From positions 1 through 64,000 of the forward strand of contig NZ_BAUJ01000021.1 in assembly GCF_000496695.1 (NCBI RefSeq): a DNA stretch of 64,000 bases, given 5' to 3'. This document shows, piece by piece, positions 1 to 64,000 of this stretch. The notes beneath the pieces are model-generated. The model had not been told where the DNA came from, did not search any database, and saw only the letters and a list, made by a program, of their open reading frames with translations. The position numbers and the translations under genes are program-made. Origin of the DNA: Vibrio halioticoli NBRC 102217 (GTDB lineage: Bacteria > Pseudomonadota > Gammaproteobacteria > Enterobacterales > Vibrionaceae). Numbering within the stretch: position 1 is the first letter of the stretch; every line of letters starts with the position of its first letter.

Positions 1-34
1 CTGACAGGGCATTTTTGTCTGTACTTGAGTCAAA

Positions 35-553
35 TCATAATGCTTGTTCGTTCGTGATCAAAGAGACGCGCGTAGACACAGCATGCAATGCGATATTGTG
101 AATCATTTCATTCACAGTGGTTGTACAGTCCATTAAGATCGAAACTTTGTATTTCTCAGCACCTTTGGAAATAGCGGTGTGTGTGACGCAGTTTTGCGTC
201 ATCATGCCACAGATCAATAGCTCATCAACTTGGTGTTTTTGCAGTGTTTCTTCAAGAGTGGTCTTTTCGAAACCATCGGCAAAAGATTTAACCACTATGT
301 CTGAATTTGGCGCTAACGCCATGATCTCATGATGAATTTCAGCGCCATGACTGCCTTGATTAAAAAACGGTGCAATGCCCATAGCAGGGTCGGCTATGTG
401 TTGAATATGAATAACAGGGATATTGCTCGCATTTGCTTTGTTGATCGCCTGTTTGATATTGGCAAGGGTTTGCTCGGTGTTCCAAAGAGGGAATTTACCC
501 TCTGCAAAGTAATCATTTTGTAAGTCGATAACTAAAAGTGCTTTCTGGCTCAT
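35..553 (-). CDS. isochorismatase-family cysteine hydrolase
   Basis: A 172-residue cytoplasmic hydrolase of the isochorismatase/nicotinamidase superfamily. The catalytic triad is visible: Asp in VIDLQNDY near the N-terminus, Lys in VVKSFADGF, and the nucleophilic Cys in GMMTQNCVTH. The length matches stand-alone family members. The start has a GGAGA ribosome site about six bases upstream. It diverges from a GlxA-type regulator at 700, an arrangement commonly seen for regulator-target pairs, so that protein may control it (inference). The substrate cannot be read from sequence; nicotinamide-like amides or isochorismate-like ethers are family options. Confidence is high for the family and low for the substrate. 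Confidence 0.9.
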   Translation of the reverse strand: MSQKALLVIDLQNDYFAEGKFPLWNTEQTLANIKQAINKANASNIPVIHIQHIADPAMGIAPFFNQGSHGAEIHHEIMALAPNSDIVVKSFADGFEKTTLEETLQKHQVDELLICGMMTQNCVTHTAISKGAEKYKVSILMDCTTTVNEMIHNIALHAVSTRVSLITNEQAL

Positions 554-699
554 GCGGTTTCTCCAATTAATTCGTTATGCGTTACGGGATGCTTTCTTGC
601 TTGCTATAAGGAGGCTCATTATAGAAGTGTTGCAGTGAACGCATAACAGTCTAAAATGACATAAACCATGCTAAAAACGACAGTTTGAGATTTTTGCTC

Positions 700-1614
700 A
701 TGAAACGGATTTTAATCGGTATCTGCCATTACCCAGATGCTCTGCAATCGGCTATTTATGGCTTGCAAGAGATGTTGCAAATGGCAAACAGTATTTGTGT
801 TGAGCAAGCGCTTGGGATTGAATTTGAATCGGTTATTTTTGATAGTACGCAATTGCCGACGCAAGATTTTAGCGTGATCTTGCTGCCTCCTAGTTTGCAT
901 AACCATTACTATATGAATCCAAAGATCGAACTGATTGATTGGCTTAAAACGCAACATTCTCAAGGCAGTATTTTGGCGTCAGCTTGCGCGGGGGCATTTA
1001 TTCTGGCGAGCACAAATACACTATTAAATAGAAGTGTGACTACCCATTGGGGCTTGTCAGATTTGTTTAAGCAGCAATTTCCTGATGCTTGTTTGAATAT
1101 CAATGAGATCCTTATCGACCATGGTGATGTTATTAGCGCTGGTGGCATGATGTCGTGGCTTGATCTTGGTTTTGAATTGGTCACCAAATACACCTCGGTC
1201 GGTGTCATGCGTCAATTGGGTAAGAGGTTAGTGGTAGATACTGCGCCAAGAGAGCAGCGTTTTTATCAACAATTTAATCCCTCGTTTTCACACGCAGATA
1301 AGGGGATTATTGCTGTTCAGCAAACAATGAATGTGCGTTTTGCTGAGCCACTGCCGATCAAATGGCTTGCTGAGCAAGCCAACCTTACGGAGCGAACACT
1401 GCAAAGACGGTTTTTAAAAGCAACTGGCTATAACCCTAATCAATATTTACAGCGGCTTAGAGTACAAAAGGCCTGTGATCTCTTGGAAAGTACATATTAT
1501 TCTTTTGACTGGATTGCCAATCAAGTGGGATATGAAGATAGCAATGCGTGTCGCAAAGTGTTTATTAAAACCATGGGACTTACGCCCAGAGAGTTTCGTG
1601 CTCGCTTTAATTAG
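700..1614 (+). CDS. GlxA-type AraC-family regulator with DJ-1/PfpI-like domain
   Basis: A 304-residue transcription regulator. The first ~175 residues form a DJ-1/PfpI-like (class I amidotransferase-like) domain with the Cys elbow SACAGAF. The last ~90 residues are an AraC-type double helix-turn-helix, including the segment LAEQANLTERTLQRRF and the terminal GLTPREFRARF. I prefer the ATG at 700 (MKRILIG) to the in-frame TTG at 685, because a GAGA motif lies about nine bases before the ATG and the domain begins immediately. It is divergent from the isochorismatase gene across a ~146-bp intergenic region that presumably carries both promoters. The effector ligand is unknown. Confidence 0.88.
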   Translation: MKRILIGICHYPDALQSAIYGLQEMLQMANSICVEQALGIEFESVIFDSTQLPTQDFSVILLPPSLHNHYYMNPKIELIDWLKTQHSQGSILASACAGAFILASTNTLLNRSVTTHWGLSDLFKQQFPDACLNINEILIDHGDVISAGGMMSWLDLGFELVTKYTSVGVMRQLGKRLVVDTAPREQRFYQQFNPSFSHADKGIIAVQQTMNVRFAEPLPIKWLAEQANLTERTLQRRFLKATGYNPNQYLQRLRVQKACDLLESTYYSFDWIANQVGYEDSNACRKVFIKTMGLTPREFRARFN

Positions 1615-1656
1615 GGTGTACTTAAAGTAAATTTACGTGGTAGCTAGATCCTTCGT

Positions 1657-2676
1657 TTATTGATCCTCTTTCTTTTGATACTTAGCCAGTGCGCTATTTA
1701 AGTTGTCGATCACTTTGTCGCGGATTTTTTGCGGTGAAACGACTTCAATTACGTTCGCATTTTTCATTAACCACCATTCAAAACCCAGACTATCGCGAAC
1801 TTTAGCCCTGATAGTGGTGATTTTATTATCTTTATAGACGATTTGTTGACACGTGGAGAGCTTAGTTTCTTCTATTAAGTGCAGTCCGGCGTAGTTATCA
1901 ATATTCAGTTTGACTTCGATAAACTCACCACCAGAAAAGTGCGGTACATTACGTTGAATGTATTGTTTCGCATTAAAGGTTTTGTGCGCATCTTGCAGGC
2001 TAAAGCCCAGTTTTAGCTGCTTGATTCGATGAATGGCAAAGGTTCTGTATTCGTTCGTACCTTCTTTGGTCGCAATAAGATAGAAACTGCGCCCATGCAG
2101 TACGATCCCTAAAGGCTCGACGCTGTACTCTTGAGTGTGGCTATGCCCACGTTTTTGATAGGTTAAATGTAAGCCGCGTTTATCAATAATCGCTTGTTCA
2201 ATGTCATCAATAAACGACTCATCAAATTGAGGCGAAGTTAGCTGAAATTCAATCGGAGAGTAGGTAAAGCGCTCCTTCCATAGCTCCGTTCTTTTATCCA
2301 GTGCCGTGTTGCTGGTGCTGATGAGGTTGGCGACTTCTTTGCGCATGGTCGGTGGCAACATCTGCAACACTTCATGCTCAATAATTTTCAGTGATAACAC
2401 GCTGCTCATTGCCGAAGGGTTTATCGGATGAGGATGACCTTGGGCGATCTTAATTTGATGAGGGCGAGTGTCGGTGTTGATGTCTACGGAATAGTAATCG
2501 CTAGCAACTTTTGCAATGACCCTTTGCACGGTTTTCATTTGGCTTTTGTCATCAAGGGCCGAATCGAGTAATTCGTGTGAGAGCAACATTTGCTTAAGCT
2601 CTAAACTGGTGACATGTGCCGGGTGGCAAGGAATGTTTTGCAATACCAACTGATAACGTTCAAATGTTTTCGACAC
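1657..2676 (-). CDS. WYL-domain transcriptional regulator
   Basis: A protein of about 339 residues with an N-terminal winged-helix segment and a WYL domain in the second half (LEPLGIVLHGRSFYLIA-type core, then a FAIHRIKQL stretch). WYL proteins are regulators thought to sense nucleic-acid or nucleotide ligands. Two GTG starts are possible, at 2727 and 2676. I chose 2676 (MSKTFERYQ) because an AGG lies about eight bases upstream and family members start near this point; the longer version adds 17 hydrophobic residues of no clear role. It is divergent from rmuC. Its targets are unknown; control of the neighbouring rmuC is only an inference from position. Confidence 0.82.
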   Translation of the reverse strand: MSKTFERYQLVLQNIPCHPAHVTSLELKQMLLSHELLDSALDDKSQMKTVQRVIAKVASDYYSVDINTDTRPHQIKIAQGHPHPINPSAMSSVLSLKIIEHEVLQMLPPTMRKEVANLISTSNTALDKRTELWKERFTYSPIEFQLTSPQFDESFIDDIEQAIIDKRGLHLTYQKRGHSHTQEYSVEPLGIVLHGRSFYLIATKEGTNEYRTFAIHRIKQLKLGFSLQDAHKTFNAKQYIQRNVPHFSGGEFIEVKLNIDNYAGLHLIEETKLSTCQQIVYKDNKITTIRAKVRDSLGFEWWLMKNANVIEVVSPQKIRDKVIDNLNSALAKYQKKEDQ

Positions 2677-2806
2677 TGTGATTACCTGATCATCCACGAA
2701 AGAGAATAATTGTACATTAAGAGACACTTTTTGTCTCTATATCAGGCATAATAGAGCAAAGTATTCAGTATATGCTCAGCATAGCTCTTTGATTCAAGGA
2801 AACACC

Positions 2807-4408
2807 ATGAACTTAACGTACGTGATATTTGGCTTAGTGTTAGTGATAGCCTGCGCAATATCATATTGGTTGGCCAATCGCACACAAGCACAGCTGAAAT
2901 TGGAGCTTGAGCTTGCCAATGCTGAACTGGCAAACCAAACCGAATTTGCCAAAGGTTATCAGCAAAAACTAGAACAAGCACAAGAAGAAAACGGTGATTT
3001 GGAAGTGCGCTGTGCACAACTGGGCTCAGAGATGCAGGCGCTGCGCGTGTCAGAGCATTCGTATCGCAAGCAGTTGACTGAAAAAGAGCATCTGCTGCGT
3101 CAAGCTACGCAAGCTCTCGGGCAATCCCAAGTCGCGGAAAGCTCGGCAAGCGCAAGTTTAAAAGCGAAGCACGAACAGTTACTGGCGCAAAGTGAGCGTG
3201 CGTTAGCCCTCAATAGTGAACTGAAAGAGCTGAATGAGAAGTACTCCATCGCAAGTGGAAAAATTGCTGAGCTGCATACCGAAATGGACACTAAAGAGGT
3301 GCATTTCAAAGCGCAAATTGAGCTGTTAAAAGAGAATAAACAAGAGTTAAGTAAAGAGTTTGAACGGTTAGCCAATGAAATTTTAGAGCGTAAAGGCAAG
3401 GCGTTTAAAGAGCTAAATACTGAAAGCATGAGCTCAATTTTAAATCCGATTCATCAAGAGCTTAGAGGCTTTAAAAACAAAGTTGAAGATATTCACAGCA
3501 AAGAAAGTGAACAGCGTGTTCAGCTTCGCACCGAATTGCAAAACTTGCAAAAGCTAAACCGTGAGATCACCGACCAAGCCGATAAACTGACTACTGCTCT
3601 AAAAGGCGAGAAGAAAGTGCAGGGCAATTGGGGTGAGTTGATGCTGGAAAATGTATTGGACAACTCAGGGCTTAGATTAGGCACAGATTACAAGCGTGAA
3701 GTGAGTATAGACAGCGAAGAAGGGCGTTTTAGACCCGATGCCATTGTTTACCTTCCGCAGAAGAAACACTTGGTTATTGATGCCAAAACATCACTGAACG
3801 CTTATACAAGGTATGTGAATTCAGAAGATGTTGCAGAGCGAGAAATTGCGTTGCGTGAACATGCTAGCGCAGTACGCGATCGCATTAATGAGTTGTCGGC
3901 CAAGGAATACAGCAAATTGCCCGGCATTAACTCACCGGAAGTGGTGGTGATGTTTATTCCAATTGAATCGGCTTATGTTGAAGCGCTGAAAGCCGATCCT
4001 AACTTGTTCCAATCGGCATTGGAAAAAAACATTTTAGTGGCAACACCTACCACACTACTGACCAGTTTAAACATAGTTCGTCAGTTGTGGCGCTTTGAAG
4101 AGCAAAACAAACACACCGCTGAATTGGCTAACCGCGCCGAGAAGTTTTATACCAAGCTGAATACCTTTTTGAACTCAATGGAGGGTGTCGGTAAGCAACT
4201 TGATAAAGCCAAAGAGACTTACGATCGAGCGTTGGGGCAGTTACATACCGGTAAAGGCAACTTAATCAAACAAGCGTCCGAGTTTAAAGAATTAGGCGTT
4301 GCAGTGACCCGTGAATTGCCGAGCGAGTTGGTAGAAAAAGCCAATTTAGAGCTTGAGTATCACACGCCAAGCCCTGATTTTACAGTGATTGAGCACAATC
4401 AAGGCTAG
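2807..4408 (+). CDS. rmuC: DNA recombination protein RmuC
   Basis: A 533-residue RmuC-family protein. It has a single N-terminal membrane anchor (LTYVIFGLVLVIACAISYWL), a long coiled coil to about residue 210, and then a conserved RmuC nuclease-like core with GNWGELMLENVLD, RPDAIVYLPQKKHLVIDAK and a helical C-terminus. RmuC limits rearrangements at inverted repeats; its core resembles restriction-type nuclease folds. I took the ATG at 2807, with AAGGA six bases upstream, over the TTG at 2789. It is divergent from the WYL regulator and followed after 115 bp by ssb. Confidence 0.95.
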   Translation: MNLTYVIFGLVLVIACAISYWLANRTQAQLKLELELANAELANQTEFAKGYQQKLEQAQEENGDLEVRCAQLGSEMQALRVSEHSYRKQLTEKEHLLRQATQALGQSQVAESSASASLKAKHEQLLAQSERALALNSELKELNEKYSIASGKIAELHTEMDTKEVHFKAQIELLKENKQELSKEFERLANEILERKGKAFKELNTESMSSILNPIHQELRGFKNKVEDIHSKESEQRVQLRTELQNLQKLNREITDQADKLTTALKGEKKVQGNWGELMLENVLDNSGLRLGTDYKREVSIDSEEGRFRPDAIVYLPQKKHLVIDAKTSLNAYTRYVNSEDVAEREIALREHASAVRDRINELSAKEYSKLPGINSPEVVVMFIPIESAYVEALKADPNLFQSALEKNILVATPTTLLTSLNIVRQLWRFEEQNKHTAELANRAEKFYTKLNTFLNSMEGVGKQLDKAKETYDRALGQLHTGKGNLIKQASEFKELGVAVTRELPSELVEKANLELEYHTPSPDFTVIEHNQG

Positions 4409-4523
4409 GTTTTGTAATAAGCGCTGTAACGGCAAAAAATAACAACCACTATACTAAAAGCTATTGTCTATGAAGCGGTAGCAGTCACTCATATTGGGTA
4501 AATGAAACAATTAAGGAATCAAA

Positions 4524-4985
4524 ATGGCATCACGCGGCGTAAATAAAGTCATCATTTTAGGTAATCTTGGGACTGATCCTGAGTTAAGGCATTTTCCAAA
4601 TGGTAATGCAGTAGCCAATTTTACAGTAGCGACCTCTGAAACATGGCAGGATAAAGCGACGGGTCAACAGCGAGAAAAAACAGAATGGCACCGTATCTCG
4701 GTGATGGGAAAACTAGCCGAAATTGCTGGAAATCACCTGCGAAAAGGTTCACAAGTGTACATTGAAGGTCAGCTGCAAACTCGTAAATGGCAAGACAAAT
4801 CAGGCCAAGAACGTTACACAACTGAAATTGTGGTACAAGGCTTCAACGGCACAATGCAAATGTTAGGCTCTCGCCAACAAGGCGAATCAAGTCAACACTC
4901 ACCAAACCAACCACAACAAAACACACCGAATAATCAAAACCAGTTTACGCCAAACACTGACGATTACGACGATATCCCGTTTTAG
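4524..4985 (+). CDS. ssb: single-stranded DNA-binding protein
   Basis: A 153-residue SSB. The OB-fold occupies roughly residues 1-110, opening [16 protein letters not shown] and including [14 protein letters not shown] and [17 protein letters not shown] short glutamine/asparagine-rich linker follows, and the acidic tip DYDDIPF is the docking site for partner proteins. It binds single-stranded DNA during replication and repair. The linker is shorter than in the usual ~175-residue vibrio SSB, and the gene is not beside uvrA, where the housekeeping copy is commonly found. It may therefore be a second copy. The start is supported by an AAGGA site. A perfect palindrome begins six bases after the stop. 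Confidence 0.93.
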
Positions 4986-4990
4986 GTGGT

Positions 4991-5054
4991 GCGGGGTCAG
5001 GTCTTGAAATTTGCATGCCGCTTGCGGCATGCAAATTTCAAGACCTGACCCCGC
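4991..5054. repeat. 64-bp perfect palindromic repeat, copy 1
   Basis: Two 31-nt arms are exact reverse complements around a 2-nt centre. The outer part contains GGGGTCAGGTCTTGAAATTT and its complement. It lies between ssb and the 3' end of the aldolase-like gene. The same outer 23-nt arms recur at 6162-6220. It resembles dispersed REP/MITE-like hairpins of marine gammaproteobacteria; that family assignment is from memory. Confidence 0.9.
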
Positions 5055-5059
5055 AATGG

Positions 5060-6133
5060 CTACGCTTTCGCGTTTAACCAATCTAAAATGGAGAGTATGC
5101 GTTGGTCATCTAGGTTTAGTAGGGTGTCGCCTACGTAGATTTCGACTAGTGATTGGTTTGGGTGTCCGGTGACTTGCGGGAAGCCTAGCCAAACTTTTTC
5201 TTCCATTGCCAACTGGTCGCGTATTTGTAGCGCTGTTTTTTGATCAAACGGCAAGATCAGATGCAGCATATTTGCTTGTGGCTCGCTTGGATTTAAAGTG
5301 AATTTTGGGTAGCGGGCAATCAAAGAGTACAGCTGTTTAGTGCGTTCAAATAGCGCGGGCATTTGTGCCAGTCTTTGATCAAATTGCATGGCTGCCGAGA
5401 CAATATAAGGGCTACGGTGAATTACATTGCCCCCTTGTCGTTGCATCCAGCGACTTGCTCGTTTAATAAACGCTTGATCGCCAAGTAAGATTGCGCCGCC
5501 TAATCCGCCTAGCCCTTTGTATAAAGAAACGTAAGCAGTATTAAAACCTGCGCTGATTTCGTGATAAGGTTTTTGGTAGTAAGCCGCTGATTCCCAAAGC
5601 CTCGCGCCATCCATATGCAGATGAATGTTATTGGTTTGGCAATGATTCTTGATTTTTTCAAGCTCTTGCCACGCAAGCAGTTGTCCACCAATTTCGCGCA
5701 TTGGCAACTCGTACAATACCGCGGCTAATTCATCTGGGTAGTTTTCAAGGTCGTCAACGGTCCAAGGTTGGTATCGATTACCTAGCGGAGCAACAGTAAA
5801 GCGTTGTTGCAGTTGATAGTTTTGATTTTCGTGGCGCACGATATGACTGCTCTCATGCATGCCAACTAAAGGGTTACGTTTGCTTCGGCAAACAAGATCT
5901 AATGCGGTGACTTGCGCAAGGGTGCCGGTCATTACAAACAACCCAGCCTCATAACCTAACAGCTTGGCGATTTTCTGTTCAAAGCTTTGAATCAGCTCTC
6001 CCGTACCGTAAACATCGTGCTCAACGTTGTTTTCTTTACACCATGTTGCCATTTGTGCGTACATTTCGGCCGGCGTTGGATCGCGGTGACCATAAAGAAT
6101 GGTGTCGCATTGATTACGTAGATTTTGTGTCAT
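5060..6133 (-). CDS. threonine aldolase / beta-eliminating lyase family protein
   Basis: A 357-residue PLP enzyme of the low-specificity threonine aldolase group, which cleaves L-threonine or allo-threonine to glycine and acetaldehyde. Visible marks are MHESSHI near residue 90, the cofactor Asp in HLHMDGARLW, and the Schiff-base Lys in YVSLYKGLGG. I rejected the longer reading frame from 6202 because its first 23 codons run through the palindromic repeat; the ATG at 6133 has AAGGA eight bases upstream. The gene is bracketed on both sides by copies of the same palindrome, as if it were a small cassette. Substrate preference is not certain. Confidence 0.87.
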   Translation of the reverse strand: MTQNLRNQCDTILYGHRDPTPAEMYAQMATWCKENNVEHDVYGTGELIQSFEQKIAKLLGYEAGLFVMTGTLAQVTALDLVCRSKRNPLVGMHESSHIVRHENQNYQLQQRFTVAPLGNRYQPWTVDDLENYPDELAAVLYELPMREIGGQLLAWQELEKIKNHCQTNNIHLHMDGARLWESAAYYQKPYHEISAGFNTAYVSLYKGLGGLGGAILLGDQAFIKRASRWMQRQGGNVIHRSPYIVSAAMQFDQRLAQMPALFERTKQLYSLIARYPKFTLNPSEPQANMLHLILPFDQKTALQIRDQLAMEEKVWLGFPQVTGHPNQSLVEIYVGDTLLNLDDQRILSILDWLNAKA

Positions 6134-6161
6134 GGGAACAATCCTTTGCTTGTGATGGGAT

Positions 6162-6220
6162 GGGGTCAGGTCTTGAAATTTGCACCGCCAAAGGCGATGC
6201 AAATTTCAAGACCTGACCCC
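6162..6220. repeat. palindromic repeat, copy 2
   Basis: 23-nt arms (6162-6184 and 6198-6220) match the outer arms of the 4991-5054 repeat exactly. The centre differs: a 4-bp inner stem with an AAA loop. It sits between the aldolase-like gene start and the 3' end of the SgrR-like gene, so the aldolase gene is flanked by one copy on each side. Confidence 0.9.
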
Positions 6221-6227
6221 GCAATAA

Positions 6228-7871
6228 TTATGTTCGGTGATCGAACCAAATTGTAGAGAGGTTCATGAAGCCTAAGCCGTTGACATCTGTGCCTCTTAGG
6301 CTTTGATGGCTTTTGAATGAAATGGATTTTGTCCAAAGAGGGACAATTCTGTTTTGTTCGATATAGCGGCGTTCTAGTTGCGCCAATATATCTTGAATAT
6401 TGTCACTTTTTTGCACTTCAGACTGCCATTGCTGACGTTTAAAAGGTGTCAGTAGATTCACCGCAGGTTCACTCAATAGCATCCAGTAGTAATGATCTAA
6501 TATCGAATCTTGGCCGACGAGAAAATCATTGATCCACAATTCAGCTTTACTGAGTTCTTCAACATACTCAATTTGCACCCCAAGTTCTGTGAAACGATGC
6601 CACATATGATGAAAATCTTGATGATTGTGCGCTAAGATCTTGATGGAATGTGGCAGGGCAACTTTTAACTCTGAGTCATTGTCGATAATGCAAAGCGGTG
6701 TTTTACTGGGTTGGAATAGGTAACAACACAGGTGATGCGTTTCTTGGTAGTGACTAAGTAATACCTGACGGCAGACACGCGCAATGGCGTTACGGCTGTT
6801 GTTGTCCAGTCTGTGGCTCAAACATAAGCTCTTGGTGCCAAGTTGAGAGGTGTGAATCCCTTCTTGTGCTTGGGACTTAGTATCCAGCTCTTCGTATTCA
6901 AACAGATGGCCGATAGAGGTTTTATTGGTTCTGATCACATGCCAAAAATCGGCTTTGCGTAGAATGCCGTGCTGAGCAAAATACTGGGTGTTCTTTTGCA
7001 AACTCCAGTGATCGGTTTTGCGATTTCCCCAGTAATAAGGCCCACTGCCGTATGGATACTCAGGCTCACTTGGGTTGTCTAAAAATATAGCTGCATGAAT
7101 ATCGGCTAAGGTATGCAAAAAGATAGGATCATCATAATTTAAGGTGATCGAGACCCACTGCATGTCAATCTCAATCTCTTTGATGCATTGATACAGCTCG
7201 TTGGCTAAAACAGATTCTTCGGTATGCGCAAGTAATGACGATTTAACATGTTCTGGTGATAGCAATACGCCATTGTGAAAATACACATCCGGGCGAATGC
7301 GAAAATAGTAGGTAAGACCTTCTTGATAAAACTGATGTGCAAGATGAGGTTGAAAGGTTTGTGTGGCATCATCAAATTTAATCAAGGTATCGAATAACAC
7401 CGTCACATACATGCCTGCGTGACGATCTTGCATATACATAGGATGACAAAGGGGCAGGGTATAGGGTACCAGTGAAACCAGTTCATCAGAGCGATCACTG
7501 CCACTGGATAGTTCCGCTATCCAATCTGGAAGATGCTGTTTAAATACCGTTTGGTACTGAAAAATATCGGCGTAACGAGAGGCTTCGTTAAGCTCTCCCT
7601 TAGCGACATAATCTTTAATCACATCACACAGTACTTCATGAAAAGATCGCTTTACTTGCAGTTGAGTTTTAATGCCACGTCCACGACCGGGTATCCAATC
7701 TATCCAACCTAACTCACGTAGGTTTTTCATGGTTTTCGCGACATTTCGCGTCGAACATGACATAACTTGCGCCAATGTTTGGCTGTCTACGATAGTGGAT
7801 TCTGTGCCGAAAAATCGATCCAGTTGTTTAAGACGGTTTAGATGAATAGTGCTGCTGGTTTTTTCGGTCAT
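6228..7871 (-). CDS. SgrR-family transcriptional regulator
   Basis: A 547-residue protein. It has an N-terminal winged helix (about residues 10-110, with TLAQVMSCSTRNVAKTMKNL) fused to a periplasmic-binding-protein-like domain of the family-5 solute-binding type (from about residue 150, beginning VPYTLPLCHPMYM and including YYFRIRPDVYFHNG). This is the architecture of SgrR, which in enterics senses sugar-phosphate stress and activates the small RNA SgrS. No signal peptide is seen, so the binding domain is cytoplasmic. No SgrS-like RNA or sugar transporter is adjacent, so the regulon here is unknown and I do not give it the sgrR name. Confidence 0.85.
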   Translation of the reverse strand: MTEKTSSTIHLNRLKQLDRFFGTESTIVDSQTLAQVMSCSTRNVAKTMKNLRELGWIDWIPGRGRGIKTQLQVKRSFHEVLCDVIKDYVAKGELNEASRYADIFQYQTVFKQHLPDWIAELSSGSDRSDELVSLVPYTLPLCHPMYMQDRHAGMYVTVLFDTLIKFDDATQTFQPHLAHQFYQEGLTYYFRIRPDVYFHNGVLLSPEHVKSSLLAHTEESVLANELYQCIKEIEIDMQWVSITLNYDDPIFLHTLADIHAAIFLDNPSEPEYPYGSGPYYWGNRKTDHWSLQKNTQYFAQHGILRKADFWHVIRTNKTSIGHLFEYEELDTKSQAQEGIHTSQLGTKSLCLSHRLDNNSRNAIARVCRQVLLSHYQETHHLCCYLFQPSKTPLCIIDNDSELKVALPHSIKILAHNHQDFHHMWHRFTELGVQIEYVEELSKAELWINDFLVGQDSILDHYYWMLLSEPAVNLLTPFKRQQWQSEVQKSDNIQDILAQLERRYIEQNRIVPLWTKSISFKSHQSLRGTDVNGLGFMNLSTIWFDHRT

Positions 7872-7987
7872 TATTACTAACTTAAGGTGAACAAAAAAGA
7901 TGAACTATTAATACAATAGTTCATCTATTATTAGGATCAATACAAGATGTATTACCTGAACCAATTGATCGCGCTATTTACTAGCGA

Positions 7988-8674
7988 TTAATCGTTCTTT
8001 GGTCTCCAGCTTAATGCACTTGCAATACTACCTACTACGATAGTGTCACGTTGATCTTGAGTGAGTTCAGGAAGCATTTGGATGCTGATTGAACCGTTAG
8101 CTTGGGTTGCTGCCACTTCTTTTCCGTCAATTTTGAAGCTGTAACCTAGAGGTTCGCCGGCTTCAAATGCAGAACCTTGCGCTTTTTTAACTGCAGCAAG
8201 TTGGATTTTAACGCCGTTTACACTTACAAAGCCTTCTTCTTTGCTTGCGCCCATCAAGCTGTGCTCTTCAGTGATTTCGTAAGAACCTACAGTTTTTCCA
8301 TCTTGGGTAATATCACATTTGAATGGCTTACTACCGGAGAAATCAATACCGCCTAAGCTTAGGTTAGACTGTTCGCCAGTACATTGTAGTTTCCAATGTT
8401 TACCCGTTTTGCTATCAAGCTCAGCCATCATGCCGCCTTTGCTTGAACCCACAACGCCAAACCAGCTAGATTTTGATGAATCACGAGTAAAGCGACCACT
8501 ATATTGTTCAGCGACTTTAAATGAGCCTTCGTCGCCGAAACCGCCAAATTTACCGTCAACAGTGACAGGAAGAACAGGCTGTGCATTGACTGCGTCTGAC
8601 TTAACCATAATCGCAGTAGAGGCACAACCAAACAGGCTGCTTGCTACAAGTAGACCTAACGTTAACTTTTTCAT
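7988..8674 (-). CDS. predicted lipoprotein of unknown function
   Basis: A 228-residue protein with a lipoprotein signal peptide: MKKLTLGLLVASSLFGC, lipobox LFGC with the lipidated Cys at residue 17. The residues after it are AST, with no Asp at +2, consistent with sorting to the outer membrane. The remainder is soluble, rich in Gly, Lys and Ser, with no enzyme motif I recognise. It is transcribed alone, behind the SgrR-like gene on the same strand with a ~116-bp gap. I do not recognise a named family. Export and lipidation are well supported; function is unknown. Confidence 0.8.
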   Translation of the reverse strand: MKKLTLGLLVASSLFGCASTAIMVKSDAVNAQPVLPVTVDGKFGGFGDEGSFKVAEQYSGRFTRDSSKSSWFGVVGSSKGGMMAELDSKTGKHWKLQCTGEQSNLSLGGIDFSGSKPFKCDITQDGKTVGSYEITEEHSLMGASKEEGFVSVNGVKIQLAAVKKAQGSAFEAGEPLGYSFKIDGKEVAATQANGSISIQMLPELTQDQRDTIVVGSIASALSWRPKND

Positions 8675-8842
8675 AGTGTTCCTAAATTATTCCATTGATG
8701 ACCTCACTATATGAAAGGCTTATAAATTAAAAGAGGAAGAGTACCAGCAATGGAGTTCTGGTTTTAAAGTGAGCAGTTACCCTTTTATTTGATAGTAAGC
8801 TCCCAGAATTACAGCAAGAAATATTAGCAATAGTAGAATAGG

Positions 8843-9076
8843 GTGAGTGTAATCCCTTATATAGAGGCGAATGTGGATTACCTTTTCAACTCTAGCCATG
8901 ACGCAGAAGAGCAAGCACGTCATGCGGTATATACCTTGGTAGCGCTTGAATGGCTGAGCATCGCGTCAATATTGAAACCATTGTTTGAGCATATATCGAG
9001 GCGTTGTTTGGCTTTGGATAAAGAAGACTCGCTATGCCAATGGCTTCGGTTAATCAACTGGGTTTATATTGAGTGA
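8843..9076 (+). CDS. small hypothetical protein
   Basis: A 77-residue frame with a GTG start, mostly helical in character (EEQARHAVYTLVALEWLSIA), with no signal peptide and no recognisable domain. The composition looks like a real cytoplasmic protein rather than random translation. The ribosome site is weak (an AGGG-like stretch just upstream). It stands alone between the lipoprotein gene and the barrel protein gene. It may be a conserved short protein, but I cannot name a family, so confidence is moderate to low. Confidence 0.45.
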   Translation: MSVIPYIEANVDYLFNSSHDAEEQARHAVYTLVALEWLSIASILKPLFEHISRRCLALDKEDSLCQWLRLINWVYIE

Positions 9077-9174
9077 AATAAATAAAAGTGGAACTTGGGT
9101 AATATCACTGTTCGCTTTTTAAGTGTGATTCACGTCGTATACTTTTTTGCATTGAAGTTATAGGAGAAATCACA

Positions 9175-9750
9175 ATGAAAAATTTCAAGTGGGCTATTTT
9201 AGGTGTTGCGTTAGTAGCGGGCTATGCGAGCGCAAGCGAAGCGAATTCTACAACAAGTTCTGATGCAGGCTTTTTCTCCGGTATCACTCTTGGTGCGGGT
9301 TACGCAAATGATAGTAACATTCAAGGTCAAACTTTAGATGGATACACTATTTACTCTCGTGGTTATCTGGTGCCGTCGTTAAAAGACTACTTGTTTACTG
9401 ATTTCCGTTGGTCTCATACAACAGATGATGTACCTGTAAGTGCGACACAAGCAGGTGCTTTGATAACTAATAAATATGACTTAGAACGCTATCAAGCAAG
9501 TATCGGTGTTGATTATCCGTTCCAAGCAACGCAAAGCATTACCATTAAACCTTACCTAACAGCCGGTTGGGCGTGGGATACACTGAAAATTGCTTCTCAA
9601 AAAGGTCATGACAACGGTATGGTTGGCGCATTGGGTCTTGAAACTCAATTCGGTCAACATGTGGTTACAGATCTTGGCTATTCAGAGCAATTCTCTGGTG
9701 ATTTGAAAGCCAATCAATTCATGCTTGATGTCGGTTACAAGTTCAAATAA
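9175..9750 (+). CDS. small outer-membrane beta-barrel protein
   Basis: A 191-residue protein with a cleavable signal peptide (about residues 1-20, ending GYASA). Alternating hydrophobic strands are typical of an eight-stranded OmpA/OprF-like or opacity-type barrel: ITLGAGYAND, VPSLKDYLFTDFRW, SIGVDYPFQ, ITIKPYLTAGWAW, FMLDVGYKFK. The final residue is not the canonical Phe but Lys after YKF. The start has an AGGAGAAATCACA ribosome site. A clear terminator follows at 9785. It resembles in plan the barrel encoded at 19,098-19,685. The cargo or function is unknown. Confidence 0.78.
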   Translation: MKNFKWAILGVALVAGYASASEANSTTSSDAGFFSGITLGAGYANDSNIQGQTLDGYTIYSRGYLVPSLKDYLFTDFRWSHTTDDVPVSATQAGALITNKYDLERYQASIGVDYPFQATQSITIKPYLTAGWAWDTLKIASQKGHDNGMVGALGLETQFGQHVVTDLGYSEQFSGDLKANQFMLDVGYKFK

Positions 9751-9784
9751 CCTCTCGTTTTAAGCCTGAAATAACAAAATTTAC

Positions 9785-9817
9785 AGCCCCCAAATACTGA
9801 GGTATTTGGGGGCTTTT
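9785..9817 (+). terminator. Rho-independent terminator after the barrel gene
   Basis: A 13-bp GC-rich stem (AGCCCCCAAATAC with its complement), a 4-nt loop and a short T run, 35 bases past the stop of the barrel gene. Confidence 0.88.
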
Positions 9818-10016
9818 CTATATTGTGCGTTTTTGTGCCATGTAACCTGTAGGTAATCGATTAACGATTGAGAAGCGTTAGCGGGTCATTTATTATCTAA
9901 AACTAGCCAATGCTGCAATCGTATCTAGATTTCGTATTTAAGTATCAGTTACGTTTGTTGCTTTAGGCCCTGATATGGATATCTGGCACTTAAACCACTC
10001 TTACTCGTTGGTCTTA

Positions 10017-11237
10017 ATGAAAATATTGCACACCTCTGATTGGCATCTTGGCCAAAACTTCTTCACCAAAACTCGTCTTTTTGAACATCAACAGTTTATT
10101 AAATGGCTACTTGAAACCGTTCAGTCGGAGCAAGTCGATTGCGTAATTATCGCCGGTGACGTATTCGATACGGGCACGCCGCCCAGTTACGCCCGTGAAT
10201 TGTACAACCACTTTGTGGTGCAGATGCATAGCTTGAACTGTCAATTGGTGGTGCTTGGTGGCAACCATGATTCTGTTGCCATGCTCAATGAATCCAAACA
10301 ACTGTTAAAGCAATTGCACACCCAAGTAGTCGCCAGTGCCAGTGAAGATGACACTATTTTAGAGCTAAAAAACGCGCAAGGAACAACTGGCGCAATTTTG
10401 TGTGCGGTGCCTTTTATTCGCCCAAGAGATGTGCTGAAAAGTATTGCCGGCGAGTCAGGCGCAGACAAACAAAAAGCGCTAGGTGAGGCAATCAAAGGAC
10501 ATTACGCTAACTTGTACCAACAAGCGCTTCAACTTCGCCAAGCACAAGGCTTGCAAGTGCCGATCATTGCCACCGGGCATTTGACTGCACTAGGTGTCAG
10601 CCAGTCAGAGTCGGAGCGAGATATTTACATTGGCTCGTTAGACGGTTTTGCCGCAGATGGTTTTCCCCCTGCAGACTATATTGCGCTAGGGCATATTCAT
10701 CGACCACAAAAAGTGGCAAAAACTGAACACATTCGATATAGCGGTTCACCTATTTTCCTCAGCTTTGACGAACTTAAATCAGACAAACAAGTGCTGCTAG
10801 TAGAATTTACCTTAGACAAATTAAGCCACATTGAAAGTAAAGCCGTACCCAGTTTTCAAGCCATGTACAGCTTAAAAGGCGATCTTGTTAGCCTAGAACA
10901 GCAAATCAATCAGTTAGTTATCCCTGACGAGCAAAGCGTATGGCTTTCTATTGAAGTTGAAGTGCAAGATTATCTGAGTGATTTACAGCAAGCGGTGCAA
11001 AAGCTGATTGGTGAGCGCAATATTGAAGTATTGCAATTGCGCCGCTCTCGCAAGCAAAAACAGCGCACCTTGTCGCAACAAAAATCAGAAACCTTATCGG
11101 AATTAACCCCGATGGAAGTATTTAAAAAGCGTTTAGATATTGAAGATTTTGCTGATGAAAAAGACCAAGCACGCGCAAAGCGCATGACCAGTAAATTTCA
11201 ACAAATCGCGCTTGAAGTGCAGCAGGAAAGCAAATGA
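10017..11237 (+). CDS. sbcD: exonuclease SbcD (Mre11-type subunit)
   Basis: A 406-residue metallophosphoesterase, the nuclease subunit of SbcCD, which cuts hairpins and blocked DNA ends. All the metal motifs are visible: SDWHLGQ at the start, GDVFDTG, GGNHDS, GHLTALG and GHIHRPQ. I chose the ATG at 10,017 (MKILHTSDWHLG) and discarded 14 upstream codons of the longer frame, because family members begin at exactly this residue. Its last four bases overlap the sbcC start (ATGA), so the two subunits are co-translated. Confidence 0.96.
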   Translation: MKILHTSDWHLGQNFFTKTRLFEHQQFIKWLLETVQSEQVDCVIIAGDVFDTGTPPSYARELYNHFVVQMHSLNCQLVVLGGNHDSVAMLNESKQLLKQLHTQVVASASEDDTILELKNAQGTTGAILCAVPFIRPRDVLKSIAGESGADKQKALGEAIKGHYANLYQQALQLRQAQGLQVPIIATGHLTALGVSQSESERDIYIGSLDGFAADGFPPADYIALGHIHRPQKVAKTEHIRYSGSPIFLSFDELKSDKQVLLVEFTLDKLSHIESKAVPSFQAMYSLKGDLVSLEQQINQLVIPDEQSVWLSIEVEVQDYLSDLQQAVQKLIGERNIEVLQLRRSRKQKQRTLSQQKSETLSELTPMEVFKKRLDIEDFADEKDQARAKRMTSKFQQIALEVQQESK

Positions 11238-14200
11238 AAATACTGAGTCTCACCTTTGAAAATTTAAACTCTTTAAAAGGCAAATGGCACATAGATTTCA
11301 CCTCCGATGCCTTTGTTGAAAGCGGTTTATTTGCCATTACTGGCCCAACTGGGGCCGGAAAAACCACCATTTTAGATGCCATTTGTTTAGCCATTTATCA
11401 TGAAACTCCACGTCTTGGTGGGATCTCCACCAGCAATAATGAAATCATGACCCGAGGCTGCGCCAGTTGTAGCGCGGAAGTGGAGTTTGAAGTTAAAGGT
11501 AAGGCGTACCGCGCTCATTGGAGCATGCGCCGCTCTCGCAATAAGGCTGATGGCAACTTACAACCCGCTACGGTCGAATTGGCTGAGGTGGAGTCGGGGA
11601 CAATTATTGCCGACAAGGTGAAAACCAAATTAGATCAGGTGAATAGCATTACCGGTTTAGATTTTGCGCGCTTCACTAAATCTATGATGTTATCGCAAGG
11701 GCAGTTTGCCGCCTTTTTAAATACAGATGCCAATAAACGTGCTGAATTGCTTGAAGAGCTAACTGGCACTGAAGTGTATGGATTGATCTCAGCACGTATT
11801 CACGATAGCTATAGTCAGGCGAAAATAACGCTCGATCAATTACACGCCAGAGCCGATGGTGTTGCACTATTATCTCCAGAACAGCTTGAAGAATTGCACG
11901 ATCAATCAAAGCAACTGACCGAGAGCAGTGACAAGCAGCAGAAGCTATTAACTTTGCACCAACAGCAGCAGCAGTGGTGGCTCGAGAAAAATAAGTTACA
12001 ACAAAACGTGACAGTGCAACAAAGCGCGTTAGAGGTAGCAACTGTCGCGCACAACGCACTGCAACCACAGCGAGAGAAACTGCAACGCAGCCTACCTGCC
12101 GAACGAATGCGAGCGGACTATGAACTATGGAACAGTGCGCAACTTGAGCAAACCCGTATTGCTGAGCAGCTGCAAACGCAAACAGCACAGCTTGGTTTAC
12201 AGCAAGACGCCCTGCAACCCTTGCAGGCCGCAGCGCAGAGCTCAGAGCACAGGTTACAACAGGCAAGGCAAGCGCAAACATCATTGCGCGAGTTGATCCA
12301 GCAACAAGTGGTGCCGATTGATACCCGACTGCATGAGCTGCGAAAATCTCTTGTTCAGCAACAACAAAAAACAAAGCAAGTAGACAGCGCAGTTAAACAG
12401 CTAAACGATAGAAAAGGCAAACTAGAGACTGAAAAACAACTGACTCAGCAGTCACTTGAAAAAGGTCAGGCGTATTTAAAAGCCAATGCTAGCGACGCTA
12501 TGTTGCAAAGTAAACTGGCTTTGTGGCAACAAAAACATCAGCAGCGTATGGAGGCGAGTCAAAAGGCAGATCAAGCAGAACGGCTTGCCAAGCAACTGAC
12601 GATACAAAGTAATGATAAACGTGCCGCGTTAAGTCAGAAAAAGGCTCAAGAACAACAGTTAACTAAAGAATTAGGCACTTTTGAGCAGGCGTTTAATACC
12701 GCGCAGCAGCAACTTGATGAATTACTAAAACAAGGTGATGAGTCGTCTCTTTTAACTCAGTTGCAGTCATTGCAAAATAATCACCCGAACTATCTGAAAT
12801 TAGAGCAAGGCAATAGCCTGTATTTAGACACGCTAAAAGAGCGTGCACAGCTTGTTAGTTCGATTGCTGAGCAGCGTTTGAGCCTAGATGCACAAACACA
12901 AAAAGTATCACAACTTCGTCGCGACCTTACTTTGTGTGAGCAAAGCATTGCCGACATTAATAAGCTGTTAGCCCAAGAAAGTGAATTGGCTAAATATCGC
13001 GCCCAGCTTAATGAGCATCAGGCGTGTCCGCTGTGTGGCTCTATGGATCATCCTGCATTAGTAAGTAAAGACAATGCCGATAATGATGTGCTGGCGCTCG
13101 GTCAACGCTTAACGCAGGCTCAATCTCGTTTTACAGATCTCAACAATGCCTATAAGCAGCAAGAGACTCAGCTAAATACTGTAAGCAGTCACTTGCAACA
13201 CAGCGCTGAACAAGAGCAGCGGCTAACCAACAAATGCGCTGAGCTAGAGCAGCGTTGGCAGAGCTTCACCACGTCATTAGGTTTAGCAATTGATTTGGGT
13301 GATGAGCAAGCGGTCACGCAGTTAATGGAGCGAAATAAAGCGCAACAAAACGCGATTAATCAACAGCTTAATGCGCTAGTCGCACTGCAAAAAAATGCCG
13401 ACCAAGCTAAGCAAACACTGCATACGCAGCAAAGTGCACTGGCCGATGTTAGGCGCGCTCTTGATAGTGAGCAAAGTGCATTAACGTTAATTGATAGTAA
13501 ATCAGACGCGGCAAGCAAAGAGTTCACACAGTGGCATGAGGCGAGCGTGTTATGCACTAAGCAGCTAACCAATGAAATTCAAGAAGCCGGTTTTGATTTT
13601 GCCAATCTGTACGTAAATGACGACATAAATGAACAAGCAAATGAACAAGCAAATACGCATGCAAACGACTGGTTTGAGCAAAAGCATCGCGACCTAAGCT
13701 TGTGGAATCAAACGCTTGAGCAAACCCGCTCAGCTGAGCAGTTGCAAGCTCAACTGCAAACGCAAATCAATGCCGTACTTGAATCAATACAAACCAACAC
13801 GGTTTCGGCAACTAATGAACAAGCGCGCTTACAGCAAATGCAATCACAGCTGAGCGAGGATGAAACGCAAAGACGCGCTTTATTTGGCGATAAGTCTAGC
13901 AGTGAAGAGTCGGAGAAAATGCGCCTACAGCTTGAAGCGTGTGAGTTGGCTTGCAGTCAGGCTCGCACAGAACGTGATAGCGCTTTAGAGAGGGTAACGA
14001 AACTTTCTGGGCAACTAGATACCATGAAAGCGCAACATACTCAGCTAACGGCAGACGTTAAAAACAAAAGTGAGATTTGGCAGAGTCAACTTGGGCAAAG
14101 CCCATTTGTTGATGTAAGCGAATTTAAAAATGCGCTCTTGTCAGAACAAGAAAGAGACACGCTGGCAGATGAAATTGAGCGCAGTAATCACGCCCTTGAA

Positions 14201-14974
14201 AATGCAAAAACGTTACTGAACAGCGCGCAGTCATCTTTAGCCTCACATCAAGGTCAATTTGAGCAAGCCGCATTAGAAAATGAACAATGGACTACTCTTT
14301 CACAAGCCGAAATTGAGTCCGTCATTGCCGAGCTTAGTACGCAAGTGGAACAGACGTTAAAAAGGCAAGGTGAGCTATCGCAACAGCTGATTAGCGATCA
14401 GAGCAATCGAGAGCGATTAAAAGATCTTATCGCTGAAATTGACGCCTTTGAACAAGAGTTTAGCGATATTTCGCACCTTAATTCGCTGGTGGGCTCAGCC
14501 AAAGGCGATAAATTTAGAAAGTTTGCACAAGGTTTAACCCTTGAGAATCTGGTGTATTTAGCCAATAAACACTTAACTCGTTTTCACGGCCGCTATGAGT
14601 TACAACGCAAATCCGATGATGGCCTGTCCCTACAAGTGATTGATACCTGGCAAGGCGATACTGAGCGAGATACCAAAACTTTATCTGGTGGTGAAAGCTT
14701 CTTAGTCAGTCTGGCGTTGGCACTGGCGTTATCCGATTTAGTCAGCCACAAAACCAGTATTGATTCTTTATTCTTGGATGAAGGCTTTGGCACATTGGAC
14801 GCTGAAACCTTAGACATGGCGCTTGATGCACTAGACAATTTGAACGCATCTGGAAAAATGATCGGTGTGATCAGCCACGTTGAAGCGATGAAAGAGCGCA
14901 TTCCATTGCAAATCAAAGTCTCTAAACGTAGCGGGCTTGGAGTCAGTGCCCTTGAGCGTGAGTTTGCAGCGTAA
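11234..14974 (+). CDS. sbcC: exonuclease SbcC (Rad50-type ATPase)
   Basis: A 1246-residue SMC-like ATPase, partner of SbcD. It has an N-terminal Walker A (GPTGAGKTT, about residues 38-46), two very long Gln/Ala-rich coiled-coil arms, the zinc hook CPLCG near residue 598, and a C-terminal ABC signature (LSGGESFLVSLALALALS) with Walker B (LFLDEGFGTLD). The length is at the upper end for the family because of glutamine-rich coil expansion. It overlaps sbcD by four bases. The complex removes hairpins that form at inverted repeats such as the palindromes near 5 kb and 6.2 kb. Confidence 0.96.
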   Translation: MKILSLTFENLNSLKGKWHIDFTSDAFVESGLFAITGPTGAGKTTILDAICLAIYHETPRLGGISTSNNEIMTRGCASCSAEVEFEVKGKAYRAHWSMRRSRNKADGNLQPATVELAEVESGTIIADKVKTKLDQVNSITGLDFARFTKSMMLSQGQFAAFLNTDANKRAELLEELTGTEVYGLISARIHDSYSQAKITLDQLHARADGVALLSPEQLEELHDQSKQLTESSDKQQKLLTLHQQQQQWWLEKNKLQQNVTVQQSALEVATVAHNALQPQREKLQRSLPAERMRADYELWNSAQLEQTRIAEQLQTQTAQLGLQQDALQPLQAAAQSSEHRLQQARQAQTSLRELIQQQVVPIDTRLHELRKSLVQQQQKTKQVDSAVKQLNDRKGKLETEKQLTQQSLEKGQAYLKANASDAMLQSKLALWQQKHQQRMEASQKADQAERLAKQLTIQSNDKRAALSQKKAQEQQLTKELGTFEQAFNTAQQQLDELLKQGDESSLLTQLQSLQNNHPNYLKLEQGNSLYLDTLKERAQLVSSIAEQRLSLDAQTQKVSQLRRDLTLCEQSIADINKLLAQESELAKYRAQLNEHQACPLCGSMDHPALVSKDNADNDVLALGQRLTQAQSRFTDLNNAYKQQETQLNTVSSHLQHSAEQEQRLTNKCAELEQRWQSFTTSLGLAIDLGDEQAVTQLMERNKAQQNAINQQLNALVALQKNADQAKQTLHTQQSALADVRRALDSEQSALTLIDSKSDAASKEFTQWHEASVLCTKQLTNEIQEAGFDFANLYVNDDINEQANEQANTHANDWFEQKHRDLSLWNQTLEQTRSAEQLQAQLQTQINAVLESIQTNTVSATNEQARLQQMQSQLSEDETQRRALFGDKSSSEESEKMRLQLEACELACSQARTERDSALERVTKLSGQLDTMKAQHTQLTADVKNKSEIWQSQLGQSPFVDVSEFKNALLSEQERDTLADEIERSNHALENAKTLLNSAQSSLASHQGQFEQAALENEQWTTLSQAEIESVIAELSTQVEQTLKRQGELSQQLISDQSNRERLKDLIAEIDAFEQEFSDISHLNSLVGSAKGDKFRKFAQGLTLENLVYLANKHLTRFHGRYELQRKSDDGLSLQVIDTWQGDTERDTKTLSGGESFLVSLALALALSDLVSHKTSIDSLFLDEGFGTLDAETLDMALDALDNLNASGKMIGVISHVEAMKERIPLQIKVSKRSGLGVSALEREFAA

Positions 14975-15079
14975 AGTAAGTGTATAAGCAAGCGCACAAG
15001 GAAAGACAAATACAGCAGTTCTAGCTTTTATATCAAGGTTAATATGTCATATGTAACATAACTGCTGTATAAAGGCGCC

Positions 15080-15967
15080 ATGAAGATACCTAAGAGAATA
15101 CAGCCTTTAGTTGACGATGGTTTAGTTGACGAGGTGAAAAGCCAGTTAATGAGTGGCAAAGAAGCGTCAGTGTACATTGTGCGCTGTGGCGAGACAATTC
15201 GTTGTGCCAAGGTGTATAAGGAAATCAGCCAACGTAGCTTTAAAAAAGCCGCTGCCTATCGTGAAGGTCGTAAGGTGCGCAACAGTCGCCGCGCCAGAGC
15301 GATGGAGAAAGGCTCGGGTTTTGGTCGCGATCAACAAGAAAAAGTGTGGCAAAACGCCGAAGTGGATGCCCTGTATAAACTGGCGGCCGCAGGCGTAAGA
15401 GTGCCGCAGCCCTTTGGCTGTTTTGATGGCGTGCTGTTAATGGAGCTTGTCACAGACGACGAAGGCTATGTTGCGCCTCGCTTAAATGATGTGTTGATGT
15501 CAGAAGAGCAAGCCATTGAAGATCATCTAGTAATGATGAGCTACGTGGTGAAAATGCTATGCGTAGGTTTGATTCATGGCGATTTATCAGAATTTAATGT
15601 GTTAGTTGATGAATACGGGCCAGTGATTATCGATTTACCGCAAGCGGTGGACGCATCCGCCAATAACAACGCTGAATGGATGCTTACGCGAGATATTAAT
15701 AACATTCGTGATTATTATGCGCAATTTGCCCCGCAACTTGCCCAGACAGAATACGCCAAAGAAATTTGGTCACTGTTTGAAAAGGGCGAGTTAAAGCCTG
15801 ACAGTGAGCTAAGCGGCACATATCAGGAAGTGGAAACGGCGGCGGATATTGACATTATCATGCAAGAAATTGACGCCGCGCGCGCCGCAGAGCTTGAACG
15901 CAGAGAGCGCGCGAAAGAAGCCAGTGAAGGCATAGACGATAGTAAGTTTAACTGGTCTGAGTCTTAA
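15080..15967 (+). CDS. RIO1-like serine kinase (PA4780 type)
   Basis: A 295-residue atypical protein kinase of the RIO family. Visible marks: a glycine-loop equivalent GKEASVYIV, the ATP-binding Lys in RCAKVYKE, the catalytic loop HGDLSEFNVLV, and the metal-binding Asp in VIIDLPQAV. The C-terminus is acidic and charged. Bacterial members of this group are common in proteobacteria but their substrates are largely undefined. It is transcribed alone, 105 bp after sbcC, with its own terminator at 15,998. The start is the first ATG and gives the standard N-terminus. Confidence 0.88.
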   Translation: MKIPKRIQPLVDDGLVDEVKSQLMSGKEASVYIVRCGETIRCAKVYKEISQRSFKKAAAYREGRKVRNSRRARAMEKGSGFGRDQQEKVWQNAEVDALYKLAAAGVRVPQPFGCFDGVLLMELVTDDEGYVAPRLNDVLMSEEQAIEDHLVMMSYVVKMLCVGLIHGDLSEFNVLVDEYGPVIIDLPQAVDASANNNAEWMLTRDINNIRDYYAQFAPQLAQTEYAKEIWSLFEKGELKPDSELSGTYQEVETAADIDIIMQEIDAARAAELERRERAKEASEGIDDSKFNWSES

Positions 15968-15997
15968 TTGGTTTTTTTATTACTAGCACTATGAATG

Positions 15998-16042
15998 TAG
16001 CCCTGTCATCGCTTTATTAGAGTCTGTGATAGGGCTATTTTT
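15998..16042 (+). terminator. Rho-independent terminator after the RIO-like kinase gene
   Basis: An 11-bp stem TAGCCCTGTCA paired with TGATAGGGCTA (one G-T pair), an 18-nt loop region and a run of five T. Confidence 0.78.
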
Positions 16043-16184
16043 GATTTGTATCAGCGAATGCAAACTTAATTGTGAAATGTATATAACCGCGTTAAATTGT
16101 CAGAAAATCTCTGCAAAACCTTACTTTTCTTAGCACAACGTATACCATCAAACTGTCTCATTTATAAATTCAGGGAAGACAGTT

Positions 16185-16973
16185 ATGAGTGCACTACGCA
16201 TCCCAATGACCAAGTTTGGCTTTGACTTCGATTTATTGATTAAATCTTGGGCGGATAAGCTAGACGGTTTTCGCGTGGTCGATGACACGCTTACGCCGCT
16301 TGAGGGCGGGTTAGGTATGGGCTTTGACATCCTTCGAGAGTTTGATACCACAGGTTGGCGCGAACAAATTCCCGCTAAACTGCTAGAGATCACCCAACCT
16401 TTTCCCGAATACCAATACCAAATGTTGTGGCTTGCCGCCAATGAATCCAGCGCACTAGAATTTTTATATCAACGTCCAATTTTATTGGCGCTGATTTGTC
16501 GTCATTGCAATGTGGATAGTAAGGTGGCGCAAATACTCTGCCGTAGAGGGCAGTTAGGCGCACTTGAAGCGTTAGGACTGGATGCCACTGATGGCGCGCT
16601 ATCGTTTATTGACAAACTAGAGCTGGATTTTGATGTTGGTGACGAGTACGTGCACATTAGTCGTTTGTTGGATACCAGTCAAAAACGCTATCGCGAATTT
16701 AAAGATTACCCGCATGTGACTTATGCGTGTCTAAGACTGGATAGCATCTTCCCTGAGTTTAGTGGTAAACCGTTGGGCTTAGCCATGCTTAACAGTGGAG
16801 AGTCACAAATTAGCCCTGCTGATTTTCAAAAAATCTATGAAGTGGGTAAGCAATTGAACATAGATAATGTGTTAAGCGTAATGAGTGAGCAAGATTCCTC
16901 GCTGCAATTGAGTGCGCTGTATGAGCGTTGGATAACCTTGAAGCGCAAAGGATCGCATTTATCGCTGGTTTGA
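16185..16973 (+). CDS. hypothetical protein, 262 aa
   Basis: A 262-residue cytoplasmic protein with no signal peptide, membrane segment or recognised catalytic motif. The body is helix-rich, and a cluster of His and Cys residues (LALICRHCNVDSKVAQILCRRG) lies near residues 100-125. I do not recognise the family. The ribosome site is GGGAAGA before the ATG. The gene stands alone between a terminator and a small secreted-peptide gene. Codon use looks like the surrounding chromosome, which argues for a resident gene rather than recent transfer. Confidence 0.75.
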   Translation: MSALRIPMTKFGFDFDLLIKSWADKLDGFRVVDDTLTPLEGGLGMGFDILREFDTTGWREQIPAKLLEITQPFPEYQYQMLWLAANESSALEFLYQRPILLALICRHCNVDSKVAQILCRRGQLGALEALGLDATDGALSFIDKLELDFDVGDEYVHISRLLDTSQKRYREFKDYPHVTYACLRLDSIFPEFSGKPLGLAMLNSGESQISPADFQKIYEVGKQLNIDNVLSVMSEQDSSLQLSALYERWITLKRKGSHLSLV

Positions 16974-17079
16974 AAATGATTTTGTGATTCGCTTTTGTTT
17001 ACAAAACTAGCCATTGGTTTAAAATGCGCACAGTGCGTTACGTTAAAAAGCGCACCAGAAATTTGAAAGAAGGTCCACA

Positions 17080-17238
17080 ATGAAAAAAGTTATCCCTATA
17101 TTGTTAATCGCTATGTTTGCGGCTGGTTCTGCCCAAGCTCACCATCAGCGTATCGGCTTTCATAAGAATAAAGATGGGACACATACCAGTTGTGTTAAGG
17201 GTTTACTTAAAGACCATTTAATTTGCACAACGGTATAG
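17080..17238 (+). CDS. small secreted peptide (52 aa)
   Basis: A short reading frame of 52 residues. It opens with a textbook signal peptide MKKVIPILLIAMFAAGSAQA (cleavage after AQA). The mature peptide is about 32 residues, starts HHQR, is rich in His and Lys, and has two Cys (TSCVKG and LICTTV). A GAAGG ribosome site lies at a good distance before the ATG, and a terminator follows at 17,271, so it looks like a complete transcription unit. The two Cys could form a disulfide and the His could bind metal (inference). I recognise no family. Confidence 0.68.
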   Translation: MKKVIPILLIAMFAAGSAQAHHQRIGFHKNKDGTHTSCVKGLLKDHLICTTV

Positions 17239-17270
17239 CTCGCTATTTACCAACAAATTCATAACTGGAA

Positions 17271-17306
17271 AAGCCAAATTATGTTAATAAGCTAATTTGG
17301 CTTTTT
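17271..17306 (+). terminator. Rho-independent terminator after the secreted peptide gene
   Basis: Perfect 11-bp arms AAGCCAAATTA / TAATTTGGCTT, an 11-nt loop and a T run. Confidence 0.82.
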
Positions 17307-17470
17307 ACGTATAAGCGACAAATAAATCTCTAATAACGCTTACATCTGCAGCGTTAAGCGTTCTAAATTCGTAGTTTTCAGTCTTTGCTACTACACTCAT
17401 CTGACCACTTTTTTGTGTCAATTGGTTCTACCACTTGATTTTCCATGTAATTGTTTAGGGAGAGACATAC

Positions 17471-18037
17471 ATGTACCCACTATTTCGCCTTGCTAAAGTC
17501 ACTTGGCAGGCCAAGAAGCAGTCGTCATTGAGCATTGCAGATAAAAGCACAACCGAGTTTTATTGCCACCCTTGGGATCTAGACATTTTTAATGAGTTAA
17601 ATAATGGTCGTGTGCTGACTCTATACGATCTAGGCAGGACCAACTTAGGTATTCGCTGTGGATTAATGAAAGTGCTCGCGCGCAACAAATGGGCGTTAGT
17701 TGTCGCAGGCAGTTCTGTACGTTATCGCAAGCGTGTACACCTTTTAAACAAAATCACCATGCACACGCAATGCGTAGGCTTTGATGATAAATGGTTGTAT
17801 GTAGAGCAATCAATGTGGGTGAAAGGAGAGCCAAGTTCTTCTGTGTTGATTCGAGCGGGTATTACCTCTAAACAAGGTATCGTGAGCCCAGTGACAGCTC
17901 TGGAAGCTATGGGGCAACCCAATCCATTTACCGAGCTTCCAATGTGGGTAAAAGAGTGGGTTGATTCAGAACAGCACCGCCCATGGCCACCTTTATGTGG
18001 CGACAGAGAAGCGGAAACGGCCCAGCAAAGTGTATAA
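17471..18037 (+). CDS. acyl-CoA thioesterase-like hotdog protein
   Basis: A 188-residue single-hotdog protein of the 4HBT/FadM/THEM6-like group. The diagnostic segment is PWDLDIFNELNNGRVLTLYD, where the Asp and Asn lie on the central helix and in the active site, followed by VVAGSSVRYRKRV and MHTQCVGFDDKWLYVEQ strands. It likely hydrolyses an acyl-CoA. The C-terminus adds about 35 residues rich in Trp and Pro. The start ATG has an AGGGAGA ribosome site. It is monocistronic. The substrate chain is not deducible. Confidence 0.8.
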   Translation: MYPLFRLAKVTWQAKKQSSLSIADKSTTEFYCHPWDLDIFNELNNGRVLTLYDLGRTNLGIRCGLMKVLARNKWALVVAGSSVRYRKRVHLLNKITMHTQCVGFDDKWLYVEQSMWVKGEPSSSVLIRAGITSKQGIVSPVTALEAMGQPNPFTELPMWVKEWVDSEQHRPWPPLCGDREAETAQQSV

Positions 18038-18251
18038 AGTCGCGGAAATGAATATCACACGCATCGATTAGTAGAACCTGTTAGCTTTGGGAGTTGCGAA
18101 CACAAAAGCGGCATAAAATGATAAGAGCACTGCCTGCGATTAAGGTATATTGACGAATAAGGTATTATCTTGGTTTAGATAGACTACCGTTATTGTCGAT
18201 TTTTTGTTTGTTGCTTCGTTTGGTGTTTTGGCTTAGTGCTAGGGTAAATTG

Positions 18252-19010
18252 ATGGATTGTGATTCAGAGAGCAGTTTTATTGGAGACTTGCTAGGCATGG
18301 CCTTATTTGGCTTCATGTTTTATGCACTGTATAAAATAGTTGTATTGTGCTTCAAAGCCCTTGGGTGGCTTTTGGTTGCGATATACAAAATTTTCGATTT
18401 CTGTGTGTTAGTGATTGCCTTGTTCATCAGCCGCTCTGAAAGAGAGGATCTTTGGTTTCATCATACTGGTTTACGTGCCTTGATCACAATACCGCTAATA
18501 TTGTTTAGTTGTGTATTGGTTATGAATGATTCAAATGAACACGCGTATATTGCTAGAAATGACTTAGTACGCAGCGCCATTGCGCGACAATCTCAAGCAG
18601 AACCAACTCAAGCTCAAACAAAGCAAGTTGCCACAAAGCCTCAAACAGTGAATACGCAATTATTAAATATTCGCTCTAACCCTAACGCAAAAGCCGGCGT
18701 TGTTGCTCAAGTGGGGCAAGATAGCATTGTTTTGGTTAATAAGACTCAAGGCTCGTGGTCTGAAATTAGTTATAACGAAACGCGAGGATGGGTAGCATCT
18801 CGTTATTTAACAGTGGCAGAGAATCCGATTTACGCTCATGTTACCGCAATTAAGTTAAATGTGCGCAATGCACCACCAACTGGCGCAGTGCTGTTTCAGC
18901 TAAATAAAGGTGACAAGGTCACGATCGACTCTAGCCGTAATAACTGGGTAAAAATCAAATATAAAGATAAGTCCGGTTGGGTTGCTCAACGATTCTTAGA
19001 TTTAACTTAA
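18252..19010 (+). CDS. membrane protein with two bacterial SH3 domains
   Basis: A 252-residue protein. The N-terminal ~95 residues contain two or three hydrophobic segments (MALFGFMFYALYKIVVLCF, WLLVAIYKIFDFCVLVIALF, and ALITIPLILFSCVLVM). A polar Gln/Thr linker follows, then two SH3_3-type repeats at roughly 137-190 and 195-252, each with an LN(I/V)R start and ending in GWVA(S/Q)R. Such SH3 modules often bind cell-wall peptides, which would place the C-terminus in the periplasm. I use the ATG at 18,252 rather than the preceding TTG. A strong terminator follows directly. Confidence 0.8.
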   Translation: MDCDSESSFIGDLLGMALFGFMFYALYKIVVLCFKALGWLLVAIYKIFDFCVLVIALFISRSEREDLWFHHTGLRALITIPLILFSCVLVMNDSNEHAYIARNDLVRSAIARQSQAEPTQAQTKQVATKPQTVNTQLLNIRSNPNAKAGVVAQVGQDSIVLVNKTQGSWSEISYNETRGWVASRYLTVAENPIYAHVTAIKLNVRNAPPTGAVLFQLNKGDKVTIDSSRNNWVKIKYKDKSGWVAQRFLDLT

Positions 19011-19040
19011 AAAATTCCCGCATCAGAATGCGGGAATTTT
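19011..19040. terminator. bidirectional terminator
   Basis: 13-bp arms AAAATTCCCGCAT / ATGCGGGAATTTT with an A run on one side and a T run on the other. It can end the SH3 gene and also leftward transcription of the barrel gene at 19,098. Confidence 0.88.
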
Positions 19041-19097
19041 TTTATGAGAACATCTTTATAAGGGTAGTGAGCCTATCAGGATGTAACTGTTAAAGAC

Positions 19098-19685
19098 TTA
19101 GAACTTATAGCCAATGGTGGCTTCGATAGTACTGGTATTATCAAAGTCCTCGTCGCTGTAGCCATCTTTGGTATAAGCGAGGTTTAAAACTGCATGGCTG
19201 ATTTGAACTTCAACGCCGAGACCAAGTTGGCCGTATGGAGTGCCATCAGAATTGCTATAGCCAAAAGCGGAACTGGAAATACTTTGATAGCCGATACCTG
19301 CAACAATATAAGGACGCAGAGTCAAAGAATCATCATAAAATGTAGTGCCAATAAGAAAAGCACCGCCACCACGAACAGTCGTTGATTTAAGTGTACTAGT
19401 CGAGTAATTGTAGATACTCACGGCCTCTTCAGATAGACGCATATATTCAAAGGTACTACGAAAAGCAACGTAGTCATTAATTTGACTTTTCACATTCAGT
19501 GATAAGCCACCAAACTTACCTTTAAAGCCTGCATCTCGAAGCTCTGGAGCTGTTAATTGAGCATAGCCGATGTTAAAACTGGTATTGGCAAACTGGCTAT
19601 GTTCAGTGTTAGTAGTACTGGGGTCAGAAGCTAAGGCGAGTGAAGATATCGAGGAGAGAGCGACCGCTAAGATGATTTTTTTCAT
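19098..19685 (-). CDS. outer-membrane beta-barrel protein
   Basis: A 195-residue protein with a signal peptide (MKKIILAVALSSISSLALA, cleavage near residue 19). Strand-turn repeats are typical of a small porin-like barrel: FNIGYAQLTAPEL, GGLSLNVKSQI, FRSTFEYMRLS, LRPYIVAGIGYQS, GQLGLGVEVQI, EATIGYKF. It ends in the canonical aromatic Phe of outer-membrane proteins. The plan is like the 9,175-9,750 protein, though the two are not close copies. It is the last complete resident gene before the genomic island. Function is unknown. Confidence 0.8.
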   Translation of the reverse strand: MKKIILAVALSSISSLALASDPSTTNTEHSQFANTSFNIGYAQLTAPELRDAGFKGKFGGLSLNVKSQINDYVAFRSTFEYMRLSEEAVSIYNYSTSTLKSTTVRGGGAFLIGTTFYDDSLTLRPYIVAGIGYQSISSSAFGYSNSDGTPYGQLGLGVEVQISHAVLNLAYTKDGYSDEDFDNTSTIEATIGYKF

Positions 19686-19960
19686 GTTTAACTCGATTAT
19701 ATATTGATAATTGATTTGGTTAGTGACAATTCGCTGAACTCAATTCAATTAGAAGGGTGCATATTAAAAATAAAAACAAAGATTTCTTTTAATTATGCAA
19801 ACGATTTTAATCAATTAAATTAGGTATAAACATGAAGGGTGCATAGGTGGCTGTTCACCTTTTCTCTTTGAGGGGGAAGTGGTTAATTGGAGGGAATAGA
19901 GTGCTTCGACGCTTGATTGAATACCGACTGAGTCACTCATCTTTCACGGTAAGCTAAAAA

Positions 19961-19993
19961 CAAAAACGCCAAGCAAAATGCTTGGCGTTTTTG
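19961..19993. terminator. hairpin terminator beside the left tRNA fragment
   Basis: Perfect 14-bp arms CAAAAACGCCAAGC / GCTTGGCGTTTTTG with a 5-nt loop, 7 bp from the displaced tRNA 3' end. It reads as the ancestral terminator of the leftward tRNA-Val operon. A near twin with the same CCAAGC/GCTTGG core lies at 55,244-55,280, inside the other island edge. Confidence 0.8.
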
Positions 19994-19999
19994 TAAATT

Positions 20000-20045
20000 T
20001 GGTGGGTCCGGGCGAACTCGAATCGCCGACCCCCGCCATGTCAAG
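20000..20045 (-). repeat. left attachment copy: 3' fragment of tRNA-Val
   Basis: 46 nt equal to the 3' part of a tRNA-Val from the anticodon loop to the encoded CCA. It is identical to the corresponding part of the tRNA at 55,399-55,475 and differs at two positions from the tRNA at 55,286-55,362. The rest of the tRNA is missing, so this is a displaced att copy, not a gene. Confidence 0.93.
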
Positions 20046-20148
20046 ACATGTCATGTTAAAAATAAGTTATTGAATTGCGTCATTGTACAATAAAAACAAT
20101 AAGTTAAGTTTTATCTGTAAGCTCTTATTACAACTTTAATGTGTATTT

Positions 20149-20168
20149 TGGACACAAATTGGTCACAA
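20149..20168 (+). repeat. putative integrase arm repeats, left end
   Basis: TGGACACAA at 20,149-20,157 and TGGTCACAA at 20,160-20,168, direct orientation, 11-bp period. The same 9-mers occur three times near the right end (55,091-55,122). The 250 bp between the tRNA fragment and the first gene hold nothing else recognisable. Confidence 0.7.
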
Positions 20169-20216
20169 TGTTAAAGTATCTAAAGTGGTTGTTATATGAG
20201 CTGAGAATGTAGTGTA

Positions 20217-20783
20217 ATGGATGAAATTCAAAGATTCAATGCAGGGTTGTTCGAAGACTCTGAACTTAAATTTATTGCCATCGATCAGTTGATTGGTGAT
20301 GACTTACTAGAGCAACTTCATCGTTCGGCAAATCCATTCTCGTTGCTGAGAACTCAGCCAGACAGGACATTCTCTAGCGACTATTTATGCAATTTACTGG
20401 CCATGCAATCGCCTATTATTGCTTATCGATTTAGGCACCATTATCGATATTTAGTTGGGGCATTTACTCTTGAAAAACTGAAAACCGCAGTAGCACAAAA
20501 ACACCTAGCGCCAGATCATAAAATCCCTGTCTTCGTTTTAAAAAAGAAACCGTCTGAGCGTACCAGGTTGAGAGTCATACAGTTCGAACTGATGGAAAAT
20601 CTACTCGATAAGTGCTTCGTTTCAAATACTAAAAAGATCCGTTTTTTACTTGAAAATTGGTTTACGAAAGACGCAGGTAAACGAAGTATATTTCAATCAA
20701 AAGAATGGCAAGCTCTGTATCCGAATATTACCTCAATTGAGGGGCTTAGTGGTTACCTTTCATTATCGAAAAAAAATGTTTAG
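20217..20783 (+). CDS. first protein of the left recombination trio (188 aa, unknown)
   Basis: A 188-residue basic, helix-rich cytoplasmic protein with no motif I can name. It starts about 170 bp from the left attachment fragment and is followed after 11 bp by a large recombinase-like gene, so it belongs to one transcription unit with the next two. The small-large-large layout recalls the GmtX/GmtY/GmtZ trio of gammaproteobacterial GMT islands, which are known from Vibrio. That link is made from organisation only and was not verified. It may be a DNA-binding accessory factor for integration or excision (inference). Confidence 0.72.
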   Translation: MDEIQRFNAGLFEDSELKFIAIDQLIGDDLLEQLHRSANPFSLLRTQPDRTFSSDYLCNLLAMQSPIIAYRFRHHYRYLVGAFTLEKLKTAVAQKHLAPDHKIPVFVLKKKPSERTRLRVIQFELMENLLDKCFVSNTKKIRFLLENWFTKDAGKRSIFQSKEWQALYPNITSIEGLSGYLSLSKKNV

Positions 20784-20794
20784 CTGGAGCTTCT

Positions 20795-23275
20795 ATGGAA
20801 CTGGTTAATGTCGAAAACCTTAAAAAATTGACACCTAAAAGTAATGACGTATCGTTACCTATATGGGTTGATTTGCTTAACGCGATAGAATGCCCCTCGA
20901 ACTTTCAATCCCTACAATTTGTTTTACATACTTTAGAAATTTCATACAGCATAAACCCTCCGCTTTTTTGTGAAACGTTTGCTGTGCCAAAGGAATTTGA
21001 TAGTTCATTCTTTGATTATTTTTCTAATATTAATTTTACAGATTTCCCTAACTATTACAGAGAATCTTTACCGGTTGGTTCAAAAAGTGATAGGCCAATT
21101 TTTGCCATTCTTTTTACTTTCTCATCACTGCTTACTCCTCATTTCGTTAAGCCATTGTTGTTGTTGCTCAACCATTATTACAAAAATGAGTCCCTCATCA
21201 ATCGACGTGACAAAAGTGAAGATGTCTTTAGAGCATTGAGATTGTTGTATCAAGATCCGCTATTTAAATGTGACTGTTTATTTGGAGATGACGTAAATGT
21301 TATAGCCCAGAAACTAGAAGATTATAAACAACAGTTGGCAGTCTTTGATGGTGATAGTGATCAACGCATACTGATCAAGTATGTTCGAGATTTGATTCAC
21401 TTTTGCCGACTTGATTGGTCTCAACCAGTGAGAAGGAAAAGAAAAACGAAGACTACTATGCGGTCTTCTTATAATAGAACTCGAGTCGAAAGAATCTATG
21501 GCTCTGAGGATCTGTATACCTACAAGTTAAAATCATTACCGTCTTCGATAGAAAGTAAAACAGAAGGAATTGCTGAGTCTGAGGATTACCCGCCACTTGC
21601 ATTTATTAAGACTAAGGCGTCTGAAGTGCCAAAGCCCATTTTTGAATTACCAGATAAAGCTGCTATCAAAGACGTTAAGAAAGACCGAGTGCAAAATTCA
21701 GCAATTCAGCGAGAGTCAAAAAAGTCGCATAATTTAATTCTAACGAGTAGAACCTTACTCCAATGCTATGAGATGGGGTTTTTATTGGATGAATTGCTCT
21801 CTCGAAGAAAGGGAAAAGTTAATGGTCTAGACAAGCAGTTCATCAGGGGCATTGCATTACTGTCTTTGGTGACTGGCCGACCTATTGAGCAAGTGGCTAA
21901 GCTGAAGTGTATTGATGTTGATAGTATTGAAGTTGAAGGGCTATACAAAAATCACGGACATTGGTATTTAAAAAGCTACCATGCAGCGACCGCCGAAAAC
22001 GGTCCGCAGCGAACTAATTCCAATTTATTACGAACGAACACGGAAGTGTATATACAGTTTCCTACTTGGATAAGTAATGTGTTGGATTTGTTAGCACTGA
22101 ACGCAGACGAAGAAACTGGCAAAGGTCACAAGGTCGACACGCTTAATAAAGCGATCCAACAATTAATAACTAGCTTGAACCGAAAACAGCACTGTCAGAT
22201 CAGTTTAAAAAAAATTAATTATCATCTAGTAAATTATGTCGTTGCATACGAGCAATTTGATCCAGTCATACTCGAGTGCTTAACAGGCAAACCCAGTTAC
22301 TACACTCGTTCTCCTCGTCATTACGCCTGGTATTCCAATGATATGATCAACCGTCATATTCAAACGTTATATGAAGATGCATTTTTGGTTGAAGCTGACA
22401 GCGCTTTACAGGATGGGCTCTACTCTTGGCCAGTAAGGAATGAGGTTGGGGTAGGCTCTCAATTCACACCGAAGCAGGACTCACTACGAACGTTAGTGAA
22501 ACACCTTCAATTACAACTTGGGGGTAGCCATACGTTTGACATGGCTAAGCGATTATCTTCTGCTATTGATTATCACAATGCTTATACGCTCTACACGCTG
22601 TATATGATGTTAAACGCGACGGGTTATAGGGCTGTCGGTAATCCTTTACCCAGTTTTAATCTTTTATTGAATCGTTACAGTGCATTGTGTATTTCGGATA
22701 AAGACAGTGTAGTCACGTTTGCGCACATGCGAGTCATAGCGTGTGCTCCTGTACTTACTGAGCAACTCAATCACTATCTTGATCACGTGCGAACCATGTC
22801 TCGATTGCTGTCGGTAGCACTCCCCAACAGTTCAGAACAATACAAAGATCAAGCATCACCGACTCAATTTATTGATTTGAAATCGAAAAATGAAAAGCTG
22901 AATTGGTTTATTACTACTAAGAACTCCAAAGGGAATGATGGGCTGTTTGTCTTTTTTGACCATACGGAGCAGGGCAAAATTAAAGCAACTAATGCTTACC
23001 CTAAGTCATTGAAACAACATTCTGAAGAACTGCCAAGTTTCCCTATGAACTTTGGACGTCACTATGTAAGGCTTTACTTGCAGGAAAAGCGGGTCAATCA
23101 AGAGCTAGTCAAATTTCAGTTAGGGCACTGGGTAGCAGGCGAAAATCCACTAGAGTTGTTTTCCACTTTTGACTTTAAAGAAGCGGTGAACACTCTATGT
23201 CCGATACTTGAACAAATGATGGGGGAGTTGGGTTGGCAAGCGATCCCCTCAGCGTTGACGAGAAAGCGTCTATGA
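20795..23275 (+). CDS. recombinase-like protein, catalytic site apparently incomplete
   Basis: An 826-residue protein whose C-terminal half resembles a tyrosine recombinase. It has TGRPIEQVAKL (first active-site Arg position), FGRHYVRLYL (the His-x-x-Arg box with altered order) and FQLGHWVAGENP (second His). Where the nucleophilic Tyr should follow, I see NPLELFSTFDF, with no Tyr at the usual spacing. It may be a structural partner rather than an active strand-cutting enzyme. The N-terminal half has basic patches (RRKRKTKTTMR). It starts 11 bp after the previous gene with GGAG upstream, and overlaps the next gene by four bases. Confidence 0.78.
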   Translation: MELVNVENLKKLTPKSNDVSLPIWVDLLNAIECPSNFQSLQFVLHTLEISYSINPPLFCETFAVPKEFDSSFFDYFSNINFTDFPNYYRESLPVGSKSDRPIFAILFTFSSLLTPHFVKPLLLLLNHYYKNESLINRRDKSEDVFRALRLLYQDPLFKCDCLFGDDVNVIAQKLEDYKQQLAVFDGDSDQRILIKYVRDLIHFCRLDWSQPVRRKRKTKTTMRSSYNRTRVERIYGSEDLYTYKLKSLPSSIESKTEGIAESEDYPPLAFIKTKASEVPKPIFELPDKAAIKDVKKDRVQNSAIQRESKKSHNLILTSRTLLQCYEMGFLLDELLSRRKGKVNGLDKQFIRGIALLSLVTGRPIEQVAKLKCIDVDSIEVEGLYKNHGHWYLKSYHAATAENGPQRTNSNLLRTNTEVYIQFPTWISNVLDLLALNADEETGKGHKVDTLNKAIQQLITSLNRKQHCQISLKKINYHLVNYVVAYEQFDPVILECLTGKPSYYTRSPRHYAWYSNDMINRHIQTLYEDAFLVEADSALQDGLYSWPVRNEVGVGSQFTPKQDSLRTLVKHLQLQLGGSHTFDMAKRLSSAIDYHNAYTLYTLYMMLNATGYRAVGNPLPSFNLLLNRYSALCISDKDSVVTFAHMRVIACAPVLTEQLNHYLDHVRTMSRLLSVALPNSSEQYKDQASPTQFIDLKSKNEKLNWFITTKNSKGNDGLFVFFDHTEQGKIKATNAYPKSLKQHSEELPSFPMNFGRHYVRLYLQEKRVNQELVKFQLGHWVAGENPLELFSTFDFKEAVNTLCPILEQMMGELGWQAIPSALTRKRL

Positions 23276-26200
23276 ATGAAGTACCTATGAAAAGCAAACT
23301 AGAATCAATTCCCTGTGATGGTCTCAAAGCCAAGTTTATTTCGGTTGCGAATGAAGAAATTGCGAACTACCTACAACTGAATCCAGTTAGAGATGATTCT
23401 GGCTCATTTCGCTCAAAGTGTATCAGTAAAGTTTATGAATTTACCGTTAAAATTGCTCGGCATATTGATGCCAATATCACTGCTTCTTCTCTTAACTCCA
23501 TTCAATCCAAGTTTCCAAAAAATCCAGAAGTTGAGCCAATATACCGTGATCTGCTGCGTTTGCTACTTGTTGAGATTGAAAAAGAAACGGGCATACGTGC
23601 GCCCAATATTGGAGAGAATGTATACATTGAACAGGAAGTCCCTCAGTTAACCCCCGATATATTTTTAAATTCTCAGTTAGCGAATAATATTTACGAGACT
23701 ATTGAGTCAGCGTCCTCACTACATAGCTACCTTGATTCTCCTCATCATCATGCTGGATTTTTAGTGCTTTGGCTGTGTTTAAAAGAAGGGATTGACCAAC
23801 AAAAAACCATTACTGATTTACTATGTCGCCCAGAGAGTAGGACGTTAATTAGTGGACACTGGTTCTTCTCAGCGGGTAAAAAACGTTATTGGCTATCGAC
23901 TCAAGCAGAGCTTTTGTTGCATCGCTGGTATGAATCTAATGACCGTCGTCGCCTGCTACTGTCAACAGTAGTCAATACTTATCTGGTTAACTGTGGTTTG
24001 TTACCTCGTCACACAAAGCTGAGTTTTATAGAACTTCGTCAAATGCTCAAGCTTGAATATGTCATGACTCGAAACGCTATGGAATATGGCTTAGCAGCAA
24101 GAAAAATTGATTCTACCTTCTTAGCAGAGCATGTGATGACTCGGCTCTTAAGTGACGTAAGGGTGAATGTGCAACGACAAAAAGAGCCCACATTGGCTAC
24201 AACGGTGCGGCAAACTCGAAGTTGGGACAGTGCCTTTTCATCGAGTTATCGGCAATTGCGACCAGACACTGATGATGTCTGTATCATGCAACAAACGACA
24301 GAAGAACAAATTACCGTAATTTCTCGAATTACCAATGTGCTAATCCGCACCAATCGTAAAAACAGCATTCGTATTCGCCAAAAACTCCTGACAGAACTCC
24401 ATCCTAAACTGCATAATCCGAGTGCAACTAAGAAGATGCCATGGGCTTGGTTGTTGCTATCTTGGCTGTACCACTTATTGAAAAATGGTGGAAAGAACAA
24501 ATCAACGTTAAGACTGGATACGATCAAAGCCTACGTAGACTATGTGGCGATGCCATTTATTGTGGAGTTTTCTGGTTGCAACCCAAATCTGATGGATAGT
24601 CTCGATTGGGCAGAGAAGTTAAATGATGTCATAGAGCGTATTTCATCGGTAACGAAGAAAGCCTATGTCGCCTATTTTGCAGAATATCTGGTAGAAAGTG
24701 CTCTAGTACCTAATCTCTGTCTTTCAGATATTGATGTTCCTGCTGCTCAACATAATGTTGATGCGAATGTCATCACTCAACATGAAGCCGATAGAATCAT
24801 AGAAGCTCTCAATGCATCGCAACACTCGAAAGCAAGTTTAGGTAAAATCATATTTTTATTGGCGTTTTATACTGGATTAAGAAGAAATGAAATTGCAGGG
24901 TTACAATTTAAAGATGTCTACCACTATAACGACAGAAATCATACTTTGCATGTCAGGCCAAATCGATACCGATTGTTGAAGTCAAAAGAAAGCTCCCGAA
25001 ATATCCCTATAGATGTATTAATTCCAAAGGACTTGCTAGAAGTCTTTATGGAGTACCTCTTTACGGCAAAGACTAAATTTATGGCTGAAGATACATCGAT
25101 ATTTCCTCACTTTGAACAGTCAGATATAGAAGAGGCATTTAGCTTCTTAACAAACGTTCTAAAAGGGGTGACTGGTGATGAGTCTATTCGCTTTCATCAT
25201 TGCAGACATTCATTTTGTAACTGGATGGTAGTCCAACTCTATTACAATGAGTTGACCAATAAGGAAGATATTGCATTCCTAAATCACCATTACTTTAGTG
25301 AACAAAGAAGTCACGAACTGAATCAACGACTCGGAATTACGAGATATTCTCGTAAGAAATTTTGGGCTATTGCAACATTGCTTGGTCATGCTTCACCCGC
25401 AACTACCGCTGCTTCTTATTTCCATCTCTCCGACTTTCTAAGGCGTAATCTCTTTGCCAATCATGTAGCTTCGGAAGCGTCACTACGACGTGTTTGGGGG
25501 CAGCGAATCTCTACAGATCCTTTTGGTCGAGTTACCCCTAAAGCAAATTTTAGCCAGCGATTGCTTCGGACTATGCCTACACAATCAGCGGTTGCGTTGC
25601 ATACAGAAGTGTTTGATATACAAACTCTAGAGAAACCTAAGTCTAGAAAACCTGAAGATGATCTGAGTTTAGAGCTTTGCTGGCGGGTGATTAGGCGCAG
25701 TGCTGAAGGTCATTCTTCAAACTCCATTTCAAAGGCTTTAGAGCTCTCTTTGAATACAGTACAGCTAATAATTGAGACAGAAGCTCACTTGACTGAACGC
25801 CTGCTTTCCAACTCAAAATATCAGGCGAGATCTTCTCTAAATTATGAAAATCTGAATCAGCCGAACATCAGTGTCTTGGGTGTGTTAATCCGGCGCTATA
25901 CAGAATCAGAAGTAAAGCTTAAAAAAGCAGTCCAGTTGCCAATGTTGTATTCATGTATCGAAAGCTTCATTGGTGCGAAGGACTCATTGATAAGAACGGA
26001 TAACAAAGACATGGCTTTAACGTTGTTACGCTTCTTGAAATTGATGGAGGTCGGTTTTTTTGAGATTAAGGTTAAGTGGTACATGGCTAATATATCAGTG
26101 ACCGACGCTAAAGAATTAACGCCTTACCTTGCACATGTAGATTACTGGATAAAAGCGATAGTCAAAAATGTAGAGTTACCTAAAGACTCGATTCAACTGG

Positions 26201-26457
26201 TGGTGCCAAAGCAGTTGGAAAGGTTCAAGCAACAATTTGAGGATAGGGCAACTACTGTATGCAGTGATGATGGCAGGTTTATAAGGTACAACTCACCAGG
26301 GACAATTTCGATACACTTTAAACAAACTAAATTTCATAGTGATCAAAGAAAGTCCCCAGAGACCTTACCAAGCATGCCACGACGAACAAAAGCTTTTGTG
26401 AGCTTTCTGAGGTTAGTGAAGACGTATTGGACCGTTAAGGAAGAAAAAAGCGAATAG
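23272..26457 (+). CDS. large tyrosine recombinase
   Basis: A 1061-residue recombinase with a complete active site: Arg537 in TGLRRNEIAG, His642 and Arg645 in FHHCRHSF, His706 in LLGHASPATT and the nucleophile Tyr716 in AASYFHLSDF. The catalytic domain therefore sits in the middle, with about 480 residues before it and 340 after, far longer than a phage integrase (~400). I use the ATG at 23,272, which overlaps the previous stop as ATGA, instead of the upstream TTG. With its two upstream partners it probably moved, or still moves, part of this island. Confidence 0.88.
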   Translation: MNEVPMKSKLESIPCDGLKAKFISVANEEIANYLQLNPVRDDSGSFRSKCISKVYEFTVKIARHIDANITASSLNSIQSKFPKNPEVEPIYRDLLRLLLVEIEKETGIRAPNIGENVYIEQEVPQLTPDIFLNSQLANNIYETIESASSLHSYLDSPHHHAGFLVLWLCLKEGIDQQKTITDLLCRPESRTLISGHWFFSAGKKRYWLSTQAELLLHRWYESNDRRRLLLSTVVNTYLVNCGLLPRHTKLSFIELRQMLKLEYVMTRNAMEYGLAARKIDSTFLAEHVMTRLLSDVRVNVQRQKEPTLATTVRQTRSWDSAFSSSYRQLRPDTDDVCIMQQTTEEQITVISRITNVLIRTNRKNSIRIRQKLLTELHPKLHNPSATKKMPWAWLLLSWLYHLLKNGGKNKSTLRLDTIKAYVDYVAMPFIVEFSGCNPNLMDSLDWAEKLNDVIERISSVTKKAYVAYFAEYLVESALVPNLCLSDIDVPAAQHNVDANVITQHEADRIIEALNASQHSKASLGKIIFLLAFYTGLRRNEIAGLQFKDVYHYNDRNHTLHVRPNRYRLLKSKESSRNIPIDVLIPKDLLEVFMEYLFTAKTKFMAEDTSIFPHFEQSDIEEAFSFLTNVLKGVTGDESIRFHHCRHSFCNWMVVQLYYNELTNKEDIAFLNHHYFSEQRSHELNQRLGITRYSRKKFWAIATLLGHASPATTAASYFHLSDFLRRNLFANHVASEASLRRVWGQRISTDPFGRVTPKANFSQRLLRTMPTQSAVALHTEVFDIQTLEKPKSRKPEDDLSLELCWRVIRRSAEGHSSNSISKALELSLNTVQLIIETEAHLTERLLSNSKYQARSSLNYENLNQPNISVLGVLIRRYTESEVKLKKAVQLPMLYSCIESFIGAKDSLIRTDNKDMALTLLRFLKLMEVGFFEIKVKWYMANISVTDAKELTPYLAHVDYWIKAIVKNVELPKDSIQLVVPKQLERFKQQFEDRATTVCSDDGRFIRYNSPGTISIHFKQTKFHSDQRKSPETLPSMPRRTKAFVSFLRLVKTYWTVKEEKSE

Positions 26458-26482
26458 GAAGCACCTAGGTTCTACATTTCAT

Positions 26483-26787
26483 GAGTTGGCTAGGAGTTAA
26501 GGCATAAAAATTGAAAAAGGACATTTGCTGAAGGGGCATGTTCATCTGTGTATCAGTGTCCCTCCAAAATATTCAGTATCTAATATCGTTGGCTACCTCA
26601 AAGGAAAAGTGCGATATCAATAGCTAAGAAGTTGTGAGGTAGGCAGAGAAATTTCAATGGTGAACATTTTGTGGCGAGGGGATACTTTGTTTCAATGGTA
26701 GGCTTAGACGAAGAGACAGTTCTTGAATATATACGGAGTCAAGAACAAGAAGATGAGCACCGAGAACAATTGAAATTAGAAATTTAG
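26483..26787 (+). pseudogene. degraded IS200/IS605-type TnpA fragment
   Basis: In one frame the DNA reads GIKIEKGHLLKGHVHLCIS, then VPPKYSVSNIVGYLKGK. After a one-base frameshift it continues to an in-frame TGA, then GEHFVARGYFVSMVG and ETVLEYIRSQE to a stop at 26,787. These are the HUH box (HVHL), the PPKYS segment and the GYFVS segment of Y1 HUH transposases of the IS200 group. The N-terminal third is missing, and a frameshift plus a stop disrupt the rest, so it is inactive. An imperfect hairpin with CCTCCAGCTTTGCCAGAGG downstream may be its right end. Confidence 0.75.
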
Positions 26788-27198
26788 CGCCTTGTGGTGC
26801 TTACCTAAGCTTAAGCCCTTAGAGAGCGTCACCCAACAAGCCTCCAGCTTTGCCAGAGGTCATTTAACTTTATGTCTATTTGAAATTGGTGCCTTTTTCT
26901 AATTATCTGCTAGATTATGCTCTGATTTTTGTCGCGTCGATGCTGAGGATGCTAATTAATAGACCAATGGGAGTTGCTCTATTAATTTCGTAACCTTACG
27001 AAATACCATTTCCGCATGTACTCAATACAATCCACCTCATCAGAATTATTTGCTACGTATAACCATGGCTTTGTTGCGTAGTTTCAACGGTAAATGCAGT
27101 AACCCAAGATTAACTGATTTACCAGTATTTATTATATCTGAAGCATATTCAGTAATATAGACAAACTGGGAACGGTATCGTTGTACCTGCGAACATAT

Positions 27199-27579
27199 CC
27201 TGAAATGAATGGTAAAACAATTAGTGAAATTACAATTTTATTTGAATGTCAGTATCGTTGGCTAGGCAATATTCGAGAGATTTGAAACATATTACACCTG
27301 GCTGTATTTTGGTCAAAATCGAATGTTATTACTGCAAAAGAAATAGAGCCTTCTCTATTAACGCAAGCCAAGTCAAACAACGAAAGAGTTGTTGTAGACA
27401 ATGTTGAGTTGCCTGCAATATAACTTAACTTATTGATGTGGTATAATAAATACCTTGTTTCGGAATTTGAGTTAGATGGTGATAATAAGAAAATAGTAGT
27501 TCAACTACTTGGGCTGTCAAGCCATCAAAATTTTCGTAATTGGGCCGAGAAAGCAAAAGCAGACCTCCCTAATATCTAA
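27199..27579 (+). pseudogene. remnant of a sigma-54-type AAA+ regulator (C-terminal part)
   Basis: One frame reads ECQYRWLGNIREI, a stop codon, then NILHLAVFWSKSNVITAKEI, which matches the W-x-GN(I/V)REL...NVI segment that ends the AAA+ core of sigma-54 activators. It runs to a stop at about 27,420. After a further interruption, a 47-codon frame (27,436-27,579) reads KKIVVQLLGLSSHQNFRNWAEK, which could be the terminal DNA-binding helix-turn-helix. The upstream part is missing or unrecognisable. It may once have controlled the adjoining operon. RtcR, a CARF-containing sigma-54 regulator, is one candidate ancestor (inference). Confidence 0.5.
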
Positions 27580-27867
27580 ATCATTTTGGTACACCTGTTA
27601 CGTTACTCTATATAAGGACATTGTTGGAATGAATAAATTTATGTGTTTATGTTGTTACAAGAGCAACGTATAACCTTCCAGGCTGATTGGCTAAAAGCTA
27701 AACCTGAAGAGTCATCCACTATTTAGGTTAATAGAACCTATGTAAATCATTCTCATGAATAGCGAGAAGGTAATGCCTTTTATCACTTCACATTTCGCTA
27801 TGCATTTATGAAATAGTTATTTTGATCAACCAATTAATATTGCTATTGGTGAAGAGGAAAATAAAAC

Positions 27868-28575
27868 ATGTTTGATCCCAAGAAATTTACAGTGCCAGCC
27901 GCAAAACCTCTCCCTGTCGTTCTGCTTCTGGATGTCAGCTACAGTATGTCTGGAGACAAAATCGAGAACCTTAACAAGGCTGTCGAGGATATGCTGGACA
28001 CCTTTGCGCAGGAGGAGAAGATGGAGACAGAGATTCTTGTTTCTGTCATCACTTTCGGTAACCAAGTGGAACTGCATGTTCCCTACACCAAGGCTTCTCA
28101 GGTGCAGTGGCAAGGTCTGCGGGCTAACGGTATGACCCCGATGGGAACCTCCCTCAAGATGGCTAAGGCCATGATCGAGGACAAGGAGACCACTCCGTCC
28201 CGAGCCTACCGCCCGACGATCGTTCTTGTTTCAGACGGGCAGCCTAATGACAGTTGGGAAAGGCCGCTGAAGGATTTCATTTCCGAAGGACGATCTTCCA
28301 AATGTGACCGCATGGCAATGGCTATCGGACGTGATGCGGATGAGACGGTTCTGAAACGTTTTATCGAGGGCACGCCACACGACCTTTTCTATGCAGAAAA
28401 TGCCGGGCAATTGCATGAGTTTTTCCAGCGAGTGACCATGTCGGTGACCATGCGTACCCAGTCAAAGACCCCGAACGTGGTACCGGCTCCGTCAGAGATC
28501 AAACTGGACGGTGGCAGTGTCAAGTCGGCTACAACTGAGCCAACCGCTTCGTCCGACGATGAAGGTTACTGGTAA
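27868..28575 (+). CDS. vWA (TerY-like) protein with intact MIDAS
   Basis: A 235-residue von Willebrand A domain protein, first gene of the main island operon. The metal-ion-dependent adhesion site is complete: DVSYS at residues 22-26, the Thr in NGMTPMGT and the Asp in LVSDGQPND. This is the TerY/YfbK-like bacterial form, intracellular with no signal peptide. The last ~45 residues are a disordered acidic/Ser/Thr tail that could be phosphorylated. It likely acts as a metal-dependent assembly platform. A GAGGAAA ribosome site precedes the ATG; 21 bp separate it from the next gene. Confidence 0.9.
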   Translation: MFDPKKFTVPAAKPLPVVLLLDVSYSMSGDKIENLNKAVEDMLDTFAQEEKMETEILVSVITFGNQVELHVPYTKASQVQWQGLRANGMTPMGTSLKMAKAMIEDKETTPSRAYRPTIVLVSDGQPNDSWERPLKDFISEGRSSKCDRMAMAIGRDADETVLKRFIEGTPHDLFYAENAGQLHEFFQRVTMSVTMRTQSKTPNVVPAPSEIKLDGGSVKSATTEPTASSDDEGYW

Positions 28576-28596
28576 ATAAAAATTTGGAGGTGAATC

Positions 28597-28866
28597 ATGC
28601 CACAGGCAATTGGCGACCCTGATGAACTTGACCGTTTCGCGCAATCTTTGACGCAGTTCATCGACACGTTGAATGACGCGGTTAACGGTTTGAATCATAG
28701 CTTTGGTGTCCTTGGGGATACTTGGCAGGATGAAAAGCGAGCGAGTTTTGAAGAGGACTATAACGCGCTGGTTCAGCAGCTTTCTCATTTTGAGGCGAAT
28801 GCATCGGAACAGGTTCCTTATCTTCACGCTCTGGCTTCACGTTTAAGAGATTATTTACAGAGTTAA
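28597..28866 (+). CDS. WXG100-like small helical protein
   Basis: An 89-residue protein with the size and pattern of WXG100/ESX proteins: two amphipathic helices joined by a turn with a central Trp (LGDTWQDEKRASFEED), though the strict WxG is W-Q-D here. In type VII systems such proteins are partners of FtsK/SpoIIIE-type ATPases, and this operon encodes such an ATPase four genes downstream. No signal peptide is present. It may be an adaptor that presents the following coiled-coil protein to the ATPase (inference). An excellent GGAGGTGA ribosome site precedes the start. Confidence 0.78.
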   Translation: MPQAIGDPDELDRFAQSLTQFIDTLNDAVNGLNHSFGVLGDTWQDEKRASFEEDYNALVQQLSHFEANASEQVPYLHALASRLRDYLQS

Positions 28867-28874
28867 GGTGGGGA

Positions 28875-30206
28875 ATGGCGTACGTATCCATTGAACAAGT
28901 TGAGAGTCTTGAGGAGGCAATTGCCGGACTTCAGTCGACCTACGACTCCATGGAAAGTGCCTGTCAGGTTCAGATTGCTGCTACTGAAGCCAAGTTGACC
29001 GAAGTACAGCAGGAGGCCGATAACAGCGCTCAACTTATGGATGCTTCGATGGAAGCCGAAATGGGGGCTGGGCAGCAACTGGAACAGGCTAATGAGCAGC
29101 TTTCTTCAGCTAATGAGCAGTTGAGTTCCGCTTATTTATCTCTATCCGCCTGCGAAGCGCGTGGGAGCTATAATGACGATGACAACAACTATGAACCGCC
29201 CAACTGTTCATCTGAAGAGGCTAACATAGCTGCCGCAGAATCAGCCGTCACAGAAGCAGCATCCGCTGTTAAGGCTGCTGAGGAAGCTTTGGAAGCTGCG
29301 AAAGACCACCGCATGCAGATGGAGCAGCGAAATGAAATGGCCCGGCAGTGTCTTGATATGGCAACTCAGCTGGCGGAAACAGTGCAAACGGAGTGTGCAG
29401 CTCGAATTGCCAGTGCTGCGGCTCACCTTGAAAGAGGAAAAGCCCGATTGGAAAGCGCCAAGGTAGCTCTCAACGCTTATCTCGATACGCACCCGCCAGC
29501 TGCGGACTTTTATGCATGGCTGAAGTGGACTCCGGACTCAAGTAAGCCGGTTACGCCAAAGGAGCTGCATTCGAGGCTGAATCTATCCGTTCAACAGCAG
29601 CGCTATTATTTTGAATATCTCACTGATCGTGATCCGGTATTCAGAGCCAAGATTGCGGACTACAGAAGCCAGCTCGAAGCCGCCAACGGTCCGGCTGAAA
29701 GGCATGCGGTTCAGCTTAAAATCCGCCGAAACCTGAGTGGCTACTGTGGCGAAAAAATTGTGGAACAGGCGCTGAGTCCGCTTGGACATAAAACGGACAC
29801 GCAGGCCCGGACCACATTTGAGGATGGTAGATTTACCAAAACTGACCTGATCATCGAAGATCTCAAAGTACCGGTTATTCTCGGTCGTGGTGAAGGTATG
29901 AGTGCTCCGACTGGAGGCTCTATCGCTATTGAAGTTAAATGCGGCCGGGCTTCGTACCTTTATTCTCAGAAAGATCACATGGTTTTCCAATCCGGCGGGC
30001 ATCAGGAAGCTAATGCATCGATGACGGTATGTTCACGCGACATCAAGGATTTAACTCCAGAACAGGAAAAAGAACTGCGTGAGGCCCTTCGGAGTGCCGG
30101 ATCGCCATTACTAGGCATGCTCCCGACAAAAGACGAGATCGACAAAGCCTCTTGGGACATAGTGAACGGTTCTAATGCAAATAACGGAGGAACTCTTGAA
30201 AATTAA
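28875..30206 (+). CDS. coiled-coil protein with PD-(D/E)XK-like C-terminus
   Basis: A 443-residue protein. Residues 1-215 are an Ala/Glu-rich coiled coil broken by a short acidic loop containing Cys (YNDDDNNYEPPNCSS). Residues ~240-430 look like a restriction-endonuclease fold, with Asp324 in TKTDLII and Glu353-x-Lys355 in IAIEVKCG, followed by KDHMVFQSGGHQ. This is a plausible metal-dependent nuclease. Helical head plus nuclease tail, right after a WXG100-like gene, mimics secreted-toxin architecture. Nothing points to secretion here, so an internal effector or structural subunit is equally possible. It lies 8 bp after the previous gene. Confidence 0.75.
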   Translation: MAYVSIEQVESLEEAIAGLQSTYDSMESACQVQIAATEAKLTEVQQEADNSAQLMDASMEAEMGAGQQLEQANEQLSSANEQLSSAYLSLSACEARGSYNDDDNNYEPPNCSSEEANIAAAESAVTEAASAVKAAEEALEAAKDHRMQMEQRNEMARQCLDMATQLAETVQTECAARIASAAAHLERGKARLESAKVALNAYLDTHPPAADFYAWLKWTPDSSKPVTPKELHSRLNLSVQQQRYYFEYLTDRDPVFRAKIADYRSQLEAANGPAERHAVQLKIRRNLSGYCGEKIVEQALSPLGHKTDTQARTTFEDGRFTKTDLIIEDLKVPVILGRGEGMSAPTGGSIAIEVKCGRASYLYSQKDHMVFQSGGHQEANASMTVCSRDIKDLTPEQEKELREALRSAGSPLLGMLPTKDEIDKASWDIVNGSNANNGGTLEN

Positions 30207-30573
30207 GATCGCTCTGATCCCAAGTGAACGCACCAGCAAAGCTCAGGATCTTTCTTCCAAGCTTCAGAATGCTATGGAGTCAGGTGAGATGAGTGCTGTT
30301 GATAAGCTCACGGAAGAACTGTTCTCGTTAACGGATAGTGAGTATTCCCTGTCCTTACCGGAAGAATACTGGCACCAGCTAATTGAAAAGGTTAGATGCT
30401 CTGATGACGATTTCAAGTCCGACTACATTATGTCCAAGCTGCAACTCGAGACGATTATTGTAGCTGGTGTAGCTGAATCATTTGCGGATGTTTTAGGGGT
30501 TATTGAACAGGCATTAAAGGCTGATGGTATCGTCCTTCAGCTTCCATTTGAAGAAGAGAATACCTATGTTTGA
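30196..30573 (+). CDS. small operon protein of unknown function (125 aa)
   Basis: An acidic, helical protein of about 125 residues that I do not recognise. I prefer the TTG at 30,196 (reading MKIKIALIPSER) because a strong GGAGG lies five bases before it; the ATG at 30,175 would lack such a site and would lengthen the overlap with the previous gene. The segments LSSKLQNAMESGEMSAVDKL and YIMSKLQLETIIVAGV suggest a compact helical bundle. It overlaps genes on both sides by 8-11 bases, so it is translationally coupled and probably part of the same complex as the FtsK-type ATPase. Confidence 0.7.
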   Translation: MKIKIALIPSERTSKAQDLSSKLQNAMESGEMSAVDKLTEELFSLTDSEYSLSLPEEYWHQLIEKVRCSDDDFKSDYIMSKLQLETIIVAGVAESFADVLGVIEQALKADGIVLQLPFEEENTYV

Positions 30574-30787
30574 TGATCTATTTAATGTGACTTCACAACA
30601 GATGGTCAAATTTTCCGACACCGTCAGAGACGAGTTTGGTCAGTCTATTGTCTCAGACGTATTCGAGCCCCTTTTGCAGGACATCTCCGACCTTCAGCAA
30701 GTGGGAGAATTGTTTCAGACCCGAGCCGCCGAGATTGATCAGTTAACTGGAGAGGTGCTATCGATAGGAAGAATGTGTCATGAGTAA
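30566..30787 (+). CDS. small helical operon protein (73 aa)
   Basis: A 73-residue helical protein starting MFDDLFNVTSQQMVKFSD, with no recognised domain. The ATG at 30,566 overlaps the previous gene by eight bases and its 3' end overlaps the ATPase gene by eight bases; I discarded 14 upstream codons of the longer frame as antecedent overlap. Its size and helical content resemble a second WXG100-like or adaptor protein, but the central Trp is absent. Function is unknown; the context suggests a subunit of the ATPase complex. Confidence 0.65.
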   Translation: MFDDLFNVTSQQMVKFSDTVRDEFGQSIVSDVFEPLLQDISDLQQVGELFQTRAAEIDQLTGEVLSIGRMCHE

Positions 30788-33700
30788 CAGCCGTAAAAAC
30801 AGGGACTCCATGCCTAAACGTCTGTTCGATGCCGTTGGCGCAATGAATAAGGCGATTCTAAGGAAGGAAGATACTTACCACCAGCTTCAAACTGAACTGA
30901 AGCAATCGGAGCAGGACTGCAACAGAGCTATAGGAAATCTCCGGGCTGTCAGCGAATGTGTAGAAAGAGGCGAACTGGCTGCGTTGCATGATAAAGAGAC
31001 AAAGTTGCAAAAGGATCTGCAATCGCTAAACAATGAGATCCGCATCGTAGAGGATCATATAAAGCAGGTTGAAAAATCCATTTCCGACCTTGCGAATGAT
31101 AAGGACAGGCTTGACCGTGAGATCAGCCAGCGCTCCACCTTAATTTCAATCATAAAATATGTATTTGGTGATGCTGAACGAGAGGAATCTGAAAAAATCC
31201 TGAGAGAGATTAAAAAGAATGAGCATGGCAAAGATGATTTAATCAAAACCAGCTCCAAACTCAGCTCTCGAAAGGCTAGTTTGGAGAATCGGCAGAATGA
31301 CCTGAAAGTTGAGCTTGCAGGTATCCAGACCAAAATTAAGCGATTGAGTGATTCCAAACTCGCTGTAGTCAGAAGACGAAACGACGCGCTGAATTCTCTC
31401 AAGTCAAAAAAAGAGCAGATTCGCGAGAGAAAACATCGGGCGCACGAGGAGTTTGAGAAGAAATGGGTTTCGGCCCTGAAGAATCTTGATGACCTATGCA
31501 AAAGGGTCCGCCTGCGTCAGCCGCATCTGAATGAGTTAGTAGCCGAAAATATCAATACGGGCACCATTTTCCCTGACGCTCTGGCATTTGGGCGCATGTA
31601 CCTTACCTATCAGAACTGGAAAGGTTATATCCCACGGCTGATTCCTTTTCCTTTTAAGACATCGTTCTGGTTACCCGACCAGACTACAGGGCATCGGTTG
31701 ATTCACCAGCTGATGCTTCGGCTGATGCACTGCTTGCCGGTCTGCAATGTTGAAATTACCGCTGCAGATCCGCTGAGATTGGGCACTTCTCTGGACCCGT
31801 TTCTTTCCCTGTTGAATGTAAAACGGCTCTTTCCCGAGCAGCGATTGCTGACCCGGTCGGACGAACTGGAAAATGCTCTGGCCCGGTTAACGGATTATGT
31901 CGAGGATCTGCTTCAGAATAAATTTAAGGGAGAGCTCAAGAGCTGGTCCGTCTACAATGAGGTAAACAGCAGCAATCCCATACCATATAAACTGTTGCTC
32001 ATTTTTGGAGTGCCGGAACAGTTGACGGACAAAAGCCTCTGGTACCTTGGACGCCTTCTGGAACACGGCCCTATCTGTGGCGTTCTTCCTGTTTTGACCA
32101 TTGATGAAAGTCGGCTGGAGGACCGCAAGTTTACGGGGCTGCGCACCGCGATAGACAAATATGCTAAGAGAATGGATTCCATTGTTCCAGCAGAGATACT
32201 GACCAAGCATGTCTCTGAAATCAATGTTGTGGAGGAACAGGAGTTCTGGCTTGGACGTTCTGAGCTGACCGATTTTCTGGCATCTATATCTGACCGATAT
32301 GAACAGAGCGCGAAATTCAGCAAAAGCCTCACTGACCTCTGGTGCAATTCGGACTACTGGAGTCACGACGCTGTTCAGGGTGTACAGGTTCCGATCGGCT
32401 GGACTTCGGATGGCGAGATCGTTCATTTCTCTATCGGCGGGGTGAATACAGAGCACCATGTTCTTCTGGCGGGGCGTTCAGGCTCTGGAAAATCGAACCT
32501 GCTTCATGTTCTGATTCATAGCCTCTGCCACACGTATTCACCTTCGGAGTTGAATATCTACCTGCTGGATTACAAGCAGGGTACAGAATTCAGTGTTTAT
32601 GCTTCCCCTCCGCTTCCTCAGGCAAAACTGGTGGCTACAGAGAGTGATCCTGAATACGGGGTAACTGTTCTGGCGCATTTGACGGAGGAGATTGAAAAAC
32701 GGGCTCAGGAGTTCAAAAGCCGGTCTGTCCGCGACTTTTATGAATACAGGGAATCTTCAGTAACCGATCTCCCGCGTGTCTTGCTGATTATTGATGAGTT
32801 TCAGATCCTGTTTTCTGAGGGGCGGCAAGTGGCAGCTCCCGCAGAGAAAATGTTGAACAAGCTGCTGAGGCAAGGACGGGCCTACGGCATACATGTACTG
32901 CTGGCCACCCAGACACTGAAAGGAATCCAGTCTCTTTCAATGGGCCAGTTGATAAGCCAAATCGGCTGCCGGATTGCCCTTGCCTGCAGCGAGGAAGATT
33001 CCGCGATGATTCTTGGTAACAGCAACTGGGAGGCTTCCAAATTGAGTTGCCCACCGGAGGGCATCATTAACAATTCCAACGGGGCAAAATCGGAAAATCA
33101 ACGGTTTCTGATTCCATTTGCCGATAGTCGGCTGTGCAAGGATCACATTACCAAGATTACTCAGTTCGCAGACCAACGTGGTTACTGCAGCTCAACAAGA
33201 ATATTCAACGGCTCGCGTCTGCCGGAAATGCCTACAGCTGCTTGGTTCAAGTCAAAAAGCCATGAGGCGGTGCAACTTCACCTTGGTGAACGTTTGAGTT
33301 TTGAAGCTGAGCTGTTTTCACTGACATTGGTTAACCGACCGTCATCGAATTTACTTATATCCGGCTATAGCGATGCAATCCACGACGGTCTGCTCGCCTC
33401 CATCCTTCAAAGTTTGGGTGCTCAGAATGGCATCGATGAAATTATCTACTTGAACGGACGCTCCATAGTGCCGGTGGGGGCATCAAAATATCTCGATGGT
33501 GCCGGAAGTAGACCTATTTCAAAGCACGAGAGTGTTCCCGCATTGAATCTGGCCGAGATCTCCAAGGAATTACAACAATCAAAAAGAATTGTGATTATTG
33601 ACGGACTGGATTCGGCCAAGGAATTTCACTCCGGTCCAGCGAATTTTAGACCGGTTAAGAAAGATGAGCTACCTTCCCCACAAGAGAGCCTGAAGAAAAT

Positions 33701-33965
33701 TCTGGAAGACGGTCCGCTACAAGGGACATTTGTTATTGCATTTGTGGATAACTGGAAGCGCTGTAACTCATCGTGCAAGGACCTTCTTGGGTTCTTTGAG
33801 ATGCGTGTCGGATTCTGCATGAATGAAGATGATGCTGGCTCATTCGTCAGTGGAGCAATAGGAAAACTTAAAGGGCTTGAAACAGACAATCGCGCTGTCT
33901 TTGCCGATCGCTTGAAAAATCAGGTTAGTTGGGTACGTCCATACATAAATGGGGAAAGTTTATGA
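30780..33965 (+). CDS. FtsK/SpoIIIE-type ATPase with coiled-coil head
   Basis: A 1061-residue ATPase. Residues ~20-235 are a charged coiled coil, ~240-520 a region of unknown fold, and ~530-800 the FtsK/SpoIIIE/EssC motor: Walker A at residues 565-572 (GRSGSGKS), LLDYKQGTEF, Walker B VLLIIDEFQIL near 668, and LLRQGRAYGIHVLLATQ. A C-terminal domain of ~250 residues ends the protein. No transmembrane segment is seen, unlike FtsK or EssC, so it is a soluble motor, possibly moving DNA or protein inside the cell. The SMC-like coil before the motor is unusual for an FtsK relative. It overlaps neighbours on both sides. Confidence 0.88.
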   Translation: MSNSRKNRDSMPKRLFDAVGAMNKAILRKEDTYHQLQTELKQSEQDCNRAIGNLRAVSECVERGELAALHDKETKLQKDLQSLNNEIRIVEDHIKQVEKSISDLANDKDRLDREISQRSTLISIIKYVFGDAEREESEKILREIKKNEHGKDDLIKTSSKLSSRKASLENRQNDLKVELAGIQTKIKRLSDSKLAVVRRRNDALNSLKSKKEQIRERKHRAHEEFEKKWVSALKNLDDLCKRVRLRQPHLNELVAENINTGTIFPDALAFGRMYLTYQNWKGYIPRLIPFPFKTSFWLPDQTTGHRLIHQLMLRLMHCLPVCNVEITAADPLRLGTSLDPFLSLLNVKRLFPEQRLLTRSDELENALARLTDYVEDLLQNKFKGELKSWSVYNEVNSSNPIPYKLLLIFGVPEQLTDKSLWYLGRLLEHGPICGVLPVLTIDESRLEDRKFTGLRTAIDKYAKRMDSIVPAEILTKHVSEINVVEEQEFWLGRSELTDFLASISDRYEQSAKFSKSLTDLWCNSDYWSHDAVQGVQVPIGWTSDGEIVHFSIGGVNTEHHVLLAGRSGSGKSNLLHVLIHSLCHTYSPSELNIYLLDYKQGTEFSVYASPPLPQAKLVATESDPEYGVTVLAHLTEEIEKRAQEFKSRSVRDFYEYRESSVTDLPRVLLIIDEFQILFSEGRQVAAPAEKMLNKLLRQGRAYGIHVLLATQTLKGIQSLSMGQLISQIGCRIALACSEEDSAMILGNSNWEASKLSCPPEGIINNSNGAKSENQRFLIPFADSRLCKDHITKITQFADQRGYCSSTRIFNGSRLPEMPTAAWFKSKSHEAVQLHLGERLSFEAELFSLTLVNRPSSNLLISGYSDAIHDGLLASILQSLGAQNGIDEIIYLNGRSIVPVGASKYLDGAGSRPISKHESVPALNLAEISKELQQSKRIVIIDGLDSAKEFHSGPANFRPVKKDELPSPQESLKKILEDGPLQGTFVIAFVDNWKRCNSSCKDLLGFFEMRVGFCMNEDDAGSFVSGAIGKLKGLETDNRAVFADRLKNQVSWVRPYINGESL

Positions 33966-35695
33966 AGAAATATTTAATGACATGGTACGGAATGACTGAT
34001 TTTAGGGCCTCACTCGGGCTGGAACGGACAACCGGCCCGGTTCTTGGAGCTTTGCTGGCGGAAGATTACACCAACGCAGTAATCCTTGGTTTCACACATC
34101 CAGATAAAAGAGAAAACAAAGCCTATGAATTTCAGCAAAAAACAGCAGAGATCGAGGGTTTTGATTCTGCAACCGTGAGAAAGTTTCTCGATTTGTTTTC
34201 TAATACAGCGGAAGCGCATAATCATTTTAATCAGTGGCTTCAAAAGCAACTTCGGGATGCAGGTAAAACGGTTGATGTGCATTTCCACCCTGTGGAACTG
34301 ACGCATCTCAATGACACGGAGGGCATCTATGAGGCCGCGACTCAATCCCTGAATACTGTTGCCGCATCTGAAGGTGAAAAGCTCGCTACGCTCTACCTGA
34401 GTCCGGGGACTCCGGTTATGGCTTTCGTTTGGGCTTTTGCGGCTCTGAGGCACCCGACGCTAAAGAAACGTCTTATCGCATCTTCTCAGCCCGGGAGACC
34501 TCCTGAGAGTGTTTTGCTCCCAAAAGAGTGGATGGAATGGCACGCAAAAGCCATTCCTGAAAAAACTGGAGAAATTGAGCACTTTGATGCGATATTTCAT
34601 TTGTTCGGAGAGCAAAGGATGCCTAGTCTGCTTGGAATCAATCAATTCCAAAGTCAGGATCATGTATTTGTAAATTCGACAGACTTTCCTGCCAACGTGA
34701 TGAAGCAGTTCATTGCCGAAAGTGGGTTTTATGAACTCTCCGTCGATCCTTATGATCCTGAAAAAGTGAAAACTGAAATACTCAATATTGTTGAAGCTCT
34801 GCCATCAAATTATCGTATAGGATTTAATTTAACTGGAGGTACTAAGCTTATGTATGCAGGTGCATTGGCTGCATGTAGAAAAGTGAATGGGATACCTTTT
34901 TATTTTGACAATCGAAGCAATAAAACTATTTTTCTGGACACCTTTTATTCAATACCAACAAAAACCATAAACTCAGTATCCACATTTATTCAATTAAATG
35001 GAAATGATTTGTGGGTATCAAAGCATGGTGATTGGGAAGATATCCCTGGTGTAAACAGCTCTGAAAGGGATAAGTTAACTTCGGAGCTTTGGTTAGCTCG
35101 CTCAAAAATTTCGAAGCTGTATAAACATCTTGTTAAGTTTAATGACTCTGATGAACCTTTTAATGTTTCTGATGAGGGAATTTCGGCTCAGTTATTGAGT
35201 GACCGTCAAGCTGAAATTAAGATAAACAATAAGCTTTTCAAATTTGAAAAGTGGCCGAATTTTGCTCGTTATTTATCTGGAGGTTGGTTTGAAGAGTATA
35301 CGTATCGTCAATTAGAGCCCTTGTTAAATTCAGGACTAATAAAAGATCTTAAGATAGGTTTGGAAGTGTCTGTTGATGATGGGAAAGGTTATTCATTTTT
35401 ATCTGAATCTGAACTGTACCAAGAGTTAGATATCACATTTACCGATGGTCGTTCGCTTTATGTTGTCGAATGTAAAGCAGGAGGTGTTAAAAGTGATCAA
35501 ATAATGAAATTACAGAACATCGTTAGATATTTTGGTGGAATGTCTGGACATGGAATATTAGCTTGCTGTTTTTCGCCCAAAAACAAAGTTGTTCGTAAAA
35601 AAATTGAAGATTCTAGCAATATTCATGAAGTTGCAGGTAGCTCTTTGCAACACCAAATTAAGTCAATTGTTCTCAAAAATAATAAGTGTCTATAA
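33962..35695 (+). CDS. CARF-type protein with PD-(D/E)XK nuclease tail (Card1/Can2-like)
   Basis: A 577-residue protein. The N-terminus (about 1-200) has an RtcR-like CARF pattern with LYLSPGTPVMAFVWAF. Residues ~225-320 carry the DUF1887-type motif NLTGGTKLM (Asn289-Lys295). The C-terminus is a restriction-type nuclease: Gly-Gly-Trp-Phe-Glu-Glu, Asp490 in ELDITF, and Glu503-Cys-Lys505 in VVECKAGG. Card1/Can2 nucleases of type III CRISPR systems are activated by cyclic tetra-adenylate bound between CARF domains and cut nucleic acids. No CRISPR locus is present here. The ATG overlaps the ATPase stop (ATGA). The last third is clearly more AT-rich than the first. Confidence 0.83.
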   Translation: MKKYLMTWYGMTDFRASLGLERTTGPVLGALLAEDYTNAVILGFTHPDKRENKAYEFQQKTAEIEGFDSATVRKFLDLFSNTAEAHNHFNQWLQKQLRDAGKTVDVHFHPVELTHLNDTEGIYEAATQSLNTVAASEGEKLATLYLSPGTPVMAFVWAFAALRHPTLKKRLIASSQPGRPPESVLLPKEWMEWHAKAIPEKTGEIEHFDAIFHLFGEQRMPSLLGINQFQSQDHVFVNSTDFPANVMKQFIAESGFYELSVDPYDPEKVKTEILNIVEALPSNYRIGFNLTGGTKLMYAGALAACRKVNGIPFYFDNRSNKTIFLDTFYSIPTKTINSVSTFIQLNGNDLWVSKHGDWEDIPGVNSSERDKLTSELWLARSKISKLYKHLVKFNDSDEPFNVSDEGISAQLLSDRQAEIKINNKLFKFEKWPNFARYLSGGWFEEYTYRQLEPLLNSGLIKDLKIGLEVSVDDGKGYSFLSESELYQELDITFTDGRSLYVVECKAGGVKSDQIMKLQNIVRYFGGMSGHGILACCFSPKNKVVRKKIEDSSNIHEVAGSSLQHQIKSIVLKNNKCL

Positions 35696-36283
35696 ATGAA
35701 TAATAGCATCTATATAATTGTTCAGTCCTCAGGTCGTATGAACGAGATGGGGAAAATTCATCTGCTGCAGAATCTGTGTCGTTATGCGACTCAGTTAAGG
35801 CTGATAGATCAGGAAAAATACTCAGACTCTGACATCCGTTTTTATCAATGGGCACAGAATGTTTCTGAGGCCGCTTTGCAAAGCGACGGGGATATCCCTG
35901 CTTTAAACGCTGAAGGCTCATCGAATCTATGTGCTATCTCCGATTTTCTGTCCCAGTACCTGAATGATACTGGGAGATTAATGGTTCTCATTTTGTCTGA
36001 CGGCAATTTCCCAAATTCAGACATCGTAAGCTTTCAGAAGCAACTAGGCACATTCACCGACCTGATCATTCGAACTGTTGCAGTCGGTGCTGATGCTGAC
36101 TTGTTGAAGTTGAAGAAAATTTCCACAAACAGGACTGTTTACCTTTCGGAGAATATAGCGTCAGCGATAGACGGTATAATCTTTGGTTCGGATGAGCCGT
36201 TAATCACGCCATCATCCACAGCTCAGATTCTGCAATCCGCACCACCTGAAACAGAAGAACTAGAGGAAGATTGGGATGCTTGA
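35696..36283 (+). CDS. vWA-like protein with degenerate MIDAS (TerY-P triad member)
   Basis: A 195-residue von Willebrand A-fold protein, first member of a vWA-phosphatase-kinase triad. The DxSxS motif is replaced by Gln10-Ser-Ser12-Gly-Arg14, so canonical metal binding looks lost, although the later LILSDGNFPNSD segment remains. Its closest plan is TerY. It starts at the base after the upstream stop and overlaps the phosphatase start by eight bases. Together with the intact vWA protein at 27,868 it gives the operon two unequal vWA proteins. The C-terminus is acidic (TEELEEDWDA) and may be a docking or phosphorylation tail. Confidence 0.83.
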   Translation: MNNSIYIIVQSSGRMNEMGKIHLLQNLCRYATQLRLIDQEKYSDSDIRFYQWAQNVSEAALQSDGDIPALNAEGSSNLCAISDFLSQYLNDTGRLMVLILSDGNFPNSDIVSFQKQLGTFTDLIIRTVAVGADADLLKLKKISTNRTVYLSENIASAIDGIIFGSDEPLITPSSTAQILQSAPPETEELEEDWDA

Positions 36284-37004
36284 GCAACTCTGGAATAGCT
36301 GGGGTGCTACAGTAGTCGGGCCCCTACATGTTAAAGCTGGAATTCCAAATCAAGATTCTTGGATGGTACGCCGGTATAAATGGGGGAATGTCGTTGTTGT
36401 ATCCGATGGCCTAGGCAGCAAGGCACATTCAGATCACGGTTCAAAAGCCGCTTGTCTTGCTATGTTTGAGGCAGCCAAGAGCTACCATAATACCCCCGAT
36501 GCCAATATCGTTGATATTTTAAGGCTCATTCATGCCAACTGGCTTGTGAAAATAGCTCCGTACTCTTCAAGAGATTGTTCGGCTACATGCCTTTTCGCCA
36601 TCCAGAACGAAGGAATAATCACTCTTGGACGCCTTGGTGACGGAATGATTGTCGCCCTTGGAGAAACTGGCGAAAACGATCTTATTCTCTGTGATAACAA
36701 ACAGGATTCCTTCTCAAACTACACAAACAGTCTTCAACAGGAGTTTAAGCCAGATCAGTGGGAAATCGCAACGATTGAAAGCACGGCATGCTGCGCAGTT
36801 GTGCTATGCACCGATGGTATATCCGATGACTTATTACCTGAAAAGCAGATGATTTTTGCGCAGGAACTCCATTCCACTTATGCAGACCTGGAAACGGAGG
36901 AAAGAAAGAGGGATCTTAAACGTTGGCTCAATGAATGGCCGGTTCCGGGACATTCTGATGACAAGACGATCGCATGTCTGTTTAAGAAAGGAGGCTTCCA
37001 ATGA
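36276..37004 (+). CDS. PP2C-family protein phosphatase
   Basis: A 242-residue PP2C/PPM serine-threonine phosphatase. The metal-binding motifs are present: VVSDGLGS, RLGDGMIVAL and LCTDGISDD, along with the SGKVGCSATCLFA-type strand (CSATCLFAI). It removes phosphates placed by the adjacent kinase, in the standard pattern for TerY-P triads. It sits between the vWA gene (8-base overlap) and the kinase gene (4-base ATGA overlap). The final catalytic Asp is likely in HSDDKTIACLF. No targeting signal is seen, so it acts in the cytoplasm. Confidence 0.9.
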   Translation: MLEQLWNSWGATVVGPLHVKAGIPNQDSWMVRRYKWGNVVVVSDGLGSKAHSDHGSKAACLAMFEAAKSYHNTPDANIVDILRLIHANWLVKIAPYSSRDCSATCLFAIQNEGIITLGRLGDGMIVALGETGENDLILCDNKQDSFSNYTNSLQQEFKPDQWEIATIESTACCAVVLCTDGISDDLLPEKQMIFAQELHSTYADLETEERKRDLKRWLNEWPVPGHSDDKTIACLFKKGGFQ

Positions 37005-38497
37005 GTCAAAGATTCAACGAGTATGTGGATGAATATCAGAATGTACACATTCAAGACAAGGTGCTCGGTCAAGGAGGCCAAGGGGTCGTTTTTCGTACCA
37101 AGGACCCTGATCTGGCGATCAAGCTTGTTACAGATGAAAGCGGAACTCCGGTCACTGATGAGGAATCGGTGGAACGGTATTCAAAGCGCTTTAAGCGAGT
37201 CCGACTCCTGCCTTTGCCAGAAAACCTGAATATATCCGTACCGGCAGTTCTGCTTCAAAACAATGCCGGTTATGTGATGCAGCTTTTGAGTGAAATGGTT
37301 CCGTTCAGTCATTTCTGGCTCGATGGCAAGTCCGCAGAAAATATTGGTACAGACGATATACCGGCATGGCTTTCGGCAATGCCTGAGAACGAAGCTAAAA
37401 AGATTGTGCATTATTACAGAACCGGTGGGCTTAGACGCAGGCTTCATGCGCTATACAAATGCGCATCATTGCTGGCACGCCTTCATGGTAATGGTATGGT
37501 CTATGGTGACATTTCTCCCAACAATATCTTTATTTCAGAAAGGCTTGGTGATTCAGCTGTCTGGCTGATTGATGCTGACAATATTCGATTTGAAATCACC
37601 GCAGGTGGAAGTGTTGTTTACACACCAAAATACGGAGCCCCCGAGCTGGTACAGGCCAAAGACGGTGGAAGACCTTCAAGTGATTGTCATGCGTTCGCGG
37701 TCGTGGCTTTCTACCTTCTTTCGCTGATTCATCCTTTTGTCGGAAAAAAGGTAGATGGAACGGATGAAGGTGACTGGGCTGATGAGGAAAATGATAGCGA
37801 GGATGTTGAAGATAAAGCATATGCAGGGTTGTTCCCTTGGATTGACGACCAAAATGATGATTCAAATTCTTCCGACAGCGGTCTGCCTAGGGCCCTTCTC
37901 TTTACAGAAAAACTGGTCACTTTATTTGAGGGAACATTCGGCTTAGGCAGGAAATTCCCATTGTTGCGGCCGACCATCTATCACTGGCCTGAAGCTCTCG
38001 CTCAGGCAGCTGATATGACTGTCACGTGCCCAGACTGCTCTATGAACTATTACTATGATTTCATTCACCCGGAAACAGGGGCTCACAATTGCCCTTACTG
38101 TAAAGCGCAGAGGCCGCAGGTGCTCATTCTTGAGTCTTATCGATGGAATGGACCGGATAAACCCATAAACTCACCATGCTGGCGGTATGTACGTGAGATC
38201 TCGCAGGGGTCAGAGCTGGCTGTACCTAGACGAGTCTTTGCTGAGTTTGCAATGCTTGATTCGGATACAACAGAGGTGCTTATATCTTCGAGCAATAATG
38301 GTATTTTGATTAAAAAGTCAGACCATGGCAAAGCAGATTTGTCTGTTGCTGCTGACAGTTATCCGCAGAGTGGTTTTAAGAAATTGTATTCACAAATGAA
38401 AATAGACCAGTTAACGCCGGATGTTCAGTTCTGGATGTTCGCAAATTTGAATAGTCCTCGGTTGGTTAAATGTATGATCTACGGAGGTGGCAAATGA
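37001..38497 (+). CDS. Ser/Thr protein kinase with C-terminal zinc ribbon
   Basis: A 498-residue kinase. The Gly-rich loop is GQGGQGVVF, the ATP Lys is in DLAIKLVT, and the catalytic loop YGDISPNNI has Asp170. The metal-binding motif is DADN instead of DFG. The His of HRD and the Lys of the loop are replaced, as happens in this bacterial subfamily, so activity is likely but not certain. A zinc ribbon with Cys343/346 and Cys364/367 follows the kinase, then ~120 residues of unknown fold. Probably it phosphorylates a subunit of the processing complex. AAGGAGG lies upstream; it overlaps neighbours by four bases on both sides. Confidence 0.88.
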   Translation: MSQRFNEYVDEYQNVHIQDKVLGQGGQGVVFRTKDPDLAIKLVTDESGTPVTDEESVERYSKRFKRVRLLPLPENLNISVPAVLLQNNAGYVMQLLSEMVPFSHFWLDGKSAENIGTDDIPAWLSAMPENEAKKIVHYYRTGGLRRRLHALYKCASLLARLHGNGMVYGDISPNNIFISERLGDSAVWLIDADNIRFEITAGGSVVYTPKYGAPELVQAKDGGRPSSDCHAFAVVAFYLLSLIHPFVGKKVDGTDEGDWADEENDSEDVEDKAYAGLFPWIDDQNDDSNSSDSGLPRALLFTEKLVTLFEGTFGLGRKFPLLRPTIYHWPEALAQAADMTVTCPDCSMNYYYDFIHPETGAHNCPYCKAQRPQVLILESYRWNGPDKPINSPCWRYVREISQGSELAVPRRVFAEFAMLDSDTTEVLISSSNNGILIKKSDHGKADLSVAADSYPQSGFKKLYSQMKIDQLTPDVQFWMFANLNSPRLVKCMIYGGGK

Positions 38498-41400
38498 AAC
38501 TGAAAGACATAAATGCTGAAATTACCTTTGAATTATGGTTGAAACCGGAGTTGTCTGGAGAAACTCCAAACATTGGTATTGGATATATCGCACCCAACAA
38601 TACTGGACAGGCATACAGATTAAGAATCGATGGCCAGCAGTGGAATGTACTGCTTCGTGATCCCTCGGCCGAAAAGGATCTGAATTTTCATCTGAAAAGA
38701 GGTTGTGCGCACCTTGCTGAGGTAATGCAGGTTGCCAAGGACGACAGTGCGCTTGTTAAAATCATTTTTTTCAATGGTGAAATCGTTGAAGTTGGTGACG
38801 TGGAGATTGGCATTGATGAACGCATAGAATCAACGGCTAAAAGAAATGGCATTCGCTTTAATGGAGTTGAAGAGCTGGGGAACGTATTAAATGAAAAATG
38901 CAAAATCAGCGTTAGCGGAGAAGATTTCTTTCTGCTCATGAGCGGCCCATCCACCAAGGCTGACTTTGAAGCGGATACTTCTGAGGATCAAGACGCGCCC
39001 GACTTTCAAGCTGTTGTGCAGGAGAAGTACCGGGTATTCTCTATCTCTGGGGAGAGAGTTCGTATCCCTGTTGAAAGGCGCAATGTCGATAAGTCAAAGG
39101 ACATCTATTTTGCGACTAAAGCGGTCTTCAAGGATAACCAGAAAAGTGAAGGATCATTGCGGCTGGCAAGGGGAGCCGTCCTGTTTTCTGACTACACCAA
39201 GACAGGTCGCATTCGAGCTTTAGCTGCTGGAGCGATGAGTCAACTTACTAAGGAGACCGGGAGTTACTTGAAACAGTGGGACGAGTACGGTGCAATTGAA
39301 GGTGAAATGCTGCTAGCCCGGGCCAAAGCAGTTAGCAGAATAGACTATCATGGCATTGAAAAGACAACAAAAGGTGTTAAGTTCTTTGTGTCGTCAATTT
39401 CGGATCAACTTACCGAAGGCGATGAGATAGAGATCACCTCCGAGGAGCCTTTATACATCAAGAATCCGGATCTTACATGGGAAGCCTACAGCAAGGCTCT
39501 GGAAGAAAAATTAGCTACCAAAAAGGAGCAGAAAAAGAACGATGCTGAAATGCCAGCTTCTGTTTATGCCCCGATCCTTAAACTTTCAAAAACCAGCATC
39601 GAATTGGACTTGCCGTCAATTCCGTCTGATCCAATGTTTTTGATTCTGTCCATCAATGGAGACAAGATTCAGATTGAAAGACGAATGCGGGCACGCTCAG
39701 CCATTCTGGAAGGACGCTGTGCTAATCCGCTTCTCGGCCTGTTAATTGAAGAAGGAGGAACACTCCCAGACATTCAACGTGTCACCAAATTGAAGCCTTT
39801 GACGTCCTTCGTGAAAGAGAAGATTTTTAAGCATCCTCCCACAGACAGGCAGGTGGATGCTATCGACGTCGCATTGAACACCCCGGATATTGCTCTTATT
39901 CAGGGGCCTCCAGGAACAGGCAAAACAACTGTAGTTACAGCAATTCTTGAAAGGCTCAATGAGGAATATGACAAAACCAAGTCGATAAGAGGTCAGATAC
40001 TTGTATCCGGTTTTCAGCATGATGCCGTTGAGAATATAGTTGCAAGGTTGAGTGTTAATGCACTTCCGGCAGTTAAGTTCGGCAGAAGGTCCGGTGACTC
40101 GGAATTTACGGAAGATGCTGTCACTGAAAAAATTAACAAATGGTGCTCCAATGTCGCCGAGAATATTCGAAACAAAAACCCCCAAATCGCTCAGACTGAG
40201 GATCAGGTAAGACTGATGGAGCTGTTTGTCGCATATTCAATGTGTCCCTCGAAGAACAACACAGTCAGTTTAATGAAACGTATTCTGGATTTGCCCAGAG
40301 ACGTGATTTCTGAGGATATCACCAATGAGGCTGAAGAAATCATCAACTTCCTGCAAACCGAATTGAAGTCGAATGATCCTTCCACCTTGCGGCTCGTTAG
40401 AGCTCTGCGTGTCAGTGAAGCAGCCTTTGTTGACGACGGCGCCGCAAGAGCAGTCGATTTGCTGGATAAGATAGAGGACGGATCTGTTAATCCGGATTTA
40501 AGTGTTCTTGAAAAAGCGGCGCGTTGGCGCAACGACAAGCCGTTGAGTTTTCTTTCTGAGCTCAGAGAACTGAAAGAAGCTCTGCTCTATAAATATCTGC
40601 CTTCGCCTGATTTCAGGACAGAAAAACCAAGAGAGGATGTTTTGAGATTGGTGGCAACAGTATCTCAGCTTCTGGAGAAAAAACTCAATTCAAGCAATAA
40701 ACGAGATGCGATACTGGCAGAGTTTTTACATGAGCTTGAAGATAACCCTGATGGGGTTCGTGAGGCCATAGAGGACTACAACTTTGTGTATGCTGCAACC
40801 ACTCAACAGGCGGTTGGGAAAGACATCATCCGCTCAAAGAATAAAAACGTCCGATATGATCAGCGAACGGAAATGGTTAAGTACGATACGGTGATCATAG
40901 ATGAGGCCGCGAGAACCAGTCCGAGAGACCTGCTTATCCCGATGTCTCAGGCGGAAAAAAGAATAATCCTTGTCGGGGACCACAGGCAGTTGCCTCATTT
41001 GATTGATGAGGAGGTCGCAAGAGCTTTGGAAGGTGACGATTCATCCAGTCAGTCGATTGATGTCGATTTTGTCAAGAAAAGTATGTTTGAGTACCTGTTC
41101 AACCGTTTGAAAAAACTGGAGGAGAAGGATGACATCAAGCGAACAGTGACGCTTGATGCTCAGTACCGAACACACCCACTGTTGGGAGATTTTGCAAGCC
41201 GCAACTTTTATAACCAGTACAATGAAGGTTATCGTTCTCCTTTAGCTGCTAAGTATTTTTCTCAGAAGTTAAAAGGCATCGAAGATAAAGCAGCAGTATG
41301 GTTTGATGTACCTAATAGTAGAGGGCCAGAAGGTTACAACAAAGAGGGTGGGAAGAGATGGAGAAGTGTAGAGGCAGAAGCTATAGCTGAAAAAATTAAT

Positions 41401-41931
41401 ATGTGGATCAAATCGAAAGAATCCTGTGCAGAATTTATGCAGGAACTGACTGGTGATACGAAGCATTCAGGTCTGAGTTTTGGAATTATTAGTTTTTATA
41501 AACCTCAAGTATTTGAAGTCTACAGAGAATTAGAAAAATACGGTGTCACGGAGAGGGCACAGGATGGTACATGGCAGATATGTCAGGAATACCGCTTTCT
41601 TGAAAATGGTGAAGAGCGGCTCCGTATCGGCACTGTTGATGCCTTTCAGGGCATGGAATTTGATATTGTGTTTCTTTCCATGGTGAGGTCTCAGGACATG
41701 AATGCCTTGCCGTCTCATATACACAACGAGCAGGATTACAAAAAGAAACAGCAAAAATTATTCGGCCATCTCATGTCGGAAAACCGATTATGTGTGAGCA
41801 TGAGTCGTCAGAAGAGGGTCTTAGCCATTGTGGGAGACAGCGTCTTTACAAACACCCAGATCGCTGTGGATGCAGTTCCGGCTCTGAAAAACTTCTATGA
41901 TTTGTGCCATGAAAAGGGGGTAATCCTATGA
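38494..41931 (+). CDS. UPF1-like SF1 helicase
   Basis: A 1145-residue protein. The first ~440 residues lack a motif I know. The helicase core then carries Walker A at 471-478 (GPPGTGKT), motif II DEAA at 803-806 with PRDLLIPMSQAEKR, GDHRQLPHL, AQYRTHPLLGDFAS, and the C-terminal TVDAFQGMEFDIVF and MSRQKRVL. This is an SF1B, UPF1/DNA2-type enzyme that unwinds RNA or DNA. The start is the ATG at 38,494 with GGAGG upstream, overlapping the kinase stop. A ~300-bp stretch near 41,220-41,530 is visibly more AT-rich than the rest, suggesting exchange with a relative. Confidence 0.9.
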   Translation: MKLKDINAEITFELWLKPELSGETPNIGIGYIAPNNTGQAYRLRIDGQQWNVLLRDPSAEKDLNFHLKRGCAHLAEVMQVAKDDSALVKIIFFNGEIVEVGDVEIGIDERIESTAKRNGIRFNGVEELGNVLNEKCKISVSGEDFFLLMSGPSTKADFEADTSEDQDAPDFQAVVQEKYRVFSISGERVRIPVERRNVDKSKDIYFATKAVFKDNQKSEGSLRLARGAVLFSDYTKTGRIRALAAGAMSQLTKETGSYLKQWDEYGAIEGEMLLARAKAVSRIDYHGIEKTTKGVKFFVSSISDQLTEGDEIEITSEEPLYIKNPDLTWEAYSKALEEKLATKKEQKKNDAEMPASVYAPILKLSKTSIELDLPSIPSDPMFLILSINGDKIQIERRMRARSAILEGRCANPLLGLLIEEGGTLPDIQRVTKLKPLTSFVKEKIFKHPPTDRQVDAIDVALNTPDIALIQGPPGTGKTTVVTAILERLNEEYDKTKSIRGQILVSGFQHDAVENIVARLSVNALPAVKFGRRSGDSEFTEDAVTEKINKWCSNVAENIRNKNPQIAQTEDQVRLMELFVAYSMCPSKNNTVSLMKRILDLPRDVISEDITNEAEEIINFLQTELKSNDPSTLRLVRALRVSEAAFVDDGAARAVDLLDKIEDGSVNPDLSVLEKAARWRNDKPLSFLSELRELKEALLYKYLPSPDFRTEKPREDVLRLVATVSQLLEKKLNSSNKRDAILAEFLHELEDNPDGVREAIEDYNFVYAATTQQAVGKDIIRSKNKNVRYDQRTEMVKYDTVIIDEAARTSPRDLLIPMSQAEKRIILVGDHRQLPHLIDEEVARALEGDDSSSQSIDVDFVKKSMFEYLFNRLKKLEEKDDIKRTVTLDAQYRTHPLLGDFASRNFYNQYNEGYRSPLAAKYFSQKLKGIEDKAAVWFDVPNSRGPEGYNKEGGKRWRSVEAEAIAEKINMWIKSKESCAEFMQELTGDTKHSGLSFGIISFYKPQVFEVYRELEKYGVTERAQDGTWQICQEYRFLENGEERLRIGTVDAFQGMEFDIVFLSMVRSQDMNALPSHIHNEQDYKKKQQKLFGHLMSENRLCVSMSRQKRVLAIVGDSVFTNTQIAVDAVPALKNFYDLCHEKGVIL

Positions 41932-44072
41932 GTGCGCCCTCTATAAAAAAATCAGCAAAAGATCATCGTCCTAAAGTAATTAGTTTTCGCACAGCATTGG
42001 ATGGATTGAACATCGCCGCCAGACAAAGTGTTCTATGGCCATGTCACGCCTTCAAAATCTCTATTCCGCAGAAGAAAAAGAGCGGCCTCAATGTGTTTGA
42101 AGAAGCTGTATTGAAGATAACAGAGATTGAATCTGGCGACACAGAAAATATTGCATTGGTCACTTGTTTGGAAAAGGAGCTGGTGGCCTTCATTCAGAAT
42201 CGCCTAAACCAGCTCGGCCTATTGAATGATCGTTATGAGTTGTCTCAGTATGGACTGGAACTTCTGAATGAGTGGAAGAATAAAGCAGACGGAAATCTGG
42301 AATACACCGTGGCTACAGTGTTTGTAGATCTGCTGTCCGGGAAGCTTCTTCCATATGTTAGTATGGGGCAACAGAGTTATAAAAAAATCTCAAGGATTGG
42401 TGACAACGGATTTATTGATTTTCTAATCAATCCAACAAATGATAAGTCGACGGTCAGCGCAAGACAGATACGCCCTACAAAAGGCTCTTTCTGGAAAGCA
42501 GTTCCTGATTCTAACGATATCATCAGAGCCATCAGGGAGTTCAAGAAGAAATATAAACGGCATGCCCTGTTAATCCAAGATGTCGGTCAATATCCGCCTC
42601 CGGTGCCGATGGCTGAAGCCATATCTTTAAATGAGATTCCTGAACTTGTTTACTTGCATTGTAATGTCCTTATCCAGATAGGAAATTCTGACCTTTTAGT
42701 GACGGATGGATGCGGATTTGGCTTTTCTGAAAGCTTTGCTAATTACCTTACTTCTCAGGACTGGCAGTGGGTCATAGATTTGAAAAATAAAGGGGTTATC
42801 GACCGTCTGAGCTCCGATCAAAGCAATAAGGAAGTAGAGAACGAGTCTTTAGAGGCGGACTGGTTGAAAAAATACCCACAGATAGCACGGAGGCTTCGAC
42901 GCGCACAAGAGTATATTTCAGACGCTGAAAAGATCGATGTTGATTCATCTAATGATGAGCAGGAATTTGGCCGCTTGACCAGCTTGGCAGTAGTCTCCTT
43001 GTATGAAGCAATAGAATGGGCGCTGAGATTTGTTGTCTCTGGCAACCCTGTGATTCACTGGGAACGCTTGTTCTCGTCACAGTCCTACCGGGAGAATGAC
43101 AAGATATTGCGCTCGTTAGCTACCAAGATTGGGCTTGATGTTCCTGACAGTTTAAGGGGCCTTCTTCAAGTGAAACCTGGAAAAATCAGAGCTTTTGAGC
43201 GCGGGGTTTCAGAGATGCAGCCGCTACTAGCTTTGGCAATAGCTGGTGCGATAAATGATCCCCAGCACCCGCTGAATCATCTGGCTATTCAGGACTCTGG
43301 ATGTCTCTGCTTTATAAATGCGCTGAAAAAAGTCAGGGATCCTGTATCTCATGGAAATTCACCAGATGTTGAACTCTCGCCGGAAACCCTCAGGGGCTAT
43401 TGCGATAGAACCACTCGGCTCATCCAGTCCCTAATACCTGATATAACTGAAGATGATTATACAGCAAAAATAAGGAAAGGAAGAGATATTGATCAGGTCA
43501 GATTGAAAGCCAGGATCGATTTGGATAAGTCATTAGGAATTGGATTTGTTCAAAATATTTTACCATTATTGCGGGAAGAGTTGGTCAAAGCAACGATATT
43601 AAGCCAGAAGGAGACTCTGGATGACGAACAGCTTCAGCGCTATATAAATTTGTTGGCGTCCATTATGCAATTGTCGTTGTTAGAAGCTGCGAAGGGCCGG
43701 AGAACATTAGTCAAAAATCGAAATAAGTTGAGGGATGAAGCGATTGAAAAAATCGTTCAATCTGGTTTTTTTCCAGCGCCTGATGCAATACCTGCACAAA
43801 TTAGCACAGTAAATGTGGATCGACTATATCGTGCTACTCAAGGCTCAAGCACAACTCTTGGGGCTCAACTTCTTGCACTCTGTTTAGTCGCATCAAAAAG
43901 TGAATTGTTAGATCTAAAAAGGTGTTTTCCGAATTGCTTTGAGCTTATCTCCAAGTTGATAAAACTTCGTGGTCACGGTAATCATCATCAACTTGACTTT
44001 ACAAGGGAAAACTTGGAGTCATTAAAAATAAATGTATTCACACTAGTCAAAATAATTATGGAAGTATTTTAA
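41928..44072 (+). CDS. protein with two HEPN-type Rx4H motifs
   Basis: A 714-residue protein I cannot assign as a whole. It has a winged-helix-like N-terminal part (ELSQYGLELLNEWKNK). Two places carry the HEPN RNase signature: Arg470-Asp-Pro-Val-Ser-His475 after a long helix (FINALKKVRDPVSHG), and Arg681 to His686 in KLRGHGNHH near the C-terminus, each in a helical segment. HEPN domains are metal-independent RNases in many toxin and defence proteins. If active, it could be an RNA-cutting effector of the operon (inference). It overlaps the helicase gene by four bases and the next gene by one. Confidence 0.72.
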   Translation: MSAPSIKKSAKDHRPKVISFRTALDGLNIAARQSVLWPCHAFKISIPQKKKSGLNVFEEAVLKITEIESGDTENIALVTCLEKELVAFIQNRLNQLGLLNDRYELSQYGLELLNEWKNKADGNLEYTVATVFVDLLSGKLLPYVSMGQQSYKKISRIGDNGFIDFLINPTNDKSTVSARQIRPTKGSFWKAVPDSNDIIRAIREFKKKYKRHALLIQDVGQYPPPVPMAEAISLNEIPELVYLHCNVLIQIGNSDLLVTDGCGFGFSESFANYLTSQDWQWVIDLKNKGVIDRLSSDQSNKEVENESLEADWLKKYPQIARRLRRAQEYISDAEKIDVDSSNDEQEFGRLTSLAVVSLYEAIEWALRFVVSGNPVIHWERLFSSQSYRENDKILRSLATKIGLDVPDSLRGLLQVKPGKIRAFERGVSEMQPLLALAIAGAINDPQHPLNHLAIQDSGCLCFINALKKVRDPVSHGNSPDVELSPETLRGYCDRTTRLIQSLIPDITEDDYTAKIRKGRDIDQVRLKARIDLDKSLGIGFVQNILPLLREELVKATILSQKETLDDEQLQRYINLLASIMQLSLLEAAKGRRTLVKNRNKLRDEAIEKIVQSGFFPAPDAIPAQISTVNVDRLYRATQGSSTTLGAQLLALCLVASKSELLDLKRCFPNCFELISKLIKLRGHGNHHQLDFTRENLESLKINVFTLVKIIMEVF

Positions 44073-47038
44073 TGAACTCTAAAAGAAATAATAGCACCCA
44101 GGTAACTGTAAATAATGGAAAGGGAGGTCAGGCTGACAGAACTATATACTGCAAAGAGGAAGACCTCCTGAAAAAACAGCAGGAACTGAAGGAATTAGAA
44201 TATTCTCTGAGCCAAAAAAAGACCTCTATCGCTCAAAAGGAACAGGCGCTAAAGGCTGCTAAAGACGTGATAGCCAAAAAAGAAGCTGAGATGAATGACA
44301 AACGTGTTCATCTAGAAGAGATGGAGCTTCAGGCAAAAAATGGTTTCCCGAAGCTCTTTGAGGAAAAGTTTGCTGGTTTAAGAAAACAATTGGAGCAGCG
44401 GGAAGCCAAGTGTATGGACGAGTTGGAATCTCTTGAAGGAGAAAAAGAAAAATTGCGGCAGAGAGAGGTGGCGGTACAAAAAGCTGAAGTCCAAAGGGAC
44501 AATGGGTATGCAGATGCTCGGGCAAAGCTTGATGACGAGCTCTTCAATCTCCGGAAAGAACAGGAAAAAGAGTTGGAATCTCTTGAAGGAGAAAAAGAAA
44601 AATTGCGGCAGAGAGAGGTGGCGGTACAAAAAGCTGAACTTCAAAGGGACAATGGGTATGCAGATGCTCGGGCAAAGCTTGATGACGAGCTATTCAATCT
44701 TCGGAAAGAACAAAAAAAAGAGTTGGAGTCAAAACGAGCATACACTCTGACTGCGATTGAAAAGGAACTTTCGCAGGAGAGGGCATCGAGAATAGCAGCC
44801 TTGGAGAAAGAGGTCGCTGATAGATTTAAAGCTCATGAGGTGGCGATTCAACAGGAAAAGGATGAGCTCGAACAAAAAAGGAAAACTCTCCTGAAGGATC
44901 AAGCTGAGCTTGATGAGCTCAAGGATGAGCTTGAGTACCAAAAGCAGCGCCTTCAATCTCGTAAAGAAACTCTTGAAGAAAGAGAAGTGACTTTGAATCT
45001 TGAGGTTGATACCAAGATTGTTGAACGGAAACAATCTTTCGAGAATGAGAAGTCTGTACTTAATGATGAAATTGCCCGTTTGAGAGACTCCCTCAAAACA
45101 AGCTGTGCTCTCATTTCAAATTTCGAAGAACTGAGGCATAAACTGGATGATGAAGACCCAGCCGCTGTTTTACTCAAACTAAAAACGTATGAAGAGGAAA
45201 TTAAAAAGCTGCGCGATGACCTTGCCACACGACCCACACAGGAAATGCAAGAAACTTTTGATCGCTTGAAATCAGAACAGAGAGAACTGCAGCAGACCTA
45301 CGAGCGACTCGCTGAAGAAAATCAGGTTCTCAGAAGTTCAGCGCGCGCACAATCGGATCTTGAAATGCAGGTATCAGAGCTGACCGATAAAAATAAATCT
45401 TTGCTGAGGCGGTTTGAATCAATGGATGCCGAAAATAATCGATTAATGGAGGAACTTAAACGTTTACAATCCTCGTACGAACGTGAACAGGACCGTGAGG
45501 CAAGGATTCGGGATATTGAAGAGCCTTATGTTCAGAAAGTGTTACCAAGATCAACTAAATTGATAAAAGAAGTTGAACAGTATCGCCCATTAACGGCTGC
45601 TAAAGAAAATGGCAAACAACTAACTTCCGAACAATCTGAATTATTGGTAAAACTTGAGAAAGATATAACGAAAGGTGAGCTAGAATGGCTCGATCATATC
45701 AGAGAGTCTTGCATTGACTACGGTTTAAGGTTCCCGCGCCGGATACTCCATGCGTTCCATACTGCATTAAAAACCTCCGAGTGGTCTCCTGTGACGGTTC
45801 TAGCTGGTGTTAGTGGTACAGGCAAATCTGAACTCCCTCGGTTATATTCTCATTTTGGAGGTGTGAACTTTCTAAGCCTTTCTGTTCAGCCAAACTGGGA
45901 TAGCCAAGAATCCATGCTTGGCTTCTTTAACTCAATTGACAATAAATTTGATTCTCAACCTGTTCTCAATTTGTTGACTCAAACCCAAAAAAGAAAATCA
46001 GAAGAATACCCTCTTGGTCTCAAAGATGCTATGAACCTTGTGTTGATGGATGAGATGAACCTTGCTCATGTTGAGCTCTATTTTGCCGAATTCTTAAGTA
46101 AGCTTGAACAAAGACGTGGCTGTAAAGGTAACGAGGTTCCCAATCTTGAAGTTAAACTCGGTGCGGGTATTCAACATTATGACTTACCACTGGGAAGGAA
46201 TGTACTTTGGGCTGGTACTATGAACCAGGATGAAACAACCAAATCCCTCTCAGATAAAGTATTAGATCGCGGAACAGTTATTAACTTTCCTCGCCCAACA
46301 ACTCTTGAAAGACGGAGTAAACTAAAACCATTGGGTGAACGAGAAGCTCTACTATCTCGTAAATTGTGGGAAAGTTGGTGGTGTAGAGAAAGTAAGTTCA
46401 CAGATGATCAAATTTTGCCATTCAAAAGCTTTATTGAAGAGATGAATATATCACTATCCATGGTTGGTAGAGCACTAGGACATCGAGTATGGCAATCTAT
46501 CGAATACTACATGGCAAATTATCCAGACGTGCAGGAAGCTCAGAGGAATAATGATGATGTAAACTTAGCTAAAGCGATGAAAATCGCTTTTGAAGATCAG
46601 CTTGTCCAGAAGGTTATGCCCAAATTACGTGGTATTGAAACACGAGGAAAATCCAAAACGGAGTGCCTTGAAAAAATCCGAGCTCAGCTAGTTAGTGGAG
46701 ACTACTCAATTGTAGCGGATTTTGATTGGGCGTGTAGTGATATTAATTATGGCCAGTTCATCTGGAGTAGTGCTAATTATTTAAAGGATGATGTTCCTGT
46801 AGAAGAACTCAAGACACAATACTCTGAAAGTCTTGATACAGTCGTTTCTATGCAAGTGGAACCTAGCACCAATGTAAATACATCAAACCAGATACCTGAT
46901 GAGCTTATTAACCATGCTAGAAATCAATCAAAGGACCTGTGTCAACTGACAATAGCAGAGATTAAAAAGGTCATTGGGTGTTCAGGAAAAGAAGCCAAAT
47001 CCCTGAAAGAGTTGTGCAACAACACGAAGGAATCATAG
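44072..47038 (+). CDS. coiled-coil McrB-like AAA+ ATPase
   Basis: A 988-residue protein. Residues ~20-490 are a long charged coiled coil that contains a recent 50-residue tandem duplication (residues 117-166 and 167-216). The AAA+ core follows, with Walker A at 579-586 (GVSGTGKS), Walker B NLVLMDEMNLAHVELYF and sensor WAGTMNQDETTKSLSDKVLDRG, the pattern of McrB GTPase-family motors. It pairs with the next gene, a DUF2357 protein, as McrB pairs with McrC. The coil may measure length or bridge to other operon proteins. The stop of the previous gene overlaps its ATG by one base. Confidence 0.88.
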   Translation: MNSKRNNSTQVTVNNGKGGQADRTIYCKEEDLLKKQQELKELEYSLSQKKTSIAQKEQALKAAKDVIAKKEAEMNDKRVHLEEMELQAKNGFPKLFEEKFAGLRKQLEQREAKCMDELESLEGEKEKLRQREVAVQKAEVQRDNGYADARAKLDDELFNLRKEQEKELESLEGEKEKLRQREVAVQKAELQRDNGYADARAKLDDELFNLRKEQKKELESKRAYTLTAIEKELSQERASRIAALEKEVADRFKAHEVAIQQEKDELEQKRKTLLKDQAELDELKDELEYQKQRLQSRKETLEEREVTLNLEVDTKIVERKQSFENEKSVLNDEIARLRDSLKTSCALISNFEELRHKLDDEDPAAVLLKLKTYEEEIKKLRDDLATRPTQEMQETFDRLKSEQRELQQTYERLAEENQVLRSSARAQSDLEMQVSELTDKNKSLLRRFESMDAENNRLMEELKRLQSSYEREQDREARIRDIEEPYVQKVLPRSTKLIKEVEQYRPLTAAKENGKQLTSEQSELLVKLEKDITKGELEWLDHIRESCIDYGLRFPRRILHAFHTALKTSEWSPVTVLAGVSGTGKSELPRLYSHFGGVNFLSLSVQPNWDSQESMLGFFNSIDNKFDSQPVLNLLTQTQKRKSEEYPLGLKDAMNLVLMDEMNLAHVELYFAEFLSKLEQRRGCKGNEVPNLEVKLGAGIQHYDLPLGRNVLWAGTMNQDETTKSLSDKVLDRGTVINFPRPTTLERRSKLKPLGEREALLSRKLWESWWCRESKFTDDQILPFKSFIEEMNISLSMVGRALGHRVWQSIEYYMANYPDVQEAQRNNDDVNLAKAMKIAFEDQLVQKVMPKLRGIETRGKSKTECLEKIRAQLVSGDYSIVADFDWACSDINYGQFIWSSANYLKDDVPVEELKTQYSESLDTVVSMQVEPSTNVNTSNQIPDELINHARNQSKDLCQLTIAEIKKVIGCSGKEAKSLKELCNNTKES
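44420..44719. repeat. 150-bp tandem duplication within the McrB-like gene
   Basis: Copy 1 is 44,420-44,569 and copy 2 is 44,570-44,719, with only a handful of base differences. The unit is exactly 50 codons, so the frame is kept. A third copy begins and diverges after about eight bases. It lengthens the coiled coil. Confidence 0.93.
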
Positions 47039-47041
47039 GTT

Positions 47042-50000
47042 ATGGGGGGGTCCTTAAAGATTGACTCTATCGAGTCTTTTTACAAAGCATTGAAGAGTCA
47101 TGATGAAACTAAATCCAAGGCCGCTTTGATGCTACTAGCACGCAACTGGCTTACTGATATGACGAACTTTGATCCTATCTCTGGCTATGCTCAGCATACG
47201 AGCATCATGGAATTTTTAGGGGCAGAGGCGACGTTGATGCAGGATACACAGCCAGATAGAGAGGTTAAGGAGCGCTTATATCGTATTGTGTCGCACACAA
47301 AAGAAGCTGTACTGGCAATCATGGAGCATACTCAGGATAAAATATTACGAGAGCATGCAATGCTGCCTATATATGCAGCAAGAGAGGTTGACAGCAACAG
47401 TGTTCAATGGCTCAGCCGTCGGCCGGGAAGAACACTCCGAGAGAAGCTTTCCGGTAAACCTTATATGAAGGCTGTCAGAAGGAGATCGAGTGTTGATACA
47501 GCAGAAAACCGACTATTAAGAGCTTTTCTATCTCGGCTGGAGCGTATTCTGATTGAAAGACAGATTGCTTTGTCTGCAACGACAGAAGAGACCTGCGAGG
47601 AACTGCTTGTTTCCCTTCAACGCTGGCTTAGAACTGAAGATGCCACTGAAATTGGCAATTGGGGCAATCTTCCGCCCAACAACACGCTTCTACAGAATAA
47701 GCGTTATCGGAAGGTCTGGGATGGATGGCTCTGGCTTCAAGCTATCGATGAGCAGATCATAGAGGATAGCAAAAGAGTCAATAGGGATGTCCTCAGCGTT
47801 CTTTATTGGAGTACCCTTTCCATGCTTAGCCATAGTGGTCGCTTCCGGATAGTTCAGCAACCGGTCAGTCTTGATTATGACAGTTTTTCTATAGCTCCAG
47901 AATTACCTGTCCGAGGATTTTTGTTTTCTGCGTGCGACTCCAAGCTTAAAGGCAAGATAAAAACCATAAACCTGGAAAAAAAATTTGGCTTTGTAACACG
48001 AGAAAGTGGCGGCGATTTATTTTTTCATAAAAGCAATTTTTCAAAAAAATTAGCGTTCGATTCATTATCTATTGGAGATGAACTTTCTTTTACTATCGGC
48101 AGTAACCGACAGGGCGAATGTGCTGACGACATAACTCTTCCAGCAGAAATCATCCCTGTCGATTTCAATTTGACGGGTGATAAATGGAAGATACAAGTCT
48201 GTGAGGATAAGTACTTATTACAGATCGTTTCTGGGAATCTTGTTATTGAGCAAACTCAGGGCGCACAAAAGAAAATAAAAATAGAGGTAGCATCTCTCAA
48301 AGGGATACCGAAGGCGATACTGTCATTAATCGAAGATGCCCCGTTTGAATACTCTGCACCGACTAATAATCAAAGTGGCTCAATACGGATGGATAGCTCT
48401 GTGGTGGATCTGTGTTCTATCCGTCCCGCATTCACGAATAATACTGGTTCTCAGGTACATCTACCGTTCAGGTTGCTTCAGCAAGTTTGGATACATGAGG
48501 ACGGCACGAAACAAATTATTGATTGTGGCAGTGCAACGGCAATAGTTCTGCGATCCGACATTCAAACTATAAGCATGCTGAGTCTATTTTCATATAGCTC
48601 AACACTGTCCGATGCCTTCAAAATTAGTGCATCGATGTTTTTTACAAAAAAGTTGAGTGATTATATTAAGGTAGACAAGTTGACCTATCTTGTCCCTGAT
48701 TGGGGCAATGACTTCGCTCTGGAGGGAATAAGAAAAAGCGTCAATTTTTACTTTAATGAGTCTACACCTATTCCCCACAGCATAGCTGCTATCTTTGCAT
48801 GGCAATCATCGAAGCAATTTCTACAGGACAAAGTCCGAGAGAATGATTTTGTGCTGGTAGTTGATTCATTTGACGGCGGCATTTCAATAACCCCAGTTCA
48901 GGCAATATACCAAAAAGAGCTGGACGAAAAATTGCCTGAGACACAAGGCATCAGCTGGGAAAGACATCCTACGATTAATGTGCCAAACAGAAGCATTCAT
49001 ATTGCTATGGCTCGCAATCTTGATCGTAATACCTGCCAGACATCTGAAGAGCTCCTCCATTTGTTCGGCTTTGATGGTTTAACCAATGACTCCGGGAATG
49101 TATCCTTTGTGACCAATGAGCACTGGTATCACTTATCGGGTTCTATTCGGGATGTTTTGACTCAGGATTTAGATCTCAATCTATTTTCAAACGACGCTAT
49201 CAGTGACTACTTGAATTCTACAAACAGGGATTGTCGGGGAGTTGGTGTTTTTATCCTGCCTCTTGAGGATACAATCAGGAAACCTGATGTGCGAATGGAT
49301 TACAAGTGGCTGGGGTCTGCATGGTCGACAATTAAAGGCTGCCAGAATTTAAACAGATGGCAAGAGGAAGTTGATGACATTGCCCTTTGGCGTGATCATC
49401 TTCCAAAGCTGTCGATCAGAGTTGTACGTGATGGCCATTTTGAAAATTTCTATTTGGTAAAAGATGCGACAGTAACACCGCAACGTGGCAGAACTGTGAA
49501 TATACCAGTAGAAGAGTCATTTACTCTTCCAGCCGGACAAACGCATTACAGTTTTCCTCTGCAACAGGGAGAAGGTAATAAAGAAATGCAGTTTATTGCA
49601 TACCTGAAGTCGCCAGCATTCCCTTTGAAAGCGGCCACGGCCTGCAAGCTGAAGATGACCTACACCTATGGAGCAGATGATCCATACGAATTAAAATTCA
49701 TTCCGTTAGATTCAGCGGAACCCGGTTTTAAATCCATTCGGGTTGAATGGCGCTCAGTATCAGAGTGTGGGGCAGCCGATCTTGATAACTTGCCGGTTCC
49801 AGATTTTCCAGCCCGTAAAAGCTGGTTAGATTTTCAGGAGTTTCCTAAAGAGGATGGCAAAAACTTCTCTGACCTTTTGGACTGGGTCAAAAGAGACATC
49901 GAAAAAATCTCTGATATCTCACACAATGGCCGTGTTTCCGGATTGATACCTAAGTGGATAGACAAAGGAAAAGGTAATGTTTTCTGCTTTATTGATGATG

Positions 50001-50983
50001 TGTTTGTTCACAAGACCTCGTTGCATCTGAGAAAGGATCAAGATTTGCCACAACGTGGTGAATTACTCTCATTTTATAAAGTAAAAGATACGAAAGGAAA
50101 ATCATCAGCAGAAGATGTGACAATCGGTACAGATAGTCCAAAGAGCTGCTTCTTATCTAAAAGTCTCCGATTTCCAGCATTAACCATCTGGAATCATGAC
50201 CACTCCCTTTCAGAGTCAGATGTGCCTGATAGTTTTAGAGACACGATATTCGAAGGTACTCAAAAAATTATATCAATAATTGAGTCAGAAAATATGCCGG
50301 ACTCTTTAAAAGAGGAGCTGTTCTTCTTTCTGTGTTGCCAACATAAGGATGCCCCAGAGGTTGTTGGTTCCCGACTTCTTGAAGCTGTGAATGATAAAAA
50401 TCTTTTGCGGAGGTACCACAAGAACATTGCTTTCGCCATCGGTAATGCCGAACTGCCATACCAACAAGAGCTATTGGAGAATGCTATCAACCCCATTGAT
50501 AATGAGGGCCTAACCAGATCCATTACCATGGAGGTTTTGTCGATAGCCCTTTGGCGTTCCAAAACATTGATCAACAAATTGACTAAAGAGGATCTCGAAG
50601 CTTTATCCGATAACTTATATGGTTGCCTTGAGTTCGACTTTCAGAAGGTTGTTAATGATGGAAAAGGATATCAGGTAGCGACTCTCTGTAAGCATTTGGA
50701 GCTTCTTCTTGCTCTCCTTAGAAGCCGAGGGATTGAGGATGAAGAGTTCAAAATGGTTTTCGCTCCAGATAATGATTTGACCAAAAAATATGTGACCTTG
50801 GTAGATGATATTTCTAGAATAGTATTTGATAGTGACATTGAGCTAAAGTCCCGAATCAGCCTTCAAATTGAAAAGCCGGAAATGTTCCTCAACACACCTG
50901 ATCTGTTATATGCATTGCGGATGTACCTAACAGGTGATTTTGGAGCGAATACTATAAGTATTACGGGAGTAAGTGATGAGTAA
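47042..50983 (+). CDS. DUF2357 (McrC-like) protein with two cold-shock-like segments
   Basis: A 1313-residue multidomain protein. A DUF2357 segment lies near residues 120-230 (RRPGRTLREKLSG, VDTAENRLLRAFLSRL). A cold-shock fold at ~300-365 has KKFGFV and GGDLFFHKSN. A middle region resembles an Hsp70/actin ATPase: DCGSAT at 494, LVPDWGNDFA, IPHSIAAIFAW, and VVDSFDGGISI around Asp608. A second cold-shock-like segment lies at ~976-1030 (GKGNVFCFIDDVFVHKTSL). DUF2357 proteins are partners of McrB-type ATPases, as here. The cold-shock parts should bind single-stranded RNA or DNA. The Hsp70-like reading is my inference. I did not find a clear nuclease motif. Confidence 0.78.
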   Translation: MGGSLKIDSIESFYKALKSHDETKSKAALMLLARNWLTDMTNFDPISGYAQHTSIMEFLGAEATLMQDTQPDREVKERLYRIVSHTKEAVLAIMEHTQDKILREHAMLPIYAAREVDSNSVQWLSRRPGRTLREKLSGKPYMKAVRRRSSVDTAENRLLRAFLSRLERILIERQIALSATTEETCEELLVSLQRWLRTEDATEIGNWGNLPPNNTLLQNKRYRKVWDGWLWLQAIDEQIIEDSKRVNRDVLSVLYWSTLSMLSHSGRFRIVQQPVSLDYDSFSIAPELPVRGFLFSACDSKLKGKIKTINLEKKFGFVTRESGGDLFFHKSNFSKKLAFDSLSIGDELSFTIGSNRQGECADDITLPAEIIPVDFNLTGDKWKIQVCEDKYLLQIVSGNLVIEQTQGAQKKIKIEVASLKGIPKAILSLIEDAPFEYSAPTNNQSGSIRMDSSVVDLCSIRPAFTNNTGSQVHLPFRLLQQVWIHEDGTKQIIDCGSATAIVLRSDIQTISMLSLFSYSSTLSDAFKISASMFFTKKLSDYIKVDKLTYLVPDWGNDFALEGIRKSVNFYFNESTPIPHSIAAIFAWQSSKQFLQDKVRENDFVLVVDSFDGGISITPVQAIYQKELDEKLPETQGISWERHPTINVPNRSIHIAMARNLDRNTCQTSEELLHLFGFDGLTNDSGNVSFVTNEHWYHLSGSIRDVLTQDLDLNLFSNDAISDYLNSTNRDCRGVGVFILPLEDTIRKPDVRMDYKWLGSAWSTIKGCQNLNRWQEEVDDIALWRDHLPKLSIRVVRDGHFENFYLVKDATVTPQRGRTVNIPVEESFTLPAGQTHYSFPLQQGEGNKEMQFIAYLKSPAFPLKAATACKLKMTYTYGADDPYELKFIPLDSAEPGFKSIRVEWRSVSECGAADLDNLPVPDFPARKSWLDFQEFPKEDGKNFSDLLDWVKRDIEKISDISHNGRVSGLIPKWIDKGKGNVFCFIDDVFVHKTSLHLRKDQDLPQRGELLSFYKVKDTKGKSSAEDVTIGTDSPKSCFLSKSLRFPALTIWNHDHSLSESDVPDSFRDTIFEGTQKIISIIESENMPDSLKEELFFFLCCQHKDAPEVVGSRLLEAVNDKNLLRRYHKNIAFAIGNAELPYQQELLENAINPIDNEGLTRSITMEVLSIALWRSKTLINKLTKEDLEALSDNLYGCLEFDFQKVVNDGKGYQVATLCKHLELLLALLRSRGIEDEEFKMVFAPDNDLTKKYVTLVDDISRIVFDSDIELKSRISLQIEKPEMFLNTPDLLYALRMYLTGDFGANTISITGVSDE

Positions 50984-51318
50984 ACCAAGTTTTTTTAGTT
51001 GAGTACACACAGATAGTAGTTGTGTTGAGTGACCCTAGTCCTGAATGTCAACAAGGTAAACTGTACAAGTATGAGTCCGCAACTCTGCTGCTAATTACCG
51101 GAAAAAGCCCGTTTGTACAGGAGTCGCATGTCATGGAGCTATTGCTCTGTAACGAACGCTTAGGAGTTTGCTACCAATCACATAAATACCCTAAGCTTTA
51201 CTATGCGGGATGGAACTACCTAGGATTGAACCACGTCATACTGGGAGGTCATCAACTACTGGGTGAGATAGATAATGACCAGATCCCAGTCTGGCAGTAT
51301 CCCTTACTCAAGAGCTGA
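50976..51318 (+). CDS. small protein, frame broken at a run of seven T
   Basis: A frame from 51,022 encodes 98 residues (GTG start, no ribosome site). The natural start seems to be the ATG at 50,976, which overlaps the previous gene by eight bases like the other operon junctions. That frame ends after eight codons (MSKPSFFS). Removing one T from the seven-T run at 50,990-50,996 joins them into MSKPSFLVEYTQIVVVLSDP and onward, about 113 residues. The gene is either disrupted, phase-variable, or read by frameshifting. I recognise no family. Tail segments such as ATLLLITGK and WNYLGLNHVIL look folded. Confidence 0.55.
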
Positions 51319-51387
51319 TCGTTACTTTTAGCCAACCAGATATGTGAGATCATAGCTACGCAATTAACTAATTTATAAGAGAAAATA

Positions 51388-52518
51388 GTGAAAAATATTC
51401 TAGTTGCTGTTACTGGTGCAAGCCCACAAGTACTGACTGAAACCATATACGCTTTATACTATCAGGGAAAAACGATGCCTGAGGAGGTATTCGTAATAAC
51501 AACAGAAAACTCAAAGCAAGTATTAGTTGAAGGTTTGTTTGAGCAAGGGTATTGGCAATCACTGCTAAAAGATTACTCCTTACCGAACATAAAGTTTGAT
51601 GAACAAAATATTTGGTTAATCACAGATGAGCAAGGTAATGCGTTATCGGACGCAAAAGGGGAGGATGAACAATCTATTATGGCGGATTTCATCACCCAGA
51701 AAATGGCAGACTTAACGTCTGATGATTCTGTATCTATCCATGCTTCTATCGCTGGTGGACGAAAAACAATGGCTTTCTATATGGGCTATGCCATGTCGTT
51801 GTATGGTCGCGAGCAGGATGTACTTAGCCATGTGTTTGTTGATGATGATTTTGAATTTGTTGAAGATTTTTTCTATCCAACACCTTATGACAAACATATT
51901 GTTGGCCGGGACAAGAAAAAGGTCATTAACACGAGAGATGCGAAAGTAACTTTGGCTGAGATCCCTTTTGTAAGGATGCGAAAACAAGTAGATCCGTGCA
52001 TCTTCAATCAGTTTGAAAACTACTCTTTTTCTAAAACTGTATCAGCGCTGAACAGCGCAGCCAGCACAGAAACCAAGGTATCCATATTTACCAAGGAGCG
52101 CTCGATTGAAGTTGCTGGTGTAACCATTAAGTTGACGGCTAAACAGCTTGCAGTTTATCTGTTCATACTTGCTCAAAGTGGGCGCAAATTGACAACAGAT
52201 AGGTACTTTGAAGAAAACCTTGAATATGCAGCGCAATATCTAGACATACTGCAGGTGCTTAAAGCTGATGTTCGTACTTACCAGAGCTTAGGCTTAGAGG
52301 ATGAAGGATGTTGGAAGCAGGGACAACTTGTAAATAAAGGGGTTGGTAAAGATGTAATCCAAACTTCTCGGAGTAACTTTCATAGCAAGATAAAGGGCGC
52401 TTTAGTTACTGAGCTTTATGACAAAATCTGTATTCACTCTGATGGTGCAAAAAGTGGAGCTACTTATAGCATTTCGAGTGACGTCCATTTTTATTGTGAT
52501 GGTATTACCTTGTCTTAA
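51388..52518 (+). CDS. CARF ring-nuclease-like protein (TIGR02584/NE0113 type)
   Basis: A 376-residue protein. The N-terminal ~200 residues match the CRISPR-associated NE0113 CARF family: MKNILVAVTGASPQVLTETIYAL, SIHASIAGGRKTMAFYMGYA, and RMRKQV. The C-terminal ~150 residues are predicted winged-helix (GVTIKLTAKQLAVYLFILAQ). Relatives are thought to bind, and in some cases cleave, cyclic oligoadenylates, damping the signal that activates CARF effectors. It starts with GTG after a GAGAAAA site and lies about 70 bp after the previous gene, so it may have its own promoter. There is no CRISPR array near it, so its ligand source is unexplained. Confidence 0.82.
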   Translation: MKNILVAVTGASPQVLTETIYALYYQGKTMPEEVFVITTENSKQVLVEGLFEQGYWQSLLKDYSLPNIKFDEQNIWLITDEQGNALSDAKGEDEQSIMADFITQKMADLTSDDSVSIHASIAGGRKTMAFYMGYAMSLYGREQDVLSHVFVDDDFEFVEDFFYPTPYDKHIVGRDKKKVINTRDAKVTLAEIPFVRMRKQVDPCIFNQFENYSFSKTVSALNSAASTETKVSIFTKERSIEVAGVTIKLTAKQLAVYLFILAQSGRKLTTDRYFEENLEYAAQYLDILQVLKADVRTYQSLGLEDEGCWKQGQLVNKGVGKDVIQTSRSNFHSKIKGALVTELYDKICIHSDGAKSGATYSISSDVHFYCDGITLS

Positions 52519-52526
52519 TATTTTAG

Positions 52527-52673
52527 TTCTATCCGTTTGATACAAGTACATACTCATTTCATAGTTTCCTTAGGGGAGATGCATTAGACAAGCTACATCT
52601 GTTGGGCAAAAGAGTAAGAAATGCAACAGCATTATTAATGATAGAACAACCAAAAGAAGTCATTTTTTTATGA
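52527..52673 (+). pseudogene. possible C-terminal gene fragment
   Basis: An open frame without a start codon reads SFLRGDALDKLHLLGKRV and continues as a well-formed amphipathic helix to a stop at 52,671-52,673. It looks like the 3' end of a lost gene trapped between the ring-nuclease-like gene and the regulator at 52,692. I do not recognise the family, and it could be chance. Confidence 0.35.
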
Positions 52674-52691
52674 CTTGACGTCAGAAGGTTA

Positions 52692-52913
52692 TCAATTAGG
52701 AATATACTCAACCACATCCTCAATTTTACAATCGAAGAATTTACAAATGGCTTCAATTGTAGTCATGCTTGTATTGTACCCTTTATTATTGGCAATTTTA
52801 GACATAGCAGAACTTTGAACTCCGACATGCTCAGCAAGAAAGCTCAAAGTGACTTTTCTTCCGTTGTATAGAGGTTTTGCCTCTATTAATTCCTTTATCT
52901 TATATCTAATCAA
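52692..52913 (-). CDS. Xre/Cro-family regulator of the integration module
   Basis: A small helix-turn-helix protein of about 73 residues with the Xre pattern: VTLSFLAEHVGVQSSAMSKI for helices 2-3 and TIEAICKFFDCKIEDVVEY for the last helices. I start it at the TTG at 52,913 (MIRYKIKEL), which fits family N-termini; the longer frame to 53,003 or beyond runs into the excisionase ribosome site. It is divergent from the excisionase-integrase genes, and such a regulator typically represses that promoter (inference). The intergenic ~90 bp holds the shared control region. Confidence 0.75.
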   Translation of the reverse strand: MIRYKIKELIEAKPLYNGRKVTLSFLAEHVGVQSSAMSKIANNKGYNTSMTTIEAICKFFDCKIEDVVEYIPN

Positions 52914-53003
52914 ATTATTATTCTTTACTGATATAAAAACCGTCTTGATAAGAACTATTTTGACTCCTATTATTTGTCTTGTGAAGACAAAAAAGGAGGT
53001 CAT

Positions 53004-53240
53004 ATGGATCAAACTTTATTAACAAGCAAAGAACTCGCAGAGAGAATAAAATTTAGCGCCAACTACATTAACTCTTCTCTACGAGATTCCATTTTTATCG
53101 AAGGTAAGCATTACATCCGACCTTTTAATGGTAGGAAAATTTTATACATTTGGGAAGAGATCGAGCTCGATTTATATCAATCAGCTTGTAGAAATGCTTC
53201 TTACATCCCAATGGCGGGTGGGAGAGTGTGTAATGGGTAG
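53004..53240 (+). CDS. AlpA/Xis-like excisionase
   Basis: A 78-residue MerR/AlpA-type winged-helix protein: LLTSKELAERIKFSANYINSS followed by a basic wing (RPFNGRKILYIWEEIE). Such proteins bend DNA at attachment sites and tip integrase toward excision. The start at 53,004 has a near-perfect AAGGAGGT eight bases away. The gene overlaps the integrase start by eight bases, so the two are made together. It is divergent from the Xre regulator. Confidence 0.8.
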   Translation: MDQTLLTSKELAERIKFSANYINSSLRDSIFIEGKHYIRPFNGRKILYIWEEIELDLYQSACRNASYIPMAGGRVCNG

Positions 53241-54450
53241 TGTTAATGTACGAAGTGGTAAGCTATTCATCGATTTTCGTTATCAAGGGATTAGGTGTAG
53301 AGAGCAAACAATGCTATCTGACACTCAAGCAAATCGTCGCAAACTTCAAAAATTACTTAATCAAATTGACGCAGATATTCGTTTAGGTTGTTTTGTTTAT
53401 AGTGAATGCTTCCCTTGCTCACAAAAAGTGAATAAGTTTGTGAAAATAGATGCTATTGCAAAACAGCATAAAGCTGAAATTCTTGGTAAGTATGAACTTG
53501 CTTCGAATGAATTGCAGGGTATTGCTACAATCCGCTTTGATGACTTTGCAAAAGAATGGTACGAAGAAAACGAGGTACGCTGGAAAGAGAGTTACAAAGA
53601 AAGTATACGCTTATACCTCGGATCTTATTTAATCCCATATTTTGGTGATGTATCGGTAGATAAAATAACCAGACCCGATATTTTGAAATATCGAGCCTCA
53701 TTAGTAAAACCACGAGCTAATGGCAAAAGACTATCTGCAGACTTTATTAACCATGTTATGACGCCATTAAGAATGATATTGAATGAAGCAGCCGACCGTT
53801 ATGAATTTAAAGCTCAATTTCAGAATATTAAACAGTTACGGGTTGAAAAGCGCGATGTTCATCCATTTAGCTTAGATGAAGTAGGTAGGTTTCTTAGTGT
53901 AGTAAGACCAGAGTTTGTTGATTACTACAAAGTCAGATTTTTTACTGGGATGAGAACTTCAGAGATAGATGGCTTGAAATGGAAGTATGTCGATTTTGAT
54001 AGACGCATAATCTCAATCCGTGAAACATTTGTTCATGGGAGGATGGATACGACCAAAACGATTGGCTCTAATAGAGATATTCAAATGTCTTCAATCGTAT
54101 TTGAAGCTTTATGTTCTCAGCAAAATGTTACTGGTGAGTGTCAGTTTGTTTTTTGTAATACAGTGGGAAACCCTCTGGATAAAAAGAATGTACGCGAGCG
54201 AATTTGGAAACCGGCACTGAAAGCTATGGACATTGACTATCGTCGTCCATATGAAACTCGTCATACAACGGCGACTTTATGGCTAGCTGCGGGTGAAGCT
54301 CCTGAGTGGATTGCTCGTCAGATGGGGCACTCTACGACAAAAATGTTATTTGAAATATACAGTCGGTTCGTACCTAACCTTACCCGTCAAGATGGTAGTG
54401 CTTTTGAGAAACTATTAAAAACCAATAGCGACGAGGGAGGTGAGCTATGA
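53233..54450 (+). CDS. int: tyrosine-type integrase of the island
   Basis: A 405-residue phage-type integrase. The N-terminal arm-binding region is about residues 1-85 (beginning MGSVNVRSGKLFIDF), then a SAM-like core-binding domain and the catalytic domain with TGMRTSEIDGL (Arg), ETRHTTAT (Arg/His box), QMGHSTTKM (His) and the nucleophile Tyr in LFEIYSRF. I trimmed 35 codons of the longer frame because the ATG at 53,233 begins a typical arm-binding domain. It lies about 840 bp from the tRNA-Val it likely targets. Its expected arm sites match the TGG(A/T)CACAA repeats at both island ends. Confidence 0.92.
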   Translation: MGSVNVRSGKLFIDFRYQGIRCREQTMLSDTQANRRKLQKLLNQIDADIRLGCFVYSECFPCSQKVNKFVKIDAIAKQHKAEILGKYELASNELQGIATIRFDDFAKEWYEENEVRWKESYKESIRLYLGSYLIPYFGDVSVDKITRPDILKYRASLVKPRANGKRLSADFINHVMTPLRMILNEAADRYEFKAQFQNIKQLRVEKRDVHPFSLDEVGRFLSVVRPEFVDYYKVRFFTGMRTSEIDGLKWKYVDFDRRIISIRETFVHGRMDTTKTIGSNRDIQMSSIVFEALCSQQNVTGECQFVFCNTVGNPLDKKNVRERIWKPALKAMDIDYRRPYETRHTTATLWLAAGEAPEWIARQMGHSTTKMLFEIYSRFVPNLTRQDGSAFEKLLKTNSDEGGEL

Positions 54451-54776
54451 AGTACTCTTCGCTAGCCGTACATTGTACTAGCCTTTGTTGTGACATATTG
54501 CAAACGGAAGACTTTGTTTTTCTGACGCATGATGAGATAAATTGGCTTTATGATGAGGTTTATGAATTAATTCAAGAACGAATGGAGCTTTGGCCTGACA
54601 CTTATCCGAAGGAGCATGAGTTTATTAAATCAGTTGCTCTCGGGATTCTAAAAGCCCTACATATTTGCAAAGATAACCATAAATCAGGGAGTCCTACTTG
54701 GCTATTGTGGGCGATGCAATCTAGGATAAGTTCAACATATAAACGGCTCTGTTATCTTAATCAAAGAGAGTTATGA
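54447..54776 (+). CDS. hypothetical protein co-translated with the integrase
   Basis: A 109-residue protein overlapping the integrase stop by four bases (ATGA), so it is part of the same transcript. It contains several Cys near the N-terminus (HCTSLCCDIL) and a helical body (FLTHDEINWLYDEVYELIQERMELW). I know of no named family; small genes after integrases often act in excision control or are passengers. A strong terminator follows at 54,813, ending the integration operon. Base composition is like the integrase. Confidence 0.62.
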   Translation: MKYSSLAVHCTSLCCDILQTEDFVFLTHDEINWLYDEVYELIQERMELWPDTYPKEHEFIKSVALGILKALHICKDNHKSGSPTWLLWAMQSRISSTYKRLCYLNQREL

Positions 54777-54812
54777 ATGTGAACTGTATATAGACATTAT
54801 CAAATAATGGCG

Positions 54813-54849
54813 TACCGCACTTTGACTGGTTTGAGTGCGGTATTTTTTT
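54813..54849 (+). terminator. Rho-independent terminator of the integration operon
   Basis: 9-bp arms TACCGCACT / AGTGCGGTA, a 12-nt loop and seven T. From here to the first tRNA (54,850-55,285) I see no gene, only the arm repeats and a second hairpin. Confidence 0.87.
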
Positions 54850-55090
54850 GAGTATCTATGTGTTTTTTGTACTTTGATATTCATCTCGTTGTATTGAGTT
54901 TGTTAATCAAAGTGATTGGAGTGAGGATGATAGTTCAAATTTTGATGGCTGAGATTTGTTTAATCACAAGTTAAAAAAAATGAAAATAGTTCTGGGGGAT
55001 TTTTCAGTAAGCAAGGAATCTATAGTTACATTGTAAAGACTTGAGTAGTAGGTAGGCGAGTGATAAACGAGTGATAAAAATAAAGGAAAA

Positions 55091-55122
55091 TGGTCACAAT
55101 TTTGGACACAAGATGGACACAA
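55091..55122 (+). repeat. putative integrase arm repeats, right end
   Basis: TGGTCACAA (55,091-55,099), TGGACACAA (55,103-55,111) and TGGACACAA (55,114-55,122), direct, with 12- and 11-bp spacing. They match the pair at 20,149-20,168. Their presence at both ends in the same orientation suits arm-binding sites of the integrase at 53,233. Confidence 0.7.
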
Positions 55123-55243
55123 TCATATATTTAACAAATTATCGTTTTTCGAAAAAAAAGTAGATACGCATAAATATACATAGATTAAAAATCATCAACT
55201 GAATGATTAAATCAATACTTTCAGTCAGGTTATTTTTTATGAA

Positions 55244-55280
55244 AACAATAAAGCCAAGCTAAGTGCTTGGCTTTATTGTT
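55244..55280. terminator. hairpin terminator beside the intact tRNA-Val
   Basis: Perfect 16-bp arms AACAATAAAGCCAAGC / GCTTGGCTTTATTGTT with loop TAAGT, just downstream (on the minus strand) of the tRNA operon. It parallels the hairpin at 19,961-19,993 beyond the other att copy. Confidence 0.82.
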
Positions 55281-55285
55281 GAATT

Positions 55286-55362
55286 TGGTGGATCCGGGCG
55301 AACTCGAATCGCCGACCCCTGCCATGTCAAGGCAGTACTCTAACCAACTGAGCTACGGATCC
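55286..55362 (-). tRNA. tRNA-Val(GAC), island-proximal copy
   Basis: A 77-nt complete cloverleaf on the minus strand. The acceptor GGATCCG pairs with CGGATCC, the anticodon loop is TTGACAT with anticodon GAC, the T-loop is GTTCGAATC-like in reverse, and CCA is encoded. Its 3' part is the right attachment copy of the island. The acceptor differs from the next two copies (GGATCCG instead of GGGTCCG), with compensation on both strands. Confidence 0.95.
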
Positions 55363-55398
55363 AAATTGTTCAATAGTGCATTAATATGCAACAGTAGA

Positions 55399-55475
55399 TG
55401 GTGGGTCCGGGCGAACTCGAATCGCCGACCCCCGCCATGTCAAGGCGGTACTCTAACCAACTGAGCTACGGACCC
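55399..55475 (-). tRNA. tRNA-Val(GAC), second copy
   Basis: A 77-nt tRNA with acceptor GGGTCCG/CGGACCC, anticodon stem CCGCC/GGCGG, anticodon GAC and encoded CCA. Its 3' 46 nt are identical to the displaced fragment at 20,000-20,045. Confidence 0.95.
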
Positions 55476-55513
55476 AAATTTTGTTGTTCAATTTGCATGT
55501 CAACGCAAGAGGA

Positions 55514-55590
55514 TGGTGGGTCCGGGCGAATTCGAATCGCCGACCCCTACCATGTCAAGGTAGTACTCTAACCAACTGAGCTACGGACCC
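55514..55590 (-). tRNA. tRNA-Val(GAC), third copy
   Basis: A 77-nt tRNA with acceptor GGGTCCG/CGGACCC, anticodon stem CTACC/GGTAG, anticodon GAC and encoded CCA. It is the promoter-proximal copy of the leftward tRNA array; the 247 bp to the next gene should hold the array promoter. Confidence 0.95.
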
Positions 55591-55837
55591 ATCTTCTTGA
55601 ACCAGACTGATGTTAGCGATAAGCGCGGTTGGGTTCAAGCACAAATCCTCGCTTTGTGAACTGTTTGCCGTTTTTGTAATCGGCTAGAGCATTTTTTGAA
55701 TAAAAAGCGATCAATATTGTCGAGATCTCGACAAGCTTAATTAATGGGATCATTCAAAGAATCGCCACTTAGGTATTTGAATTCTTAGTTGAATTTGCCA
55801 TCCTCATACTAGTGATTGGATTTACTTAGGAAAGGGA

Positions 55838-56857
55838 ATGACTTCGGCAGAGCAGCATATCAACCTTGTTCGACTAGATGACGTTAAGTTTTTCGTCGAT
55901 CTTTTAATGCAAATCGATGCAGATGCTTATCAGCTTCTTCGTCAAGCAACCATCCCCAATGACATTAATAGCGCCAACAACTACGATTGCTTACCAGAAA
56001 GTGCAGTGCTCAATGCGCTTGAAGTCTTAGGTTCACACTACACAAAGGATGAGTTGGGAATCATCTTTTGGGAAGGGATCCGCAATAGTTATATGCCTAC
56101 CTTTGTGTCGCAACTTTCTGAACATGAATCTGTTTTAGACGCCTGCCACGAATTGACTGAACTTGTTCAACTATCTTCTCCAAATGCAAAGGTATATCCA
56201 ACGTTTGTTGCTGGTTCCTGGTGGTTAGTTAGAGAAAAGCTGGGGCACAAAGAGTCTTGGTATCAAGATGCTGAAGTGTTTTCCGTTTTATTTATGGTGG
56301 AGTTCATTCGTTCAATCACTCAGACAACGTGGAACCCGGAGCAGATTGCTTTGGTGAGTGAGCATAGTGATCTCTATAATAGTTTGCCCACTTTGCATAA
56401 TGTTACCTTTATCTATCAGCGCACAGCCACCGCTATTAAGATCCCTGAATCTATAATGGAGCGCCGGCCGCACTTTTATGGGGAGTCATCTAACCCAAAT
56501 CCTATTAAGCCTATCTTGTTCAATAAGCCAACTTTTATGGATACCTTTCGCTTAGCAATTTCACCTTACTTGTCTATGGGAAAACTACCCGTCAAGGTGG
56601 CGGCAGAGATATTAAGGATGAACGTTAGAACCTTGCAGCGCCGATTAGCAAAAGAAGGCTTGGTATACAAAGAACTGATTGAAGATATGACTTTTGAACT
56701 CATTGTCGATGCAATAACAGAGCCCCAAGAATCCTTAACCACTATTGCCAATAAGTTTGGTTACTCCGATGCCGCTCACTTTACGCGCGCCTTTAAGCGT
56801 CGCTATAACCTAACGCCTAGCGCGTTTAGAAAGTCTCTTACTAAAGGGCGAGAATAA
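55838..56857 (+). CDS. AraC-family regulator with arabinose-binding-like domain
   Basis: A 339-residue regulator. The N-terminal ~190 residues match the Arabinose_bd-type ligand domain (PF12625 pattern: DAYQLLRQATIP, VLNALEVLG). The C-terminal ~100 residues are an AraC double helix-turn-helix (VKVAAEILRMNVRTLQRRL, then IANKFGYSDAAHFTRAFKR). It has an AGGAAAGGG ribosome site. The next gene, 238 bp downstream on the same strand, is a secreted amidohydrolase that may be its target (inference). The ligand is unknown. Codon use returns to the chromosome style of the left flank. Confidence 0.87.
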   Translation: MTSAEQHINLVRLDDVKFFVDLLMQIDADAYQLLRQATIPNDINSANNYDCLPESAVLNALEVLGSHYTKDELGIIFWEGIRNSYMPTFVSQLSEHESVLDACHELTELVQLSSPNAKVYPTFVAGSWWLVREKLGHKESWYQDAEVFSVLFMVEFIRSITQTTWNPEQIALVSEHSDLYNSLPTLHNVTFIYQRTATAIKIPESIMERRPHFYGESSNPNPIKPILFNKPTFMDTFRLAISPYLSMGKLPVKVAAEILRMNVRTLQRRLAKEGLVYKELIEDMTFELIVDAITEPQESLTTIANKFGYSDAAHFTRAFKRRYNLTPSAFRKSLTKGRE

Positions 56858-57095
56858 AGTGCTCATTTTCCTGTGTCATCAAATGGCAATTATTGAAAGC
56901 GCAAAGTCCTTAATATCCATTTTAAGTTGTTGAGTGTTACAGAAGTTAATTAACAAATTCTAATCATTAAGGTGATGTAACAGTAGGGAATAAACACAGA
57001 CCTGCACAATAGCTTCATTGATAGATGGATATACCGTCATTAGACCTGACGAATCACGATGGATATTAAGTTAGACGCTTTCTAGGAAACCACAA

Positions 57096-58469
57096 ATGAA
57101 AAACGTTTTAAAACTTTCAGCAGTTGCAATTTCATGTTCTTTCGCATTTTCAGCTTCGGCAGCAACGACTATTTTTAAGAACGTCGATGTTTTCAACGGT
57201 ACAGAAGACAAGCTGTATGAAGACCATTATGTAATGGTTGTTGATAATAAAATTGAACAGATTTCAGCTAAAGAAATCACAGCAGAAGATGCGACGGTGA
57301 TTGATGGTGAGGGTAAAACGCTAATGCCAGGTTTGATTGATGGCCACGCGCACATCATGATTAACTACCACTTTGACCAAATTGAGAAGAACAAAGACCT
57401 TACAGATATCTCAATTAACTCGGTTACGGTAGCTGAGCGTTATCTGCAAGATGGCTTTACCACAGTGCGTGATATGGGTGGCCCAGCGTTTGGTTTGGCT
57501 CGCGAAATTGAAGCAGGGAATGTGGAAGGGCCGCGCCTTTATCCGTCAGGCGCATTTATCTCACAAACCTCAGGGCATGGTGACTTCCGAGACCGTAATG
57601 ATGCAGGTTTCTCTCCAAAAACAGCAGGCGACTTATCTAATTTCGAACGTATGGGCATTGGCGCGGTAGCTGATGGTGTACCTGAAGTGCAGCAAGCAAC
57701 GCGTACTAACTTACGAAACGGCGCGACTCAAATCAAAATCATGGCGGGTGGTGGTGGTTCATCACGTTTTGACCCAATTGATACGGTTCAATATTCAGTG
57801 GAAGAAACCTGTGCCATTGTAGAGGCTGCCAAAGATTGGAACACCTATGTTGCGGCTCATACATTTAATGATCGTTCAGTGAACCGCTTGCTTGATTGCG
57901 GTGTTAAAACCTTCGAGCACGGCTTCTTTATTAACGACGATACGATGAAGCGTATTGCGAAAGAGGGTGGTTACGTAGTGCCGCAAATGTGGGGACTATC
58001 GCCAGATTTGGCTAAGAACCCTCTGATGCCAGCCGATAAACTGCCTATGGTGGCGAAACTTCAAGAGGCGTACGGTGACTATGGTCAACGTCTACTTAAA
58101 AACAATGTAAAAGTAGTCTTTGCTTCAGATTATGTGGGCGTGAATTCAGATGCCGAGCGTGCACGTCGTTATGAGATTTACTGGCGTACACAAGCATTTG
58201 GCAGCAACTACGAAGTACTAAAACAAATGACGTCTATTGCGGGTGAAATGCTTGCAATGTCCGGCCCTCGCGGAACAACGCAAGGTAAACTGGGTGTGAT
58301 TGAAAAAGGCGCTGTTGCAGACATGATTCTAGTGGATGGTAACCCATTGGAAGATATGTCAGTAATTGGTGCAACCGAAAAATGGTTTGATGCGGACCCT
58401 GAGTACAAAGAGATTGAAACTATCAAGCTTGTAATGAAAGACGGCAAAATCTACCGCAACAAGCTGTAA
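57096..58469 (+). CDS. secreted amidohydrolase (imidazolonepropionase-like)
   Basis: A 457-residue metal-dependent hydrolase with a cleavable signal peptide (residues 1-22, ending SASA), so it is periplasmic. The amidohydrolase marks are LIDGHAHIM (metal His-x-His), QIKIMAGGGGSS, VAAHTFND (His) and VVFASDYVG (Asp). It may hydrolyse Xaa-Pro-type peptides or cyclic amides, as related exported members do. The last ~60 residues form the usual composite beta sandwich (GVIEKGAVADMILVDGNPLE). It is followed by a terminator, and then by a DUF3299 protein and a porin, which could supply or use its products (inference). Confidence 0.88.
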   Translation: MKNVLKLSAVAISCSFAFSASAATTIFKNVDVFNGTEDKLYEDHYVMVVDNKIEQISAKEITAEDATVIDGEGKTLMPGLIDGHAHIMINYHFDQIEKNKDLTDISINSVTVAERYLQDGFTTVRDMGGPAFGLAREIEAGNVEGPRLYPSGAFISQTSGHGDFRDRNDAGFSPKTAGDLSNFERMGIGAVADGVPEVQQATRTNLRNGATQIKIMAGGGGSSRFDPIDTVQYSVEETCAIVEAAKDWNTYVAAHTFNDRSVNRLLDCGVKTFEHGFFINDDTMKRIAKEGGYVVPQMWGLSPDLAKNPLMPADKLPMVAKLQEAYGDYGQRLLKNNVKVVFASDYVGVNSDAERARRYEIYWRTQAFGSNYEVLKQMTSIAGEMLAMSGPRGTTQGKLGVIEKGAVADMILVDGNPLEDMSVIGATEKWFDADPEYKEIETIKLVMKDGKIYRNKL

Positions 58470-58526
58470 TCAATCCCGTTCCTATTAGCTGATTAGAAAC
58501 GTTGTTAAGTAACGTTGTTAAGTAAC

Positions 58527-58557
58527 AAGGCAGGGTTTAGAGCTCTGCCTTCTTTTT
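58527..58557 (+). terminator. Rho-independent terminator after the amidohydrolase gene
   Basis: 7-bp arms AAGGCAG / CTGCCTT with an 11-nt loop and a T run. A 13-bp tandem repeat (ACGTTGTTAAGTA twice) lies just before it. Confidence 0.75.
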
Positions 58558-58570
58558 GAGGTGTTTGTAA

Positions 58571-59236
58571 ATGAAATTGTTAAAACGAATCCTACTTGGA
58601 AGTGCATTGTTGTTCTCATTAAATGTTGTTGCCGAGGAGATGGAACCTACATTTTGGCAAGACTTGCTTCCTCAAGTGGACACAGTAGAAGACCCGTTTG
58701 CAGCGCTGGATTCAAACCAGCTTTATGATTTAGGCACCATTGCTCGTTATCGCGATGCTCAAAAAGTAGAAGGGTTCAAACCGTCTGAAGCTTCTCAAAA
58801 AGAGATGGCGCAACTTGAAGAAAACTTTGCAAAATCTAACATTGATGTAGACGCGCTATTTGTTCAGCGAGAAAAGATCATGCAGCAGCGCACGAAACTT
58901 GCCACCTTACCGAATCAAGGTGTGCTTAATAAACCTCATCGTATACCTGGGTTTATTACTCCTGTTGAAATTGACGGTAATAAGGTGACTAAGTTTTTTC
59001 TAGTCCCTACAGCAGGCGCATGCATTCATACGCCACCGCCACCACCTAATCAGATTGTATTCGTTGAATATCCAGCAGGCATTGAACTGGTGAGTTTGCA
59101 AACGCCAGTATGGGTTGAAGGTGAACTATTTAATGAAGCTACAGCCGCTGATGTGAATTACAGCGATGGCGCAAGCAATGTTGAGACTGTGTACCAGATG
59201 TCAGCGCAGGAAGTAGAACTGTATCAAATGAACTAA
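58571..59236 (+). CDS. DUF3299 periplasmic protein
   Basis: A 221-residue protein with a signal peptide (about residues 1-21, ending VVA before EEME). The C-terminal half carries the DUF3299 signature: HRIPGFITPVEIDG, then FFLVPTAGACIHTPPPPPNQ and IVFVEYPAG. Members are periplasmic, and their function is not established. The conserved Cys-Ile-His after GA could bind a metal. The gene lies 102 bp after the amidohydrolase and 89 bp before an OprB-like porin, on the same strand. The start has a GAGGTG site at good distance. Confidence 0.83.
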   Translation: MKLLKRILLGSALLFSLNVVAEEMEPTFWQDLLPQVDTVEDPFAALDSNQLYDLGTIARYRDAQKVEGFKPSEASQKEMAQLEENFAKSNIDVDALFVQREKIMQQRTKLATLPNQGVLNKPHRIPGFITPVEIDGNKVTKFFLVPTAGACIHTPPPPPNQIVFVEYPAGIELVSLQTPVWVEGELFNEATAADVNYSDGASNVETVYQMSAQEVELYQMN

Positions 59237-59325
59237 ATCATTTAATGAGTGACGCATAAAGGGCGTCGCAGTCTTATTATTAAGGCTAAACTATAATTAA
59301 ATCATAAAGATACTAAGGGTGTGAC

Positions 59326-60588
59326 ATGGCTTTGACTTCTAGACTTTCTAAACCTTGCTTAGCAATTGTAACGGTACTTGCATCAGCAACGGCTTTTGCT
59401 GAAAGCGCAAATTTTGAAGGCCCAGATTCTGTAGAGAACACGATTGCTGCGCAAAAGGGCGAGCAAAAGCACTGGCGAGAAGAGTTGTCTGCACACGGCT
59501 TTACCTTTGGTGCGGATTATTTTGCTAAAGGCTTGGCAAGTAGCAATGGGGCTACTGGTGATGATGTGACCGCTTCTTCAGGTGTCGCTCGTTTGTATGG
59601 TCAATGGAGCCTAGTGGGTCGTGAGTCTGGCAATACTGGTAGCTTAATTTGGAAGATTGAACATCGGCATGCTTATTCAGATTATGCTCCTAAGGATTTT
59701 TCCGGGATTACGGGTAATCCTTTAAATCCTGATACCTTGGGATATATGGGGTTGATGTCACCCGCATTTAGTGATCAAGGGTTTCGGGTAACGGATCTTA
59801 ACTGGAAGCAAAAGATCAATGGTGGCCGAGGTACTATCCAGATTGGTTGGCAAGATGTGACCAACTACGTTGATACTTATGCATTAGCAAGTCCTTGGAC
59901 TGGATTTTCAAACCTCGCTTTTTCTACGGGTTCTGGTGCTATGGGCTTGCCCGATGATGGTATTTTGGCATTGTCTGCAGGTCATATGATTGGCGACAGC
60001 TTTTATGTGATTGCGGGTATTGCGGATGCCAAAGGCGATTCCAGTGATATTTTTGAGGGCTTCAATACCGTCGGTGATGGTGACTATTTCACTACTTTAG
60101 AGCTAGGCTGGACGGCATCACAACAGCAAATTTTTACAGAGAATTTTCATGTGACTTTATGGCATATGGATGCCACAGACCGCCACAACATTGACCCTTT
60201 TGGCTCTAAGGGCGAAGACGGAAAAGGTATTAATTTCTCGTATAGCACCTTTGTAACGCCTCAAATCATGCCATTCGTACGTGGCGGTTTTTCTGATGGT
60301 GGTGTGGCTTTGTATCAAAAATCGATCAGTGCTGGTTTTGGATACTTCGGGTTAGGTGGCGCGAAAAACAACCTTGGTTTTGCCGTGAACTGGAGCGAAA
60401 TCAATGAGAATTATTTCTTAGCTTCCGCTGCTAGTAGTGATAATCAAGTGACCGCCGAACTTTACTACAACATGCAGTTTGGCGATCATTTTCAGCTCAC
60501 CCCTGATGTGCAATTTATCAATAATCCAGCGCTATCTAATGAAGATACAGCGCTGGTGGTTGGCGTGCGAGGGCGAGTGTTTTTCTAA
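59326..60588 (+). CDS. OprB-like carbohydrate porin
   Basis: A 420-residue outer-membrane protein with a signal peptide (cleavage near residue 25, TAFA). It has a barrel with many amphipathic strands, ends in RGRVFF with a terminal Phe, and shows OprB-like segments (WREELSAHGFTFGADYFAKG, FRVTDLNWKQ, ISAGFGYFG). OprB-family porins allow diffusion of sugars or other small solutes. It is the last of three exported-protein genes on this strand after the AraC regulator. The terminator at 60,618 overlaps the 3' end of the converging exporter gene. Confidence 0.82.
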   Translation: MALTSRLSKPCLAIVTVLASATAFAESANFEGPDSVENTIAAQKGEQKHWREELSAHGFTFGADYFAKGLASSNGATGDDVTASSGVARLYGQWSLVGRESGNTGSLIWKIEHRHAYSDYAPKDFSGITGNPLNPDTLGYMGLMSPAFSDQGFRVTDLNWKQKINGGRGTIQIGWQDVTNYVDTYALASPWTGFSNLAFSTGSGAMGLPDDGILALSAGHMIGDSFYVIAGIADAKGDSSDIFEGFNTVGDGDYFTTLELGWTASQQQIFTENFHVTLWHMDATDRHNIDPFGSKGEDGKGINFSYSTFVTPQIMPFVRGGFSDGGVALYQKSISAGFGYFGLGGAKNNLGFAVNWSEINENYFLASAASSDNQVTAELYYNMQFGDHFQLTPDVQFINNPALSNEDTALVVGVRGRVFF

Positions 60589-60617
60589 CCTAATGGTTTA
60601 GCTCTCTTGTTATAAAC

Positions 60618-60658
60618 AGACGTTACTTATCGTAAACCTTTAAGGTAACGTCTTTTTT
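60618..60658 (+). terminator. Rho-independent terminator after the porin gene
   Basis: 9-bp arms AGACGTTAC / GTAACGTCT with an 18-nt loop and six T. It overlaps the last bases of the converging exporter gene. Confidence 0.75.
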
Positions 60659-61807
60659 ATAAAAGATGAACCATGCTAGAGGGAGCGCCATAACGATAGC
60701 CATGATGTGTAGTGAAGCCATTGGCAATAAATTGACCAACCCTACCAATGCTGATGCGCCCGCCATTTGAAAAAAACCTAATAATGAGGCAGCAGTGCCA
60801 GCTCGCTTAGAAAATGGCGCTAATGCTGAACTACAACAAATGCCTAAAATCAAACAAAAACCTGTGCTCGCGACAAAAATTGGTCCCATAAAAGCAAATG
60901 GGTGAGCGATGTGACTGAGCAATAAAATCAGCAGTGCGGCGCAACTGCACATGGTGATAGCAAGTTGTAGCGCTTTGGTTTTGCCCAGTTTTCTAATGGC
61001 GATGGGCGCAATAAAGGAAGCAAGTATGTTGATGATGGCGTTGCTGCCAAACCAAATAGAAAAAGAGGTTGGGTTTAAGTTAAGCTCAACCATTAACCGG
61101 ATTGGCGCAATACTGACAAAGGCGATGATGATCGCCATCGCAAGCATCACAAGGCCACTATTAAATTGAAAAATACTGTTGTGTAATATGGGCTTATATT
61201 GCGCCCAGTGAATCAATTTCGCGCTGCATACGGTGTTCTCTGGTCGTGTTTCAGGTAAGCGCCATAGAGAAATAATCCCAATTAATAACGCATAGCCAGT
61301 CATGAAATAAAAGGTGGCTCGCCAGTTCCACGTTTCGCTGAGCCATCCACCAACAAAAGGTGCTAATGCAGGGATCACGCAGATAACGCCGTTGATATAG
61401 CTATAAATAGAGGCGGTTCTTTCACTAGAATAACTGTCTCTTACACCAGACATCACGCTTACCGACACCGCACAAGTGCCCAGACCTTGAAATATACGAG
61501 TCAGCCATAGCATTTCTATTTGCTGTGATAATGCCGCCACAGTTGAACTGGCAATGTACAGCATTAAACCTGCAATGATCAGTGGCTTACGGCCATACCT
61601 ATCCGCCAGTGGTCCCGCAATTAGCTGCCCAATCCCTAAAGCAGCAAGAAATAATGTAATGGTGACTTGGATATTACTCAATGGAGTTTGTAGGCTATCC
61701 GCTATTTGAGGGAAAGCGGGAAGATAAATATCAATCCCCATAGGGCTTACTATGATAAGCAGTAAAAATAAGTAGATAGGGGGTTTTGCGTTCATTTGGG
61801 CTGTCAT
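60623..61807 (-). CDS. Bcr/CflA-type MFS drug exporter
   Basis: A ~394-residue inner-membrane protein with twelve hydrophobic segments, of the Bcr/CflA subfamily of 12-TM proton antiporters. Typical marks: MGIDIYLPAFPQIAD in the first helix region, GPLADRYGRKPLI in loop 2-3, and RIFQGLGTCAVSV in helix 4. It may export antibiotics or metabolites. I chose the ATG at 61,807 over the upstream TTG at 61,825. It is divergent from a LysR regulator ninety bases away, the usual control arrangement. Confidence 0.88.
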   Translation of the reverse strand: MTAQMNAKPPIYLFLLLIIVSPMGIDIYLPAFPQIADSLQTPLSNIQVTITLFLAALGIGQLIAGPLADRYGRKPLIIAGLMLYIASSTVAALSQQIEMLWLTRIFQGLGTCAVSVSVMSGVRDSYSSERTASIYSYINGVICVIPALAPFVGGWLSETWNWRATFYFMTGYALLIGIISLWRLPETRPENTVCSAKLIHWAQYKPILHNSIFQFNSGLVMLAMAIIIAFVSIAPIRLMVELNLNPTSFSIWFGSNAIINILASFIAPIAIRKLGKTKALQLAITMCSCAALLILLLSHIAHPFAFMGPIFVASTGFCLILGICCSSALAPFSKRAGTAASLLGFFQMAGASALVGLVNLLPMASLHIMAIVMALPLAWFIFYKKDVTLKVYDK

Positions 61808-61896
61808 GGTTAGGTGTTGGTGCAAAGCTTATCAATCTTGAGATATGAGTAATATTGAATTATTGTCATCTTAGACTTTCCTTAATGGAATATTAC

Positions 61897-62844
61897 ATGA
61901 AGCTAGACCATATCGACCTAAATCTATTGCGACTAATGTTGATCTTGCTTGAAGATGGCAGTGTAAGTCGCGCTGCTACTAGGCTAAATCTTAGTCAGTC
62001 AGCGGTGAGTAAGCAATTAACGCGACTTCGAGAGCAGTTAGGTGAAGTGCTTAATGATCCTTTGTTTATCAGAACGGGAAGAGGATTAACGCCCACAGTG
62101 CGAGCCAGTAAATTAGAGCAACCGCTACTTCAGTGGTTACGAGACTCGCACAGTATGCTATTGCCTGAAACCTTTGAACCTAGCCAAGATGAGCGTAATT
62201 TTACAATAAGTATTTGCGAAACCGCGTTTCCGGTCATTATTCCACGTTTGATGCCTTTACTGGCTATGCGTGCACCGGGTATGCAATTGAGCATAGTGCC
62301 CAAAACGAAGCACAGTGTGAATTTGTTGAATCAAGGGGAGTTGGACTTACTGATTACCGCAAAAGACACCGACTTGCGGGCGCAAGCCTCAAATTCAATT
62401 TTTGGTCTGCAAGATCAGCCAAATCTAGAGCTTTATCGCGATCAGCATATCTGTCTTGTAGGTAAGAAGAATCATATACCTAAAGAGCAATGGAATATTG
62501 AGTCATTTTTGCAAACTGATTTAGTACGAATATACGTTGAAGAAAGTGAGTTTTGGTTATTAGATAGGGTAGCGGCAGATCAAGGACAAAGGTTAAAAGA
62601 CAAAGCTAAAGTTCCTGATTTTCATAGCGCAGCTCTATTAGCGCAACATTCAAACATGATGCTGGTATGTACATCTATTTTTGCCGAGCAGTTAGCTCAG
62701 CGATATGCTTTACAATTATTGCCTTTACCATTTGACTTAAAGCCCGTGAGTTATCGAATGTTATGGACTAGCATGTTAGAGAGCGACTCAGCTCACCAAT
62801 GGTTAAGAGATTTAATCATGCAATGCTGCCACGAACTTCAATAA
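61897..62844 (+). CDS. LysR-family regulator
   Basis: A ~315-residue LysR-type regulator. It has an N-terminal winged helix (MKLDHIDLNLLRLMLILLEDG, SVSRAATRLNLSQSAVSKQL) and a periplasmic-binding-like effector domain from about residue 90. I use the ATG at 61,897, with TGGA upstream, because family members begin at this residue; the track-length start at 61,855 is a TTG. It is divergent from the Bcr/CflA exporter gene and probably controls it. The inducer is unknown. Confidence 0.88.
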   Translation: MKLDHIDLNLLRLMLILLEDGSVSRAATRLNLSQSAVSKQLTRLREQLGEVLNDPLFIRTGRGLTPTVRASKLEQPLLQWLRDSHSMLLPETFEPSQDERNFTISICETAFPVIIPRLMPLLAMRAPGMQLSIVPKTKHSVNLLNQGELDLLITAKDTDLRAQASNSIFGLQDQPNLELYRDQHICLVGKKNHIPKEQWNIESFLQTDLVRIYVEESEFWLLDRVAADQGQRLKDKAKVPDFHSAALLAQHSNMMLVCTSIFAEQLAQRYALQLLPLPFDLKPVSYRMLWTSMLESDSAHQWLRDLIMQCCHELQ

Positions 62845-62941
62845 GATAACGTGATAAACCTCTCTTTTTGAGTTAAATTTGAACCATTCAAATCGGATTT
62901 ACACATTAAAGAGTACCGCTCTTAATTTATAAGGAACAAAG

Positions 62942-63931
62942 ATGATCAACATTGCCTTTTTTAGTACAAAGTCATATGACCAAGACGCGTTTGAGCAGGG
63001 AAAATCTGACTACGATGTGCAGTATCATTTTTATGATTTCTTACTCAACGAACAGACCGCTAAAATGGCAAAAGGCTGTGAAGTTGTTTGTGCGTTTGTG
63101 AACGATGACCTATCTCGACCAGTTTTAGAACAGCTAGCGGCAAGAGACGTTAAAATGATTGCTATGCGTTGCGCAGGCTTTAACAACGTTGATCTTGATG
63201 CAGCTAAAGAGCTAGGTATTCAAGTGGCGCGCGTTCCAGGCTATTCTCCTGAAGCTATTGCTGAACACGCTGTTGGTTTGATGATGACCTTAAACCGCCG
63301 CTTTCACAAAGCCTATCAGCGTACACGCGACGCAAACTTCTCTCTTGAGGGCTTAGTTGGCTTTAACTTTTTTGGACGCACAGCGGGCATTATAGGAACG
63401 GGTAAAATCGGTTGTGCGACTATTCGTATCCTTAAAGGCTTAGGAATGAACGTCCTTTGTTACGACCCATACCCAAATGATTTTGTGGTTGAAGCGGGTG
63501 CGACGTATTGCGATTTAGATACTCTTATTCAACAGTCTGATGTGATCTCTTTACACTGTCCCATGACACCTGAAAACTACCACCTTTTAGATGCAACCGC
63601 CTTTGGTAAAATGAAAGATGGCGTCATGATCATCAACACCAGTCGTGGTGAACTTGTCGATTCTATAGCTGCTATCGATGCACTAAAAGCTGGACGTATC
63701 GGTGCGTTAGGCTTGGATGTGTACGAAAGTGAGAAAGAACTGTTTTTCCACGATAAATCGAATGACGTTATTGTCGATGATGTGTTCCGTCGTTTATCTT
63801 CTTGTCACAACGTGCTATTTACCGGCCACCAAGCCTTTTTAACCAGAGACGCATTGAGCAGCATTGCTTCAACAACGCTTGCGAACATCGAAAACTTTAA
63901 GCAACAAAAAACGGATGCGAACTTCTTATAA
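62942..63931 (+). CDS. ldhA: D-lactate dehydrogenase
   Basis: A 329-residue D-2-hydroxyacid dehydrogenase of the fermentative LdhA type, which reduces pyruvate to D-lactate with NADH. Visible marks: MRCAGFNNVDLDAA, the nucleotide-binding GIIGTGKIG, the catalytic Arg in INTSRGELVD, the Glu in GLDVYESEKELF and the His in LFTGHQAFLT. Length and motif order match Vibrio and E. coli LdhA closely. It has an AAGGA ribosome site. It is the last gene in the window; the 69 bp after it hold short CCTATAAGCATA-like repeats and nothing else. Confidence 0.95.
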   Translation: MINIAFFSTKSYDQDAFEQGKSDYDVQYHFYDFLLNEQTAKMAKGCEVVCAFVNDDLSRPVLEQLAARDVKMIAMRCAGFNNVDLDAAKELGIQVARVPGYSPEAIAEHAVGLMMTLNRRFHKAYQRTRDANFSLEGLVGFNFFGRTAGIIGTGKIGCATIRILKGLGMNVLCYDPYPNDFVVEAGATYCDLDTLIQQSDVISLHCPMTPENYHLLDATAFGKMKDGVMIINTSRGELVDSIAAIDALKAGRIGALGLDVYESEKELFFHDKSNDVIVDDVFRRLSSCHNVLFTGHQAFLTRDALSSIASTTLANIENFKQQKTDANFL

Positions 63932-64000
63932 GCACAATACATTTCTATAAGCATACATTCCTATAAGCATATAGTTATGATGATTAGATAGCACATCTTA

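Follow-up and report, generated by a model that had tools for sequence, protein, structure and literature searches.

The three-gene module X-Y-Z of Vibrio halioticoli NBRC 102217 is not free-standing but forms one end of a tRNA-targeted integrase island, a context that goes beyond the original prediction of a recombinase trio. We analysed a 64,000-nt stretch of contig NZ_BAUJ01000021.1 (the window), and the reading we favour, at somewhat better than even chances, is that X-Y-Z serves at the left end of a 35.3-kb integrative island at tRNA-Val(GAC) as part of its recombination machinery and makes up one four-part machine with the integrase. Defence islands spread, yet their machinery is often unclear. 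A recurring tRNA integrase paired with a module of active and pseudo-active large recombinases is a testable candidate for island excision or self-copying, and X-Y-Z with the integrase could mark such defence islands for discovery.

As predicted, the trio is real, and an ORF check found three unbroken plus-strand ORFs within 20217-26457. The first gene, X (20217-20783, 188 aa), belongs to no known family, in line with the prediction of a small protein of this kind; NCBIfam and Pfam searches gave no reliable family match for it or for Y, and it is kept in the tRNA-Val trios. Y (20795-23275, 826 aa) apparently carries two tandem recombinase-like catalytic domains, and Z (23272-26457, 1061 aa) is a complete tyrosine recombinase with a long N-terminal part. 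The ATG of Z at 23272 overlaps the stop codon of Y (ATGA), and a TTG at 23233 would give a Z of 1074 aa.

We next describe the ends of the island. On the left, the attachment-site half is a 46-bp 3' half of tRNA-Val(GAC) on the minus strand at 20000-20045, 171 bp from the start of X, and its blastn homology stops in the anticodon loop. On the right, the attachment site is the intact tRNA-Val(GAC) at 55286-55362 on the minus strand (ARAGORN, blastn), the first of an array of three, with two more copies to 55590. The interval from the half to the intact tRNA, which lie in the same direction, is 35.3 kb. An integrase of 440 aa with Arm-DNA-bind_2 and Phage_integrase domains (53128-54450, plus strand) adjoins this tRNA, 26.7 kb from the trio. 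Each end carries the 3' part of the tRNA as a direct repeat, and an integrase lies at one of them, as in a tRNA-targeted integrase island. The integrase is preceded by a Cro/CI-type regulator (HTH_26; 52692-53012, minus strand), which has related ORFs close to the integrases of G031 and G235, and is followed by a small conserved ORF (54447-54776, plus strand), which is also found in G235 and G015. At the other end, a 1.4-kb spacer without a clear gene (26458-27867) separates the trio from the cargo. An Rfam gathering scan returned nothing, not even for the tRNAs called by ARAGORN, and was not used.

Both ends also carry TGGNCAC repeats, two of them 11 bp apart beside X (20149-20166, plus strand) and three at the right end (55091-55120, plus strand). 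The right cluster has the highest density in the window, and the left cluster is equalled by one place in the cargo, near 28.3 kb. In the sequence next to the tRNA matches, taken over 21 loci, we counted 14 sites in 5173 bp (2.7 per kb, versus a background of 0.41 per kb); at least one site is present at 11 of the 21 trio-side ends and none at the other 10. These repeats are possible arm sites of the integrase.

The X-Y-Z order is also found in G031, G235 and G150, where Y and Z identities are 35-54%, and this conserved synteny is more than chance. A second large group has an X of ~192 aa, a Y of ~750 aa and a Z of ~1000 aa, and its Y is 18-19% identical to the Y of the window. Similarity between the X of tRNA-Val trios and the X of tRNA-Gly trios is undetectable, and X was not recognised at the mapped Y loci of G182, G189, G014, G244, and G078. 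Z matches occur in 26 of 148 related genomes (genome counts include the window's own genome) and are mostly partial and distant; Y and Z lie together on a short contig of G042. A ten-row Y profile found Y in 21 of 226 genomes of the genus at E 1e-10; at 1e-8, it found Y in 25 of 394 genomes of the order and in 9 of 369 genomes of the class. A three-row Y profile returned a single locus from the genome collection, on a contig of Vibrio anguillarum DSM 21597, and 59 pattern matches from viral contigs, none of which was confirmed. Among plasmids, one record carries a window-type Y, 13 carry a tRNA-Gly-type Y and 207 carry a partial Z match. Phages searched with one tRNA-Gly-type Y gave no match, and the Z gene of L030, used to look for a relative in annotated E. 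coli, gave none either.

The two-ended plan could be followed across the genus, where 22 Y loci occur in 21 genomes. We mapped 21 of them, excluding the G045 remnant; the G042 locus starts right at the edge of its contig and is uninformative, which leaves 20 testable Vibrio loci. Upstream of Y, 16 of these 20 carry a tRNA half that is 44 bp or longer (4 tRNA-Val and 12 tRNA-Gly), G150.C33 has one of 17 bp, and three have none (the G017 plasmid, G189, and G078), G078 having both an intact tRNA-Gly and an integrase. In 12 of the 16, Y lies 707-782 bp from the half; the exceptions are 173 bp (G014), 257 bp (G244), 1582 bp (G200), and 1602 bp (G150.C11, where the half is 46 bp long and a second, shorter match lies at 780 bp). 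Among control ORFs, 3 of 39 have a tRNA half upstream, and each of the three flanks, from the opposite side, a half that is included above. From the half to an intact tRNA in the same direction the intervals are 35.3 kb (G000), 58.3 kb (G013), 37.5 kb (G014), 44.6 kb (G150.C33), and ~45 kb (G150.C11). G031 and G235 fit less well: their integrases lie 8-11 kb from the tRNA half, and it is 60 and 95 kb to the next intact tRNA-Val array. A search for an empty attachment site found none; in G015, this tRNA-Val site, with its right-flank genes, is occupied by a broken integrase that is 81% identical to that of the window. These results show that related islands at tRNA-Val and tRNA-Gly keep the two-ended plan with other cargo.

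We next compared the integrases. Relatives of the window's integrase fall into three groups with 66-80%, 44-49%, and 38-41% identity. An intact tRNA-Val lies in the short flank of the first group at 4 of 10 fetched loci, tRNA-Gly(TCC) lies by the second group at all 15 fetched loci, and no tRNA was found by the third group at the five fetched loci. Of 26 genomes that have an integrase of the first or second group, 17 carry Y, versus 4 of the 200 that have none (Fisher p 1e-15; counted by hand, with two sets of 226 genomes taken as the same and the G200 integrase match partial). Such an integrase is on the contig of Y at fourteen Y loci, and four genomes have the integrase on another contig. 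The distances of Z and the integrase, uncorrected for host kinship, are correlated over 16 pairs (r 0.86); taken separately, the 11 tRNA-Gly pairs give r 0.52 (p 0.002) and the five tRNA-Val pairs r 0.60 (p 0.07).

An integrase of the first or second group was undetected in 4 of the 21 Y-bearing genomes, namely G017, in which Y is on a plasmid, G044, G202, and G045. Trio copies of this kind (the G017 plasmid, G044, and G202), together with the layout, likened to GMT modules in the original prediction, would suit an independent GMT-type mobile element with its own ends, the tRNA integrase then belonging to a neighbouring or host island. We consider this unlikely, since the near-constant spacing between Y and the tRNA half and the correlated divergence of Z and the integrase both speak against it, and G044 and G202 still carry the tRNA-Gly half.

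Z has the residues of a working recombinase. It matches Phage_integrase (Pfam E 3.6e-14) with the catalytic set R537, K570, H642, R645, H706, and Y716, so that the full Arg-His-Arg-His-Tyr set predicted for the middle of the third protein (R537, H642, R645, H706, and Y716 of 1061 residues) is indeed there. In 27 aligned sequences, the window's included, R537, K570, R645, H646, H706, and Y716 are invariant, while position 642 is His in 18 and Tyr in 9. In the model of Z (pLDDT 77.3, pTM 0.52), residues 385-725 match whole recombinases, for example 2a3v (VIA-align Z 14.3, rmsd 5.5, 261 aligned), and weak Pfam HTH matches lie near residues 810-850 of the 1074-aa form. For the N-terminal part, hhalign gave nothing and VIA-align barely covered the region, and a duplicated domain there is therefore a guess.

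Y is of a different make. Its AlphaFold model (mean pLDDT 71.1, pTM 0.58) gives weak matches in Foldseek alone (best E 0.059, none at 0.001), and the Y profile found no match among PDB sequences at E up to 1. By VIA-align, two separate parts of the model find a match. Residues 504-813 align with 4a8e, an archaeal Xer recombinase (Z 15.0, rmsd 2.7, 170 residues), and residues 317-509 align with Cre 131-323 (1f44; Z 9.8, rmsd 4.5, 155 residues). Against the integrase group, hhalign gave 85% (E 6e-6) for the second domain and 0.3% for the first, whose hhalign values ranged over 0.3-18%. A sequence proof of both domains was accordingly given up, as hhalign backs only the second: the first is drawn from structure, the second from structure and sequence together. 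Y apparently holds two catalytic-type domains. In an alignment of 24 sequences (those of 650-1300 aa from 29 loci), R612, K636, R646, N752, R755, and H778 of the second domain are invariant, its nucleophile position is Phe in 16, Tyr in 5, and His in 3, and Tyr510 of the first domain is present in all 24. Because the final aligned pair between the Y model and Cre is 509 with 323, Tyr510 falls beside Cre 324, the position of the Cre nucleophile, Tyr324. The second domain keeps R-K-R-H and lacks a conserved tyrosine, and the first has lost that set and keeps its tyrosine. The prediction that the second protein has a recombinase fold without the Tyr holds for the fold, which matches tyrosine-recombinase structures, and for the missing Tyr of the second domain only, because the first domain carries the invariant Tyr510. 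Judged by these residues, the trio pairs an active-looking Z with an apparently inactive Y.

The complementary residue losses in Y bear on possible active-site sharing among tyrosine recombinases. There is an outside chance that the tyrosine of domain 1 enters the pocket of domain 2 and creates a composite active site in a Y-Z complex, as part of a four-part machine (with X and the far-end integrase) split across the island ends. Two single ORFs adjoining tRNA-Met, L026 and L027 (1762 and 1800 aa), match both the Y and the Z profiles, and under the composite reading they would be one-chain versions of this complex.

In the favoured reading, X-Y-Z as the left-end part of a four-part machine, a circle formed by joining the ends would place the integrase and X-Y-Z next to each other, one on each side of the restored attachment site; a single four-gene locus would thus be split upon integration. 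The integrase would exchange strands at the anticodon-loop core. Y and Z may form a mixed complex at the core, in which Z cleaves and Y provides subunits that grip the DNA without cleaving it, and such a complex could make the exchange one-sided, aiding excision or copy-out. X would be a small DNA-binding accessory. The position of the trio next to the attachment site, and the lack of an excisionase family match among the window genes scanned, would also suit a trio that serves only as a directionality or regulatory factor, binding the attachment site and controlling the integrase while the active site of Z goes unused in movement. This is improbable, as the R, K, R, H, and Y of Z are kept in all 27 sequences, which is expected if catalysis is selected.

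The cargo of the window island (27868-50983, plus strand) encodes VWA, WXG100, FtsK-like ATPase, Card1-like CARF-PDDEXK (PADLOC E 3e-276), PP2C, kinase, SF1 helicase, PDC-M26A-like, and DUF2357-CSD proteins, followed by a CARF protein (Cas_NE0113; 51388-52518, plus strand). Judged by Pfam and PADLOC matches, it is defence-like. Cargo scans cover this island and that of G150.C11, where ten proteins were scanned. Their matches include ZorB, ZorE, TmtA, DruE and DruH, the specificity and methyltransferase subunits of type I systems, and a helicase resembling GajB; two have no match at 1e-20. By these matches, genes resembling Zorya, Druantia, Tmt, and type I restriction systems are present in the related island. 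The expectation that such trios sit in islands with defence genes is borne out in both. That the trio is itself cargo, processing DNA for defence or transfer and not for integration (as a relaxase-like nickase, for example), agrees with the defence-like surroundings and with a relaxase idea raised for the large recombinase of another element in PMC9345347, but it is less probable than any alternative above, as the cargo varies between islands and the trio stays by the tRNA half.

The four-part reading is supported by the tRNA halves, their near-constant distance from Y at most loci, the intact tRNA in the same direction at the far end of five loci, the co-occurrence of Y and the integrase, the Z-integrase correlation, the TGGNCAC enrichment, the residue pattern of Y, and its two fold matches. 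The Y genomes without a detected integrase of the first or second group, the loci without a half, the longer distances from half to Y in G150.C11 and G200, the layout of G031 and G235, the p value of the tRNA-Val pairs, the trio-side ends with no TGGNCAC, the five loci at which no X was recognised, the weak Foldseek result for Y, and the structure-only basis of its first domain weigh against it.

Finally, we compared the island with known systems. The Gamma-Mobile-Trio (GMT) islands of Mahata et al. 2024 reportedly carry a module of one small and two recombinase-like proteins, and this order is found in G000, G031, G235, and G150. Vibrio hosts, mobile islands, and defence cargo are further likenesses at the level of description. 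Neither the trio nor 18 other recombinase-type proteins from related loci had a GMT-named match in NCBIfam release 20, which may lack a GMT model. The GMT islands are also cited in PMC12715929 and PMC12039261. RIT elements (recombinase in trio) are, by name, three adjacent recombinases, which the trio does not fit, as X has no recombinase match. SE elements, according to PMC10214605, carry one four-gene cluster, intA-tfp-intB-srap, at one end, with 13-19 bp imperfect inverted terminal repeats and a 6-bp footprint. They share with our island an ordinary recombinase, a recombinase fold without the catalytic set, a large recombinase, a small auxiliary protein, and gammaproteobacterial hosts; the SE genes, however, lie in one cluster, whereas in our island the ordinary integrase occupies the opposite end and none adjoins the trio. 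Compared with the SE-type Tfp and IntB of pAQU1 (a single cluster, assigned by its layout beside blaGMA-1), Y and Z gave 0.3% and 0.8% in hhalign and no hmmsearch match. The part list of the island resembles SE in kind and not in detectable sequence. GInts, compared by their description in PMC5385486, likewise flank their cargo on one side with several recombinase-like genes and a small protein, but their ginABCD is a single operon with three integrase-like genes, whereas here there are two and a distant integrase. A literature search, with most subscription papers outside its reach, found no recognised description of the two-ended trio and integrase layout.

In two of the fetched loci, single open reading frames of 1762 amino acids (L026, positions 6072-11360) and 1800 amino acids (L027, positions 5678-11080) match the profiles of both Y, the recombinase-like protein of the trio with apparently two catalytic-type domains, and Z, the complete tyrosine recombinase. 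Judged from these sequences, Y and Z appear to be fused in one chain in L026 and L027. Both reading frames are adjoined by tRNA-Met genes. We also observed additional large-recombinase modules in loci L035 and L037, which adjoin the integrase of the third group (the 38-41% identity relatives of the window integrase), and the partner protein in these modules has box II and GH motifs, without an evident tyrosine.

Distant, partial matches to Z are common on Acinetobacter plasmids (locus L041 and 205 plasmid records; 30% of the query covered), and the one record examined shows an alike three-gene order. A trio is carried by the Vibrio cyclitrophicus plasmid pLMG21359 (L042). The tRNA half was not found in the searched region upstream of the trio copy on a contig of the related genome G017. 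Another genome, G150, holds the tRNA-Val and tRNA-Gly island versions together (contigs C11 and C33).

Three genomes encode an alike CARF (Cas_NE0113-like) protein close to the trio or a trio remnant. This protein is located at 51388-52518 in the window, at 1313-2440 in L075, and at 10308-11438 in L024, the last judged by eye from the first residues. The cargo run of the window island (27868-50983) lies on one strand throughout and encodes VWA, WXG100, FtsK-like ATPase, Card1-like nuclease, PP2C, kinase, SF1 helicase, and DUF2357-CSD proteins; it may represent a so far undescribed defence system.
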